64,000 bases of DNA, taken from the NCBI GenBank assembly GCA_949752745.1, contig OX457024.1, positions 49,108,490 to 49,172,489 on the forward strand, written 5' to 3'. Under the pieces are notes generated by a model that was not told where the DNA came from, did no database searches, and saw nothing but the letters and a program-made list of their open reading frames with translations. Shown here piece after piece: positions 1 to 64,000 of this stretch; within the stretch, counting starts at the first letter, position 1, and the number at the start of each line of letters is the position of its first letter. Position numbers and translations under genes: made by a program. Source of the DNA: Protula sp. h YS-2021 (Eukaryota; Annelida; Polychaeta; Sabellida; Serpulidae).

Positions 1-3000
1 GGGGGGGGGGGGGGGCATTTAAAAAAAATGAGTAGCCAATTTTCAAAATTCTTCTCCCACAATTTTGACCAGATTCCTTTAAAATTTTGTACGATTTTCA
101 ACAACCGGGTTTTACAATATGACTACCACTTTTTGGCGACCATACAAACCTATTGATACGTGATTCACTAGATCTCGGCTGGGCATAGTGTCCCTTGACA
201 TTCTTGTTATATCTCTTACGTGATATGGGAAGCTGAAAAAAAAACAACAAAAAAAAACAAAAACAAAAATCGACAAAATGGCGGCTAAGACATGGGAAAA
301 GTTAGAAGGGGTTACCACGTTTGAGCATAACAAAAAGTGCTCTAAATTTTTCGGGAAAAAGAGCATAAAAATTTTCATTACATTATAAATTATCATTAAT
401 GAAAAATAATAAAGCTTCATTGACATGTGGGTAAACCGTGTTTTTACAGCCCCCAGCATCTGGGAGGCAATCGAGCTACGCCAACGCGCCGCTCCTTCAA
501 TCGGACGGTTTGGTAAACTTTTGACACGTAAAAATTTTATTTGCATGTTTTTCGGCCGGTGAACATCGGAACTCATTGGGATTTAGTGGGATTGTCGCTT
601 ACAAGGTTCGGATGATTGGTCGCGTGTGGAAGACGCGACCAATCGTCACTACGTAAAACATTTATCTGTTGTTAAGCACAATAAAAACGTGAGAAACAAA
701 GGCAAATGTTGGGAAATTAACTGTATCACACCACAAAATGAAAACTCTAGGCTTCGCAAAAAGTGTTTCAAAATGGGATGCATGAGACGAGGACATCGTC
801 CAAGCAAAGACTGGATATTTTTCTTAACAAAGTGACCCAATTAATGCCATCATAAGTCAGCACGCCCCTCCTCACTCGGTGGATATTATGCCTGTATGGG
901 ATTCTCCGCTGTACTTCATCAGATTCAGATCTCGAAAACTCGATTCAGATCAACTTGAAACCTGGTGTCGTTAATCCTTGGATAAATTGACAACACGATT
1001 ATCAATCGAGGGTTGTTTCTGATATTGCCAGTAATTGACCTTTTTGTGCATTACTCACCGACGGCTATTACGCAACGTATCACTCAGTCAGAGGTCAATG
1101 TCAGTTGTGCTGCATTATGAGGTCTTTATCTGCTATAACAGGCTGTAATGTGGAAAAATTAAACACCGGCCGAGAAATATTGCTCACATTTTTACGTAAT
1201 GACGTCATGCGCCTCTCTTAATTTCGCCACACTCGCCAAAATTGATAGAGCCGTCCGACTGACTCAGGGCATATACATATGTATACAAAGTTAGAGGTCG
1301 CTACTACTTTTCGTTATCGTTCTACAAATGTGATAGAATCTTCCGGACTTACAATGCAACAATCCCACCAAGTTTGAACTTTCTCTAATGTTCAGTGGCT
1401 GAGACATCTGGCATACGAAATTTTCGCGTAATTACACCTTAATTTCGCCATACGAGTCAAAAGTTGACACAGCCGTCCGATTAACCCAAGGCACCACCCA
1501 TACAAAGCTTGTCGATACTTATTTCTGTTATCGAGATATTTTGTACACGAGATCATGTTCAAAATATATATATATTTTATGTTATGACGTCATATGCCGT
1601 ACTTGTCCCTGTCACTTACAACAAAATTTAGCAGAAAATTTCGGTCCCACCAAGCAACAATCCGCCCCACCCCCACCCCCGATGTTCAGCGGTTGAGAAA
1701 TTATAAACAAGAATTAACGCAACGACGTCAAGGCCTTCTTTAACAATTTAACTAGAGTCTAAAGTTGATAGAACCGTCTGACTCACCCAAGGAATAAACA
1801 GACGCAGTTTGAAGTCGATCTGACATTTCATTTTCGAAATACCTTGTACATTTTATTCACAACAGACCGACACATGTGCACACAAAACTTGTATATGTCC
1901 CCCCCCCCCCCCCCCCCCCGGGCCTCAAAATACGAAATATGACTCAGAGAATATGTAAAACAATTTATTTTGAATAAATTTCAAAGCACAGGTCAGATTA
2001 TTTTTAATTGCTTTGGCCCTGCGAAAACCAGAGTGTGAAGAGTGCATGATAATAAAACTACACACAAGTGGTTTAGACATTTTATTTGCTTTCAAAAAAA
2101 AATAAGAAATTGAAAAACACGTTTTAAACTTTTATTCATAAAACCAGGAAGAAAAGTCTTCATTCTTTACGAAAATTGTCAGAAAAGGGAACCTTTCGGA
2201 AGGGAACAGTATCTTCCAGAAAAAAATGAAATCTCTTGAACGAACACTTTTTAGTCTTACATTTTAACATTAAAAAAAAAAACTTCTTTTCCTGGCTTAA
2301 GAAAAGTTAAGTAAATCCCTTAATATATAGACTTGGCAAAATGTTACTTCACACAAAATTGAGCTTTAATATAACTCTTCTGAAAAAGTGCAAATAACTT
2401 CGAAGATAAAATTTTGTGCATGATTATTTGCTTGTCAACTTTGCAAAATTAAATTGATATTATCGTAACTATATGCTATGCAATTTTAGTTCAGGTAAAA
2501 ATTTACAATTTAGCTAAAGTTTAACAATAAAACAACACATTAAAAGAAGTGCATCAAACTCAACTCAAGAATAACAATAGTATTAAGTTATGACAACAAT
2601 GGTGACAATAATGATAAACACAAATGTGTGTATTTAACATTTTGTCTGAAGCAGACTAAGAAACTACTACCCATTTCTTCTCCTTTTGTTACTTGCCATT
2701 TTTAACCCATCCGGGCAATCTCTTCAAGTTATAAGTTTGTATGTAAAAAACCGGAAGTTTTTTTTTGTAGCTGTTGGCCTGTTTGTTACAAAACGAAAAT
2801 AAAAGATTTGCCTTTTTAACTTTAAGGCTGACACACTGAAACACCGAAAACTGTAACTCGTTTATATTTTCACTGCGACTTTTCCTTGTTTGACAATTTC
2901 GGAAACGTATCCACCGGGTTCAGTTAATTTATTTTGCGTTTTGGGTAAATTTTCAACATCAAAATAAATCAACAAATAAATAAATTAATTTTAACAAGTG

Positions 3001-3004
3001 GGTC
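1..3004. other. Gene-free AT-rich stretch with dispersed-repeat remnants
   Basis: Starts with a G15 run. No coding frame with recognisable content. 1195-1900 is a diverged copy of the dispersed family ending in tctcccc/ggggagaca elsewhere: three related ~250-bp segments, each with an ATGACGTCAT-like string and the phrase 'gtccgactnacccaagg'. It is cut off by a C20-like run at 1900. The rest is unremarkable. Confidence 0.6.
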
Positions 3005-4320
3005 AGTGAAACTGACTATGTCCCCCGCCGCACAATCCCAGTATTTGATTTTGTTAGGTTGGACTACAACCCTTCGTATCATATTCGTGAATTTTAAAAT
3101 TCCAGCCGGGCTAATGTCCTTGGGCCAACATGGCTCATTTACAATACCAATTCTTGTTACCACCCATACTACCTATATGTGTAACATTTCGCCAATTGTT
3201 TAAAAAAATGTAGGCTTGAGTGTGTTAGCAAACTCATTCCAGTATGTAAGGGTTGTGAAAATTTCTGAAGTTCAGCTGGGCCAATGTCCTTGGGCCAACA
3301 GGGCTCATTTACAATACCGACCTTTGATGGTTCCAATACTTACTATATCTAAAAGATTGCAACAATCGATCCAGAATTGTTGGCTTGAGTGTGTTAACAA
3401 ACTCATTCAACTGAGTAAGGATTGGGAAAATTTCTGAAGTTCAGGTGGGCCAATGTCCTTGGACCGACATGGCTCATTTACAACACTGACCTTTGTTGGT
3501 TCCAATACTTCCTATATCTAAAAGATTTCAACAATCGATCCAGAATTGTAGGCTTGAGTGTGTTAACAAACTCATTCAACTGAGTAAGGATTGGGAAAAT
3601 TTGTGAAGTTCAGCTGGGTCAATGTCCTTGGGCCGACATGGCTCATTTACAACACCAAACCTTGTTGATTCAAATACTACTCATAGTTACGACATCTGGT
3701 CAATCGATGCAGAAATGTAGGCTTGAGTGTGTTAACAAACTCATTCCAGTATGTAAAGGTTGTGAAAATTTCTGAAGTTCAGCTGGGCCAATGTCCTTGG
3801 GCCGTCAGGGCTCATTTACAACACCGACCTTTGTTGGTTCCAATACTTACTGTATCTAAAATATTTCGACAATCGATCCAGAATTGTAGGCTTGAGTGTG
3901 TTAACAAACTAACTGACTAAGGATTGGGAAAATTTGTGAAGTTCAGCTGGGTCAATGTCCTTGGGCCGATAGGGCTCATATACAATACCAATCCTTGTTC
4001 GTTCCAGTACTAACCATAGATACAATATCTTAACAATCGGTGGAAAAATGTAGGCTTGAGTGTGTTAACAAACTCATTCGACTGAGTAAGGATTGGGAAA
4101 ATTTGTGAAGTTCAGCTGGGCCAATGTCCTTGGACCGACATGGCTCATTTACAATACCGATCCTTGTTCGTTCCAGTACTACCAATCTATACAATATCTT
4201 AACAATCGGTGGAAAAATGTAGGCTTGAGTGTGTTAACAAAAAAGGTGTCGACAGACGGACGGAAGGACGGACAGACGGACGGACAAACCCGAAAACTAT
4301 AGTCCCCCGGCGGGGGACTG
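3005..4320 (+). repeat. 169-bp tandem array ending in GACGGAC repeats and a hairpin
   Basis: About seven units. The marker GGCTTGAG recurs at 3213, 3382, 3551, 3720, 3889, 4053 and 4222 (spacing 169, once 164). Units also share CAATGTCCTTGG and GGCTCATTTACAA. The array runs into GACGGACGGA-type repeats (4254-4287) and a hairpin AGTCCCCC-ggc-GGGGGACT (4301-4319), suggesting it is part of a mobile element rather than a free satellite. ORFs here translate the repeat. Confidence 0.88.
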
Positions 4321-6304
4321 AAAAAGCGGAGTTTAGAAATGTTTACCCTAAAAAAGCATTGCCAACCAAATTTGAAAGAATACCAGCAGTAATTAAAGCG
4401 AAAAGTTTCGAAAAATATTGCAACATGTGCACACAGACGCTACATCGACGGAAGACGGTCTCGAGTCTGCATTTATTCCATGAAAACTCCTACAAAAATT
4501 TATGTAATGGGTTCGTCAAAAAATTTATGAGGAGTACGATTTTATCTTCTAATTCTTATTTTCTTCTTTTTCTTTACTACTTTTGTTCTGTTCTCTCCTT
4601 CTCCTTATTGTTACAATCTTCAGAAGCCCGGCACGCGATTGCAAGGAAAGGTTTTACTGACCTCACCTCGAGGCGCTCAGCACACCCAGAAATTCTATTC
4701 TAATCTTACGCTATATCAACGAAGTGCACATATATAGTACAACTGGGGACTTTCCCCCAAAAAATAACGGCAGTTGTAGCAACACACAAGCTACACAAAC
4801 AGACGCTGTTCTTCACTAGATTTGTTCTACAGGCACTGCCCCCCCCCCCCCTCCGCAGGCCTTTTTTCTTAACCGCACTCAAAAAGCAGTCACTCTGGAC
4901 AGTTCCCCATTTAACACACTTTGCTGTTGAGACGATAGCTGAAGCCACAGAATGTGCGCAATATATCGGTAAAAGTCCCAACAAAACAAAATCCCAACCG
5001 AAGAAAAGCCAAACGTTTGAAGACGGACAAAACTTCAAACGTTTGAAGACGAACAAAACTCCCAAACGTTTCAAGTTGATACATTTCGTAATTGGGTAAC
5101 CAACATAAATATGCTGAATTTACCAAAACCATCCATACATTTTTTAACCTTCCGAGTGTGCTAGGGACCCATGTTTTTTTTTTTTTTTACGAACGGCTTT
5201 TACGACCTTTTCTCTGATATCTGAAATGTTATGCAACAACACACGACTCCTCGAACAATATAATTATATGAAATTAAAATCGCTGCATTCCTACGGCCGC
5301 ATTCAAGTAGATTTTGTTCAATTTTGTTCGAATGCTTTCTGCCTTTACCCATTAGGAATTCAGGTCAGCACGTTGGGATTTTGTGCTAGATTTCCGTATA
5401 CTGTTTCTCGTGCTGCCGCCCTCCCTCACTTTATGGGACCAGGCTTGATATTTTCACGAGCCTTCTTAAACGATTCCACCAAGCAGTGTGCTACGAACAG
5501 GGAAAATCGGGAAATGAAAACAAAATGGAAGCAAACTCCCGGGTGCCAGAACGAACTCGTTACCCTGGAGAACACGCATGCGGGAATTATCTCACTCGGG
5601 CCTCGAAATTCTCTATCCATTTATCGTGGTTTTTCAACGCTCTTAAAGTTATAATCGTCCGAAACCGTGGTAACTGTAAAACTGTAATACAAGTATTACG
5701 TCATTATGTAGTTTATAATACACTGTATTCATTTTAATAATCAGATTCCTGATTTATTTACATTAGAAATTCCTCAGTAAAATGGACAATAGAACGGTAA
5801 CCTGCTCCCTGAAAAGGATTACTACTTCAAATTTGCTGTCTTCTGGGATAAAATCCCTTTTTCACTTTTTTTTTCAAACTTTGGCAACTTTTTTAATTCG
5901 CATTTGCACGAACTGCATGGGTGCATTCATAAAGCCGTGTAAATCCCTTTATACACAACAACATATGGCAGAAAACAAGGTATTGCTATTTATGTATTAT
6001 TTCACAATCACAGAGTATAACCTAAATCATCCAATAAGGCGCAATGTTTATCCCTCTGCCGTAGAATTATTCCACGGCATTGTGTTGCCGGCAGTTGCTT
6101 ACTTGTGCACGTTATACAAAGTAAAAGAACCCCGTCGTTAAGCTTTTCAAATGGTTGATGCCAAAGGTGCCACAGCGTGAGCGTGTTTTAGTCACAGGTC
6201 TTATTTCTTTCCTGCGCGTGACTGCGGCAACAATGACCGCTGCACCGGTCAGCGGCGCCTGCCACACACGTGACGTCATCGACAGCAGACGGCATAGCAA
6301 CACC
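4321..6304. other. Gene-free stretch
   Basis: Frames of up to 164 codons exist, but none shows a family motif or splice support. Contains a C13 run (about 4839-4851), three close copies of CAAACGTTTGAAGACG-like sequence (5017-5070) and a T-run at 5174-5189. Confidence 0.5.
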
Positions 6305-6790
6305 GGCACAACACAATGGCGGGGAATACAACAGCCACAAGACAGCCCGTCCGCTAGAGGACATACAAACACGCGGAATACAACGGTAATAAGACAGCCC
6401 GCCCGCTAGAGGACACACAAACACGTGGAATACAACGGTTATAAGACAGCCTGTCCGCTAGAGGACACACAAACACGCGGAATACAACGGCAACATGACA
6501 GCCCGTCCGCTAGAGGACACACAAATACGTGAAATACAACGGTAATAAGACAGCCCGTCCGCTAGAGGACACACAAACACGTGGAATACAACGGCTATAG
6601 GACAGCCCGTCCGCTAGAGGACACAAAAACACGTGGAATACAACAGCCAAAAGACAGCCCGTCCGCTAGAGGATACACAAATACGTGAAATACAACGGTA
6701 ATAAGACAGCCCGTCCGCTAGAGGACATACAAACACGTGGAATACAACGGCAATATGACAGCCTGGTCACTAGAGGACATACAAAGGCCG
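6305..6790. repeat. 52-bp tandem array downstream of the EML stop codon
   Basis: About nine units with the core GACAGCCCGTCCGCTAGAGG and AATACAACGG. GCTAGAGG ends at 6360, 6412 and 6464, i.e. 52-bp spacing. It lies 330-820 bp beyond the EML stop on the minus strand, so it may be in the 3' UTR or just past the gene. Confidence 0.88.
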
Positions 6791-7122
6791 ACTGAAACTC
6801 TTCACGCCAGCTCGGCCCTCATTACAACACTTACATAGTCGACGTTCGAACAGTCAAATGCTGTTACAGTACAATTAGCCTACTGTCAAGCACAATACTG
6901 GTATATGTAAACACATAAAAAATGACTTTACCCTCAGATTTTACTCTCGTTATAACACAAGTATTGCTTAAATTACAAAGTCTAATGCTTTTAATATTCC
7001 ATACCATCAAAGCAAAAGTAAAAGTAACCACGTAGACTAGTAAGAAGATAGGTATTACAGCCAGACGACGTTGTATTGATGTGTTTGGGGGTGCCTGGGC
7101 ACGGCTGGCGGGCACCTGGATC

Positions 7123-7251
7123 TCAGTCCAGCAATTCCCACTGTAGTACGGCCGTGTCCTTCCCGCCCGTGGACAGCAGGCGCGTGTCGTCAAAGATAAA
7201 CTTGACATTGGTGACGTGACTGCTGTGCCCGCCGTACGTGTGACCTTCACT
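7123..7251 (-). CDS. EML: EML exon 21: C-terminal blade and stop
   Basis: 129 nt including the TGA stop, acceptor ctgttgcag, phase 0 in. It encodes GGHSSHVTNVKF and STGGKDTAVLQWELLD, the final blade. The protein ends shortly after the QW motif, as in other EMLs. The 3' UTR extends to lower coordinates; no convincing polyadenylation signal was fixed. Confidence 0.93.
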   Translation of the reverse strand, partial: SEGHTYGGHSSHVTNVKFIFDDTRLLSTGGKDTAVLQWELLD

Positions 7252-10200
7252 CTGCAACAGGACCAACTAAACGTCACGATCGCTCCCAGCGTTTTAATAG
7301 CTACCGTAACAAAGTTATTTTTTGTTTTAACGCTTTGTATGAAAACCGAAAAGCTTGCTTGGAGTTCTTAAAATCGCTTCGTCCTTTTTACTCAGTAGAA
7401 CTGGCTCTCAGAATGACGCAGCCGCGTTCAACACCGAAATTCTCACGTCTGTTGGTACTATGGCTAACGAACTGCACATGATACTACCCAGCCATGTCGG
7501 TAGTTTCAGACATTAATTTTATGTTGAGGATTCAGTTGTGAATTGAGACCACAAACAGGTACGCACACTATACAGTAAAACAAGCCATCCTAGAGGGCAC
7601 AGCTCCCAACCGGACATGCACAAATAGCTGCCATGCTCAAATTCACGTGGATATACAAGCACTCAGTGAAATATCAAATCGGTCAGCCTGATAATTTTAG
7701 AGATATGGCGTCGACAAAATACCGCGTTTTCGCTAAGTTCCATCCAGGAGTGTCATATTTATGACAATTTCCCATTCGTCAAATTTTCATCAATTTCAAA
7801 ATTAATGCGCCGTTGCACATCTTCACGATATATATGTTCTCTCAAATCTCAAATCAAGTCAGTCCGCCTAATAGTGTGAGAGATATGGCGTCGACAAAAC
7901 AATGCATGAAAAAGTGATAGACAGGCAAACGGACGGACAGACGGACAACACTCAAACCAATAGCTCCCCTCCGTGGGCCAAAGCCCCCGCTTTGGGGCTA
8001 AAAAAATATCAAAGTACATACTGGCCATTGCCTTACCTTTGGTTGGCAGCAAGGATATTTATAGAGATTCACTTTCCCAAAGTCGTCCGCTGACGAAATC
8101 ACTCTCTGATTGGCAGACCTACTGCAGGCGTTCACATCCGTACCATCGGCCCCTTCCGGCCAAATACCTACAACATCCGGCCTTTTTCACTCCTTGAGTG
8201 CTCTTCCCACTGCACACCTTTCTTTTCTTTTTTTTTAGACGAAAGTTTAAGCTACAGCTGTGTATAGCAGGCTCTCCAGCACTCCTTCGTAAAAAACGGA
8301 TATTTTAATAGGCCTTGAATTTAAAAAATCAGGTTTTAATAGGCTTTTTTGCCATTCACATAAGCCAACACAAATAAAGCTCAAAGGAACCTGCCCAAAA
8401 CACTGCAGAAAAGTGTACTAGCATAATACATTAACTGCAAAATGACAGTCACAAGAAAAACTTCATAATTTTAAATTTTAAAGGAATTGAGAATAAATTT
8501 TACTGTGGAAATCGACAAAAGTTTCATATATTCAGTGTACGATAAATAAAGAATGAGTCAAATTAGGAAATAAATACATAAATATAATTATTTCGCACAC
8601 GAAAAATGGGTCCATTAAAAGAAAAGGTTTATAGTAATTAACGGCATGTAAGGTGTCCCGAATATGAGGCGCAGACAGCCGAAAACGGCATTTTAGGGCC
8701 CAGAGGCAAACAAAGCACACCTTATTTTTTTGGGTCTAAATGCCTTCCTTTTTATTTTTCACCTTGGGGACTAGGTCTTCACCAAATGTAGTATACCTAG
8801 CTGAATATATATATCAAAGATTTTTTTGTGTTTTTATCGCTTTCACCATCAAGAATGCTAAGGGAAACCATGATACAAAACGGCAAAAATACCCTTGTCT
8901 GAAAAAAGGCATATAAGGCACAGAAAGTTGTCCGAACGAAAAAGCGGCGTACAAGCCGCGTCTTATATGTCATTAATTACGGTAATATGTTTATTGGGTT
9001 CCGCTGGAAAGCCTGATATAGATTCCGACAAATATACTGCACAGTTCTATAGGAGTTGTATAGACGTCAGACACAATCCAATAACAACACAAAATTATGA
9101 TTTCATTTCCTGGTGACAACATCTATACTGTCTTCGTGACGACAGAGGTTGAGAAAGCCATATCCAAACATCGTTACCAATATGAATTACTGCAAATGTC
9201 TGTTTTATAACGAAATATTCTTTATTTTTAAGCTCTTAGAAAATTTACAGTAGGAATTTACGCCAAATATAAGCAACGACTTAATTTTGCTTCAAGCTCG
9301 TTCTTTATTCCTTTCTGCGAGGTGTCAACAAAAGACTGATCATTACGCTGCTGAGTTGACAGTTCTAGACCACTAGCATACCACAAACGTTGAAGCCCAG
9401 AGTACAGCTTTGGGTTGCCCACTCAACGTCTCGCATTGCAGAGGATGACGTCACTTGTTTACATGTTGCCGAATTCCCTATATCAAAAAGGAAGGCGAGA
9501 CGCTTTTATTATCGTTTGAACTTGAAGCAAACCATGTTGTTGTTCCAATTTACTTTATAACTTCGACAAAATCATCACCTTTTTGTTACACTTTTAATCT
9601 TTTCAGCACGGTGTGCATCTGTTAAAACTAGAGCGACCAGTGTACACAAACATCAGTGAATACATCATACACTTTCAACTGAGATCTACTTAATTTTTTT
9701 TGCAAACAATAACACGTCTCCCCGACTAAACCCACAGTTCTGCAATTCCCATTACCCATTTCTCCTTTCACCGAAATAAAAGAATAATTTTTCTATCTAC
9801 AAATATAATCACAATTCATAATGAGAAATTCAAAGAAAACACCACCTAATTCACAGAAATGACCGTAAAAGCACACAAAAAACGAGCAATGCACAACTTT
9901 ATGAGTACTTCACAAACAAAACTGCACACTAGTCAACTGATAAGGTGTTTAAGTGAAAAAATGGGTACACGGTACTTTACAGCAATTCCAGGAATGTTGT
10001 TCTCGTCACCGTTTACTAACACACGCGAATATGCAGCAGTTAAGTTCACATAACGCGATACAACTGAAACTGACCCCGCGCCAAGGAATTCATCACGCGA
10101 CACTATTCAGCGAAACGCGTACAAAAAGACACATGATAGAAAACGCTGAGGCACGCAGCATGTATTGATAGCTTGGATTGCGCTGTCACTGCTTAGAACT

Positions 10201-13200
10201 GCTGCAATGCTTCAATAATGGAGGCAAGATCGATAATCTTGTGAAACACGCTGTAACCCCCAACAACGAAAGTTTATCACGATACTTAGTTGACAAAAGA
10301 GAGGGGGGCGGCAATGTTTTAACGTCATGATGTGATTCGCTGCCCATTCATTTCCCGTACGCGTTTCAAGATATGATAAACTGTTCGACGTATCCATGGA
10401 GTAACTATGCCAAGTTTGAAGTAAATACCACTTCCCTTATCGAGATATTTTGCGAACGATATCTTGTTTAGAACCGATAACTGCTTTCGGACCTACAAAC
10501 AATAATCATTGAAACAACCACCAAGTTGAACGCTCTCCGATTTTCAGCGACTGAGAAATTGGGCACGCAAGATTTTTAGATAATGACATAATACGCCTTC
10601 CTCAATAACGTGACACCCGTCAAACACTGATATAGCCATCTGACCTACCCAAGGAATACACAGACCAAGTTTGAAGTCGATAAAACTTTTCGTTTGCGAG
10701 GAATCTTGCACACAACATTTCGTTCGCAACAGACAGACAAACACGTGCGCACACACAGAACGTACACACCTGATATGTCTCCCCTCGGTAGGAAACAAAA
10801 CTGTCTTTCTTCACGTAAACAGGTTTCATTTATAAGCCTGTCGATTCCCGCAGACACATAGAGTGCCGAAAGCCAAACATTCCCAAACTAAACCAAATTT
10901 TGATTAAATTAAATATCGGTTAATTCGACTAATTTTTCTCGCTCCTTTTTCAGGTTTTCAGAAGTGGCCAACACTTACAGTAGAGGTGCTCGTAGTCTCC
11001 AGAATTACTCTGCAGATACTGCCCATCCGCTGACCAGTCCAGGTGAGTCACAAAGCTCGAATGACCCTAAGTGCAAAAGAAAGCATATACACGGCAAGTG
11101 AAAATAAAAATCAAGATCAACATATCCAGCGTCGGTGCTGATTTCCATTAAATTCATAATTATTTGTCGACATCAATATTTTCTTTATTTCTGAAGGCTT
11201 CACAAACATCTTACCCACACACTATCGTTTCATGGGCACAGACGACATGGCCATTCAGACGCCGACAATAAACACCCGACCCGTAAATAAAATGGTAACA
11301 AACTTTGTATATCGTCTACGTACCGAACATCTGCCCACTTTGCTGTACTTCTGACCGTCTTCACTAACCGTGTACACATAAATATAGTTGTCTCTGGATC
11401 CAACCGCGAGCATCCCGCCATCTTAAAAACAAAGCACAAATTGTAAACCTCACTGCTCTGTCTGAAGGAAGGCTGGGTTAGAAATATGAGGTTCATCTAA
11501 GGCTCACTGCCCCATAAAGACAGCGTGGTGACAGCAAGCTGTATTGTAAAGCGACTGATTATAACAAAATATGCTGTTGAGCAAATCTTAATTAATCTGA
11601 AAGAGTAAAACAGAGAAACAGTTACGCCGTCACTCCTGGTTTCTCAGCCACAAAACCATCTGTGCTTTGAAGTTTCTCTGTTTTAATAAATGTAGCATTG
11701 ACAATATGACCTTGCTGATTCATGGTAAGTCATATGAGGCGTAAACAAAGAGAAACCGGCGTCACAAGAAACGGCAATTTTACCGAGTTACGACACTCAT
11801 CGAGCAGAGTGTCGTAACACGTGGTCTTTTGCTTTGAGACAAGGGGAGATATTGGGACTACTTTTTCTTCCGGGTCACGGATTTTTTTTTTGTCCTGTGA
11901 CGGAGGAACGGAGAGATCTACTGGTGACTCTTTTGCTCTCGGACAAGGGGAGATATTCGGGCTATTTTTTTTCTGGGACAGGGGAGATATTCATATGATG
12001 TGTTGCTTTGCGACAGGGTGAGTATTCGGCCGATTTTTTCTGTTCTGGAGGAAGGCAGTGGGGATATACGGGCAACTTTTTTGCTCTCGGGAAGGGGGAG
12101 ATATTCGGCGACTTTTGTTTTGAGACAGGGGGATATATTTGGTCGACTTCCTCTTCCGGAGTGGGGGGATATTCGGGCAACGTCTGGTCTAGGTCAAGGG
12201 GGATATTCGGATGACATTTTGTTCTCGACCAGTTGTGGACTATTCTGGTATCTTCTTGGTCTGGGGATGAGGACATATTTTGCTCTGGGACAGGGGGGGG
12301 GGGGGGGGGCAAAGGGGGGACAAAGCAAGTGTTTACTCTTGGATAGGAGCACCTTTCCCGGCGACCTTTTGCAATGGGACTGGGAGATATTTGGCGACTC
12401 TTTGTCCTTGAGCAAGGCGACTGTTTCTTCTGGGATAGGGGGAGATATTCGGTCGATTTCTTGTTGTTGGACTGGGGAAAAAATTGGACAACTTTTTTTC
12501 AGGACAGGGGGAGATATTGGTTGAATTTCTGCTGCAGGGCAGGGGGAGATATTCCAACCACTTTTGTTTCTCGGATGGGGAAATATTTTGGCCACTTTTG
12601 TTTTACGACAGTGGAGATATTAAGTCGTTTTTGTTCTGAGTCGGGTGAGATACTCAGGCGAGTTTTTTTTCTAGGACATTGGGAGAAATCGGGTGAGTTT
12701 TTACTCTGAGACAAGGTGAGATGTTCGGGTTCCGTTTGATCTAGTATGGGGTGGGGGGGAGGGTATTCGGACTACTTTTTGTTCTGGGACGGGGGAGATG
12801 GTCTGGTGACTTTTGTTCTGACATGGGAAGAAATATTCGCTGATTTTACTCTTGCACGGAGATAGATATCTAGCCGACCTCGGGAGATAATTGGAGAAGT
12901 TTTGTTCACGGACACGCGGGCATGTCCTAGGACAGGAGAGAGATAATGGGGCGACGTTTTGTTTGGGAAATGGGCAGATGATGGGGTGACATTGATACTG
13001 AGCAGTAACTTGAAATATCCACAATTCCGGGGCCATCTCCTCATCCCAGCAGCCAAGCACCGTTTTTCTTTGCAGCATTACCACCGTGTACGGGATATTT
13101 TTTACGTGATTTCTTGTCTCTATGTTTCTACCAGAATCACCATTTTACCAGCGGGGATCAGACGTCACAGAGAACAGGGATTCGTAAAGTCTAGGATGAG

Positions 13201-16200
13201 ATTTGAAACGGCACCCTCTTTCTCTTCACTCAGTGAGTGAGGTACAAGCGCACGGGCGGGATAGTGATGTTACTGGCCCGGCAGCGCGCCGTGTCCCTCA
13301 CCTGGCGAGTACTGCACGCACTCTATGGCCTCGTTGCCGTCGCTGTTGGAGGCAAGTATATCCCGCGTCTCGATGTCGACCACGTACCAGCGGGCGTTGA
13401 CAGAGCCCACCGCCACCACGTGACCGCCCGGGTGAAAGCAGGCGCAGTGAGCGCCGTCCTGACCACATCAAAGCACAAGGTCACCCGAATGCAAAATTAC
13501 TTTCCTCTTTAATTTGATTAATATTAAGCTGAAAGTCTGTTTTCGTGTCATATTTAGAATAACAGTATTGCTGCTTAAAGTTAACACCGAGATCAAATAA
13601 TCATTTAAACCAAATGAAAGTAAAACAGCCAAACGTCTTCCCAAGGAAAACTTCAGTCAAAGGACGATGAGGTATGGCCCTCAGTTAATGGACGTTGAGG
13701 TTTGGCCCTCAGTTAATGGACGATGAGGTATGGCCCTCAGGAAGTAATTTCCAAAACCGCCTGTTATAGATGTGCACTCACTGGCAGTTCCATACACCAA
13801 ATGGCGGAGTGGGACAGGGTGTCCCACAGGTACAGATTTTTGTCATAGCCACACGTGACAAACTGGTGCTGATTGGGATGTGTGGACAGGCCCCAGAGCT
13901 CGTCCATGTGCCCCTAGCAGGAATAAACAACATACCTTGATATTTCTAATAACAGGTATATTACACATATGTACACAGCTATGCGTGAAATTCAAGTAAC
14001 ATGCCATTATGTCTGCTGTGGTATGTGGGTGCTTGTACCCTATTAGGACTAACACCTGTACCGGAAGCTATGTCACACGGTTCAATTTGAATTGCCTGTT
14101 CAGCACTTAAAATATTTGCGATTTCGTTTCAGTAACCTTTTTAAAACATTCAAACTTCATTCTCTCAATGTGGCATATTTTGATAGAATTCCACATACAA
14201 CTAAATAAAATATAACAAAATACAGTGAAATCTTGTTAAACCGACATCGCCGGGACTGAGCAAAAAGTGTCGGTTAAACGATATGTCGGTTAAAAGGTAC
14301 CGGGGGTCAATGGGGTAAATACTTCGGGACCGTGAAACATGTCGGTTAAAACGATATGTCGGTTAAAGCGATGTCGGTTTAAATGGATTCGACTGTATTT
14401 CATTTCTATTGCAAGCAGTAACATTTTCGAGGCAGACATAGCTTATTATTACAACGGGATCCAGTGTCTGTCGTTGGTTGCCATCTGGTTTGCATGTATA
14501 AGCGACGCCTTTACCTGCACCACGGCGCTGAATTTGAGGTCTAGCGTTCCCTGCAGGATGCAGTTTCTGGTTGTGCCGGCGATCACGATGTTGCCCTTGC
14601 CCTGCGTCAGCATGCGGATAGCGCCGTACTGCTCTGGCAGCTAGTGCACAAACACACTCGTATTCCAAAAAGCAGCAAAAAACGGTCTGCGGAATGAACC
14701 GATTTTTATTTTGATTTTTTTTGTTGGTATTGAGTGCTTTGTTTCAAATTCTTATCAACCACAAGTCAACCTTTGTGACAAACTTAGCATCAAGACATAC
14801 TTTTTATAAATTTTAAAATTTCATTGGCCATATTATTAACATTGACTGAAGAGTAAGCCACTGCAAAGCACCGTGCACACAAAGGTATCCGGTTGGCAAG
14901 TAGAGTGACAGAAGGTCCACGACACAAGGCCGAGTGACACAAGATCGACCGACAGGGACGTCGACGACACGAGGATGAGCGACAGAAGGCCGACGACACA
15001 AGGATGAGCGACAGAAGGCCGCCGACACAAGAATGAGCGACAGAAGGCCGACGACACAAGGATGAGCGACAGAAGGCCGACGACACAAGGAATAGCGACA
15101 GAAGGCCGACGACAAAAGGATGAGCGACAGAAGACCGACGACACAAGGATGAGCGACAGAAAGCCGCCGACACAAGAATGAGCGACAGAAGGCCGCCGAC
15201 ACAAGAATGAGCGACAGAAGGCCGACGACACAAGGATGAGCGACAGTAGGCCGACGACACAAAGATGAGCGACAGAAGGCCGACGACACAAAGATGAGCG
15301 ACAGAAGGCCGACGACACAAGGATGAACGACAGCAGAAGGCCGCCGACACACCTCGTGCTCATTGCCGGTCTTTGTGTAGTCCGGGTTCCACTCCACAAT
15401 CCTTCGGTCCCGCCCTCCAGTGATGATGCTTCCGTCTTTCATGACGCAGATAGAGAATATGCCGCCATCGTGCGCCTCAGTCGCAGCTACTGCTATCTTG
15501 TTCGTGCCTACAACGACAGTTAGTTTATTGTGTCATGCGGAGTTGTGAACACGTTTGGGTCGTTATGACAGAAACTTTCATTTAAATTTAAAACCTCGGA
15601 TCACTTTTTTTTCAGTCCGGAAGCCTACAGTTTGATTAAGTTTTCCTGGTAGTTTGTGTGAAGGCAACTGATGTGATGAGCTCACCTCTTGGCCACATGA
15701 ACAAGTTTCCATTCGAATCTCCCGTCAATAAGTCGCCATTCTCAACGAATGTCAAGCAGGTAACGAACTTGGGTTTTGCATGTTTCTGAAAATTGTAGAA
15801 ATAACAATTCCAAGCCAAGTAAAACAACTCTGCACGTGCAAAACCACGGGTGTACATATTAAAACGTTATTACTTCGCTCAAACATAAACACGGTTTTCA
15901 AGCAGCGTGCGGCGGAAGCTCATGATCTGTTCGTTTCGTTTTTTATGAATGTTTCCACTCAAAACCGCTTCTTTGAAGACGTCAGGTTTTCTGTTTTTGT
16001 CTGTTTCGACTGAATTTCCTCTCCTATAATTTTTCATTTATATAAGCAACCAAGAAAAAAGCTTTCGCTTTTCGGCCAATCTGTGGCAAAATGTTAGTCG
16101 TCTTTCTCTGAAGAAACACGGCTACTAAATCATAACATGTGTTTGGTAAACTCCTTATTTTTTACAAACAAAACGTTCCTTGCACAGTCGTGAATAAAAA

Positions 16201-16886
16201 CCCAAGTGGCCCACAACTAGTGCATAACGTTTTGGTTGTACGAAATCGGCTCGGGACGGAGACTCTGGATTGACATTCCCACTCTTTGCCTCAGCTAAGC
16301 GAATGCAGCTTTTAACATACATTTCGGAATTCAAAATGAAAATTTAGTCTTCGGGTATTCCGTTTATAAGGCTTGATACGTGTCCTCTTTTTTCGCACAG
16401 ACATTGCTGGGGCTTGGCGCAGTAGTACGATGCTCTACTCACCTCAAACAAGCCTTGCTTCCTGGTGAGCGTTCCGCCCTCGATGCACCAGAAAGACAGC
16501 TGACTTTTCCCGCACGTCACGAAGCAGTTCTTCTCGCACGGGTGAAACTCTGCTACTAATACTGGTTCTGTTGAACTCTATCATCAAACATATTAGCCCA
16601 AGTTTAAAATTAAATGAAGGGGTCCATGCATAAACTTGATAACTCCACTTATCAGGAAAATGCACTATTACCAACACGGTATTTCTTGGCCTCTGTTCTA
16701 TCACATATGTAAGTGTTACACCTCATAACCGATTCGAAGTGGGCTTTTTTTTAGGAAAATGCGCTGGGAAAAACTATGTTTGTTACAAAAATTTTAAACT
16801 TAAAAAGCGTTTCCCTCCACTACGGATAAGTGCAGTTATCAGGTTTATGCATGCAGCCCTTCACATGTTAAACAGCTGGAATTGTA

Positions 16887-16937
<51 letters not shown>

Positions 16938-19900
16938 TGTTTTGCCAAAGACAGGGAAGCACTGATTTCATAGTGCCTCACGGTTTTCCGGGAGTATGAC
17001 TGTTGTTAGCGGTTTTACTGACCTTGGTTTCGGTGACCTTGTAGCCCTTGTCACCTTTCTGCCAGTCCCAGAGCGACACAATGTGCTCGTTGGATTCATC
17101 CACTGCAATAACATACTGCCCACCATCCTGTAAAACAGATGCCCATTCTTAGTCTCACAGAATACACAGCAATGTGTCCTGATATCGTTTCTTAAAGTAT
17201 GCAAATGTGCTCATGTCGTTTCTTAGTGTCACAGAATGCTCGGTTATATGTGACGATGAAATTTTTTAGTGTCACAGAATACAAAATTAAGTGATAAGTC
17301 AGATGGACTAAAACGCTGCTTATTTCCCAATCGGGCATGAGTGAGAGGGCGTGGTAGCTCTTCTGCCTGTGGGCGTATCGTGGCATCGGCCTCTCTCCCT
17401 CCCCCCCCCCCCCCCCCACCCGGCAAGGCAGATGCACTTTTGCGGAAAATGTAGGGATACGGTTCGGCTGACCAGCCAGGGCAGATGTTACGTGTCCTTG
17501 TGCTAGGCCTTGTGAGTGTCTGGTCAAAGCAGATGATACCCGTGTCAGGTCCTCAATATGGCGGCGAAAAGTACAACTTGTTTTAAGTGGCTTGTACATT
17601 TACTGAACAGCCGCCAAGCAAACAGACTGCTTCCGGCATGTAATTAAGAAATTTTATTGCATATGGTGGATACTTGCAGGATAATCTGTGCTTCAGCACT
17701 CAATACTTACTGTTTTAGAAAATCCCACACAGGCGACGGCTCTTTCAAATTCGCCTATGCCGATGATTTTGAGTGTATTGAGGCTAACGGAGTCCCAGAT
17801 TCTTATATGTGGCTGAAAACACACAAATCACAGTCACTGCACGGTACGCCTGTACCTTCGCAAGCGGCTCAAAAATTATCTGGCAAGCATAAGTGGCCTG
17901 AAGTTATAGACAAGACAGACAAGACGTGACGAGGCCTTGGCAGGTTACCATCTGTTGCAGAAAAGACATGGCATGTTCTCATTTGGCACTGAACAGGTAC
18001 GACCATTCTGAATATTTCCTCCTGTATTCCTTTAAAATGTACTTATTATTCAGTTTTTACAAAGATACTGTGTGAACTTATTTGAAAATTCTCATCACAC
18101 GATAAATGAGTCAATTTACAGCACATTTATTTGAAATAATCGCCAAGGCTTGGCTTGACGCACACACCAGACATTGTCAACAATTAAGAGCAGAGTTCAA
18201 ATTGTTCATGCTTTCGTAACTTTTAAGGAATAGGCCAGATTGTCAAGGGACAAACATGCATCACTGCCCGTCTCACACCCGCATACACTGACACAACATG
18301 ACGAGAGCCGGGCCCATGCAAACCCACGTATATTGTTATCAGTAATCCAACCTTTTCAAAAGTCGGCATTACGTTCGTCAGATTCTGGAGGATAGAATTT
18401 AATGGCTAACAGTAGCAAGTGCATTAAACCATCACAATTGACGCAATGGTTAACGGATCTCGACTCAGCGGAGGGAGAGTAGCTGACCCAATGACGTCAT
18501 ATTCTATTTATAGAAGATCCTACCTGAATAGCTGGTGGTGTAAAAAATTTATGCTGACATAGCATTGTTGCTTAAAAATACGTTATTGTCTTTTAAGATA
18601 ACATATTTTCTATATTTTTATCCACATAATTAATTTGTCAATCACATTCTTTAAATACTATTTTTTTATATTGGTTAAATACTAGATTTTCTTCCCAAAA
18701 CTATTTTATTTTTGATAGGCCAATACCAATTAGGTACTTTCCCCTTCAAATTCCCCTAACCTCCCTATAAGGGTATATAAGGCAGACATGCGTGAATAAT
18801 CCTCATTATGTGGTTAGACACTGAAGCAGCAATACCTCAAGGACTTGCTACCAAACGAATATCTCAGCTTTCAGAGGATAAAATTAACAAGTGTGTTCGC
18901 TATGTCAACAGTATAAATCATCCCATAATCTTTTGCTAGCCTTTATACTTAACCCACGTATAAGGGGCTCGACATTGTAACTACCTCTGCGGTGTATTGA
19001 TTAGCTACACTCTACCAGACAAAAAAAGTAATGTCTAATTTTTTCAACCCCACTGAGGTAATGTTATTGTCACATGATCTATTTTTACACAAAGCATAGC
19101 CTAAACACATTCAGAACCGTATCTAGAACATATTAAGACAACCCGTTTTTCATTTTGCAGACAACGATGTTTTCCAAGCCAATGCCCAACGCCTTTGTGT
19201 GTCACGTTTGTAATAAAACGTTTGGCAGGAAAGATAATTTGAATAGACATATGCTGAAACATGTTGATTTCAACTTTTACCATTGCAATGATTGTGGGGT
19301 GTCATTTACCCGCAAAGACAGCCTTCTACGCCATAGACGTATGCACCATCAAACAGGGGGTAAACGACCTCTAGAAGACGAACAAATGCCTGCTCCTAAA
19401 AAGCTCAGAGAATCTCCCCAGGAATTCTATGACCTCACTAAAATACGGGAATGGAGAAGTGTAAAATTCAATACCAACAACACGGTTTACAAAGCCACTG
19501 TGAAACACCTAGAAGTGAAGGATGTGAAAGAAATCGTCAAAGCCCTGAAAGCCCTGTTTACATCAATTATGGAAGAAGTGACCAAACATGCAGATGACAA
19601 TGATTTAATTCGTATGACAGTCCAGAGCCCTGAATTAGACTTTCCCATACAACTATCCTTTATGAGAAAGTCTCAGCTAACCGTCGACCATTTCCTGGGG
19701 GAAATACAAAGAGTCTTACAATCGTTTGAACAATTTGTTCTTGATGGTAGTTTTGAAATCGATATTTTGCACGCAAAATTACCAAGAGGTAGTGGCCCAA
19801 CGCCGGGGAGTATAGATTTAGAGAAATTTTTGAAAGGAAAACAGTGTATTATACGCATACGAAACCATGACGAACTGTGTTGTGCTCGTGCTATTGTGAC

Positions 19901-22900
19901 CGCAAAAGCAAGAATTGACCAACATCCACTGTATAGAAGTATAATACAAGGGAGGTTTATTCAAAAGGAATTAGCCGAAGACCTACACCAAAGTGCTGGT
20001 GTACCATTAGGAAACTGTGGTATAGATGAAATCAAAAAGTTTGAATCCGTCCTGCCCGGCTACCAAATCAATATCGTGTCACGTGACCATTTTAATGGCA
20101 TTATTTATTCTGGACCCGACTGTGATAAGAAGATGTATTTGTACCACCATGGCAACCACTACGATGTCATTACGTCTATACCAGCTTTCTTAAACAGAAA
20201 TTACTTCTGTCACCTATGTCAAAAGGGTTATGATCACAAAGAAAAGCATGAGTGCAACAAACCCTGTCATCTTTGCCATAAAATTCACAAGCCGGTCGAT
20301 GAAGAAAGAATACACTGTGGTGACTGTCATAGGTATTTCAAGGGCACAGAGTGCTTTGATTTACACAAGAAGCAAACCAAGATGGGAAACTCTACGTGCA
20401 ACACATATTTCCGATGTACAGATTGTGACCAGCTGATCAACAAATACAAACACAAACGAAATCACAAGTGTGGTGAAATCTATTGCAACACATGCAGAGG
20501 CTACTTTTTTCCAGGGCATCAATGCTACATGGCACCCACCGAAGATGACGATTGTGACAATGGGAAGCAGACATATATATTTTTTTATTTTGAATGCACT
20601 CAAGACACACAAGTTCAGTGTAAAGAGGGTTATTTTTACAATCCAGTCACTGAAAAATGTGTCAACTGCAATAAATCAGAGTGTGGTTCCCAACAACACA
20701 AACCAAACTGTTGTGTTGTTTACAAGGTCTGCACTCTATGCATGAATGGTAAAAATAACCCAAACAAGCGAATGTACAGAGTGTGGGCCCAACGAAGTCG
20801 TATTTACAGGGGAAGATACAACGGAAAATTTCTGCAAGTGGCTTTTTTCTAAACAAAATAGAAAGACCATTGTCTTTTGTCACAATTTCAAGGGGTACGA
20901 CTCGTATCCTATTGTGCAATATTTATATAAGAATGCAATTATCCCAAATATAATACCAAACGGCAGCAAAAACATGTCTTTGGAAGTTCCGGCTTTTAGA
21001 ATCAAATTTCTCGATTCCATAAACTTTTTGCCTACTGCACTGAAGAATTTACCGAAGATGTTTGGGCTTGATGAATTAGCCAAAGGCTACTTTCCGCACA
21101 TGTTTAATACTGACAACAACAAGAATGCACAGCTGAGCCACTTACCCGACGTGTCCTATTATAACCCCGACAGTATGAAGGCTGGTGACAGAGAACAGTT
21201 TATGGCGTGGTATCAACAAAACAAAAACCACAAATTTAACCTTCAAGAAGAGTTGGTTACCTATTGCAGATCAGACGTCGATATATTGAGACGTGCCTGT
21301 TTACAGTTTAGAAAGTTGTTTATGAATATCACCAACGCAGACCCTTTCAAGAATTGTATTACCATTGTTGCTGCCTGCATGAAAGTCTTCAGACAAAACT
21401 TTCTGAAGAAAGACACAATTGCTCTCATCCCAGCTCAAGGTTACTGCCCAGAAGACAAGCAGTCTATCAAAGCTATACAGTGGCTTAAGTACCTAGAACA
21501 CAGTGAAAACATCTCCATACAGCATGCAAAAAATGGTGGTGAAATAAGAGTCGACACGTACAAGCTAGATGGGTTTTATGAGATTAATGGTGGCAAAAAA
21601 ATAGCAGCAGAATTTCATGGCTGTTTCTGGCATGGCTGTCCGAAATGCTTTGCAAGAACTACTGTAAATGCAGTAAATAGCAAAACAATGGAAGAACTCC
21701 ACCAAGCAACGATTGAAAAGCAAAAGTTTCTGGAGAATGAGGGATATGTGTACAGAAGTATATGGGAATGTGAATGGGACAAACAATTAGACCAAGATGA
21801 GGACATCAAACAGTTTGTGAACCAGTTAGAATTAGTGACACCACTCAGTCCAAGGGCAGCGTTCAATGGAGGAAGAACAGAGACGTTTCAGCTGTACAAA
21901 GAAGCTACCGCTGATCAGTCCATTAAGTACAACGACGTGACGTCTCTGTACCCCTACATCAATAAGTACGGAAAATATCCTGTCGGCCATCCAACCAGAA
22001 TATTCAAAGATTTTAAGCCAATCGAGTGCTATGAAGGATTAGTCAAATGTTCAATTCTCCCACCACGAGGACTGCTGATACCGGTGTTGCCAAGCAACAT
22101 TAACAACAAGCTAATCTTTACCTTATGCAAGACATGTGCAAAAGAAGGAAGTCACATTTGCAATCATGATGACAGTGAACGCGCCTTAGACGGAGAATGG
22201 ACAACAGATGAGCTGAAAAAAGCTCTTGAAAAGGGTTACAGAATGCTTACTGTTTATGAAGTGTGGCATTTTGAAGAAACAGAACAGTATGACCCAACGA
22301 CGAAAACTGGAGGTCTCTTTACAGAATATATCAATACCTTCTTAAAGCTCAAACAAGAGGCAAGTGGCTGGCCGGTATGGTGTAGCAGCCAAGAAGACAG
22401 ACATTCGTATATTACCACCTATTACGAGAAGGAAGGTATCATGCTGGATTACAGCAACATTCAAAAGAATCCAGGCTTGAGATCCCTGGCAAAGCTTATG
22501 CTGAACTCGTTTTGGGGAAAATTCGGACAGCGGTCAAACATGTGTCAGCTAGAACATGTGAAAGAACCAAGAAAGTATTTTGATCTACTGACAAGCGATA
22601 GTCAGGAGGTCACAGACGTTAACTTTGTGTCAGAAGACATGGTCGAAATGAGATGGAGATTTAAAGAAGATTTTGTCGAGACCAATTCCAGGACCAATGT
22701 TATTATAGCAGCATATACCACAGCACAAGCACGTCTTAAGCTGTACGAATATTTGGAAAAGCTAGGACCAAGGATTTTGTACTGTGACACCGACTCTGTA
22801 ATCTACACTACGGCCGAAACACAACAGGAGTTACCATTAGGTGACTTTTTAGGAGATTTAACTGATGAGGTTCCGGATGGTGTGATAACACACTTTGTGA

Positions 22901-25900
22901 GCGGTGGTCCAAAGAATTATGCCCTGAAGATTCAGAAGCCCAGTGGAACAGAGACTATGACAAAAATAAAAGGAATCACATTGAATTTCAAGACAGCGTT
23001 GAAGATTGACTTTGACACTGTGAAGCATATTGTAGACAATCCAGACAACAGTATAAAAACAACAAACTCGGTGATTAGGAGGCAGAAAAGAGACAGGGTG
23101 CTGTTAACATCAGATGAGACAAAAGAATACAAGATGGTTTTTAACAAGCGCGTCATCACTGAAGACTACAACACCCTGCCATACGGATTTTAGTATAAAT
23201 AAGAACAAAAACATAACATAGCCCCATTTGATCGAAAGACGTTGAACAGTTAGGATGTATTGTTGTACCATTTGTGACCAAACAGCAACCACACCATTTA
23301 ATATGAAAAGACACATGCAAAGATATCACAATGCAGGAGCTCCGCAGCACCGGAGCTCCGAGTCTGCAAAGAAGCAACGGAGTTATGATGCCTCAGTAAT
23401 TGGAGCTCCGGAGCACCGGAGCTCCGCAGTTCCGGAGCTCCGGAGCTCCGCAGTTCCGGAGCTCCGGAGCTCCGAGTCATTAAAGAAGCAACGGAGTTAT
23501 GAAGACTCAATAGTCGGAGCTCCTAACCTCCTGAGCTCCGACAAAGAACCAATGCTTGGAATGTTAAAAATCTCAACAAATCCAGTCGTACTCCAGCACC
23601 CATTCACCATGAATATTTCCGGTCCTAGCCAGAGCGGGAAAACCTGTTTAGTAAAGAAGATATTACAGCAGCGGAAAGTTGTACCCAGACCAGACAGGAT
23701 CGTTTACCTATACAAACGATGGCAGCCACTGTTTACAGAAATGCAACGCACAATTCCAAATATACAGTTTATACAAGGCATTCCACTGAATCTCGATGAC
23801 GATGACTTTTTCGATATTAAGAAGACCAATTTGATTATACTGGATGACATGATGTCCTATGCAGCTCAAGATCAGCGTATAGCTGATTTGTTTACTGAGG
23901 GTAGCCACCACAGGTCGCTCAGTTGTATAAACATTACGCAGTCGTTGTTTCCTCAAGGCAAAGGAGCAGTTACTCAGAGACGCAATACACAATACCTGAT
24001 TATTTTCAAATCTCTTATGGGCCAAGACCAAGTACAAACTCTCGGGCGTTTTATGTTTCCCGGTCGCCTTCAGCAGTTTATGAATGTTTATCATGAAGCC
24101 ACAAAGGAGCCATATAGCTATCTGATGATCGACGCTAAACAAACAACTCCAGAATGTGAACGATTCAAAACAAACATACTTGCTCCAGCACCAAAATCTA
24201 TAAAAGGAGAAGAAATATTCCCACCAGCTCATTTGATGACTGAACGTCAAAGTGAACACATCTCAGCTGCTAATCGAGAAGATACAAAAGAAGAAATATC
24301 AGGATATTTCATTCCTGAAGAGACCAACAACACAACAAATTTTTCTACTCAACCGGATTGCAACTCAACAGACAGCATGCCTTCCTGTGACGACTGTGGA
24401 CTTATGTTTGAAAATGTTCATGATATGCAAAGACATGTCAAGAATTGGTGTCCTGAAAGCCAACCACCTGCTAAAAAGGTCAAAATAGAAGAAGACGAGT
24501 TACCCAAATTTACGACAGCTGACGAACTTCCAGTTTTTCAAAATTTAATGAGAACGGCACGAGAACAAAATGAGAAAGAATGGCAGAGAAAAGTTGACAA
24601 ATACATTGACCAGGGAATGGTGGAAGAAGATGCAGAAGAAAAAGCCGAGTCAAAGCTAAAACCCTTAGATATGGCTGTGTTCTTAAAAACCTACAGTCGG
24701 CTTATTAAGAATATGCTGCATTTGACTAATGGTGTAACACACAATCAAATCATGCAAGAGATAGACAACTTGCAAAAGAAGGGATACGGTGAGAAAGATG
24801 CAGTACCTATGGCTGTGAAACAGTTTGAAAGCCATTTAGATAATCTTCTAAATAATGAGAACGACGAATCCGATGATGACGGCAGCGACGAGGAGGAAGA
24901 TGATTCCGAGAGTGAGGAGGACGACGACGACGATTCAGAGAGTGAGGAGGAAGAGTCAGACAGTGAGGAGGAGGATGAAGAGGATATATAAATAAGTACT
25001 GGTTTCATCCTTATACATTTGTTAATGCACCGTTGACAGGATGACATCTTGGGAAGAATATTTAAAAGATATATATTTTAACCCTTCAAAGCCTGCAAGT
25101 TTTTCAGGACCGGATAAATTATATCACTTTGTAAAGAAGGATGGAAAATATGATATCAGTAAATATAAAATACGGAAATGGCTACAGCAGCAAGAACCAT
25201 ACAGTTTGCAGAGACCAAACAGGCTTCATTTTAAACGAACCCCCATTATTGTTGCAGGAAAAGATGACCAGTGGTCTGCAGATTTAATGGACATGGTGAA
25301 ATTTTCAAAGGATAACAATGGATTCAAATATATACTCGTTGTAGTAGACACATTCTCAAAATATCTATGGCTGCGCCCATTGAAGGACAAAACAGGAATG
25401 TCTGTGGCTAAAGCCTTCAAAGACATCTTTAATGAGGGGAGAATACCGAATAGAATACGCAGTGACAAGGGCCAGGAATTTCGCGCCAATGCCGTCAAGT
25501 CTCTTTTGAAATCCAGAGATATTCGCCAGTTGTTTGCTCAAAATGAAAACAAGGCATCCATCAGTGAAAGGGCAATCAAAACCATCAAGTCTAAGATATA
25601 CCGGTATTTCACCTACAAAAATGCCTTCACATATATTGACCAGCTCCAGAATTTTGCCGATGGATACAATGCAACAGTTCACAGTACCACAGACACTGCT
25701 CCAAACGACGTGACAGAAAATAATGAAGAAGATGTCCGCATAGCGACATATTTCAGTAGAACTGCACAACGCGAGCTGGGTGGCAAACATAAAACGAGAA
25801 GATACAAATTCAAGCCCGGTGACCGTGTACGCATTACACATCAAAGAAACAGGTTTACCCGTGAATACGACCAAAGATGGACAGGGGAGGTCTTCACCAT

Positions 25901-28900
25901 AGCTCAGCGGTTCAGAAGAGGACAAGTTCCTATTTATAGACTCAAAGACTATAATAACGAGCCCATAACAGGCAGTTTCTACCAATCAGAGCTCCAGAAA
26001 GTGGATGTGAAAGAGAATGAACTGTTTAAGATTGAAAAAGTACTTAAAGAAAGGGGGCGGGGTCAAAATAAACAGTACTTTGTCAAATGGTTGTATTGGC
26101 CAAAAAACTTTAATAGTTGGATTAGTGCGAGTGACGTTGAGCGTATCTAATTTGTACATATGTAAATAGTCGGTGTTGGGTTTTTGTACATAATAAAAGA
26201 AAATAGTTCTTTTTTTATTCGGGAAAAATTGGGAAACCGAATCTTGGAATTGATAAAACACAGGTAGTCTTCATACTTTTAATTAAGCAATTAAACAGTA
26301 TATAATAAGAATAGTAACTTGATATTTAAAAATGCCATCTGTTCGATGCTTGGTATTAGTTAGACATGAATTACAAATTGCTGTGGCTTGTAACCCCGCA
26401 ATATTTGTTAGTGATTGTGTTTGTAATGTGTGTTGCATACGTATAACTGGGCCGTAGCGTCCGGTTGTTCGTGTGTTAAAGCATTCTTGGGGCTGGGCCA
26501 GAGTAGTCAGATCATGTGTGGGTTACACACTGTTTCCAACACAAAACATTCATGTGACTGGGCCGTAGTGTCAGGTCGTGTGGGTATTTTACACACTGTT
26601 TCTAACACAAAACATTCATGTGACTGGGCCATAGTGTCAGGTCGTGTGGGTGTCTGTCTCATCTTTAGAAACATTCATGTGGCTGGGCCATAGTGTCAGG
26701 TCATGTGGGTGTTTACACAGTTTCCAACACAAAGCATTCATGTGACTGGGCCAGAGCGTCAGGTCATGTGGGTGTTTACACACTGTTTCCAACACAAAGC
26801 ATTCATGTGACTGGGCCAGAGCGTCAGGTCATGTGGGTGTTTACACACTGTTTCCAACACAAAGCATTCATGTGACTGGGCCAGAGCGTCAGGTCATGTG
26901 TGTGGGTTACACTCTATTTCCAACACAAAACATTCATGTGACTGGGCCATAGTGTCAGGTTGTGTGTGTGTTTTGGCTCTAATTGATTCTTGTCAAATTA
27001 ATACCGATGGTTTAGCAGGTAGTATGTTAAATGTTAGGGTACTATTCTTATTATTTACTGTTTAATGTTGCAATTATCAGCTTGCAGATTATTTGTGTTT
27101 TATTCAGTTCCGAACAAAAAATAGTGGTCAGGGTGGTAGGTGGAGCTCTGCGAGAGTCAACGTCCCCGTCGTGAGCTCTGGGTGTTTCCTTAAGAAATGG
27201 CAGATAGACTCTCACATTTTGGCAAATACCGGCTTCCCAAAAGCACTGTCCGCAAAAGACCAGTACAGATGCATAAATATCATTTTTAAGCGACATCAGC
27301 ATAACTTCAGGTGTTTCTATAAATAGAATATGACGTCATTGGGTCAGCTACTCTCCCTCCGCTGAGCCGAGTTCCGTTAACCATTGCGTCAATTGTGATG
27401 GTTTAATGCACTTGCTACTGCTAACATTATACGGTTCTCGAGAAGCAGATGCCATACAACTTAAGGCTTGAACCTCACGGTGACGGTAGGGATCACTTAC
27501 GTCACGCCAAATATGGGTTGCAGTTTCCCTAAATTAAATGATGTTGGAAAAAAAGGTTTCCGAACATACCCTTGACCGCTAAGATCAAGGTTACCGGGGT
27601 GTATCCCATGTAACGCCTTTTAGCCCTAAAGAGTCGAAAATGAGCTAAAAACCACTCTATCTCTAACAGTTTTCTAGATATGACCAATTTTCAGGTCATG
27701 CCAGTGACCTTGATCGACAAGAACAAGCCCACCATCTTGGAAAATGGCTGCCAAAAAAAATGTTCACATCTGAGTTTTGGCTGATCTCTTTCTATCCGGG
27801 GAAATTCGCATAACCAATCCGATCAAAAATATATATGAAGAAGCATTTTAGGTAAAAATATACATACGCACATACTGACAACGGATGCTAAGCCCCCCGC
27901 CCACCCTCCCGGCTCCACTAATGCTAACACCATACTTGTCTAAAAAGAGGTATATAAATGAAATTGATAAGATAATAGGGTGATCAAGATGATAGATAAT
28001 AGGGTTGGGGAGCTGCATTCACATACAAATCGATTACCATCCAAAACGACCCTCCAAACGCGGGGTATGAAGTTTGAAAAATAAAAAACGCTTTTTGTAA
28101 AATTTACCCCTAAATGTGAAGAGTCAAATTTAATAAACAACACACCCCATTTCAACAACCTATATATTTATGAGTACAGGCGCAGGTAGAACGACCGTTA
28201 CTGCAATTATAAAATGGAGAATTAGAGACACTTGCACCGAGAATTAGGTGCACGTAATTTTTGGGAAACACGGTCTACTGAATGAACAATTTTCTCCTTT
28301 TTTTGGCAAAATAGACACAACGCGAGGACCATGACTAACCCCCAAATTAGCTTCCTTTCTACCTTTTTTTAACGCACATGGCAATGCATTTGCTAGTAAG
28401 CCCCCAACAAAGGATTTCAGTTCCCAATGAGGGCCATATGTTTCTTTGAAATCTGTTTTGGACAGTCTGTTCTTGCCTTGCCCGGCCTGTACTCAAACGC
28501 CACGCAGCGCACAGCTACCAACAACACATGAACAAAGAAGTTCCCAGACAATTGTGTCGAAAATGACACATACTTTATGTACCGCGGCGTGGATCCACTA
28601 CACGGCGTAAACTTTCAAAAATGAAGCGATCATTGGTTCACACTTAGATTTTGACTTGACTATCTCGTGCCCATAAAGTCAATTCACAGGTTGTAGTACG
28701 TATGACAATGCTATTGATTGTTGCCGAGTTGCTTTGAGCTAACTCTTCTTTACTCCTAGCATCGCGCGAAACAGCCTATAGTCATTTCATAAGCCAACAT
28801 AATGACTGACTCGAATTAAATTTCGATAAAGATATCGTCGCTAAATAAATCTTTGATAAAATGATACAAAAGAACCTGTTCGCTACTAGGTGCTATTCGG

Positions 28901-30616
28901 TGCTGTATATTACAGATGCTTTCTCCCCGCGCTTTCTTATGTTTATAAATTATAATCGATCAGTGACCCTAACGCCTGTACCCAAAGCGAAGCAGAAATT
29001 CTCGGTGGTGCTGAAGCGCCATCGGCCGCTAAATGGGCGAGCTTTAAGTGGTACCGTCGCTGGCAGACGCATACAGCACAAACATAAACATGACGGGTTT
29101 TCACACTTATCAAATCCTGGACATAAAAATCCCAGGACAAAAAGCAATGATACAAGCGGAATTTATAAAAGCCAGAAAAGTGATGCTCAACAAACAGTTC
29201 CTCTCCAAGCGGCAAGTGTCATCCAAACATGGCAAATTTTCTCGAAGATTGTAGGGGAAGGGGGGAACGTGGGGGGGGGGGGGGGGAGTTCACTCAACAC
29301 AATAACACGGTACCTAAAAGGATTAAATTATAATTTGTTCAAGTCGAAACAGTGGGAATCTTTAGTCTAGTCCAATTAGAGTTGGATTCAATTTTCGTTG
29401 TGGAAAAAAAGCCCTATCGCAGTAGCACACAAGCTTCGTGCCCACAGCTCTGAAAGGGCAACAGAGGAGAGCATGGCAATGTAACAATCGGTAATGTCTA
29501 CGTCAATCCCACGAGTAAATAGGAAAGTTCAGCTACATTATGATACTCTGCTTCAACTGCTTTTACCGAGATGATATCAATAAAACAAACTTATTCCATG
29601 ATATCCGCAAATCACTCATCGGTAAAAAATTTGAGAGTTCCGCCTTCCCGTTAATTTCAGGCGAGCCATGAAAAAGTAATAGCCTCGAAAAAATAAATTT
29701 GCAGACCCCTGGCTCACATTTGAAAGCAATATGCCAAACAGTCTCAGAGCCTTGGCGTTCCAAAAATACAGCACTTAAATATTTTTAAATTCCACCATCC
29801 CACTGATCTTTCGCAGATCGCCAACGAGTAATAGACTGGTAGTTTACAATTATGTCGCCAAAGCAACAAACAATTACAGACCCGTGGGTACAACAGTCAT
29901 CAAGTAGAGTTCGAATAAAATGTGACAGGAGAAACTACACTGGTCTAGAAATATTCCCTGCGAAACACTGCATGCAAAATAAGCGCAAAACAGACGACAT
30001 AAGTGTTGTGCATACACCATTGAAACAAAAACACGGTTTTACTATACATTAAGTGCACACTGAAAGCATGTTGCTTGATGCTACCTGCATTGCTTTTGGA
30101 AGTCTTTTAGAACTCTGCCACTGTAAATTGGTAAAACAACACACTCGATTTTAACTAAGCTTCAACTACTTTCGTGAGTTACTCGTAGAATACTCAGCTG
30201 GTTAATTTGCAATTATTAAAACCATTAATACATTCAATACTTTACACATCAAACATAAATAGGATATTAGAGTATCTACAGACACTGCTTCCACCGTTAT
30301 GACAACACAAGCCAAAACACACAGTGGTTATGATTTGTGTTTGAGCGTGGGGTGGACCGACGCCATGAAGTCGGACCGACACGCATCACTTGTCATTTAC
30401 GAGATTTGTTTCTGTTTCTGACCCTCCCCCCCACCCCCCTCCCCACCGACGCATGCTTGGAAAGGAGACACAACTTTGTTTCACAGTGGGATTCATTATT
30501 TCTGGTCTCAAAAACTACAGCTAAAAAACGAAATTCTGACGCATGTAACGGAAAACATTACGGACGATTTTTCTGCCCGAATCCCTCCTCCCAAAATATT
30601 TCAAATTTATCAAATC

Positions 30617-30706
<90 letters not shown>

Positions 30707-33700
30707 CGAAAAAACATACGCCAGGGGGGTGGGGGGCAATACATCGGAAAAAATGCCGCCTGACTGGAGATGATCGATCCATCTCCTTCCCTTCTTCATC
30801 ATGTTTGCACGCCCGTCCGCGTTCCCCACCGCCCACCCCACCCCTCTCATCGTATTATAATGTCTAGGTTACAGCCTTGGCCGCCCCAAGTTATCTGGCT
30901 GCAGAAACAAATCCACAAGAAAGGTGGAAGAACAAAGTTGATTTCCTATTCGCGTAGAAATGAAACAGTAGTATTTTTGGCCTTTTGACTGGTAGATAAG
31001 CCCCGCAGGTACTTTCAGTATCGAAAACGTCACGGCGCTACTGAAAGTGTGTGCTTAACCTCGCCATAAGAATTAAGTACGACGCAGGAAGCACCGCTGA
31101 GGGGCGTAAAAATATCCAAGTTATAAGCATACAAATTGTATTAAAACCATGAAGTAACAACCAAAAAAAAAAAAAACACACACACACATTCGCGTTTCGA
31201 CTGATCCGAAAATCCTCCCTTAGTCTTGCGCACTGTTTACAGTCGCCTTCCAGACTCAGGCTACCAGTGCTACAGGCTGCGGGAGGATTTCTTCGGATAA
31301 GTTATCATTTTGTGGATAAACATACCCACCTTCACAAAGACAAGATACAACGACCCGTGACATCATTTTCTTGTCACTAGTCAGGTGAACCAAGCAACGT
31401 GACGACAATACCATCTTACAACCCCTCGTTTAGCAAAAAATGAGAAGCTTTCGGTCCTTACATGCAGTTTGGTGGCGGTCACGAAGGAGATTGTATGAGG
31501 TTTAAATTCACAGGGGTCTTCGTATCCAGACACTTTTCAACTGGACATTTTCCAACTGGACACTTTCCAACAGATAACTGCCAACCAGATATTTTCCGAC
31601 AAATTTTTCAACCGCATACTTTTTTATGTAAAGAGTGTCAGATTTTTTTAAATAGAATTAATAATTACATTATATGCTTTTCATTTCTTGAAAATGATGT
31701 GCGAGTTCCTTACCGAGATTACCACGGAGATATTTATTCATACATCATAATATGTGGTAAAAATCTTCATGCTAAGTTGTCAGTTGCATCAAAACTAAAC
31801 GTAACACAGCTTTTGACATGTTACATCTCAGTAAACATTCTGGAGCCGAGAAAACGCTGATTTGCGGTAGTGACGTCAATATCAGGTCAAATCGCCACAT
31901 TGACTCTGTATATAATTTGGTTTTCATTGGTTGCAACCATAGAACAACTTCTCTGATACAACCCTGGACAGATTTTGGATAAGCAACAATGTGTAGACGT
32001 TGATTTCGCCCGCAAAAAATAAAACACTTCCGCACCATTAAATGTGGTTGTAATTTGGTTGTGATCACATGTACGACCATTCGTTTCTTACTCAATGTCC
32101 ATTGAACATACTTTTGATAAAAACGCTGAATTGACGTCTTTTGAATATATTCGAAAACCGACGATTTATGTAGACGTTGAAAAATGTCCCCCCCCCCTTC
32201 CCGCAAGAAAAAATTATTATTTATTTATTTTTTTATTTTTTTTTTGTTTTGTTTTTTTTTATGTCTTTTTTTTTGTCTTTTTTTTTTTTTTTTTTTTTCT
32301 TTGCGATTTAATCATGGAAATGAACACAAAGGTGAAAACAAAAGGCGAGGTGCACAGCATCAGATCAAGTACTGTGTGAAATTTGGTGGTCCCAGGGCCA
32401 CTATGGTCAGAGGAGTAGTAAAGTAGTAAATGACGGACCAGTAAAGAGAGAAAAAAGGTCCGAAACATTGGCCATGTAAAACTTCAATATACTCTTTGCA
32501 ACTCTTCGACTTGCCAAAATGCTAATAACATCATAAACATTAATGTGACGTTCTGTAGTAACAATGTTGTAACAAACAGACAGATCATTCTTCGCGCTTT
32601 TTGTTTTTAAATTTTTAACGAGTTGAGAAAACGAAAACAAATGGCATTTACAATATGAAAACAACTTAACAGCACGTGTGGCGGTGAGCATCCCCGAAAC
32701 GTGGCTGAGAAGTTTCCCCGTTATTTGCTGTACTGACCAACAACAAAGGTAATTACATTGCACGTATTTGCTCTTCGTCGGTATTGAACACATCAATAGC
32801 TTACTTGTACTTTATGCATAGCGCGCGCATGCCTTATAATTGGCTTCAATGGCAAATTTCAGTGTCAAATTTTGCATCTAAAATGTTGACAAATTTCTAA
32901 ACAACGAAGGTGGACCAAAGTGAGACTAGCTGCAGTTTGATGGTCCCAACCGTAACAGTCTCCGAGGCAATGTTATGGTAAAAAAAAAGAATCATACGGA
33001 AACATTTCACTGAATCGTACGAATTCAATAAACTTTGGGGACTGAAAATTCAAAAATATAAAAATGGAAGTTATTGAAACAAATGGTGAAAACCCAAGCT
33101 CTGACTTGGTGGATTTATGCACACGTCTTGCCTGTGGCAGAACTTATCCCATTTTCCTTAAATTACATAAAAAAGAAAAAAAATTTGGTTGGAAATGTCC
33201 AATTGGAAAATAGTTACAGATGTGGATCTTAAAGTGTCCGGTTGGAAAATGTCCAGTTGGAAAGTGTTCCGGATTTAGAAGAACATAACACCAAATTAAG
33301 AGCTTCAATTACCGAATATTTGAAAAGAGTACGCTGGAAATCAAGAACTACAACAGTCTCTCTCTGTCGGACATCTTTTGCATCGTCTATTTTATGGGAA
33401 GTGCCGACTAAAGGGCAAGTGAAAGTTTCATAATGAAGGAAGAACCGAGGTAAAAGATATGAAAGAGGTGGTTCACGAATAAGAAATGTTCTCTGCGAGA
33501 GGTTCAGCTACAGTCATTTATACTAAACGAACACTGTACAGCAAAACTACACCATAAAAAGAATTTTTTAAAATCAGCAATCTTTTAGTTTAGGCAACGC
33601 AACCCAGATGTACTTTTAATAGATAGCGTTCATACAAAACTTTGTTTACGATGAAAATGTATCGAAGAGTGGTATTAGAAGTGTTACAAATGATGTCCAT

Positions 33701-36700
33701 CGTGGACAGATAAGGGAAACAGCCGATATTCAGGGCAAACAAACAACCCCCACCCCCACCCCCCCCCCTTCCGCTCTGCTACATCAAACAAATGAAGGTG
33801 AAGGTGAAATTGGGCATTATCGACAAAGTGAGTCTTTTCTAAAATACACTCCTGAGGCTCAACCTAACTGAAATATAAAGATAATCACAGAAGTTGAATT
33901 GTCAATAATCTAAGTTAGTCTATTCCGGAATAGACTAATTTTGAACCACCTTATATATTCTTGTTTACTTGATATTCTTATTTAAAACTAGACCGAATTT
34001 CGCTACACGTAGCGAAATAGCACCCACTTGCAAGGGCAGAGACACAACATATTTAATCAAACACACAATTTTCAGTGTTTCGACATAATTGTCAGCTTCC
34101 GGATTATTATCTTGAACGAGGCCATCGAAGTGAATATAATGTAACCTCATTTGGGCACAAATAAATCAAATTCAATTTTCTAACCGTTGTTGAGATACTG
34201 GTCAACTTACAGTTTTTGACCTTGACCATGACGGAGGAGGTCAAGGTCACCGAGGTACCTTTTATGTAACGTTGTTTAGGCCCAAAGGGGTCGAAAATGA
34301 GCTCAAAATCGCTCTATCTCTAACCGTTTTCGAGATAATAGTCAACTTCCGGTTTTTGACCTTGACCGTGACCCAGAAGGTCAAGGTCACCGAGGTACCT
34401 TTTATGTAACGTTGTTTAGGCCCAAAGGGCTCGAAAATGAGCTCAAAATCGCTCTATCTCTAACCGTTTTCGAGATAATAGTCAACTTCCGGTTTTTGAC
34501 CTTGACCGTGACCCAGAAGGTCAAGGTCACCGAGGTACCTCTTATGTAACGTCGTTTAGGCCCAAAGGGGTCGAAAATGAGCTCAAATCGCTCTATCTCT
34601 AACCGTTTTCGAGATAATAGTCAACTTCCGGTTTTTGACTTTGACCGTGACCCAGAAGGTCAAGGTCACCGAGGTACCTCTTATGTAACGTCGTTTAGGC
34701 CCAAAGGGTCGAAAATGAGCTCAAAATCGCTCTATCTCTAACCGTTTTCGAGATAATAGTCAACTTCCGGTTTTTGACCTTGACCGTGACCCAGAAGGTC
34801 AAGGTCACCGAGGTACCTCTTATGTAACGTTGTTTAGGCCCAACGGGTCGAAAATGAGCTCAAAATCGCTCTATCTCTAACCGTTTTCAAGATAATAGTC
34901 AACTTCCGGTTTTTGACCTTGACCGTGTCCCAGAAAGTCAAGGTCACCGAGGTACCTTTTATGTAACGTTGTTTAGGCCCAAAGGGTCGAAAATGAGCTC
35001 AAAATCGCTCTATCTCTAACCGTTTTCGAGATAATAGTCAACTTCCGGTTTTTGACCTTGACCGTGACCCAGAAGGTCAAGGTCACCGAGGTACCTCATA
35101 TTTAACGTTGTTTAGGCCCAAAAGGTCGAAAATGAGCTCAAAATCGCTCTATCTCTAACCGTTTTCGAGATAATAGTCAACTTCCGGTTTTTGACCTTGA
35201 CCGTGTTCCAGAAAGTCAAGGTCACCGAGGTACCTCTTATGTAACGTTGTTTAGGCCCAAAGGGTCGAAAATGAGCTCAAAATCGCTCTATCTCTAACCG
35301 TTTTCGAGATAATAGTCAACTTCCGGTTTTTGACCTTGACCGTGACCCAGAAGGTCAAGGTCACCGAGGTACCTCTTATGTAACGTTGTTTAGGCCCAAA
35401 GGGTCGAAAATGAGCTCAAAATCGCTCTATCTCTAACCGTTTTCGAGATAATAGTTAACTTCCGGTTTTTGACCTTGACCGTGACCCAGAAGGTCAAGGT
35501 CACCGAGGTACCTCATATTTAACGTTGTTTAGGCCCAAAAGGTCGAAAATGAGCTCAAAATCGCTCTATCTCTAACCGTTTTCGAGATAATAGTCAACTT
35601 CCGGTTTTTGACCTTGACCGTGACCCAGAAGGTCAAGGTCACCGAGGTACCTCTTATGTAACGTTGTTTTGGCCCGAAGGGTCGAAAATGAGCTCAAAAT
35701 CGCTCTATCTCTAACCGTTTTCGAGATAATAGTCAACTTCCGGTTTTTGACCTTGACCGTGTTCCAGAAAGTCAAGGTCACCGAGGTACCTCTTATGTAA
35801 CGTTGTTTAGGCCCAAAGGGTCGAAAATGAGCTCAAAATCGCTCTATCTCTAACCGTTTTCGAGATAATAGTCAACTTCCGCTTTTTGACCTTGACCGTG
35901 ACCCAGAAGGTCAAGGTCACCGAGGTACCTCTTATGTAACGTTGTTTAGGCCCAAAGGGTCGAAAATGAGCTCAAAATTGCTCTATCTCTAACCGTTTTC
36001 GAGATAATAGTCAACTTCCGGTTTTTGACCTTGACCGTGACCCAGAAGGTCAAGGTCACCGAGGTACCTTTTATGTAACGTTGTTTAGGCCCAAAGGGTT
36101 CGAAAATGAGCTCAAAATCGCTCTATCTCTAACCGTTTTCGAGATAATAGTCAACTTCCGGTTTTTGACCTTGACCGTGACCCAGAAGGTCAAGGTCACC
36201 GAGGTACCTCTTATGTAACGTTGTTTAGGCCAAAAGGGTCGAAAATGAGCTCAAAATCGCTCTATCTCTAACCATTTTCGAGATAATAGTCAACTTCCGG
36301 TTTTTGACCTTGACCGTGACCCAGAAGGTCAAGGTCACCGAGGTACCTCTTATGTAACGTTGTTTAAGCCTAAAGGGTCGAAAATGAGCTCAAAATCGCT
36401 CTATCTCTAACCGTTTTCGAGATAATAGTCAACTTCCGGTTTTTGACCTTGACCGTGACCCAGAAGGTCAAGGTCACCGAGGTACCTTTTATGTAACGTT
36501 GTTTAAGAGTAAAGGGTCGAAAATGAGCTCAAAATCGCTCTATCTCTAACCGTTTTCGAGATAATAGTCAACTTCCGGTTTTTGACCTTGACCGTGACCC
36601 AGAAGGTCAAGGTCACCGAGGTACCTCTTATGTAACGTTGTTTAGGCCCAAAGGGGTCGAAAATGAGCTCAAAATCGCTCTATCTCTAACCGTTTTCGAG

Positions 36701-39700
36701 ATAATAGTCAACTTCCGGTTTTTGACCTTGACCGTGACCCAGAAGGTCAAGGTCACCGAGGTACCTCTTATGTGACGTTGTTTAGGCCCAAAGGGTCGAA
36801 AATGAGCTCAAAATCGCTCTATCTCTCACCGTTTTCGAGATGAGTCGGCCTGTCGTTAAGGACGCGTGAAGTCACGTGACCTTTGACCTTGACCCTCAAG
36901 GTCAAGGTTAGTGATGAAAGTTTACCCTTTTCTTAGTACGTTTTATGCATTCACACTGGGATTTGAGCACCTTTATGGCTACTTTTCTTGATTAATAGGT
37001 GTTTTCAAAAATATTTTGACCTCAATTTGACCTTGACCTCTGAGGTGCAAGGTCAAAAAAATTTACGGATTTGACGACAACTCATTACCCTCTATGTCTC
37101 TGCCACATGCCGTCTTTTTACGACAAACCCTGTAGGAGGAGTTTTCTGGAAACCACTTTGAGGTCAGAAAAACTTTGACCTCAAATTTGACCTTGACCTT
37201 CAAGGTCAAGGTAAAAAAATTTTGCGGATTTGACGACATCTCGTCACCCTCTATCACTGTGCCAAATTTCGTCGTCCTAAGTCAAATAGCGTAGGAGGAG
37301 TTTTCTGGAAACCTCCGTGACGGAAAAAAAAAAAAAGAAAAAAAAAAAGGAAAAAAAAAAGGGCAGAAATTTCGAGAAAAACTACAAACTTATTCCCATT
37401 TGCAAACGAAGTTTGCAAGTGGGAATAATAGAGTGTTGCCACAATGCAATTGCAATTTAGTACAACGGCGACATTGTTTTGGGATGAATCCGAACTGGAG
37501 AGGTGCGTATTTGGGCATTGTGAACGAGAAACTGGAATATTAATTAAAAGCTGCAAAGGAGATAATGTGCCTGTTACGTCCAATTTTGGCCTGGTTGAGT
37601 TGTGTTCCTGGGTTTATGCATCGCTTATATATGTGAAAATGGTGTTCACGAATACATCGTTAAAAGCTTTCAGTCCCAAAAGTATTAATTTGCGTCATAA
37701 GACTTCAATAGAAGGGGGGTGGGGGGTTGTTTCCACGGAGCACCCTGACAGCAGTTGATTCAGCCAGGAAAAACAGATGAGTCGAATTCCAGGACAGTGG
37801 AGCATAAACCCCCGATTTTGCAAGCAGAATGGAAGTGAAAGATCCAGAGCCATAAAGCTCACCGGACTCGATGCAGAAGGGCGTAATGGCGTCCGGATCA
37901 GTTACTCGATTCGTGCCAAACATTTGCACTGTTTTTAGCCCATGGGCCGACTAATGAAAGTCATGAGCCTTATATTTATCAACTAGTGATTTACAGTTAG
38001 GAACACTTAACTATGAAAACCAGACTACTTGAATACTGATTGTCAATTATTTGTGAGAGTTCTAACTACCTAAAATCAAGAAAACTATTAGATTTTAATC
38101 AAGAAAACGATTAGATTTTATTGAAAGCTTATGATTAATTTGCAAGCGATTAAGAAACTATGTTATTTTATTGATTCCTGTAACTTTCATTGCTTACCAA
38201 ATTTTCACCAGTATCCAACAAATGAAAATCTTTTGCTGACACCTGTGCACAGTTTCCAACAAACAAAATGACAGACCAATATTTCCTATAAACCCGCCCC
38301 CTCCCGGTCCCCAGTCTCATTAACCACATTTTCACTTTTGCAGAAACAAAGTTAAATTTGTCATCTGTAAATTTAAAAATAAAAACTAGAACGGCCATTG
38401 CACACAAAACATCAGAGTACAGACTTATATCACACACTTTCAATCGCTAATTATTTAGTTCCTTGTTTTTTTTTTTTGCAAAAAAAAAAAATAAATAAAT
38501 AAAAACCGACTAAACTCATAATTCACAAATAAACATTTTCCACTTTCCTGTTTACTGAACTAAAAGATTCATTTCTGCAAACATAAAACACCGTATTATT
38601 TAAAATAAGAATTCTGAAGCAACTAAGAAACCAGATATGGTCACTTAAAGAGGTTTCACTGTATGCCAAGTAATACCCATAGAAAATTTGAAGTCGATAA
38701 GACTTTCTGTTAACGAGATATTTTGCACAGAAGATCTTGTTCGCAAAATATACATATTTTACGTGGTGACGTCACACGCCGCACGCTTATCGATAGTTTA
38801 TTCCGGAACAGTCTACTAGGAAATATCTGGTTTCTTACTTGCTTCAAAATTCCTTTTTTAAATAATACGGTGTATTCTCGAGATATCCTGCACACAACAT
38901 TCAATTCACAACAGAATGACGCGCACATACGCAGAGACGAACTCACACATTTACACACACACAGAAAGTACAAACACCATATGTCTCCCCTTGGTCGGGG
39001 AGACATAATTACTGCATCTAACTTTTTCTTCCTTTTTTTTTTCTTCACTATAGTGTATAAAAAGCTTGAAACTACTTCCGAATTGATGCCGTGGCTTTCT
39101 TTTGTAAGCTTTTATCTATTCGGAATAGTGTCAGAGAGCAGAGGCGTGCACTTACTTTGCCCTCTCTCTTCTCGTGGCCCGCCACCTGTCCCGTTGCTAT
39201 GGTAATTCTGTCCGGATGCACAGCGATGCTGCAATATAACAGCAAACACGCTATACACGGTTACATATTCTATATCGTTAAATAGACAAGTATGATTTCT
39301 TTTTCTTGGCCATGGCATCCTACGTATAAGTAATACCATTCCGGTATTTTAGACAGAGGCTGAGTTAACAGTATGCGGGTTCTTAACTTCTTCCCTGAGG
39401 ATTTAGTTTTATTGGACAAAGTTTGATAAAAGTCTATATATCTAGTTCGTGCCAAAAAGCCGACTTGCATTGCGTACCTGGACAGCTCCCCCCGAGATCA
39501 TTCGTCTTTGGGTTCCGTGGGATAAAATGTCCACTATCATTTTTACCATGCATAATTTGTAGTAAGAATGTATAACTTTAAGTCCCACTTCCAAACCCTT
39601 ATAGTATTCAATGCGTATATCATAGTATAAATTTCTCAGCCACAATGTGTGCGAAATAACTTATTTCTTATAACTATGTCACTACTGAGACAAAATCACG

Positions 39701-42700
39701 AACTCTAAGCATAATTAATTTCTTGAAAAAAAATTTAACTGTGTTGTGTAATATTTTCACGATTCAAAAATCCAAATCCTTCAAACACAATTGATCAGGC
39801 AATGGAGCGGACACAGACAGACGGACGCACACACTGGATCCCTAACTCTTTCTGCTTGGAGCGCCCTGGCTGGTCCATCACCCTGCATGACACTGGCCAT
39901 CAAGGCTCCAGAGTGCTAGGCGCCTGTTTTCATCTTGCTAATTGTTGTGCGACCAGTGCCAAAGCCTATACATTTGATGGGGAAGTCAGTACCAAGTGAT
40001 ATGTGTTGAGAAACAAGTCCGGCGAGGACTGCATGAATGTTAGGCAGACTTGACGTAGCCGCCGGCGTAGCTTGGATTCAACAACACTGCGACTAACCGC
40101 AGAATGCTAATATGAGCAGGGTAAGAGGCTAATACGAACCATTTGACGTCATCCGTGTGCCCCAGGTAGTGTCTTTGCATCTGTTCTTCTATGTTATACA
40201 GCACAACGACGGAGGCTACAAAATACACCACCTCACCCGTGGGGAGCAGGTAGATGTTACACCTACAATCAACACAAAACAGCTCGCGTCCATTACCAGA
40301 GTATGACATGGAATCGTCAGAAGTTACCACAAACTGGTGATGGATTCCAAGTGTGCTTTAACATTGACTTACGCGCAATACTTTAACTCAGGAAGCAGGA
40401 CAATACCCGACTGGAAAATGCCCGACATAGAACATTACCCTCGGGACAACACCACACTCTGGACATTACCCAACCGGTCAATACCCAGTTTGACAATATC
40501 CCACCCTTTTGGAAACCTTTTTTCTGCTGATAAAGGAAAACTATCGCTCTTTTCAATGAACTTTTGCAAAAGCAACACCAGTGGCTTTGACCACTTAAAA
40601 ATGACTTAGTAATACAGTGGTAACGATTAATAATTGATCCTTTTATTTAGCGACCACAAAGAGACCAATGAGGTATTTTACCACAGATTACAGTTTTTAC
40701 ACTAATCCGTGAGTATCGGTGAACTATCCAGAGTCAGTGGATTTGCTTGAACTGCAATTTATTGTTCAGCAAAATGTATACAAACCTTAAATTTTCGGGG
40801 TTAAAACTCTTTAATGGAATACGTCTACCACAGGAAAATCAGAAGCTCTTCTTCGTCAATATTTTACATGAGGCTCACATATATTGCAAACGGATATTTA
40901 TATCATATTATGATCCCTCGGATAGTTTTGATCTGACCAGTTTGTTGATTTTTTCTTTACTTGGCATTACTGTCACATTAGTCAAACGTATTTTTACTTT
41001 TTGTGGCGATTAGTCTTGAATTAAAGAAAACTGACTGATTTGTACTGTCAAATTTCTTTTAATTTTTAGTCGGGTATTTCCTGTCGGCTGTTTTCCAGTC
41101 AGGTATTTCCCGCCGGATGGTTTTCCAGTCAGGTATTTGCCGTCGAATGTTTTCCAGTCAGGTATTTCCCGTCGAATTTTTTCCAGTCAGGTATTTCCCG
41201 CCGGATGGTTTTCCAGTCAGGTATTTGCCGTCGAATGTTTTCCACTCAGGTATTTCCCGTCGAATTTTTTCCAGTCGGGTATTTTCTGTCGGATGTTTTC
41301 CAGTCGGGTATTGCCCTAAATCCGTTCATCTTATATTAACGAATTTAAAACTGTCATCCACTGTCAATGAGTTTCGAATTTACCTTATAAACAATGACTA
41401 AGTGCAGAGACAAATCGCACCTTTTTTAAAACCTTAGATGAGTGGGAGCGAAGAGTTGAAGTGACCATAATACACTACCACCGGCGATTCCTTCTGCCGA
41501 TTCGAACCTAACACAAGTGTTTTAACTACTTACTCTGCAATAAATATTTGAGGTCTAATTGAGAAAATTTCGGTGGATTTCGAATGAAAAACAAAGTTAG
41601 AAAGAGGTGTAGAGTGGGTACGAACCTTGCATCTCTTCCCCTGTAGCCGTAAACCCACTCAAGCTTCAGCTGCTCCTCAGGGAGCTCAGCTATAGCCGAT
41701 ATCTCGTAGTCGGAGAAGTTACTGGGCGCGTGAAAAGTGAGCGGTCTGCCACGCATGAAAAACCGCATGGTCCCATCCTCTGAAACCCAAAAATCTCGGG
41801 CGTACCATATTACATAGCAAAAGGATAACCTGGGATAAGCTGCAATGCGAGAGAATTTAAAAGGTTCTCTTCGCATATTTATTTACTTATTATTTTTTTT
41901 GTCATCCGCATGGCGACCCCACAGCAGGGTTTAAAGCATTTAAAAAAAAAATTGGCAGGTTTACCATTTTATTTTATTTTATTTTTCCCTATATTTGGAT
42001 GGAGAATACTATTTGTCATCTGAATCACAAATGAATAAAAAGTTTCGTCCAACTTCAAAGGCTTCGGCTTAGCTCATACCTTTTTTTTTTCGAAAAAAAA
42101 AACCCCAAGAAGCTCCCTTATGAACGCATTACTGATCAACAACCAAGAAAAAGGAAACATATAAGACCCTTGCCAAGACAAACGTTACAGGGCAATTTGC
42201 ATCAGATGTGATTCTCAGCAAAAATGGACCAATTCCAACAAATCTACATAAAAGTAAAAGTAGGACAGACCGAACTGATGCGCCGGAGCTAAAAACACTG
42301 ATGTCGTTCATATTTACCTGGGTTGAACGAATGTTCCTTTGAACTGAAAAACAAAACAAGACATCATGAATATATGCATGTAGTTATCAGCTGGGAAGAT
42401 GTAACGTGAGGGATCGTGACAGCTCAAACCACTAACAACACCAACAATATTTTAAAGAAGTTGTTTCCAATTCTAAAATATTTACTTAAGACTTTTAAGT
42501 GGAAGGCTTTAGAGTGAAAATAATATAAGTTGCTCACGTAAAAGATTTGAATATATCTGCAGATATCTGAAAGAAATAATGAAATCCAAGCGCACCCAAA
42601 GACAGTGCTGCTCAGACTTTCAAACGACTGTGCTTACCCTGAATACCATTTGCATAACTTCAGTTAAATTGATAGTAAATGAAGAATGAACATTTTCTTC

Positions 42701-45700
42701 CATTTCTTAGACTATCTACCTGAAAACTGTCACTTTCTTTTACCTTTTTTCTGTTTTTTTATTTTTTTATTTTTTACTTTTTTTATTTTTGCAAATGCGG
42801 GAAAATGGCAAAAACTTTGAATTTCCGTACACAGACTTTAAAATTTACATACAGAGAACACAAATCTGTGTACTTTTAAAAGAAGTCGTCTAAAATTGCT
42901 GAAGAACAGACGCTTAAAATTTAGCTTTTTCCCACATGCTAAACCATTTTGTGGGAAAAAAGTAAATACGGTTAAATGTGATTAATTTGGAATGTACATA
43001 ACATACAGTGTCTTTGCAATCAGTCTTCTAATAAAATCACTTCACTTGATATGAAATGCGAGAAATTTAAAACACTTTTTTTTGACCCGCGCCCTTTAAA
43101 TTATACGTGTCCGACTGCAAATATGACATATTGCAGGGTTAGGTCAGACGACAGCGGAAACGGGTTGTATTTTATTTCTATAATAAAAATATACATATAT
43201 TTTTCGAGATAGATATTTCGAACTTGTAAAGATAACACAGGTCAGGGCTTGCCGGACACAAACTAAGGCTAGCTGTCCAGTAGGTTTGAAGGCGATTGGG
43301 CAAAAATGTTGCAGACCAATGACACTGTACCAAAGTAAACCGCCGTACCAGTATATACACAAAGCTATTTAAATCAAATAAAAAAATGTTTGCGATGAAG
43401 TTTAGAGGAGGCAGTGGTTTGCATGCGGGTTGTGGTAGGCTCTAGCTAGGCGCTGGGTGAGGCCGCTGTCAGTGCACAGTGAAGCCACAAGCTCCGCTAG
43501 TGCGCTGGACATTGGTCAATGGCACCAGGCCAACCTGGTAAACGGTAAAAAGCCCCCTCCCCACACTAGGCGCAATTGTGAAACCTAGCGTAAACACTCG
43601 AAACTAACCAAGCGCATTTTGGAATTTTTATATTTTTTACGTATTATAACAAGTGTGTGTCATCTGGAAAATCGAACCCCAATACGACGCACAAACGAAT
43701 TTTTGGGCTTGGTTATGCTCCATGAAACATTTGGCGCACACCTGAAATATGCCTGATAAGATAATACAGTCAGTAAGATAATACATTAAATAAAACATCA
43801 TGTGAGAAAAGTGACATTTTTTTAAATGTTTAGTAGAACAAGAATGTCCGTGGATATTGCGCCCAGCCGTAAAAGCGAAGATATTACAAAGGTGAAACGA
43901 TAAACCGACAAAACGTGCATTTGTCAGTAGAGTTCATGGACAATGATGCTATCAAAACCAATTCAACAGCATCTGTGGGACGAACAACATTTCTTTTTAT
44001 TTCTCTATCACTTTATCATCTATCAGTTCATTTAGCTAGTTTTTCCCAATAACAAAAACAATTCCAACTTCATTATAGTGATACAATGCATAAAATATTA
44101 ATACAAAAAGAACTAGAGCGGCCAGTTTACACAAAACATAGCAGTACAGGCTTATATGACACACTTTCAATTGGCGTTTACTTAGTGTTTGGGTTTTTTG
44201 TAATCAAGTTCTCCGATATTCAGCAGGCTGAGAAATCGTACACACAAGATTTTTACTTAAGGACATCACACACCTTCTCTAATAACGTAACATGGTATGA
44301 AAAGTTGATAGAACCAACCTAACAGAGAAATAGTTAGATCAAGTTTGAATTCGATCTGACTTTTCCTTCTCGAGATACCTTATACACAACATTTTGTTCA
44401 CCACATATACGCACACAGCACACATACTACACACACAGACACTATGTTTCCCCTTGACAACGCTGGTGCTGGAACTTGAAGGGAACAGCGTGTCACATTT
44501 CAAAGTAATCGAAGAAGACTACTATTTTTTTTGTGTTTTTCCATATCTGGCCAATATTTTGGCCCAGAAAAAAATTACATATGGAAGATCTCTGTCATAT
44601 TTCAAAACAATCGGAATAGAAATTTCGCAAGAGTAGCATTTTGAGAAATTGTTTACACTAACACACGCACACAAACACCTCCCTACCCCCACCCCTACAT
44701 ACACACACATGACGGACAGCTAAATTCCCCACAAGTGATGCGTACAACCCAGCGACGATAGTCGGGCTGGGTGAAAAACAACGACTTCTAACAAACAGAA
44801 AGCAGTACCGTGTTGATGAGGCAGAAGCTGTCTTGCGATCCATGGAAAGGCTATTCATGGAGCCACTACGTCTAGAAGAGGGAGATACAACCCACTGGTT
44901 CATGCGACACAAACACAACAAGTAGTCGTCAACAATACTACGCGTTTTCCAAACATACAATGGAACATTTTAATGACACTTTAAATTAATGCGATGCCAA
45001 ATTAACTGCTTCATTCGATCACAGACTCAGTGATAAAGATGCGCCACATGTCATCGGCATCACTGTTACCATAAACGCTTTTTTTTTAAATATTTCATGG
45101 CACTTACAAATCGAATGTCGGACCAAATGCCACACTTTGTCACCAAGTAGGATCAAATGCCACCCGGGTTAAATGCCATACTTATTAAACTGGTTATATC
45201 TTTTACTTATTCGCAAAAGTTTGAAATAGTAACATCTGCTGAGTTGTACGTCGTCACGTCGTTACAAGATAATTTGCAATTTAATTTTTTTTGTGTGAGC
45301 GTCAGACATTGTTTTTTGATTTATGATCCATGCTTCTTGCCAACTTTCTGTATACAAGCAATGAAAGATCACCGTTGTTTGATTTGTGTGTGCATGTATC
45401 TTTTAGTTGCGTGACATGAGAACAAGAATTTTAAGTGCTCATACAGGTAGAACTGCACTTTACATGCGTGTGTGATCCTGAGATCTGCGGCTACATGCTA
45501 CTCACGGAGAGATTTCAATATTATTATGCAAAAAATTATTGTAACTGAGGCTAACTGCATTTTCTCAATCAAATATTTCTACAATCGTTCATAATTAAGT
45601 AAGTTTTCTTTAAGTAAAGGCAGAAAGAATTTTGAAACCGAACAATTTATAAAATTAAAATTATGGGAGGGGGGTGGAGCTTTAATTTGTAGCAATGTGG

Positions 45701-48700
45701 CATTTATTCCGGGTGGCTTTTCTTTACACGTGGCATTTGAACCCACAAAACAAAAAGGCGTCTCATTTATTCCTGGTGGCGCTTCATTCGAATGCTTCAG
45801 AAATCAATGCTATTTTCTACTCACTTGTAGAAGGCCACATCTATATCGACACATGTTTTAGTGATTTTTTACTGATATCGAATGCGTATATTTGGAAAAC
45901 GGCTCTAACAGGAATACTACCTGACGTGTAACGTTATGAAATGCAGGAAATTCGTAAGAATTCAGACAGCACATGTATTTGAAGCGGAAACTTGGGTGTC
46001 ATTGCGATATACAAAGTTACAAACATACGTCACTTCAAATAAACCTCTGTGCGTGTTATCCGCATAAAAAATACAACAATTACAAGATATTGACGTATTT
46101 TGTGTCAATATTAAGTATTATTGGCCAGTAAGACAATGCTCACCTTTGCGTCAACATTTTCTTAACTGGTCAATAATATCTTCAATTAGGTCAAGATATG
46201 CTTTGTTACATGACTTGTCTGGTGGTTTGATTACAAATAACTGACATCGATTTTGCACTCCGGTCAGCATTGCAAAATTACTGATTTGGGAATCGACCAA
46301 TCAGATTGCAGGGTTTACCCAAGTCATGTAACTATTCAGTATTGCAACGCAATAACATTTACAGTGGAAATACAGATCTTGTTGTTAAACTATTTTATAA
46401 ATACACATACTTCAAATAAACTTATGTAAATTCTTTCACTAAACCTGTCCCCGTTAGTAGAGGGGAAACCTAACTGATTGTAGCTTGAATACAGACGTGT
46501 TGGGGGTTTAATCATAGGTGCCATTTTTCTTCAACTAGATCAGCACGGTGGTCACCTTCAGTGCACGCTCTCGCATCACGCGCTCAGCACTTTTTCTTCT
46601 ATTTTCCTCTTTCTCTACCACCCAGAACCAGCCTAACTACACTGTGCTTGTAACGGGGTGAGGGTTCATCCGGGTCTTGTTCTGAATGTGCACCCTGATC
46701 CGAGAAGGGAGTCAAAACCAACGCCGGAAGACAGAGCTCTAGATCTATTTATGGACAACAAAAACAGTGCATTTCTGAGCTTGACCATTATTTTTAACCA
46801 ATTTATTCTTCACTAAGAAATTTATTACTTTGCCCATTCGTTTTCGGGTGGCACATGCATATTAGTGTGTCCAACTAGCCACACTGATGTATGCTTTGCC
46901 CACACATACGACTTCAAGTTGGTAAACAATGCGCTCTAACTCCGACAATGCACATTTTTTATCAATACATAGATCTACAGTTCTGTATATATGCATACAG
47001 TAAACTCCGATTAAACCGATGGATAACCCGACATATTGGTTTGGCCGTCATGTTTTAACGAAACCTGTGTAACAAAATCAACTGCAATACATATTTAAAT
47101 AAATCGACATATTGATAAGTTTATGGTCCCAGCGTCGGTTAAGCGGAGTGCTTTGGGTTGGTGCGAACAATTATGCAGACAGAAAAAGAAGTTTCGAGGT
47201 GAGCCCCAGTCTGATCCGCGAGGCTTATTCCATAAGGCACAATCATATGATCGATTCTTTGTTTTCAAAGTAAACCGCGAAGGCTTTGTTAGGACATCAT
47301 AAAGCAACTAATTATTTTAAGATCATATCAATATTGTTAAGATCGTCGAAAAGCGGTATAGGATGGACGTATTCACATGCTTCGTAAATAATTACTTTCG
47401 GCTCATGCAATATGAACAAGACCGTCAAGGTGCCCAGGTGGCGTCAGAGTTAACAAACGCGAACTGGTACTCCGATTCTTTCAAACTACGGCGGGCAGTT
47501 GGCGAAAATTTTAATTCTTTCAAATATTTTACATATCTTCAACATTAATTTCGAGAACGGCCCCTCAAGGTCACCAAAATTGTCGTTTTTCTTGGATAAT
47601 TAAATATCCATATCTGTCTCCATGGGGGATAATTAAGAATTCGGTAGTGATCGGTTCGTCAAACTGGCGAATTGCAAAAATGAAATAATAGGTATTTGTT
47701 CAATTAAGTAGGCCATATTTCCACAAAATTTTACTCCGATTGAACGAAAACTGAAAGAGGAGTACCAATAAAGTTCACAGATGGACGGACGGACGGACGG
47801 ACAAATGACAGAGACCCTACACGATGGGTATAATAGCGCATGTGGCCAATGGCCACCTGTGCTAAATACTGGTTGTAATTGATGGGCTTATAAATACAAG
47901 GGAAGGGGAGTACATGAACTACACTAGCAAGTTAGAAAAGCGGGTCAGCTTAGCAAATTTGTTCAACGAAATTTAGATAATAATGTGTAAGTAAGGTGTT
48001 AATAATTATTATCTGAGTGCTGTGCCGCAATTTCTCCGCAACCACAGTATATAATAACTGTAAAAGTCGTCAGAACCTGCTTACCTTGACATTGATCGCT
48101 TAAAGCGTGAATTGCACGACGTGAATTGGAACGGTCTGTACGAACCGAATTTGACAGTTAATCCAAAATAAGATATCTGAATATAAAACTGAAAAGTTAT
48201 CCAGCAATGAACTATACCGACTAAAGGCTGCTGTAAACCTGTAACAAAGCAACTGTAACAGCTTGAACTTAACTAGAGATAAATGAAACCAGTTTCAGAA
48301 GGTTTCACAATTAAAAAAACATTCTGGACTAAATAAGAGTATCCTGATAAACAACAATGCAAATTCTAGAAGAATTCACTCTTGGCTGTTTAGTCTGTGG
48401 TGCAGCAAAGAATCCCGCCAGTTCAACATTTACTTTCAAATTCAGCTTTTCAGACTTTGAAATTTTCTACAGTTCAGTGCTGCCTATTTAAGCAGGCAGT
48501 TCCGCTCGGTATCTAACATGAAGTTATTAGTACACAAGCGATGAAAAGTATCGATGCGATACACACTGCACAGCACACAGGCGGATATTAACGTCGACTT
48601 GCCGTGCCCAGCCTTTTACAACGTGCCCACATGTTTCTATGTTTTCTAGCTACACTGTAATTTGTGCGCATATTTGACACTATGCACACAAATATGGGTC

Positions 48701-51700
48701 GGTCGTCACGGATATTGAATTTTCTTTGAAAGTATTTTCAAATTAGGTTTTCAGCTGTGCAGGCCAGACGTATCAACCTCCTTGCAGTTCGGTTGAACTC
48801 GCTCCTTTCTTGGTCAGGGTCCTTCATGCTTATTCGTGTTTAGCATCCCGTTATAATCACCACGTCGCGGCCGAGGTACACTGGCGGCCGTCTTCCGAAG
48901 AAATGGGGGTTCTCCGAATCTACAGTAGAAACTCGTTATAGCGATATCCGCTGTAACGACCTACCGTTGGTAATGACATAGTTATACTTTTTCGCTATTT
49001 GGGCGCATCGACACAATCTGTCGGCCCCCGCCACTTCGTTTTGCCGAGGTTGTACTATGTTTTGAAAATGACTTGTGATACTTGAAATATCTCACGGAGA
49101 AAACAATCATCCGGTTTTATAATGCAGTTAGCTGCAAATATTTCTGACATACAAATGTATCTATCACAAGAGAATCTCTCACAATAAGTCCCACGGTTTA
49201 TTTCCCAACGCCAGTTCCTCTGGAACAAATCGTCCCTGGAACAATTTCCATTCCAGGCAAATCATCTCACGGCAGGACTTTCCAGAGAAACCTAAATGAC
49301 CAGGGCGATCATCCGCAAATTCACACCCAAGCCTAGCAATTTGTGCTCATATTTATCTACAGAAAAAGGCCATGTTTTTTAATTGTCTTTAATAAAATCA
49401 AAGAAAAAATATCTCATTAATTCAGTGTTAATTCAGTGTCTGCATCACTATAAGCGAAAAATATATTTACGTCAAAGCATCCTGGAGTTTTGACAATGAC
49501 AATACAAAAATTTCATATAATGCGATGAAAATCAAAACTCAAACATTGACAAAAGAATGTGAACCAAGGGAAATGAAATATAAGATTAGGCGACAGTGCA
49601 CTGTGATTTTGCCCGCAAGCTAAAAATATCAGTTGAATTCTATTTAAGTGACAGAACTGAATTGAGTTTGGAAGCAAAGACGGCTAGTATACAAGCGACA
49701 GCTTCACGTCTATCAAACGTACAGTACCTTCCCGAAGCTTCTACCGAACTGCGCCTACTTTCACTTCTACTATATATTTCAAAATGTTCGAATTAAAACA
49801 TAAACATTTTATTGATTTCGTTAGTATCTTGTAAGTGCAACTATGTACTATAAATAACAATAGAGAGTAAACTAAAAAATCTTCCGGTTAATGCAATTAC
49901 TGGGAACATGCGAAGCATGCTTTCAAATAACATTACTTGTCATAATAATTAGAAACATCCATGTATTTGATTTTCTTCAATAATCTCTGAAAAAATTGGG
50001 ACATACCGGTAAATAATTACCGTTCATTGAAATCTATCAGCCATTTCTATACCAGCTAGCTTATTACACCTGTCTGAGAACAGGCCCAGTGCTGGGATCT
50101 ATGACGCCCTGCGGATACACAGAACAGTGCCTGCTTACGGATGCCCCAAACGCAAAACGAGGCGCCCAAATCACACATTCAACGTTTCCGATATTGCTCC
50201 GCTGTCTTTTATATGGGGTCGCACTACTTTACGTTAAGGAGTAAGTGAATGTGCCCTTGGAATTCAATGTTGAACATTTGTATAATCACAGATAGATATT
50301 ATTGCTATGATTTTATCAATCTCCAGAGGCCGTCACTCCGGCAGTTATGATCACTCACGGGGAGAACAATTATCAGTCTTAAGACGTGCATATGGCATTG
50401 CGATATGGTCCCTTCATATCTCTCTATTCAGCACTTGGATAGTTAAGTGCAGACATATCAGAAATATGGGCATATTGAGCCCAAAAGTAATGGAGCCACT
50501 GTAGCCGTCCCTGAACAAGTATAAACTTTTAGTATTAATATTCTAAATGAAACAGCTGTTGAAACGTTTACCAATAAAAAAATGCAATCCTTTGAAAAAA
50601 AAACAAACAAACCAACGGAACACATGCACTGAGGGTAGAAGTAGAAGGCTGCATTTACAGACAATGCCTGGCCTGATTTACCTGGGACTGGCCGAGTCAG
50701 TGACATTGGTGCCGGGCACGGAGCCCCACTTCTTGAGGTTCGGGGATGTCCCGGTGCTACCCGAGCCTCTGCTTGCTCGGCTACCCTCTGCCGAGCTCAT
50801 TGATGTGTGTCTCCTGAAAAGTACCATAATGGGCCTTTTCTGGTGGATGCAGTCTTCTTTGCAAAATGGGCAATGCTACAATTTTTGCTTGATTCTTTAT
50901 CATAACTATCCAGTCTGTTTGCAGCCTTGGTAAATAACAAATACAAACACCCCGTCCCCTTAAAAATATTCTGTACCCATGCACGAGGTAGGAGAAGTAA
51001 TAATTCATGTCCAGCAACAAAGTTAAGTAGGAACTTCCCAAGAACAAGAAAAAAGAACAAGGCTTTTCTCATCACTTATTCCCACTTGCAAACTTCGTTT
51101 GCAACTGGTTTAAGTTTTATTTATTTATTTTTTTTTTTTTTGAAAAAAATTGGATATCCCTGCTTCTAACCACCAGTAATAGAGCCCAAAAGAATAACCT
51201 TGATGCTTCAAAGGATTCCTTTTCATCCGGTTGAAATTATACAGTAGCTTGGAAATTACCAATACAGAAGCATAATCTCACTGGCACACGTGGCCAACAT
51301 TGAACAAGGTTGTATAATGCAAACTTAAAGTTAAAAGTTAAAATCGAATGCTACTTGAAGTGAACTATAAGTGTACATAATTGTGACTGACTATTCAGAC
51401 AACAGAATCAGGAGCCCAGCAACAATTACTTAAAATTCAATACCAAACTTTTTTTTCTAAAAAAAAAAAAAAAGAAAAAACACCACTGAACACTTTTTGT
51501 TTGTTGTTGATATCTGGGGTATTGCGCTCTCTTAATCAGTTTCGATCGTTTTGAAAATTTAGTTAAATTCGACTAAACACGGTCTTTCCATTTCACAAGC
51601 GGGTGGAGGGATGGGTTTGGCGGGGGAGGGGGGGGAGTGGGACATAAATACTGTGCCACAAGCTGAAGGTAAGGACTCACGGAGCGGCGGGTGACAAAGA

Positions 51701-53771
51701 AGAACCGGTATTAGCGGGGCTATCTGTACGCCCATGGTGTGTGTCGCGTGTGGAGCCGGCGCCACCGCTGTGCGACTTTCTGGCGGGTGTGCGCAGGGAC
51801 GGTTTGCTCGGCAGCAAGTTGTTCTGTATCGCTACAAAAATACAAGGTCATATCCATTTCTAATCACCTCCCCATGCATGGACATACATCTAGAAAGGAA
51901 AACATTATTTAATACAGTAACAGTGACAATATCTCTCAGCTGAAGTGACAGCTCGGCCAATCAGGTTCCGCCACGACGGATTCCTTCGATGAATACCAGG
52001 TGATGTTCGCCAGCGCCTTAACACCGCAGTAGTCAACGGGGATTTTCTCACGTAATTAAAATTAAATAAGCGCTGCAATATTCCGCTAACACGTGTCTTG
52101 ATGTCTGACACCTTCCTTTCCAGGACTGTGCAGGTGAACCTACAAGCTTTATACGCACGGCATACCAGCAACACGTGGCATGTTCAACTGGATTAAGCAT
52201 TAAATAAAACAAAGTAGAGCACCTACATGGATTAGTTTATAGATTGTGAGGTATCGCCTTTGCTCAAAAGTAGTCAAACGTTCTCTGGCCTGTTTTGTTT
52301 CTTCAGGCAGTTACAACAAGATACAGGCAATGCACAGGTGTAATCCGGGAGAATCTGGCATTACGGCCTTGTCTTGTTATCATAGCCATTAGCGGTGTTG
52401 TTCTTGGACGGATTCATTAAGGATAAATCGCCAAACTCGCTACACCAACTCAAGAACTGGTATTTCTTGGAAAAAAAATTAGATTTTATTTCACTATTTG
52501 AAACAATAAGCTGAAAGACGAATGCAGAAATAGTCCACAACGTAATGCTTAATCTCGTGTTTTACCAGTTTATTAGTTAGATTCTGTGTTCGAAAACCTT
52601 AAAACAATCCCATTGACATTGTGACCAGCCGTGAATACGAAACAAATTACAAAGCTGACGGCAGAAAGCCACAAATATTAACAAAATTTAGATGCGATAA
52701 TACACGTCATGAGCATCATTGCTATTAAAAGCGATGAGAGATCGGTGGAACGAACAGAAAACAGAAGCACTATAATCCCACTGAAGATCTAGTTCGGATC
52801 ATTCCTGTTCAAGTTGAAACCGAGTGCACACAAAACATCAGCGTACAGGGATATAGTCCTTCGCGAACAATTCGAAGTCCTCCGGACCGGGAAAATTACC
52901 TCGAACTATTCGTGTTTCGAATTAACCCAATTAACACAAACCTTTTTTGTCATTTTGACCACGCAGCGCACAAATGCTATTATTTTTTGACAAAAGGCAT
53001 TTATTACTCAGTATCTAAATCATATAATTCTTTTATAAACTCGGTCTTACTGCGTATTTTCAGTTCTTTTTTTTTTTTGTTTTTGTTTTTTTTTTTTTTG
53101 TAAATTTATTCTACTAAAGAGGTGAAATATTTTTAAGTATTCTATAATCCAAACGCTTTATTCTGCCATGAACCATAAAAAGAAAGAAAACAATACAAAA
53201 TCGGTCACTACAGTCTTGTTTTACTCTACGTCTTGAACGTGTTAACTACAAGTTTACTGTTCGTCTTCTATCCTGATCTGGAAGGTGGTCACTACAAACA
53301 GGTTTAATGGACACCTCCTTTCTTCGAGTCTGGAATTTAGTCACTGCAAAACGATTTAATGCTCATAGAAGACGATTTTTCTGACCTTTTTTTAAATCCG
53401 GATTCCGGCTCTGCAAAGTGGTCACTTCAAACAGGTTTAATGGACGTCTTTGTTATCCGGGTCTAGAAGGTGGACACTACATTACCAACTCCCTCCTCAA
53501 CATTTTTTTTAAAAACCTCAATAAGTTTTTTTTTTTTTGTAAAATCCACCCCCTTCCCCCCTTTACCATGGGTGCGGCTGCGAACGAAAACCTAATCCTT
53601 TTATCCAAATATACCACCACATCCATTAACTACAATATAGTTACAACCAATATAGTATACTTGGTATACTTGGTATGTAAATCATACATGGTCTCCTTAT
53701 CTAGGAAAATGGTCGTAACAGACACGTTTTAGCTTATTATTGTAAACTGTGATTACTGCGATAACAGATCT

Positions 53772-53844
<73 letters not shown>

Positions 53845-54196
53845 GCAAAGGTGGTGATCCGTTCGCCAAACTGGCGAATTGCGAGATTAAAGTAGTGGAC
53901 TGCTGTCCCCCACGTGGGCCACATTTCCACATTTTATTACGAGCCGATAAAACAGTTCACAGACGTACGGACGGATAGACGACACGGCCCCACACGATGG
54001 ATATAGCCTGTGTGGCTAATGGCCACCTGGGCTAATAAAAACCTACATCTGCCAGAATCAATGGAGTTGAGACGACGCAAACAATCCGCCAAGGCACTCT
54101 TCAGACACAATATTTCATCCTCCTGCAGCTGAACCTTCCTTTCTAAAGCACTCACTCGATCACGTAACTCCGCATTTTCATGGTCTATCATGTCAC
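7123..54196 (-). CDS. EML: EML-family microtubule-associated protein gene (21 exons placed, 5' end open)
   Basis: This host gene is read right to left and encodes an EMAP-like protein of the EML1-4 class. By family knowledge these bind microtubules through an N-terminal trimerising coiled coil and a HELP-containing tandem WD40 (TAPE) domain. Seen directly: 21 exons, all bounded by AG acceptors and GT donors. Their reading phases join without conflict; 2426 nt gives 807 codons plus stop after the two leading bases of a split codon. The length is close to vertebrate EML1 (about 815 residues as I recall). Domain order is coiled coil (exon 1), Ser/Arg-rich basic linker (exons 2-4), HELP (exons 5-7), then WD repeats to the C-terminus. 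Exon 1 begins inside a codon, so at least one 5' exon is missing, unless an in-exon ATG (MIDHENAEL) is used. No internal stop was found. Intron 8 (17813-39155) hosts an antisense Polinton. Which of the EML1-4 paralogues it matches was not resolved. Confidence 0.93.
7560..8010. repeat. Dispersed repeat in EML intron 20 with GACGGACGGAC tail
   Basis: Contains two copies, about 177 bp apart (7676 and 7853), of a phrase including GAGATATGGCGTCGACAAAA. It ends with ACGGACGGACAGACGGAC and a GGGCCAAAGCCCCCGCTTTGG segment that can fold. Similar tails end repeats near 4290, 47810, 53980 and 59660. Confidence 0.7.
8037..8167 (-). CDS. EML: EML exon 20: WD40 blade
   Basis: 131 nt, acceptor atgttgtag and donor gtaagg, phase 1 in and 0 out. 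It encodes GIWPEGADGTDVNA and ADDFGKVNLY, the most diagnostic EML segment (GVWPEGSDGTDIN in vertebrates). A dispersed-repeat end (ccccgctttggggct) lies about 30 nt beyond the donor. Confidence 0.94.
9382..9477 (-). CDS. EML: EML exon 19: WD40 blade
   Basis: 96 nt, acceptor tgatatag and donor gtatgc, phase 1 in and out. It completes the Trp codon begun in exon 18 and encodes CKQV, then RDVEWATQSCTLGFNV, matching the RDIEW-T-TC-LGF signature. Confidence 0.91.
10979..11066 (-). CDS. EML: EML exon 18: WD40 blade
   Basis: 88 nt, acceptor gcacttag and donor gtaagt, phase 0 in and 1 out. It encodes GHSSFVTHLDWS and SNSGDYEHLY, nearly identical to the family pattern GHSS-ITHLDWS...SNSGDYEILYW. Confidence 0.94.
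11324..11421 (-). CDS. EML: EML exon 17: WD40 blade
   Basis: 98 nt, acceptor gtttttaag and donor gtacgt, phase 1 in and 0 out. It encodes GSRDNYIYVYTVSEDG and KYSKVGRCS. The 1.9-kb intron before it carries a long G-rich degenerate array. Confidence 0.92.
11820..12975. repeat. Degenerate G-rich array in EML intron 16
   Basis: About 1.15 kb of imperfect ~35-45-bp units built from GACAGGGGGAGATATTCGG and CTTTTGTTCTGGG variants, including a G16 run near 12294-12309. The plus strand has many runs of three or more G, so G-quadruplex formation is possible. All six frames stay open for long stretches because the units lack stops, giving spurious Pro-rich ORFs. Confidence 0.85.
13302..13458 (-). CDS. 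EML: EML exon 16: WD40 blade
   Basis: 157 nt, acceptor gtggtcag and donor gtgagg, phase 0 in and 1 out. It encodes FHPGGHVVAVGSVNARWYVV and SDGNEAIECVQYSP. The region is noticeably GC-rich relative to its introns. Confidence 0.93.
13661..13741. repeat. 28-bp triplicate in EML intron 15
   Basis: Three units marked by GACGATGAGG/GACGTTGAGG at 13663, 13691 and 13719, each followed by TGGCCCTCAG. Confidence 0.85.
13782..13913 (-). CDS. EML: EML exon 15: WD40 blade
   Basis: 132 nt, acceptor cctgctag and donor gtgagt, phase 0 both sides. It encodes GHMDELWGLSTHPN and VTCGYDKNLYLWD, the invariant GHTDELWGL-type blade. Confidence 0.94.
14221..14397. mobile_element. Tc1/mariner-like MITE in EML intron 14
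   Basis: Terminal inverted repeats of about 28 bp read CAGTGAAATC...AAACCGACATCG on the left and the matching inverse (CGATGTCGGTTTAAA...GACTG) on the right, flanked by TA on both sides. The inside is filled with GTCGGTTAAA repeats. It is too short (about 173 bp) to encode a transposase. Confidence 0.8.
14515..14640 (-). CDS. EML: EML exon 14: WD40 blade
   Basis: 126 nt, acceptor tgcactag and donor gtaaag, phase 0 both sides. It encodes PEQYGAIRML and AGTTRNCILQGTL, the conserved TRNF/I-LxGT blade that begins the second propeller region. Confidence 0.93.
14885..15349. repeat. 29-bp minisatellite abutting the exon 13 donor
   Basis: About 15 units of GACAGAAGGCCGACGACACA plus AGGATGAGC. Spacing is 29 bp where measured (14981, 15010, 15039). 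On the minus strand no frame has stops, which produces three overlapping repeat ORFs of 186-209 codons. The array begins at the first bases of intron 13. Confidence 0.93.
15353..15507 (-). CDS. EML: EML exon 13: WD40 blade, donor abuts minisatellite
   Basis: 155 nt, acceptor cgttgtag and donor gtgtgt, phase 1 in and 0 out. It encodes AHDGGIFSICVMKDG and RRIVEWNPDY. The family usually has a tripled Gly (TGGGKDR); here it is TGGRDR. The donor GT is the first dinucleotide of a 29-bp minisatellite whose units contain similar GTGTCG strings. Confidence 0.92.
15686..15785 (-). CDS. EML: EML exon 12: WD40 blade
   Basis: 100 nt, acceptor attttcag and donor gtgagc, phase 0 in and 1 out. It encodes AKPKFVTCLTF and LTGDSNGNLFMW, matching the KPKFV and TGDS signatures of EML proteins. 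Confidence 0.93.
16443..16577 (-). CDS. EML: EML exon 11: WD40 blade
   Basis: 135 nt, phase 0 both sides. The acceptor tgatgatag was chosen because it is the only nearby AG that keeps the frame open and aligns SSTEP with the family. It encodes AEFHPCEKNCFVTCGKS and TRKQGLFE; donor gtgagt. Confidence 0.9.
16887..16937. repeat. (TTA)n microsatellite in EML intron 10
   Basis: About 17 uninterrupted ATT/TTA triplets. Confidence 0.95.
17023..17127 (-). CDS. EML: EML exon 10: WD40 blade
   Basis: 105 nt, acceptor ttttacag and donor gtcagt, phase 0 both sides. It encodes DESNEHIVSLWDWQKG, the characteristic WDWQK blade of EML proteins. Confidence 0.93.
17711..17812 (-). CDS. EML: EML exon 9: WD40 blade
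   Basis: 102 nt, acceptor tgttttcag and donor gtaagt, phase 0 both sides. It encodes PHIRIWDSVSLNTL and FERAVACVGFSK, the classical EML blade with the WDS motif. Its acceptor lies about 590 bp from the left target-site duplication of the Polinton, so the mobile element sits close to this splice site without touching it. Confidence 0.93.
17813..18404. other. EML intron 8 between exon 9 and the Polinton
   Basis: 592 bp of non-coding intron with no repeat recognised. It includes the polypyrimidine/branch region of the exon 9 acceptor. Confidence 0.6.
18405..18410. repeat. Target-site duplication, left copy (GCTAAC)
   Basis: Hexamer immediately outside the left TIR. It is identical to 27420-27425 and is the expected 6-bp product of Polinton integrase strand transfer. 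Confidence 0.93.
18411..18515 (+). repeat. Polinton left terminal inverted repeat
   Basis: 105 bp that match the reverse complement of 27315-27419 with two substitutions. It contains a perfect CRE-like TGACGTCA (18492-18499) and ends in TTCTATTTATAGAA. Weaker similarity continues inward for about 60 bp (ACCTGAA, ATGCTGA, GCTTAAAAAT), so the ancestral TIR was probably longer. Confidence 0.95.
18773..18810 (+). promoter_or_regulatory. Candidate core promoter of the Polinton polymerase gene
   Basis: TATATAAGG at 18774-18782, with an initiator-like TCATTA whose A (18805) is 31 nt from the start of the TATA box. It lies about 360 bp upstream of the polymerase start. A short ORF begins almost at the predicted start site, so the exact transcript start is uncertain. 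Confidence 0.5.
18808..18939 (+). CDS. Possible 43-residue leader ORF of the Polinton (unrecognised)
   Basis: A short open frame starting MWLDTEAAIPQGL directly after the TATA/initiator motif and ending at TAG. It has no recognisable domain. It could be a small accessory product, an upstream ORF, or a non-coding 5' leader. I do not recognise it and offer it only because of its position relative to the promoter. Confidence 0.2.
   Translation: MWLDTEAAIPQGLATKRISQLSEDKINKCVRYVNSINHPIIFC
19145..19166 (+). promoter_or_regulatory. Candidate 3' splice site before the polymerase ATG
   Basis: A pyrimidine-rich tract ending in ttttgcag at 19160 lies six nt before the ATG at 19167. A possible donor (GAG/gtaatg at 19058) would make a 103-nt 5' UTR intron. 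This explains why the open frame starts just upstream of the ATG with a non-ATG codon. Not proven. Confidence 0.4.
19167..20852 (+). CDS. Polinton DNA polymerase B, N-terminal part (frame broken)
   Basis: N-terminal half of a protein-primed family-B polymerase. Two C2H2 fingers lie near residues 12-32 and 40-60 (FVCHVCNKTFGRKDNLNRH and YHCNDCGVSFTRKDSLLRH). Then come the roughly 280-residue Polinton-specific N-terminal region, a Cys/His-rich zinc-ribbon stretch (about 340-460) and the ExoI motif at about 470. That motif reads IFFYFECTQ, whereas the family has Asp (DFE) at the Tyr; a single G-to-T change at 20586 would explain it and should abolish proofreading chemistry. The ATG at 19167 was chosen because the open frame upstream of it has only a TTG. 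The frame loses similarity after about 20745; the last ~35 residues to the TAA are out of frame. The remainder continues one frame over from 20746. Confidence 0.88.
   Translation: MFSKPMPNAFVCHVCNKTFGRKDNLNRHMLKHVDFNFYHCNDCGVSFTRKDSLLRHRRMHHQTGGKRPLEDEQMPAPKKLRESPQEFYDLTKIREWRSVKFNTNNTVYKATVKHLEVKDVKEIVKALKALFTSIMEEVTKHADDNDLIRMTVQSPELDFPIQLSFMRKSQLTVDHFLGEIQRVLQSFEQFVLDGSFEIDILHAKLPRGSGPTPGSIDLEKFLKGKQCIIRIRNHDELCCARAIVTAKARIDQHPLYRSIIQGRFIQKELAEDLHQSAGVPLGNCGIDEIKKFESVLPGYQINIVSRDHFNGIIYSGPDCDKKMYLYHHGNHYDVITSIPAFLNRNYFCHLCQKGYDHKEKHECNKPCHLCHKIHKPVDEERIHCGDCHRYFKGTECFDLHKKQTKMGNSTCNTYFRCTDCDQLINKYKHKRNHKCGEIYCNTCRGYFFPGHQCYMAPTEDDDCDNGKQTYIFFYFECTQDTQVQCKEGYFYNPVTEKCVNCNKSECGSQQHKPNCCVVYKVCTLCMNGKNNPNKRMYRVWAQRSRIYRGRYNGKFLQVAFF
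20746..23193 (+). CDS. Polinton DNA polymerase B, exonuclease II/III and polymerase domains
   Basis: C-terminal 815 codons of the same polymerase, overlapping the first part by 107 nt in another frame. Seen: SECTECG (zinc ribbon), ExoII HNFKGYDSYP (46-55), ExoIII YCRSD (173-177), HGCFWHGCPKC (291-301, typical of Polinton polymerases), PolA DVTSLYP (397-403), PolB KLMLNSFWGKFG (583-594) and PolC YCDTDS (679-684). All polymerase catalytic motifs are present. A TGA at 20743 closes this frame upstream, so the lesion lies between 20746 and about 20769, where an A5 run occurs. Alternatives are a true pseudogenising indel, an assembly error, or (less likely) +1 frameshifting. Confidence 0.9.
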   Translation: MVKITQTSECTECGPNEVVFTGEDTTENFCKWLFSKQNRKTIVFCHNFKGYDSYPIVQYLYKNAIIPNIIPNGSKNMSLEVPAFRIKFLDSINFLPTALKNLPKMFGLDELAKGYFPHMFNTDNNKNAQLSHLPDVSYYNPDSMKAGDREQFMAWYQQNKNHKFNLQEELVTYCRSDVDILRRACLQFRKLFMNITNADPFKNCITIVAACMKVFRQNFLKKDTIALIPAQGYCPEDKQSIKAIQWLKYLEHSENISIQHAKNGGEIRVDTYKLDGFYEINGGKKIAAEFHGCFWHGCPKCFARTTVNAVNSKTMEELHQATIEKQKFLENEGYVYRSIWECEWDKQLDQDEDIKQFVNQLELVTPLSPRAAFNGGRTETFQLYKEATADQSIKYNDVTSLYPYINKYGKYPVGHPTRIFKDFKPIECYEGLVKCSILPPRGLLIPVLPSNINNKLIFTLCKTCAKEGSHICNHDDSERALDGEWTTDELKKALEKGYRMLTVYEVWHFEETEQYDPTTKTGGLFTEYINTFLKLKQEASGWPVWCSSQEDRHSYITTYYEKEGIMLDYSNIQKNPGLRSLAKLMLNSFWGKFGQRSNMCQLEHVKEPRKYFDLLTSDSQEVTDVNFVSEDMVEMRWRFKEDFVETNSRTNVIIAAYTTAQARLKLYEYLEKLGPRILYCDTDSVIYTTAETQQELPLGDFLGDLTDEVPDGVITHFVSGGPKNYALKIQKPSGTETMTKIKGITLNFKTALKIDFDTVKHIVDNPDNSIKTTNSVIRRQKRDRVLLTSDETKEYKMVFNKRVITEDYNTLPYGF
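23194..23254 (+). promoter_or_regulatory. TATA box and leader of the ATPase gene
   Basis: TATAAATAAG begins at the base directly after the polymerase TAG stop and lies 61 nt before the ATPase ATG. The same TATAAATAAG string precedes the integrase gene at a similar distance, which suggests each gene has its own promoter. Confidence 0.55.
23255..24991 (+). CDS. Polinton A32/FtsK-like ATPase with C2H2 fingers and acidic tail
   Basis: 578 residues. In Polintons and related viruses this ATPase is the presumed genome-packaging motor. Order: C2H2 finger (3-25, CCTICDQ...RHMQRYH); Ser/Arg-rich repeats (28-95) with two KKQRSY units; ATPase core with Walker A GPSQSGKT (123-130), Walker B LIILDDMM (193-200), sensor-like NITQSLFPQ (226-234) and the LGRFMFPG segment; a second finger (378-399, CDDCGLMFENVHDMQRH...C); a basic PPAKKVK stretch; a helical domain (about 410-535, EWQRKVDKYIDQG); and an Asp/Glu/Ser tail (536-578). 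Stand-alone Polinton ATPases are nearer 250 residues as I recall, so this looks like a fusion with a separate zinc-finger/helical protein. It is retained although no capsid gene is visible. It starts at the first ATG after the TATA box; stop TAA overlaps the next TATA box. Confidence 0.9.
   Translation: MYCCTICDQTATTPFNMKRHMQRYHNAGAPQHRSSESAKKQRSYDASVIGAPEHRSSAVPELRSSAVPELRSSESLKKQRSYEDSIVGAPNLLSSDKEPMLGMLKISTNPVVLQHPFTMNISGPSQSGKTCLVKKILQQRKVVPRPDRIVYLYKRWQPLFTEMQRTIPNIQFIQGIPLNLDDDDFFDIKKTNLIILDDMMSYAAQDQRIADLFTEGSHHRSLSCINITQSLFPQGKGAVTQRRNTQYLIIFKSLMGQDQVQTLGRFMFPGRLQQFMNVYHEATKEPYSYLMIDAKQTTPECERFKTNILAPAPKSIKGEEIFPPAHLMTERQSEHISAANREDTKEEISGYFIPEETNNTTNFSTQPDCNSTDSMPSCDDCGLMFENVHDMQRHVKNWCPESQPPAKKVKIEEDELPKFTTADELPVFQNLMRTAREQNEKEWQRKVDKYIDQGMVEEDAEEKAESKLKPLDMAVFLKTYSRLIKNMLHLTNGVTHNQIMQEIDNLQKKGYGEKDAVPMAVKQFESHLDNLLNNENDESDDDGSDEEEDDSESEEDDDDDSESEEEESDSEEEDEEDI
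23336..23540. repeat. GGAGCTCC palindrome array inside the ATPase gene
   Basis: About ten copies of GAGCTCC, mostly GGAGCTCCG, within 205 bp, plus two copies of a ~35-bp unit encoding KKQRSY. Because the core is palindromic, the opposite strand also reads APELRSSGAPELRSS in one frame. It encodes the Ser/Arg/Pro-rich spacer of the ATPase. Confidence 0.85.
24985..25040 (+). promoter_or_regulatory. TATA box overlapping the ATPase stop codon, leader of integrase gene
   Basis: TATATAAATAAG at 24985-24996 includes the ATPase TAA (24989-24991). The integrase ATG is 56 nt downstream of the box start. It mirrors the arrangement between polymerase and ATPase. Confidence 0.55.
25041..26150 (+). CDS. 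Polinton DDE integrase with C-terminal chromodomain
   Basis: 369 residues, retroviral-type integrase that should insert the element with 6-bp duplications, as observed. Catalytic triad: D81 (WSADLMD), D142 (RSDKGQEF) and E176 (SISERAIK), 33 residues between the last two. An N-terminal region with YKIRKWLQQQEPYSLQRP replaces a clear HHCC finger. A basic segment with FKPGDRVRITHQRNRFTREY forms the SH3-like DNA-binding part (about 256-320). A chromodomain occupies about 325-369 (YFVKWLYWPKNFNSW), which could tether integration to modified histones. The gene appears intact; all catalytic residues are present. Confidence 0.94.
   Translation: MTSWEEYLKDIYFNPSKPASFSGPDKLYHFVKKDGKYDISKYKIRKWLQQQEPYSLQRPNRLHFKRTPIIVAGKDDQWSADLMDMVKFSKDNNGFKYILVVVDTFSKYLWLRPLKDKTGMSVAKAFKDIFNEGRIPNRIRSDKGQEFRANAVKSLLKSRDIRQLFAQNENKASISERAIKTIKSKIYRYFTYKNAFTYIDQLQNFADGYNATVHSTTDTAPNDVTENNEEDVRIATYFSRTAQRELGGKHKTRRYKFKPGDRVRITHQRNRFTREYDQRWTGEVFTIAQRFRRGQVPIYRLKDYNNEPITGSFYQSELQKVDVKENELFKIEKVLKERGRGQNKQYFVKWLYWPKNFNSWISASDVERI
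26192..26197 (+). terminator. Candidate polyadenylation signal after integrase
   Basis: AATAAA 42 nt downstream of the integrase stop, followed by a T-rich stretch (26211-26219). It could serve the integrase transcript or all three collinear genes. Confidence 0.5.
26440..26970. repeat. 65-bp minisatellite in the right arm of the Polinton
   Basis: About nine imperfect units with the core CATGTGACTGGGCCA and GTCAGGTCATGTGGG. The three units at 26751, 26816 and 26881 are spaced exactly 65 bp and nearly identical. It lies between integrase and right TIR, where other Polintons often carry genes. The plus-strand ORFs across it only translate the repeat. Confidence 0.9.
26971..27314. other. Polinton right spacer, no gene recognised
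   Basis: Moderately AT-rich sequence between the minisatellite and the right TIR. Short frames exist on both strands but show no family motif. Weak similarity to the inverted left inner TIR region is seen near 27280-27310. Confidence 0.5.
27315..27419 (-). repeat. Polinton right terminal inverted repeat
   Basis: Partner of 18411-18515. It starts TTCTATAAATAG, carries TGACGTCA at 27331-27338 and ends GCTACT immediately before the GCTAAC duplication. Confidence 0.95.
27420..27425. repeat. Target-site duplication, right copy (GCTAAC)
   Basis: Hexamer immediately outside the right TIR, identical to 18405-18410. Confidence 0.93.
27426..31523. other. EML intron 8, right of the Polinton
   Basis: No supported gene. 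27570-27720 contains a diverged monomer of the 139-bp satellite (GTCGAAAATGAGCTAAAAA, CTCTATCTCTAAC). A G16 run occurs near 29272. A (TA)43 tract lies at 30620-30705. An open frame at 28861-29370 (169 codons) has no recognisable motif and I do not call it. Confidence 0.5.
30620..30705. repeat. (TA)n microsatellite, 86 bp
   Basis: Uninterrupted alternating TA. The overlapping ORFs with Ile-Tyr repeats are artefacts of it. Confidence 0.97.
31524..33274. mobile_element. 1.75-kb inverted-repeat element with subterminal repeat arrays
   Basis: The left end (31524-31600) consists of CCAACTGGACATTTT-like units. The right end (33186-33274) carries the same units inverted (GGTTGGAAAATGTCCAGTTGG). Aligned termini read ATCCAGACACTTTTCAACTGG and ATCCGGAACACTTTCCAAC. 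The interior has a T-rich tract (32220-32301) and no transposase motif. An unclassified non-autonomous DNA element is the likely identity. Confidence 0.7.
33997..34018. repeat. Hairpin ATTTCGCTA-cacg-TAGCGAAAT
   Basis: A 9-bp perfect stem with a 4-nt loop (one base pair of which can extend). It lies 180 bp before the 139-bp satellite and may mark the left end of a larger composite repeat. Confidence 0.7.
34200..36845. repeat. 139-bp satellite array, 19 monomers
   Basis: The marker GAGGTACCT recurs 19 times from 34252 to 36766 at 139-140-bp spacing, with very few differences between monomers. Each monomer has the inverted pair TGACCTTGACC/GGTCAAGGTCA separated by about 11 nt, then GTCGAAAATGAGCTCAAAA and CGCTCTATCTCTAACCG. 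It is non-coding and lies in EML intron 8. A diverged monomer occurs 6.5 kb away at 27570-27720. Confidence 0.97.
36846..37430. repeat. Satellite-flanking segment ending in a hairpin
   Basis: Two related ~140-bp segments (37010-37130 and 37160-37320) share GGAGGAGTTTTCTGGAAACC and TGACCTTGACCT, followed by an A-rich tract and a hairpin TATTCCCATTTGCAAAC-gaa-GTTTGCAAGTGGGAATA (37391-37427). A similar hairpin half occurs at 51077-51105. With 33985-36845 it may form one 3.4-kb mobile element. Confidence 0.6.
38380..39010 (+). repeat. Dispersed repeat copy ending GGTCGGGGAGACATAATT, with nested inverted repeat
   Basis: Starts with the family phrase AACTAGAACGGCCA and ends with TATGTCTCCCCTTGGTCGG. 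Within it, 38588-38638 and 38823-38873 are 51-bp inverted copies of each other (ACACCGTATTATTTAAA...). Other copies of the family are near 1195, 9606, 10395, 43830, 52620, 59925 and 60722. Confidence 0.75.
39156..39228 (-). CDS. EML: EML exon 8: WD40 blade
   Basis: 73 nt, acceptor tatattgcag and donor gtaagt, phase 2 in and 0 out. It encodes IAVHPDRITIATGQVAG, a family signature. It is followed by the 21,343-nt intron that contains the Polinton, the 139-bp satellite and an inverted-repeat element. Confidence 0.92.
40140..40262 (-). CDS. EML: EML exon 7: HELP end and first WD repeat
   Basis: 123 nt, acceptor gattgtag and donor gttcgt, phase 2 in and out. It encodes LLPTGEVVYFVASVVVLYN, then RHYLGHTDDVK, the conserved transition from HELP to the first WD40 blade. 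Confidence 0.93.
40397..41317. mobile_element. 0.92-kb inverted-repeat element with terminal repeat arrays
   Basis: The left end reads AGGACAATACCCGACTGGAA; the right end, inverted, reads AGGGCAATACCCGACTGGAA. The right arm (41068-41317) holds about ten variants of TTTTCCAGTCAGGTATTTCC alternating with GTCGAAT/GCCGGATGG. It resembles the organisation of 31524-33274 with a different unit. It lies in EML intron 6 and has no transposase. Confidence 0.75.
41626..41779 (-). CDS. EML: EML exon 6: HELP motif
   Basis: 154 nt, acceptor gggtttcag and donor gttcgt, phase 1 in and phase 2 out. It encodes MRGRPLTFH and LKLEWVYGYRGRDA, the hallmark of the hydrophobic EMAP-like (HELP) motif that packs into the first propeller. 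The match to the family is close to residue by residue. Confidence 0.93.
42318..42343 (-). CDS. EML: EML exon 5: 26-nt microexon
   Basis: Bounded by gtttttcag and gtaaat. It supplies SKEHSFNP and the first base of a Glu codon, leading into EDGTMRFF of exon 6. Vertebrate EMLs have a comparable NPEEG-type sequence just before the HELP motif. The phase (2 in, 1 out) is exactly what exons 4 and 6 require; without it exon 4 to exon 6 would shift frame. Confidence 0.8.
43830..44460 (+). repeat. Near-complete copy of the dispersed GGGGAGACA family
   Basis: Begins AACAAGAATGTCCGTGG and contains AACTAGAGCGGCCAGT. It then has the segment with CTCGAGATACCTTATACACAACA and CACACACAGACACTATG, and ends TTTCCCCTTGACAACG (terminal hairpin eroded). 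In EML intron 4. Confidence 0.7.
44809..44871 (-). CDS. EML: EML exon 4: 63-nt linker exon
   Basis: A short exon of 21 codon-equivalents with acceptor ctcttctag and donor gtactg, phase 2 in and out. It encodes RSGSMNSLSMDRKTAS. Because it is a multiple of three and in the same phase on both sides, it could be skipped without frame change, so alternative splicing is possible. Confidence 0.75.
44872..50681. other. EML intron 3 (5.8 kb), no gene
   Basis: AT-rich intron. Holds a diverged CCGATTAAACCGATGG-type MITE-like sequence (about 46997-47150), a GACGGACGGACGGAC-tailed repeat (47560-47870) and a TACAGTAGAAACTCGTTATAGCG-type repeat near 48920. No supported coding sequence. Confidence 0.55.
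50682..50813 (-). CDS. EML: EML exon 3: Ser-rich linker
   Basis: 132 nt, acceptor cttttcag and donor gtaaat, phase 2 in and out. It encodes a Ser/Gly/Arg-rich stretch with SPNLKKWGSVPG. The other two minus-strand frames are closed by stops. This continues the basic linker thought to help microtubule binding in EML1-4. Confidence 0.78.
51681..51831 (-). CDS. EML: EML exon 2: basic Ser/Pro-rich linker
   Basis: 151 nt, acceptor tttttgtag and donor gtgagt, phase 1 in and phase 2 out. It encodes a low-complexity linker with LPSKPSLRTPARKS, followed by Gly/Ser/Thr-rich sequence. There is no ATG in the used frame, so a Met-initiated ORF search misses it. Support comes from splice sites and exact phase match to exons 1 and 3; linker sequence is weakly conserved in the family. 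Confidence 0.75.
51832..54046. other. EML intron 1 (2.2 kb) with repeats
   Basis: Contains the 5' part of a dispersed-family copy (52620-52870), short related phrases GGTCACTACAAACAGGTTTAATGG (53285-53460, about three times), a (TA)n tract (53774-53838) and a GACGGAC-type repeat (53850-54035) that ends about 12 nt from the exon 1 donor. Confidence 0.6.
53774..53838. repeat. (TA)n microsatellite
   Basis: About 65 bp of alternating TA next to a GACGGAC-type repeat. Confidence 0.95.
54047..54196 (-). CDS. EML: EML exon 1 (of those found): N-terminal coiled coil
   Basis: 150 nt, acceptor ttttgtag and donor gtaggt. It starts with two bases of a split codon and ends in phase 1. It encodes a heptad-rich segment with RVSALERKV and QEDEILCLKSALADCL, typical of the trimerisation helix of EML1-4 and absent from EML5/6. 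An in-frame ATG lies at the start of the exon. An upstream exon was not found between 54197 and 64000. The donor lies about 12 nt from the end of a GACGGAC-type dispersed repeat. Confidence 0.88.
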
Positions 54197-54789
54197 CTAC
54201 AAAAATCACCATCATTATCTAATATCAATAACATACCGTAAGTAACGGCGCATAAGACGTGGCCTATACGCCGGTTTTTCGTTCAAAACCTCTTTTCGTT
54301 CAAAACCTCTTTTTGCTCCTCATATGCTATTTTTCTTTCGAACATAGGTATTTTGTTAAATTTATTACCAGTTTCATTAGACACACGCGATGAGTTAAGA
54401 CCTAATCACCGAGATAAGAACCTTGCATCGCGCGCTGTTTGTTTGGACTGTGCAGTGTGTCACCGTTGGATTAAGTACATGTGTTTTCATACGTTTACAA
54501 ACCTACTCTGTGAAGGGGTAAAAATAATGTACATATATAGGTGCAGCTTGCTTTGCGCCTTATTTGCAATTTTATTTTCAAAATTAGGGATTTGGGGATG
54601 ACTGCTCCTTATATGTTGGGCGTCTTATGTGTCATGAATTACTTAGTTTGTGTCCATGACACTTTAACATAACTGAACTGAAAAAATAAGATTGTACACC
54701 GCCCCAGCCCATGAATGTTGATATCAGGATTTATGACACAGAAGTGTAACATTCAACCGTAACTTCAAGACAATAAGACTATGTACCTG

Positions 54790-56610
54790 GCGTCAGCCAA
54801 GATTTTAATACAAAAATGGGTTTATCGTCAATATCTCAGCCAATTTTCGACGAACCGCCAAAAAAGTAGTAGCCACGCCGACACTAATGTCCGCTGCCTT
54901 TAATAAACTACCGGTACAATAACACCATATCCTGGCGTCCTTTAGGATCTGGTGGTTTTCGCCAATATTTCTTTTTATTTTTTGGTAAACTATGAAAAAA
55001 TAATAGTCATTTGGACACTTGTCCCCCGCCCCCGCCCCCTCCTCACACACGTTCAATCAGGAGATGTTTTTTTAAGAAATGAGGTTTTTGCCAATATTTC
55101 CGCCAGTTTCCGCAGGTCGTCAAACAACAGTAAAGCCACGCAGGTGTTAAATTCTTCTACCTTTAACCAACAGTTCAAGACCGACTATTTCCCTGGCACC
55201 AGTTAAGATTTTTCTAAAATTTTATCTTTCCGCCAATTTTTGGTGAATAAAAATAAATGTAGTTAGGTACGTAACTGTGATCACCACTTTTAATCAAAAT
55301 TTTAACAGAGTACGAGCACATACCTGGCATCAGTTAAGATTTCAATAAGTAAATGGTTTTTCGCCAATATCTCCGATAATTTGGCGAACCACCCACAAAA
55401 AAAAAAACACAAAGTGGTAAGTACTTATGTACGTTATGGCAAGGTCATTACCAACGATCGTTATCTTAACCAAAATTTGATTTCTCTGGCTTCGGGTAAA
55501 TTTTTGTAAACAAAATTATTTTGTCGCCAATATTTCCGCCAATTTCTGTTGGATCACAAAAGAACGGTAATAGCCGGGTACGTAGTGATACCTATTTCAC
55601 GACAGTAAGTAATTACCCTGATGCCACGTAAGAGCTTACGAAAAAAGAGTTTTCACAAATATTTCCGCCTTTTTTATTTATTTATTGATTTTTTGAATTA
55701 CAGAGAAAGTTATACCAAGCTAAGTACCAATGCTCGCTATCTTTTACCAATATTTCATGATATTAAGGCCTGAGGTTAGCTAAGATTTTTCTGATTTTTG
55801 TTGTTGTTCTTGTTGCTTTGCCAATATTTCCGCCAATTTTGGGCGAATCACCAAAAAACATTTAATAGTCAAGTGAGATCTAATGTCCAGTTCCCTCACT
55901 CAAAATTTTAAAAGGGATTATATAGCTACGTTACTGAAGATTTTTGTAAGGAATTGGTTTTTCGACAATATTTCCCTCAAATATTTCTGACTCAGGAAAA
56001 CTAGTAGAAACCAGATCCCAATGGCTGTTATCTTCAACTAAAATTCCAAGACAGTAAGGCCATTTTTCTGGTGTGACCTAAGATTTTGCTGATTTTTTTC
56101 CCAATATTTCCCCCAATTTTTGGCGAATCACCAAACCAAGCAACATCCAGGTAGGTATTAATGCCTGCTACCTTTACGTAAAATTTCAAGACAGTAAAAC
56201 TATTTTCCTGAAATGAGTGAAAATTTTAGTAATAGCCAGGTAAGTAACAATGGCCGCTATCTTCAATCAAAATTTTCAAAACAGTAACACCATTTCTCTG
56301 TCTGAGCTAAGAATTTACTGATTTTTTTTTCAACTTTCCGACAATTTTTGGAGAATCACAAAAAAGTAACAGCTGGGTAGATAGTAATGCCTGCCACCTT
56401 TTTTCCTGGAGTTAATTCAGATTCTACTTAAAATAGGGTTCTCGCAAATATTTCTTCCAATTTTTGGCGAATCGCCGAAAATAGTAATAGTCAGGTGGAC
56501 ACTTAAGCCTCTACCTTGCATTAAAAATTTGCGAATGTTTCCATTGAAACCCCAGCAGGTGATACGTTTTAAAGCATTTTTTTGGCCAATATTTCCGCCA
56601 CTACATTCAG
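54790..56610. repeat. Highly diverged ~150-bp tandem array
   Basis: At least ten degenerate units share CGCCAATATTTCCGCCAATTT, TTTGGCGAATCACC, AAAAATAGTAATAGCCAGGTA, ATTTCAAGACAGTAA and TGAGCTAAGATTTTTCTGAT. Unit length varies by indels. It is older than the 139-bp satellite by its divergence. No coding. Confidence 0.8.
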
Positions 56611-57843
56611 GCTAGAAATCTAACAGGAGGAGAGATTTTCAACTTAAAAGCGTACATATAAACATACTATTAAAGTCTGTTGTAGCCCCCGCTTATGTAG
56701 GAGCTGGAGCTAAAAATAAATAGGTCTCGGCTTACAAACTTCCCAGAAGTGCGTGGTTGGGAAGGCGTAAAAAAAGTTTTGAAATAAACTACAAGTTAGT
56801 GTCATTCGCAATAGCATTCATCCGGCAAGAAATCTCATGCATATTAGATTTTACTTTGAATGTTAACAAAATATTACTCAATATAAATTATTAACCAAAT
56901 ATTAACAGTTTGGACTGTTTGGATAACTTTGGCTTAAAGCTTAAGTCATGCCAATAAAAAACCTGAGCATATAAATTCTAAGCGTTAAGCTATGATAGTA
57001 GCAAAGTTCTCAATACGCTTTTCACTGATCGGGTTGTCCCTCACATCGTTTAACACAGTCGTCCAGGTGGCGGTTGTACCTCACACCAAAAAAATAAAAA
57101 AATAAATACAGCCATTATTCTGTCGCTGCAGCTTGGAAAAATTCGAAACGTTCTTTGATTTTTTTTTTGCTTCAATCAAATAAAACTATGCTTTTTTTGT
57201 CAATTCGAAAAGATCATTACTGCTGCTGAATATAGAGTAGAGGATCTTCTACACCCTGACATGTCCAGCGAACCTAACCGCGAGTGTCCCCCCCCCCCCG
57301 CCCAGGCCTGAAGCACCTGAAGTAATCCGACCCGGGACGGAATGACGGTATGAATCAGGTACTGTTGGAAGCATGCCCACGGACAACGGTCAGATAGTAA
57401 GCCCAGTCGGGGAGGAGTGAGCAGGGCTGGGGGATAAATCGAGTACGAACAAGCCTCGTACGAAGTTCTATACAGACCAGTCACCCACGCAAAACCGGAA
57501 GCGCTGCTTATATATATTCAGGTGTGAACAAGCAAAACTGTTTACCTTGACCGACCAGACTATCCATTTTGAATTTAACCATAACAACTCGAAGAAAACT
57601 TCGTTCCTCAAGAGGTACAATAACTGTATTACTTAATAACTGTCTGCTCACATTGATACAATGCAAATCCTACTCCAAATACATGCCGGCTCGATATTAA
57701 TGAATTGATTTGTACTATACCAACACAGCGCGTAGTAAAATCAAAATAGATCAAAGAGAGTCACAATGCATGTGCGGTATAAACATTTCCCATTTTCGCT
57801 GTTGTATTTTTCGTATCTGAAAACCTGTTACCAATTCAGTCAG

Positions 57844-57902
<59 letters not shown>

Positions 57903-58690
57903 CCCGAGTTGCCACAACATAAGCAGCACCAGCGTTTCAATAACTTAGAAATGAAAGTTAGTTCGTTTTGTTGTTTGGGTTGGTCTTTTTCCAGAAATAA
58001 AGATAGTAGTTCCCTTTCACTGATCAAAAACATGGGAAAAAAGGGGGAAAAATATCAGCTTCTTTCTGGTAGAAAGTGGGAAGAAGCCGCTATCTTACTG
58101 ACAAACTAAGGATGCTCCGGCTAGCCGGCTGCTTTCAGGTTCTTGACCTGAGCTTGTACAATTCTGGCTGTGTATGTGGTGCCTTAATACAACTACTTTC
58201 AATAAAAGTCAATGCAATGCTGTCAGAACCTTGAACTCTTTACTAACACTTGGTAAGTCGAAGACTTGCAAAGAGTATATTGAAGTTTTGTTTTAGCCTT
58301 ATTTTATTTACATGACCAAACCGCGAAGCACAAACCAATTAAATTTTTCTTCTAGAAGGGTTTTGAACTGGAAAAAACTGCCTTGTCTGCAAAGCAAAAA
58401 CAAACCAAAATTAGGCTGAGAAAGGTTTCAAAATTTTACTCGAAGGGAGAAAGTGAATTTTAGAATTTTTTAGCTAAGTGTTTATTGCGTTTCCTTTGAG
58501 AAATAGGTTCTCGTTTTCATCTTAAACTGCTTTCAAATTTCACAAGATCTATTAGGTTTTTATGATAAAATTACCGTCCCTGATGATCCAATCAAATGTT
58601 CTATAAATACACGAGTCTTTTTCATTTTTGTTTTTTTTTTATATATATATATTTAAGAACACTGGCTTCAATGATTATGATAGTCTGTGT
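56611..58690. other. Gene-free stretch upstream of EML exon 1
   Basis: AT-rich, with a (TA)n tract at 57850-57897. The missing 5' exon(s) of EML may lie in 54197-64000, but I found no exon here that fits the required phase and family sequence. Confidence 0.5.
57850..57897. repeat. (TA)n microsatellite
   Basis: About 48 bp of alternating TA. Confidence 0.95.
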
Positions 58691-58959
58691 TCAGACTACT
58701 GGCTCCTCTTTTTAATCAGACCAGCTGAAGTATAAAGTTTCCACTTGAAAATTATTTTAAGCACAGAAAAAAAACATCTCAATGCCAAGTATGTTGGGAC
58801 ATTGCACTCAGCTACTACTTTAAAATATTGATATAGCTCATTTAGATCAAGTTCTATATTATTCCAAAATTTGGTGTCAATCGGAACAGTAGTTTTTGAC
58901 GAGTTGTGATGACAAAATGACGACAAAATGACGGGCGACTGTAAAGAAACAAGTATATC

Positions 58960-59710
58960 AGTGAAAATGATCATAGTCCCCCGCCGAAAGGTATCTGAAT
59001 GGGGAGCAGTACAACCGATTCGCACGTAAAAAAGCAGGAGGGTGGTGGACGGAATTTTGGTCATCGAACAAAAGTGGAGGCATCGTGCCTCCACAAAAAA
59101 AAAATTGGTCATGTTGGGTGTTTCATAGTTTCGTCAATTTTTGGCCAAATCCAAAAACAATCCCACTTCGCACAATTGCAATATACATTCCTTCGCTCCA
59201 TATAAACTCAAAACGCTACCGTGGAAAATAACTGAAAAATTGCGCGTAAAAACGTGCCCTCACAGTACCCTCCACAAACAAAAAATTGGTCAAGTTTGAA
59301 GTTTCACAGTTGGTGAATTTTTGGTCAAATTCAAAAATAACCCTAGGTCGCACAACTGCAACATATGTTATTACTTCGCACAAAAAATCGAAAGTCTGCG
59401 GTTAAAGGTGACTGAGAAGTCAAAAGAAACAAAAGTAGGGCCGTCGTGCCCGAACTAACAAAAAATTTGGTCAAGTTTGAAGTTTCACAGTTTCGTCAAT
59501 TTTTAGTCAAATTAAAAAATAAACCCAGGTCACACAACTCCAACATATGTTGTCACTTCCCACACAAAATCAAAAGCCTGTGGTGAAATGTGAGTGAATA
59601 ATCGCGCGTTTAAAAGTGGGGGCACTGGTAGTGGTCAGACGGACAGACGGACGAACAGACAGACAGACAGACAGACAAGGAGCGTTTTACAAGTCCCCCG
59701 CTCGGCGCGC
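58960..59710. repeat. 180-bp tandem repeat, three units, with GACGGAC tail
   Basis: AAAAATTGGTCA recurs at 59101, 59281 and near 59462 (about 180-bp spacing), followed each time by GTTTCA(C/T)AGTT and GCAACATATGTT-like phrases. The block ends with (AGAC)n at 59640-59680 and AGTCCCCCGCTCGG, the same kind of terminus as at 4301. Upstream, 58830-58985 and 59760-59870 are near-duplicates of each other. Confidence 0.8.
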
Positions 59711-59924
59711 TTAATAAGCGCTTAATAATTAATAATTAAACAAGCTTAATAATAAAAATAAATATTGATATAACTCGTTTAGATCAAATTCTATATTATT
59801 CCAAAGTTTGGTGCCAATCGGACCAGTAGTTTCTGACAAGTTGTGATGACAAAATGACGGGCAAAATCACGGGCGACTGTGAAGAAAAAAAAACGATGAA
59901 AATCTCACGGGTGCCCTAATACGT

Positions 59925-60133
59925 GGGTAAGTAACGTGCATCAAAAAAATTGATAGAACCGTTCGACCTAACCCAGGAATAAACAGACCATGTTCGAATT
60001 CGATCCGACTTTTCGTTCTCGAGATACCCGCACACATTTGTTCACAGCAGACTGACACACACATGTACGTGCACACAAGACGTACAAAACGTACAAACAC
60101 TATATGCCTCCCCTTGGTCGGGGAGACATAATT
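59925..60133 (+). repeat. 3' part of the dispersed GGGGAGACA family
   Basis: Contains TTCGTTCTCGAGATACC and ACACACACATGTACGTGCAC. It ends CCTCCCCTTGGTCGGGGAGA with CATAATT, a clear terminal hairpin (CTCCCC...GGGGAG). Confidence 0.8.
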
Positions 60134-60721
60134 CTGCACGAATCCATTATCTGAGTAAATATTTTACAAATAATCGTTAATCCCTTTATTTACATTTTTG
60201 GTCACTTGGCTTGGTCACATGACATTTCAAGCCTAAAACGTAAAAACACATTCTACAGGTGAGTGAGGTAGCGGACTTTTCTGTACTTCAATGAAGAAAT
60301 AATAGCTACGCTGTCCATTAAAAATTGTGCCTTTTTTGCAAAAAAAAGTATTTTATGCATGAACTTACAGTAAATATTTGAATAATTACGGGTGGTGTGC
60401 AGGATTCGCGCCTCAGAACATATGAAGTTGACCCCGATTAGAGGAGCAATGAAACGCTTCGCAGCTCTCATAGAGATAAACGTTATTTAAATCAGATTTG
60501 ACTCGGAGCCAGCTCCAAGAAGCGGCTCGCTACAGGGTTTCGGCAAACCGCGTCAACTCCTCGCCATATAACAACGATAATGATAAACAACATCAAGAAT
60601 ACGGAAATAACCACAAATCTCCCGCAGTAGCTGAAATTTGTTTGCAAGCAGGGAGCACATTTTATTACGTGAAAAGTGAAATGAATTTCGCAATTATCCG
60701 CCAAAAACTTTTGAACTGATA

Positions 60722-61532
60722 TCTCAACAAGAATGTCCAGGGACATCGTGACCAGTCGAGATCTGGCAAATCACGTATCAACAGGCTTGTATGCCTGCCA
60801 TAAAGTGGTAGCCATATCGCTGAACCCGGCTGCCGAAAATCCGCGCAAAATTATAACGGAATCCGGTCTAAATTGTGGAGAAGAATCATTTTGAAAATGG
60901 CCTTCAAACTAGAGCGGCCAGTGCACACAAAACACAAGAGTACAGGCTTATACCACACATTTCAACCGAGATCATTTTTACCCAATGGCGTCCGGCCATA
61001 TATGAAAGAATCCTTCTGACCTACCAAGCAACAATCCCAACTTTCAACTTTCTCGATGTTCAACGGCGGAGAAATTTCGTACACACGTTTTTTATTTAAT
61101 GACGTTATACGCCTTCCGCAATAAACTAACGTGCGTCAAAAGTTGAGAGAACCTACCCAAGGAATAAACAGTTGATGTTTGCAGTTGATCTGACCTCTCG
61201 TTCTCGAGATATCTTGCACACAGCATTTTGCTCACAATAGACTGACACACACGCACACACACGTAGAACGTACAAACACTATGGGCTGATTTCATAACTT
61301 AAGTCTAGACCTGGTCTGAAACCAGTTTTCAAACCCAGTCTAGACAGGGCTTTTTTCAGTTTTTACAGACATTAAAGATCACATATGAATGTGGTCTGGA
61401 CCGAGGCTGTGAAATTCACTTTAGTCTGAAACCCAGTTTTCACCGCGGTCTAGACTGAGTTTGCTCCAAATCAGGTCTAGACTAAGTTGTGAAATCGGCC
61501 CTATATGTCTCCCTTTGGTCGGGGAGACACAA
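60722..61532 (+). repeat. Long copy of the dispersed GGGGAGACA family, interrupted by a MITE
   Basis: Starts AACAAGAATGTCCAGGG, has AACTAGAGCGGCCAGTG (60907) and ends TATGTCTCCCTTTGGTCGG with GGAGACACAAA. The family sequence resumes exactly after the inserted element at 61283-61501. Confidence 0.82.
61283..61501. mobile_element. 219-bp MITE nested in the dispersed repeat
   Basis: Inverted termini GGGCTGATTTCATAACTT and GGGCCGATTTCACAACTT (read inward from each end) are flanked by TAT on both sides (61280-61282, 61502-61504). Removing the insert restores the family phrase ACACTATATGTCTCCC. The inside has repeated AGTCTAGAC/GTCTAGACT motifs. The 3-bp duplication and GGGC ends suggest a Harbinger-like origin. 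Confidence 0.85.
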
Positions 61533-61539
61533 ATATTTT

Positions 61540-63900
61540 TAAATGCCCCCCCCCCCCCCCATTTAGCCAATTTTATGAGGATCGCCAGAAGAGTCACTTT
61601 TGAAAAGAGACCTGTAGTGAACATTTATGAAAAATTCCAAGACAATCCCATTAAAATCGTGGAAGAAGAAAGGCTTTGAAAACTAGCTACTGGAAAATAA
61701 ATGGTCGATCGCCAAACAAGTAACTTTGCAAGAGATGGCCATCTAGTGAGCTTATATGCAAAACTTGAAGGACATTCCACTCAGTATTGGAAGAAAAAAA
61801 CTTTGGAAAATTGGTTACGAAAGAATTTTAAAATGCCGCCCATTTTGCAAATTTTTGGCAGATCGACAAAAAGATAATTTTCAAGAGATAACCCTCGAAG
61901 GAATAATCGTTCAAAACTGGCATGAAATCCGATCAAAACTGTGGGAGAGGAAGCATTTTGAAAATTGGCTACCAATAAATTAAAAAATGACCCCCATTTG
62001 GCCAATTTTTTGTGCATCGCCAAAAAAAAAAAATTATCAAGACAGGTTTTCATACTGAATTTTTGTGCAAAATTTGACGAAAATCTGATCGAAATTGTGG
62101 GAGAAGAAAACTGGCAAACAACAATTTTAAATGCCACCCCCCCCCCCCCCCCCCCACATTCGGGCATTTTTTTGAGGTTTGTCAAAAGAAGTAATCTTTC
62201 AAAAGAGGCCTACCCAGAGAACATCCCTACAAAATTGGAAAGGAACCGAATCGAAATTGTGGGAGAAGCATTGTGAAAACTGGAAAGCAATAAATTCAGG
62301 GACGCAATTTTACCAATTTTTGCGAAGTGCAAAAAAGTAATTTTTCAAGAGGGGCCTACACAGAAAAAAATCTATAAAATTTGAAAAAATCTAATCAAAA
62401 TTGTCGAAGAAGAAGCATTTTGAAAACTGACAAATGTAATTTTTAAAGAGGGGCCTATCCAGAGAACAATAGTACAAAGTTGGAACAGAATCCAATCAAA
62501 ACTGTGGGAGAAGAAGCATTTTAAAAAACTGAACTGAAATAAATTAAAAATACCCCCATTTGGCCAATTTTTTTGCGGATTGCCAAGAAGAATAATTTTA
62601 CAAGGGAAGCCTACGCAGAGAAGATTCGCACAAAATTTAAAGAAAATCTAATCAAATTTTTGGGAGGAAGAAGCATTTTGAAAATTGGCAAACCAGAAAA
62701 TTTTAAATGCCGCCCTTTTGGCCATTTTTTGGCGGTTGACAAAAAAAGGACTTTTTCAAGAGAGACCTACCTACAGAACATTTGGATAAAATTGGAAAGG
62801 AATTCAATCAAAATTGTGGGAGAGGAAGCATTTTGAAAATTGGCTACTATTAAATTAAAAATGACCCTCACTTGGCCAATTTTTGGTGGATCGCAAAAAA
62901 AAAAAAAATGTTCAAGACAGGTCCTCTTGATGAATATTTCTACCAAATTTAAGTAAATCTGATCGAAATTGTGGACGAACAAACGTTTTTAAAATAGGCA
63001 ACCAAAACATTTTAATTGGCCCCATTTGGTCAATTTTTGGCGGATCGCCGGAAAAAAATGTAAGAGAGGCCTACCTAGAGAACAGTCTTACATAATTAGA
63101 AAGGAATCCAATCGCGATTGTGGCAGAAGGAGAATACTGGAAACTGGACTCCAATAAATAAAACGTTGCCTCCATTTGGCCTGTTGTTGGCGCGTTGCCA
63201 AAGAATTTATTTTTCAAAAGAGACCTACCTCGAGAACACTCGTACAAAATTTAAAGACAGTCTGATCAAATTTGTGGGAGAATCATTCTGAAAACTGGCA
63301 GCCAGAAAATTTTAAATGCCGCCAATTTGGCCAATTCTTAGCCCTTCGCCAAAAAAAAAAAAAAAACAAAATTCAAGAGAGGCCTACCTAGAGAACATTT
63401 GTACAAAATTGGAAAGGAATTCAAGTAAAATTTGGTGGATCGCACAAAAAAGTAATTTCTCAAGAGAAGCCTAGCCTAGCTAGTGCACATACGTACAAAA
63501 ATTAACGAAAATCCGATCAAAATTGTGAGGAAAACAAGCACTCGATAAATTGACAGCCAAAACAAAATTAAATGCCCCCAATCTAGCCAATTTTTGGCGG
63601 TTTGCCAAAAAAAGTAATTTTTCAAGAGAGGCATACCTAGGGAATACTCGTAAAAAATGTTAAAGGAATCCGATCATAACTGAATGAGAAGAAACATTTT
63701 GAAAACTGGACTCAAATAAATTAAACAATGCCCCCATTTTACCAATTTTTGCGAATCGCCATAAAAGAAAAATAAATAAATAAAATAAAAAAATAAGAGA
63801 GGGTTACCAAAAAAAAATGTCGTATAAAATTTGAAGAACATCTCATCAAAATTGAGGGAGAAGAAGCATTTTGAAAATTGACAAAAAGTTAAATATTTTG
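61540..63900. repeat. Diverged ~155-bp tandem array
   Basis: About 15 degenerate units share ATTTGGCCAATTTTTGGCGG, ATCGCCAAAAAAGTAATTTT, CAAGAGAGGCCTACC, TAGAGAACATT, CAAAATTGGAAAGGAATCC and AATTGTGGGAGAAGAAGC. C-runs at 61549 and 62137 are embedded. ORFs on both strands here reflect the repeat only. Confidence 0.85.
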
Positions 63901-64000
63901 TGCGTACAGAATAAACTTGGCCTAATTCTGGACCCATCAATTGTTTGAGTATACATTTCACGGATAATCTATAACCTCTTTATTTAAAACTGTGGTCACA

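What the first reader, a model, noticed from the sequence alone, without database searches (positions are those of the whole stretch)
18411..27419. Capsid-less Polinton that still keeps the packaging ATPase
The element has polymerase, ATPase and integrase, but no major or minor capsid protein and no adenain-like protease, while both ends and the integrase are intact. Keeping a packaging-type ATPase without a capsid suggests either packaging in trans by another virus-like element, or a re-purposed ATPase. It may represent a reduced 9-kb lineage rather than a random deletion derivative.
Basis: partly seen in the sequence, partly recalled or inferred. Interest (0 to 1): 0.8.

Follow-up and report, generated by a model that had tools for sequence, protein, structure and literature searches.

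The report
Shell-less Polinton lineage keeping packaging motor
A 9-kb virus-like jumping element in an animal genome, probably a clam-like mollusc, has lost its shell genes but keeps a working-looking DNA-packaging motor gene, and many sister copies share that layout, so it looks like a lasting stripped-down lineage that may use shells made by its complete cousins in the same genome.

Summary
The element is 18411-27419, with 105-bp inverted ends, a perfect 6-bp target duplication, and polymerase, C2H2-type packaging ATPase and chromodomain integrase. No capsid or protease gene was found. This copy's polymerase is split over two frames.

It is a lineage, not a chance deletion. A 99.9% identical copy sits elsewhere with its own duplication; three more (93%) are 8.7-8.9 kb and colinear. 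Of 51 polymerase loci, 36 have an integrase 1.4-2.7 kb downstream. Of 40 scored ends, 14 face a lineage integrase, all 0.9-1.3 kb away. The ATPase motor domain is under purifying selection (dN/dS 0.12 in one comparison).

I favour packaging in trans, at near-even odds with a re-purposed ATPase. Nothing here shows particles. One locus with capsid genes 8 kb past a lineage integrase is unresolved.

Capsid-less Polintons were known, but one published survey found ATPase mostly lost with the capsid and excluded elements under 10 kb.

The parts
18405..18410 (.). left copy of 6-bp target-site duplication GCTAAC
   Evidence: read directly
18411..18515 (+). left terminal inverted repeat
   Evidence: (97% over 109 nt with the right end)
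19137..20852 (+). polymerase, N-terminal part: two C2H2 fingers, region I read as terminal-protein/vOTU-like (recalled, not tested), start of exonuclease; separate frame from the catalytic part
   Evidence: frame broken here, open over 1351 residues in 12 of 67 polymerase matches of the genome
20746..23193 (+). polymerase, catalytic part (PolB)
   Evidence: PF03175 4.4e-46; 1761 homologues
23246..24991 (+). packaging-type ATPase with N-terminal C2H2 finger, P-loop domain, second C2H2 finger, helical domain, acidic tail
   Evidence: dN/dS of P-loop domain 0.12 against one copy
25026..26150 (+). rve integrase with C-terminal chromodomain
   Evidence: 113 matches in own genome
26246..27111 (.). 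non-coding right region: inverted repeat 26246-26371/26986-27111 around a 65-bp tandem array 26478-26973; shared by other copies, so part of the element
27315..27419 (-). right terminal inverted repeat
27420..27425 (.). right copy of target-site duplication GCTAAC

Best explanation
A stable, recently mobile, capsid-less branch of the Polinton/Maverick lineage. Shown: ~9-kb elements with Pol-ATPase-integrase between homologous inverted ends, inserted with 6-bp duplications, many with open frames. From family knowledge: the polymerase copies a linear form by protein priming at the ends, and the integrase re-inserts it. Inferred: the ATPase is kept under selection because it still pumps the element's DNA into shells supplied in trans by capsid-bearing Polintons of the same genome, so the element lives partly as a packaging satellite. 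The ~2.9-kb elements with similar ends, carrying a minor-capsid-like gene and the same ATPase type, would be smaller satellites of the same cycle.
For: Lineage. Two copies are 99.90% identical with different duplications. Three more are 99.4-99.5% identical to each other and 93% to the window copy, 8.7-8.9 kb, each with its own duplication. Of 51 Pol loci, 36 have an integrase 1.4-2.7 kb downstream. Of 40 scored ends, 14 have a lineage integrase pointing at them within 20 kb, and in 14 of 14 the gap is 0.9-1.3 kb. Of 40 left-end matches, 14 have a lineage integrase ahead on the same strand within 20 kb; 13 are 6.8-8.0 kb from its end and the other is 15.8 kb away because of a retrotransposon insert. 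Function of the ATPase. P-loop dN/dS is 0.12, window against one copy. Walker and downstream motifs are invariant or nearly so in the 19 members aligned. Of these 19, 15 match Pox_A32 and 6 Adeno_IVa2. It is 41% identical over 197 residues to the ATPase of a capsid-bearing Polinton. Helper and partner. By my count 125 of 150 scored MCP loci have a 463-465-residue frame without stops in the match. A 14.8-kb element has INT, ATPase, mCP, MCP, protease and Pol. L001-type MCPs directly follow a short mCP at 48 of 79 loci. Two elements of 2.8-3.0 kb carry mCP + ATPase, and a third pair of ends encloses an mCP.
Against: No particle, transcript or packaged DNA was examined. The ends of the 14.8-kb capsid-bearing element do not match the ends here, so shared packaging signals are unproven. 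The ATPase has gained zinc fingers, a helical domain and an acidic tail and is fast-evolving in its N-terminal stretch, which also fits a new job. The mCP of the 2.9-kb elements shows only weak constraint (dN 0.044, dS 0.071 over 139 codons). None of the nine closest mCP loci has an MCP match within 15 kb. The short element L032 has no clean target duplication and its ATPase is broken.
Confidence: 0.45

Rival explanations
1. Same stable capsid-less lineage, but the ATPase has been re-purposed: it no longer packages DNA and instead works as a zinc-finger-guided DNA motor or clamp in replication, integration-complex assembly or nuclear retention of the linear element.
For: Two C2H2 fingers, a confident helical domain (pLDDT about 90 for residues 431-530) and an acidic tail recur in the family but are absent from the plain 229- and 249-residue ATPases of two capsid-bearing relatives. 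The ATPase lies directly upstream at 65 of 95 lineage integrase loci, and four Mya gene models run the two together.
Against: Two 2.9-kb elements pair this ATPase type with a minor-capsid-like gene and no integrase or polymerase, which is easier to understand if it still serves virion assembly.
Confidence: 0.35
2. Split-genome Polinton: the 9-kb Pol-ATPase-integrase element and the ~2.9-kb mCP-ATPase element are segments of one agent that share ends, with the major capsid protein on a further segment or borrowed.
For: Similar ends: the 2818-bp element has ends 92 and 96% identical to the window's right end over 105 bp; a second copy of about 2.9-3.0 kb has ends 92-95% identical over the matched part; a third pair is 2892 bp apart with an mCP match inside. 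An open 488-residue ATPase frame and a 149-residue mCP frame are present in one of them.
Against: No same-end element with an MCP was found. The 2.9-kb elements are few (three or four seen), in the second copy the outermost 30 or so bases of the ends did not match, and its ATPase is only 52% identical to the window's. One lacks a clean target duplication. Simple deletion derivatives of an older capsid-bearing relative explain them too.
Confidence: 0.12
3. The window element is an internal-deletion derivative of a capsid-bearing element with the same ends.
For: Deletion derivatives of this family exist, and a related contig (L002) has the order Pol-ATPase-x-INT-mCP with capsid genes after the integrase. 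One lineage integrase has an mCP and an MCP 8.2-8.6 kb downstream.
Against: Colinear 8.7-9.0-kb copies and more divergent ones in the same order, none of those compared with capsid genes, and indirect signs of the same gene adjacency in bivalve proteins.
Confidence: 0.05

Closest known systems
Polintons/Mavericks (polintoviruses)
   Same: PolB, rve integrase with chromodomain, inverted ends, 6-bp duplication, packaging-type ATPase.
   Different: 9 kb instead of about 15-20 kb (size recalled; 14.8 kb in the one full element seen here); no MCP, mCP or protease found; order Pol-ATPase-INT on one strand; ATPase enlarged with zinc fingers, helical domain and acidic tail.
Capsid-less Polintons tallied by Krupovic et al. 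2014 (PMC4028283)
   Same: No capsid genes; seen as a transposon state of the lineage. In their set 46 of 72 encoded full-length and 13 split MCPs (section 4 read).
   Different: [quoted passage not shown] At most four of their 72 could lack MCP yet keep either gene (my subtraction; their table was not seen).
Transpovirons
   Same: Capsid-less derivatives of the same virus assemblage; loss of the structural module (passage seen).
   Different: Encode pPolB-S1H and are said to derive from PLVs (same passage); not compared by sequence here.
Phage satellites such as P4 and PICIs (recalled, no call)
   Same: Would work alike if the trans-packaging reading is right: own packaging-related gene, borrowed shell.
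   Different: Prokaryotic, unrelated proteins, demonstrated packaging; here nothing is demonstrated.

Membership tests
Polinton/Maverick | PolB of the organellar/viral type | tested here: met
   PF03175 4.4e-46; several homologues annotated DNA polymerase
Polinton/Maverick | retroviral-type (rve) integrase, often with chromodomain | tested here: met
   rve 9.6e-14 and Chromo 4.2e-7
Polinton/Maverick | terminal inverted repeats and 6-bp target-site duplication | tested here: met
   five copies with complete 6-bp duplications (window, C8, C11, C5, C2) and a sixth (L017) with 5 of 6 bases in view (read by hand); the short element L032 without one; ends of the others not resolved
Polinton/Maverick | packaging-type ATPase | tested here: met
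   weak for the window protein alone (Pox_A32 0.0024, below cut-off), but 15 of 19 aligned members match Pox_A32 and 6 of 19 Adeno_IVa2 at E 0.01; 41% identity to the ATPase of a capsid-bearing element
Polinton/Maverick | protein-primed replication (terminal protein, vOTU) | not tested
   N-terminal part present but TP/vOTU folds not modelled; resemblance recalled, with passages of PMC11071308
Polintovirus (capsid-forming Polinton) | double-jelly-roll MCP and minor capsid protein | tested here: not met
   no hit in the element or in any 9-kb copy compared with proteins of three relatives; little room between Pol, INT and the end
Polintovirus (capsid-forming Polinton) | adenain-like maturation protease | tested here: not met
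   no hit with the protease of L001; no Pfam match in 10 further ORFs
Non-autonomous Polinton derivative / MITE | lacks or has broken transposition genes | tested here: inconclusive
   polymerase frame broken in this copy, ATPase and integrase open; 12 of 67 polymerase matches in the genome are open over 1351 residues
Packaging satellite of another Polinton | DNA found in helper particles | not testable with these tools
   needs nuclease-protected DNA from the host

The most novel reading that the evidence does not exclude
A split Polinton system: a 9-kb replication/integration element and a ~2.9-kb minor-capsid/ATPase element share ends, each carries its own zinc-finger packaging motor, and both travel in shells made by co-resident complete Polintons. 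This would be a satellite-and-helper or multipartite way of life; no paper in the listings I saw describes one for Polintons.
Probability: 0.15. Interest if true: 0.9.

Novelty: new variant of a known kind. Interest (0 to 1): 0.72.

Why it matters
Polintons sit where transposons meet large DNA viruses. A capsid-less branch that keeps and constrains its packaging motor, in a genome full of intact capsid-bearing relatives, gives a natural system for asking whether packaging in trans occurs among animal Polintons and how a virus turns into a transposon. At least one published survey discarded elements under 10 kb, so such a branch may have been filtered out.

Tried and rejected
Random deletion derivative: rejected, see copies. 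Nested insertion at 26246-27111: rejected, the repeat region is shared by other copies. A 15.8-kb copy as a capsid-bearing relative: rejected, the extra length holds gag-pol-like frames that I read as a BEL/Pao-like retrotransposon (family name recalled, no profile run). ATPase scans of IMG/VR viral contigs and GTDB genomes: none; polymerase scans gave three animal-type Polinton contigs in bacterial MAGs and one weak match. MCP scan of viral contigs: none. Structure routes: ATPase model usable only in parts (mean pLDDT 66) and Foldseek against PDB gave nothing better than E 0.045; a profile search of solved structures found mainly zinc fingers; the MCP model of L001 was worthless (pLDDT 34) and was not searched. 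Pfam gives no significant match for the relatives' MCP, mCP or protease. So MCP, mCP and protease names rest on mutual similarity, gene order and recalled family knowledge, plus one hhalign match of short to long mCP (95.7%; only 44.8% with the two-sequence profile). Pol tree: the L002 row was read in a wrong frame by my slice and is discarded; L044 is too distant to place; the window polymerase groups with its own-genome copies and P0121 at 83/95 support, below the usual 95 for the first value.

Rows dropped before counts. One search used 95 of 113 integrase matches plus 15 at 43-47% identity apart, 74 ATPase loci from 103 matches, 40 of 41 left-end matches and 89 of 133 mCP matches; with the rest added one integrase, not none, has a short-mCP match within 12 kb. 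One search used 62 of 120 MCP matches, 88 of 133 mCP matches and, besides the 95 integrases, 12 of the 74 ATPase loci; one search added 35 further MCP loci and the 150 against the 95 integrases and the nine near mCPs and found no further neighbour. One search used 51 Pol loci merged from 67 matches, with only part of the integrase and ATPase loci typed in, so its 12 'neither' may be too many; its 15 ends were picked by eye, and repeats that test on all 40.
Full report
What is there. The element spans 18411-27419 (9009 bp). Its ends are 105-bp inverted repeats and it is flanked by GCTAAC on both sides, a 6-bp target duplication. Three genes lie on the + strand in the order polymerase, ATPase, integrase. 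The polymerase occupies two overlapping frames in this copy; it is broken here. The ATPase frame has 581 codons: a C2H2 finger, a P-loop domain, a second C2H2 finger, a helical domain and an acidic tail. The integrase has an rve core and a chromodomain. Ten further ORFs inside the element had no Pfam match. Capsid, minor-capsid and protease proteins of relatives found nothing in it.

Relatives elsewhere. The ATPase search gave 198 proteins, 120 listed; by my reading 19 of the 120 name an animal and these 19 are bivalves (Mya, Mercenaria, Ruditapes, Mytilus, Pecten, Mizuhopecten, Pinctada, Solemya), and one names a bacterial MAG. The host is therefore probably a bivalve or near one; this is an inference. 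Four Mya gene models run the ATPase directly into the integrase (P0040, P0041, P0057, P0109). The polymerase search gave 1761 proteins, 120 listed; those named include octocoral, hemichordate and echinoderm as well as bivalve ones. Seven non-chromosomal contig lengths (35436, 18048, 17866, 11166, 5979, 5655 and 69105) occur in both lists. In the 5655-base contig a 1387-residue polymerase and a 472-residue ATPase would fill 5577 bases. Equal contig length is suggestive but indirect evidence of one contig. In Mercenaria the two genes have consecutive LOC numbers. Whether those species' elements also lack capsid genes was not tested.

Own genome. The window lies in an 863-Mb assembly. Twenty 10-kb stretches, chosen from 41 left-end matches, were fetched and compared. 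One (C8) is a 9007-bp copy 99.90% identical with a different duplication, TATTCG. Three (C11, C5, C2) are 8881, 8706 and 8943 bp, 93% identical to the window copy and 99.4-99.5% to each other, with duplications CGTCTC, CTTATT and AAAGTC. One more (L017) has lost part of the polymerase; 5 of 6 duplication bases were in view. Others are 75-84% identical, in the same order, some decayed. Short or rearranged forms also occur (L018, L019, L020, L025, L032). In the window copy and the four closest, ATPase and integrase frames are open in 5 of 5. Of 67 polymerase matches, 12 have a 1351-residue frame without stops. So working-looking copies exist; I single out none.

Census by position. Integrase search: 113 matches, 110 of 9035 candidates scored. 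ATPase: 103 matches, 75 of 11608 scored. Polymerase: 67 matches, 55 of 2437 scored. Ends: 40 matches, 40 of 106 scored. All are lower bounds. Of 95 lineage integrases used, 65 have the ATPase directly upstream on the same strand, and one has a short-mCP match within 12 kb (none among the 89 mCP rows, one when the other rows are added). Of 51 Pol loci, 27 have both ATPase and integrase downstream, 9 integrase only, 3 ATPase only, 12 neither; the 36 Pol-to-integrase gaps are 1.4-2.7 kb. Of 40 ends, 14 have a lineage integrase pointing at them within 20 kb, at 0.9-1.3 kb in 14 of 14; the other 26 are left ends, short forms or unassigned. Of 40 left-end matches, 14 have a lineage integrase ahead on the same strand; 13 are 6.8-8.0 kb from its end, and the other is stretched by a retrotransposon. 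There is no room for a full capsid module in these. One exception is open: at C10:16.00 Mb a short mCP and an L001-type MCP lie 8.2 and 8.6 kb downstream of a lineage integrase on the same strand. From the 62 MCP loci used I would expect about 0.2 such neighbours by chance, and more if more copies exist (own arithmetic), so chance and a full-length relative are both possible. None of 185 further MCP rows (150, 35) lies within 15 kb of a lineage integrase.

Selection. Window against L014: catalytic polymerase dN/dS 0.19, integrase 0.16, ATPase 0.30. Within the ATPase the P-loop domain is 0.12 (43.5 synonymous, 26.5 non-synonymous changes) and the N-terminal stretch 0.78. Window against L021: polymerase 0.09 and integrase 0.08; ATPase synonymous sites are saturated. 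The motor domain is being kept. The patchwork of dS between genes also points to recombination among copies.

Capsid-bearing neighbours. At C4:41.28 Mb a decayed Polinton has integrase, ATPase, mCP, MCP and a protease fragment. Its MCP fragment found 150 matches among 150 scored of 8041 candidates; by my count 125 have a 463-465-residue frame without stops in the match. One such element (C2:4.02 Mb), about 14.8 kb between inverted repeats, has INT, a 229-residue ATPase, a 208-residue ORF, mCP 272, a basic protein, MCP 463, protease 152 and, opposite, Pol 1245. Its ends do not match the window element's ends. A second capsid-bearing group carries a short mCP followed by an L001-type MCP: of 79 mCP loci, 49 have such an MCP within 15 kb, 48 of them directly downstream. 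Outside this genome, contig L001 has Pol opposite PRO-MCP-mCP-INT, and L002 has Pol-ATPase-x-INT-mCP-basic protein; both look like animal Polintons sitting in bacterial MAGs. L002 has our gene order with capsid genes after the integrase, so loss of everything beyond the integrase is the simplest origin of our lineage (inference).

Elements with similar ends and a minor-capsid gene. L032 is 2818 bp between ends 92 and 96% identical to the window's right end and holds an mCP-like frame and a broken C2H2 ATPase. L047 is 92% identical to it, has ends 92-95% identical to ours over the matched part (the outermost 30 or so bases unmatched), an mCP frame of 149 and an ATPase frame of 488 residues, both open. 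A third pair of ends, 2892 bp apart, encloses an mCP match; no ATPase match was scored there. The short mCP matches L001's mCP (29%, 5e-7), and a three-sequence profile matches the C-terminal half of canonical mCPs (hhalign 95.7%; 44.8% without L001). None of the nine closest mCP loci has an MCP match within 15 kb.

Snap-back forms. Of 74 ATPase loci, 30 form 15 head-to-head pairs, against no tail-to-tail pair. Two such pairs lie inside matched ends, 7584 and 8127 bp, with integrases on both sides, and one end was read. They look like inverted dimers of the ATPase-integrase half.

Interpretation. Shown: a recently mobile capsid-less lineage whose packaging-type ATPase is constrained. Likely from family knowledge: protein-primed replication and integrase-mediated insertion. 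Inferred: packaging in trans. A motor alone is useless for a naked transposon unless it has another job. The pairing of the same motor type with a capsid-vertex protein on small elements with similar ends, and the supply of intact capsid genes in the genome, favour packaging. The added zinc fingers and helical domain favour a new job.

Against the literature. Krupovic et al. 2014 (PMC4028283; section 4 read and passages seen) removed elements under 10 kb and reported joint absence of MCP, protease and ATPase in nine elements. The capsid-less elements named in passages of PMC10328495 and PMC11071308 are transpovirons and linear plasmids. Passages of Yutin et al. 2015 (PMC4642659) describe PolB groups. 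Passages of PMC10294476 list Mavericks as present in the molluscs analysed. Passages of PMC3671162 leave open whether polintons began capsid-less. In the search listings 9, 10, 14, 18, 23, 94, 114, 115, 139 and 140 I saw no title or abstract opening on a capsid-less Polinton lineage that keeps its ATPase, a Polinton satellite, or a split Polinton; several of these listings showed only the top rows of many, and subscription papers and Repbase reports are not in that library.

Noticed in passing
own genome, 15 ATPase pairs, e.g. C5:2659967-2667550 and C2:27021172-27029298: Head-to-head ATPase(-integrase) palindromic elements, two of them between matched ends; 15 head-to-head, 0 tail-to-tail among 74 loci. 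Possibly snap-back inverted dimers from linear replication.
   Followed up: partly
L032:3157-5974, L047 (rc 912-3907), C3:79743741-79746632: About 2.9-kb elements with similar ends and a minor-capsid-like gene; two also with a C2H2 ATPase.
   Followed up: partly
L021, L022, L024, L028, L029 between polymerase and ATPase: A divergent subfamily has an extra conserved short ORF (about 90 residues where intact, basic C-terminus in most) between polymerase and ATPase.
   Followed up: no
L001, L002, L003: Animal-type Polinton contigs inside bacterial MAGs of GTDB (Bacteroidia, Limnohabitans, Poribacteria labels): likely contamination.
   Followed up: partly
own genome: A burst of capsid-bearing Polintons: 150 of 150 scored matches, 125 by my count with a 463-465-residue MCP frame, most 82-84% to the query.
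   Followed up: partly
C10:15992793-16004862: Short mCP and L001-type MCP 8.2-8.6 kb downstream of a lineage integrase on the same strand; possible full-length relative or chance neighbour.
   Followed up: partly
C2:30615613 and C2:30634761: A same-end TIR and an mCP of the near group 19 kb apart; could bound one large element.
   Followed up: partly
window 34179-36841 and 27570-27680: 139-bp satellite array (19 copies, 96%) and a lone ~80% identical unit just outside the element's right end.
   Followed up: no
window 61702-63885: Degenerate long repeats of about 100-156 bp at the window's end.
   Followed up: no
C3:14599361-14600425: A 1065-bp pair of the same ends: MITE-like derivative.
   Followed up: no
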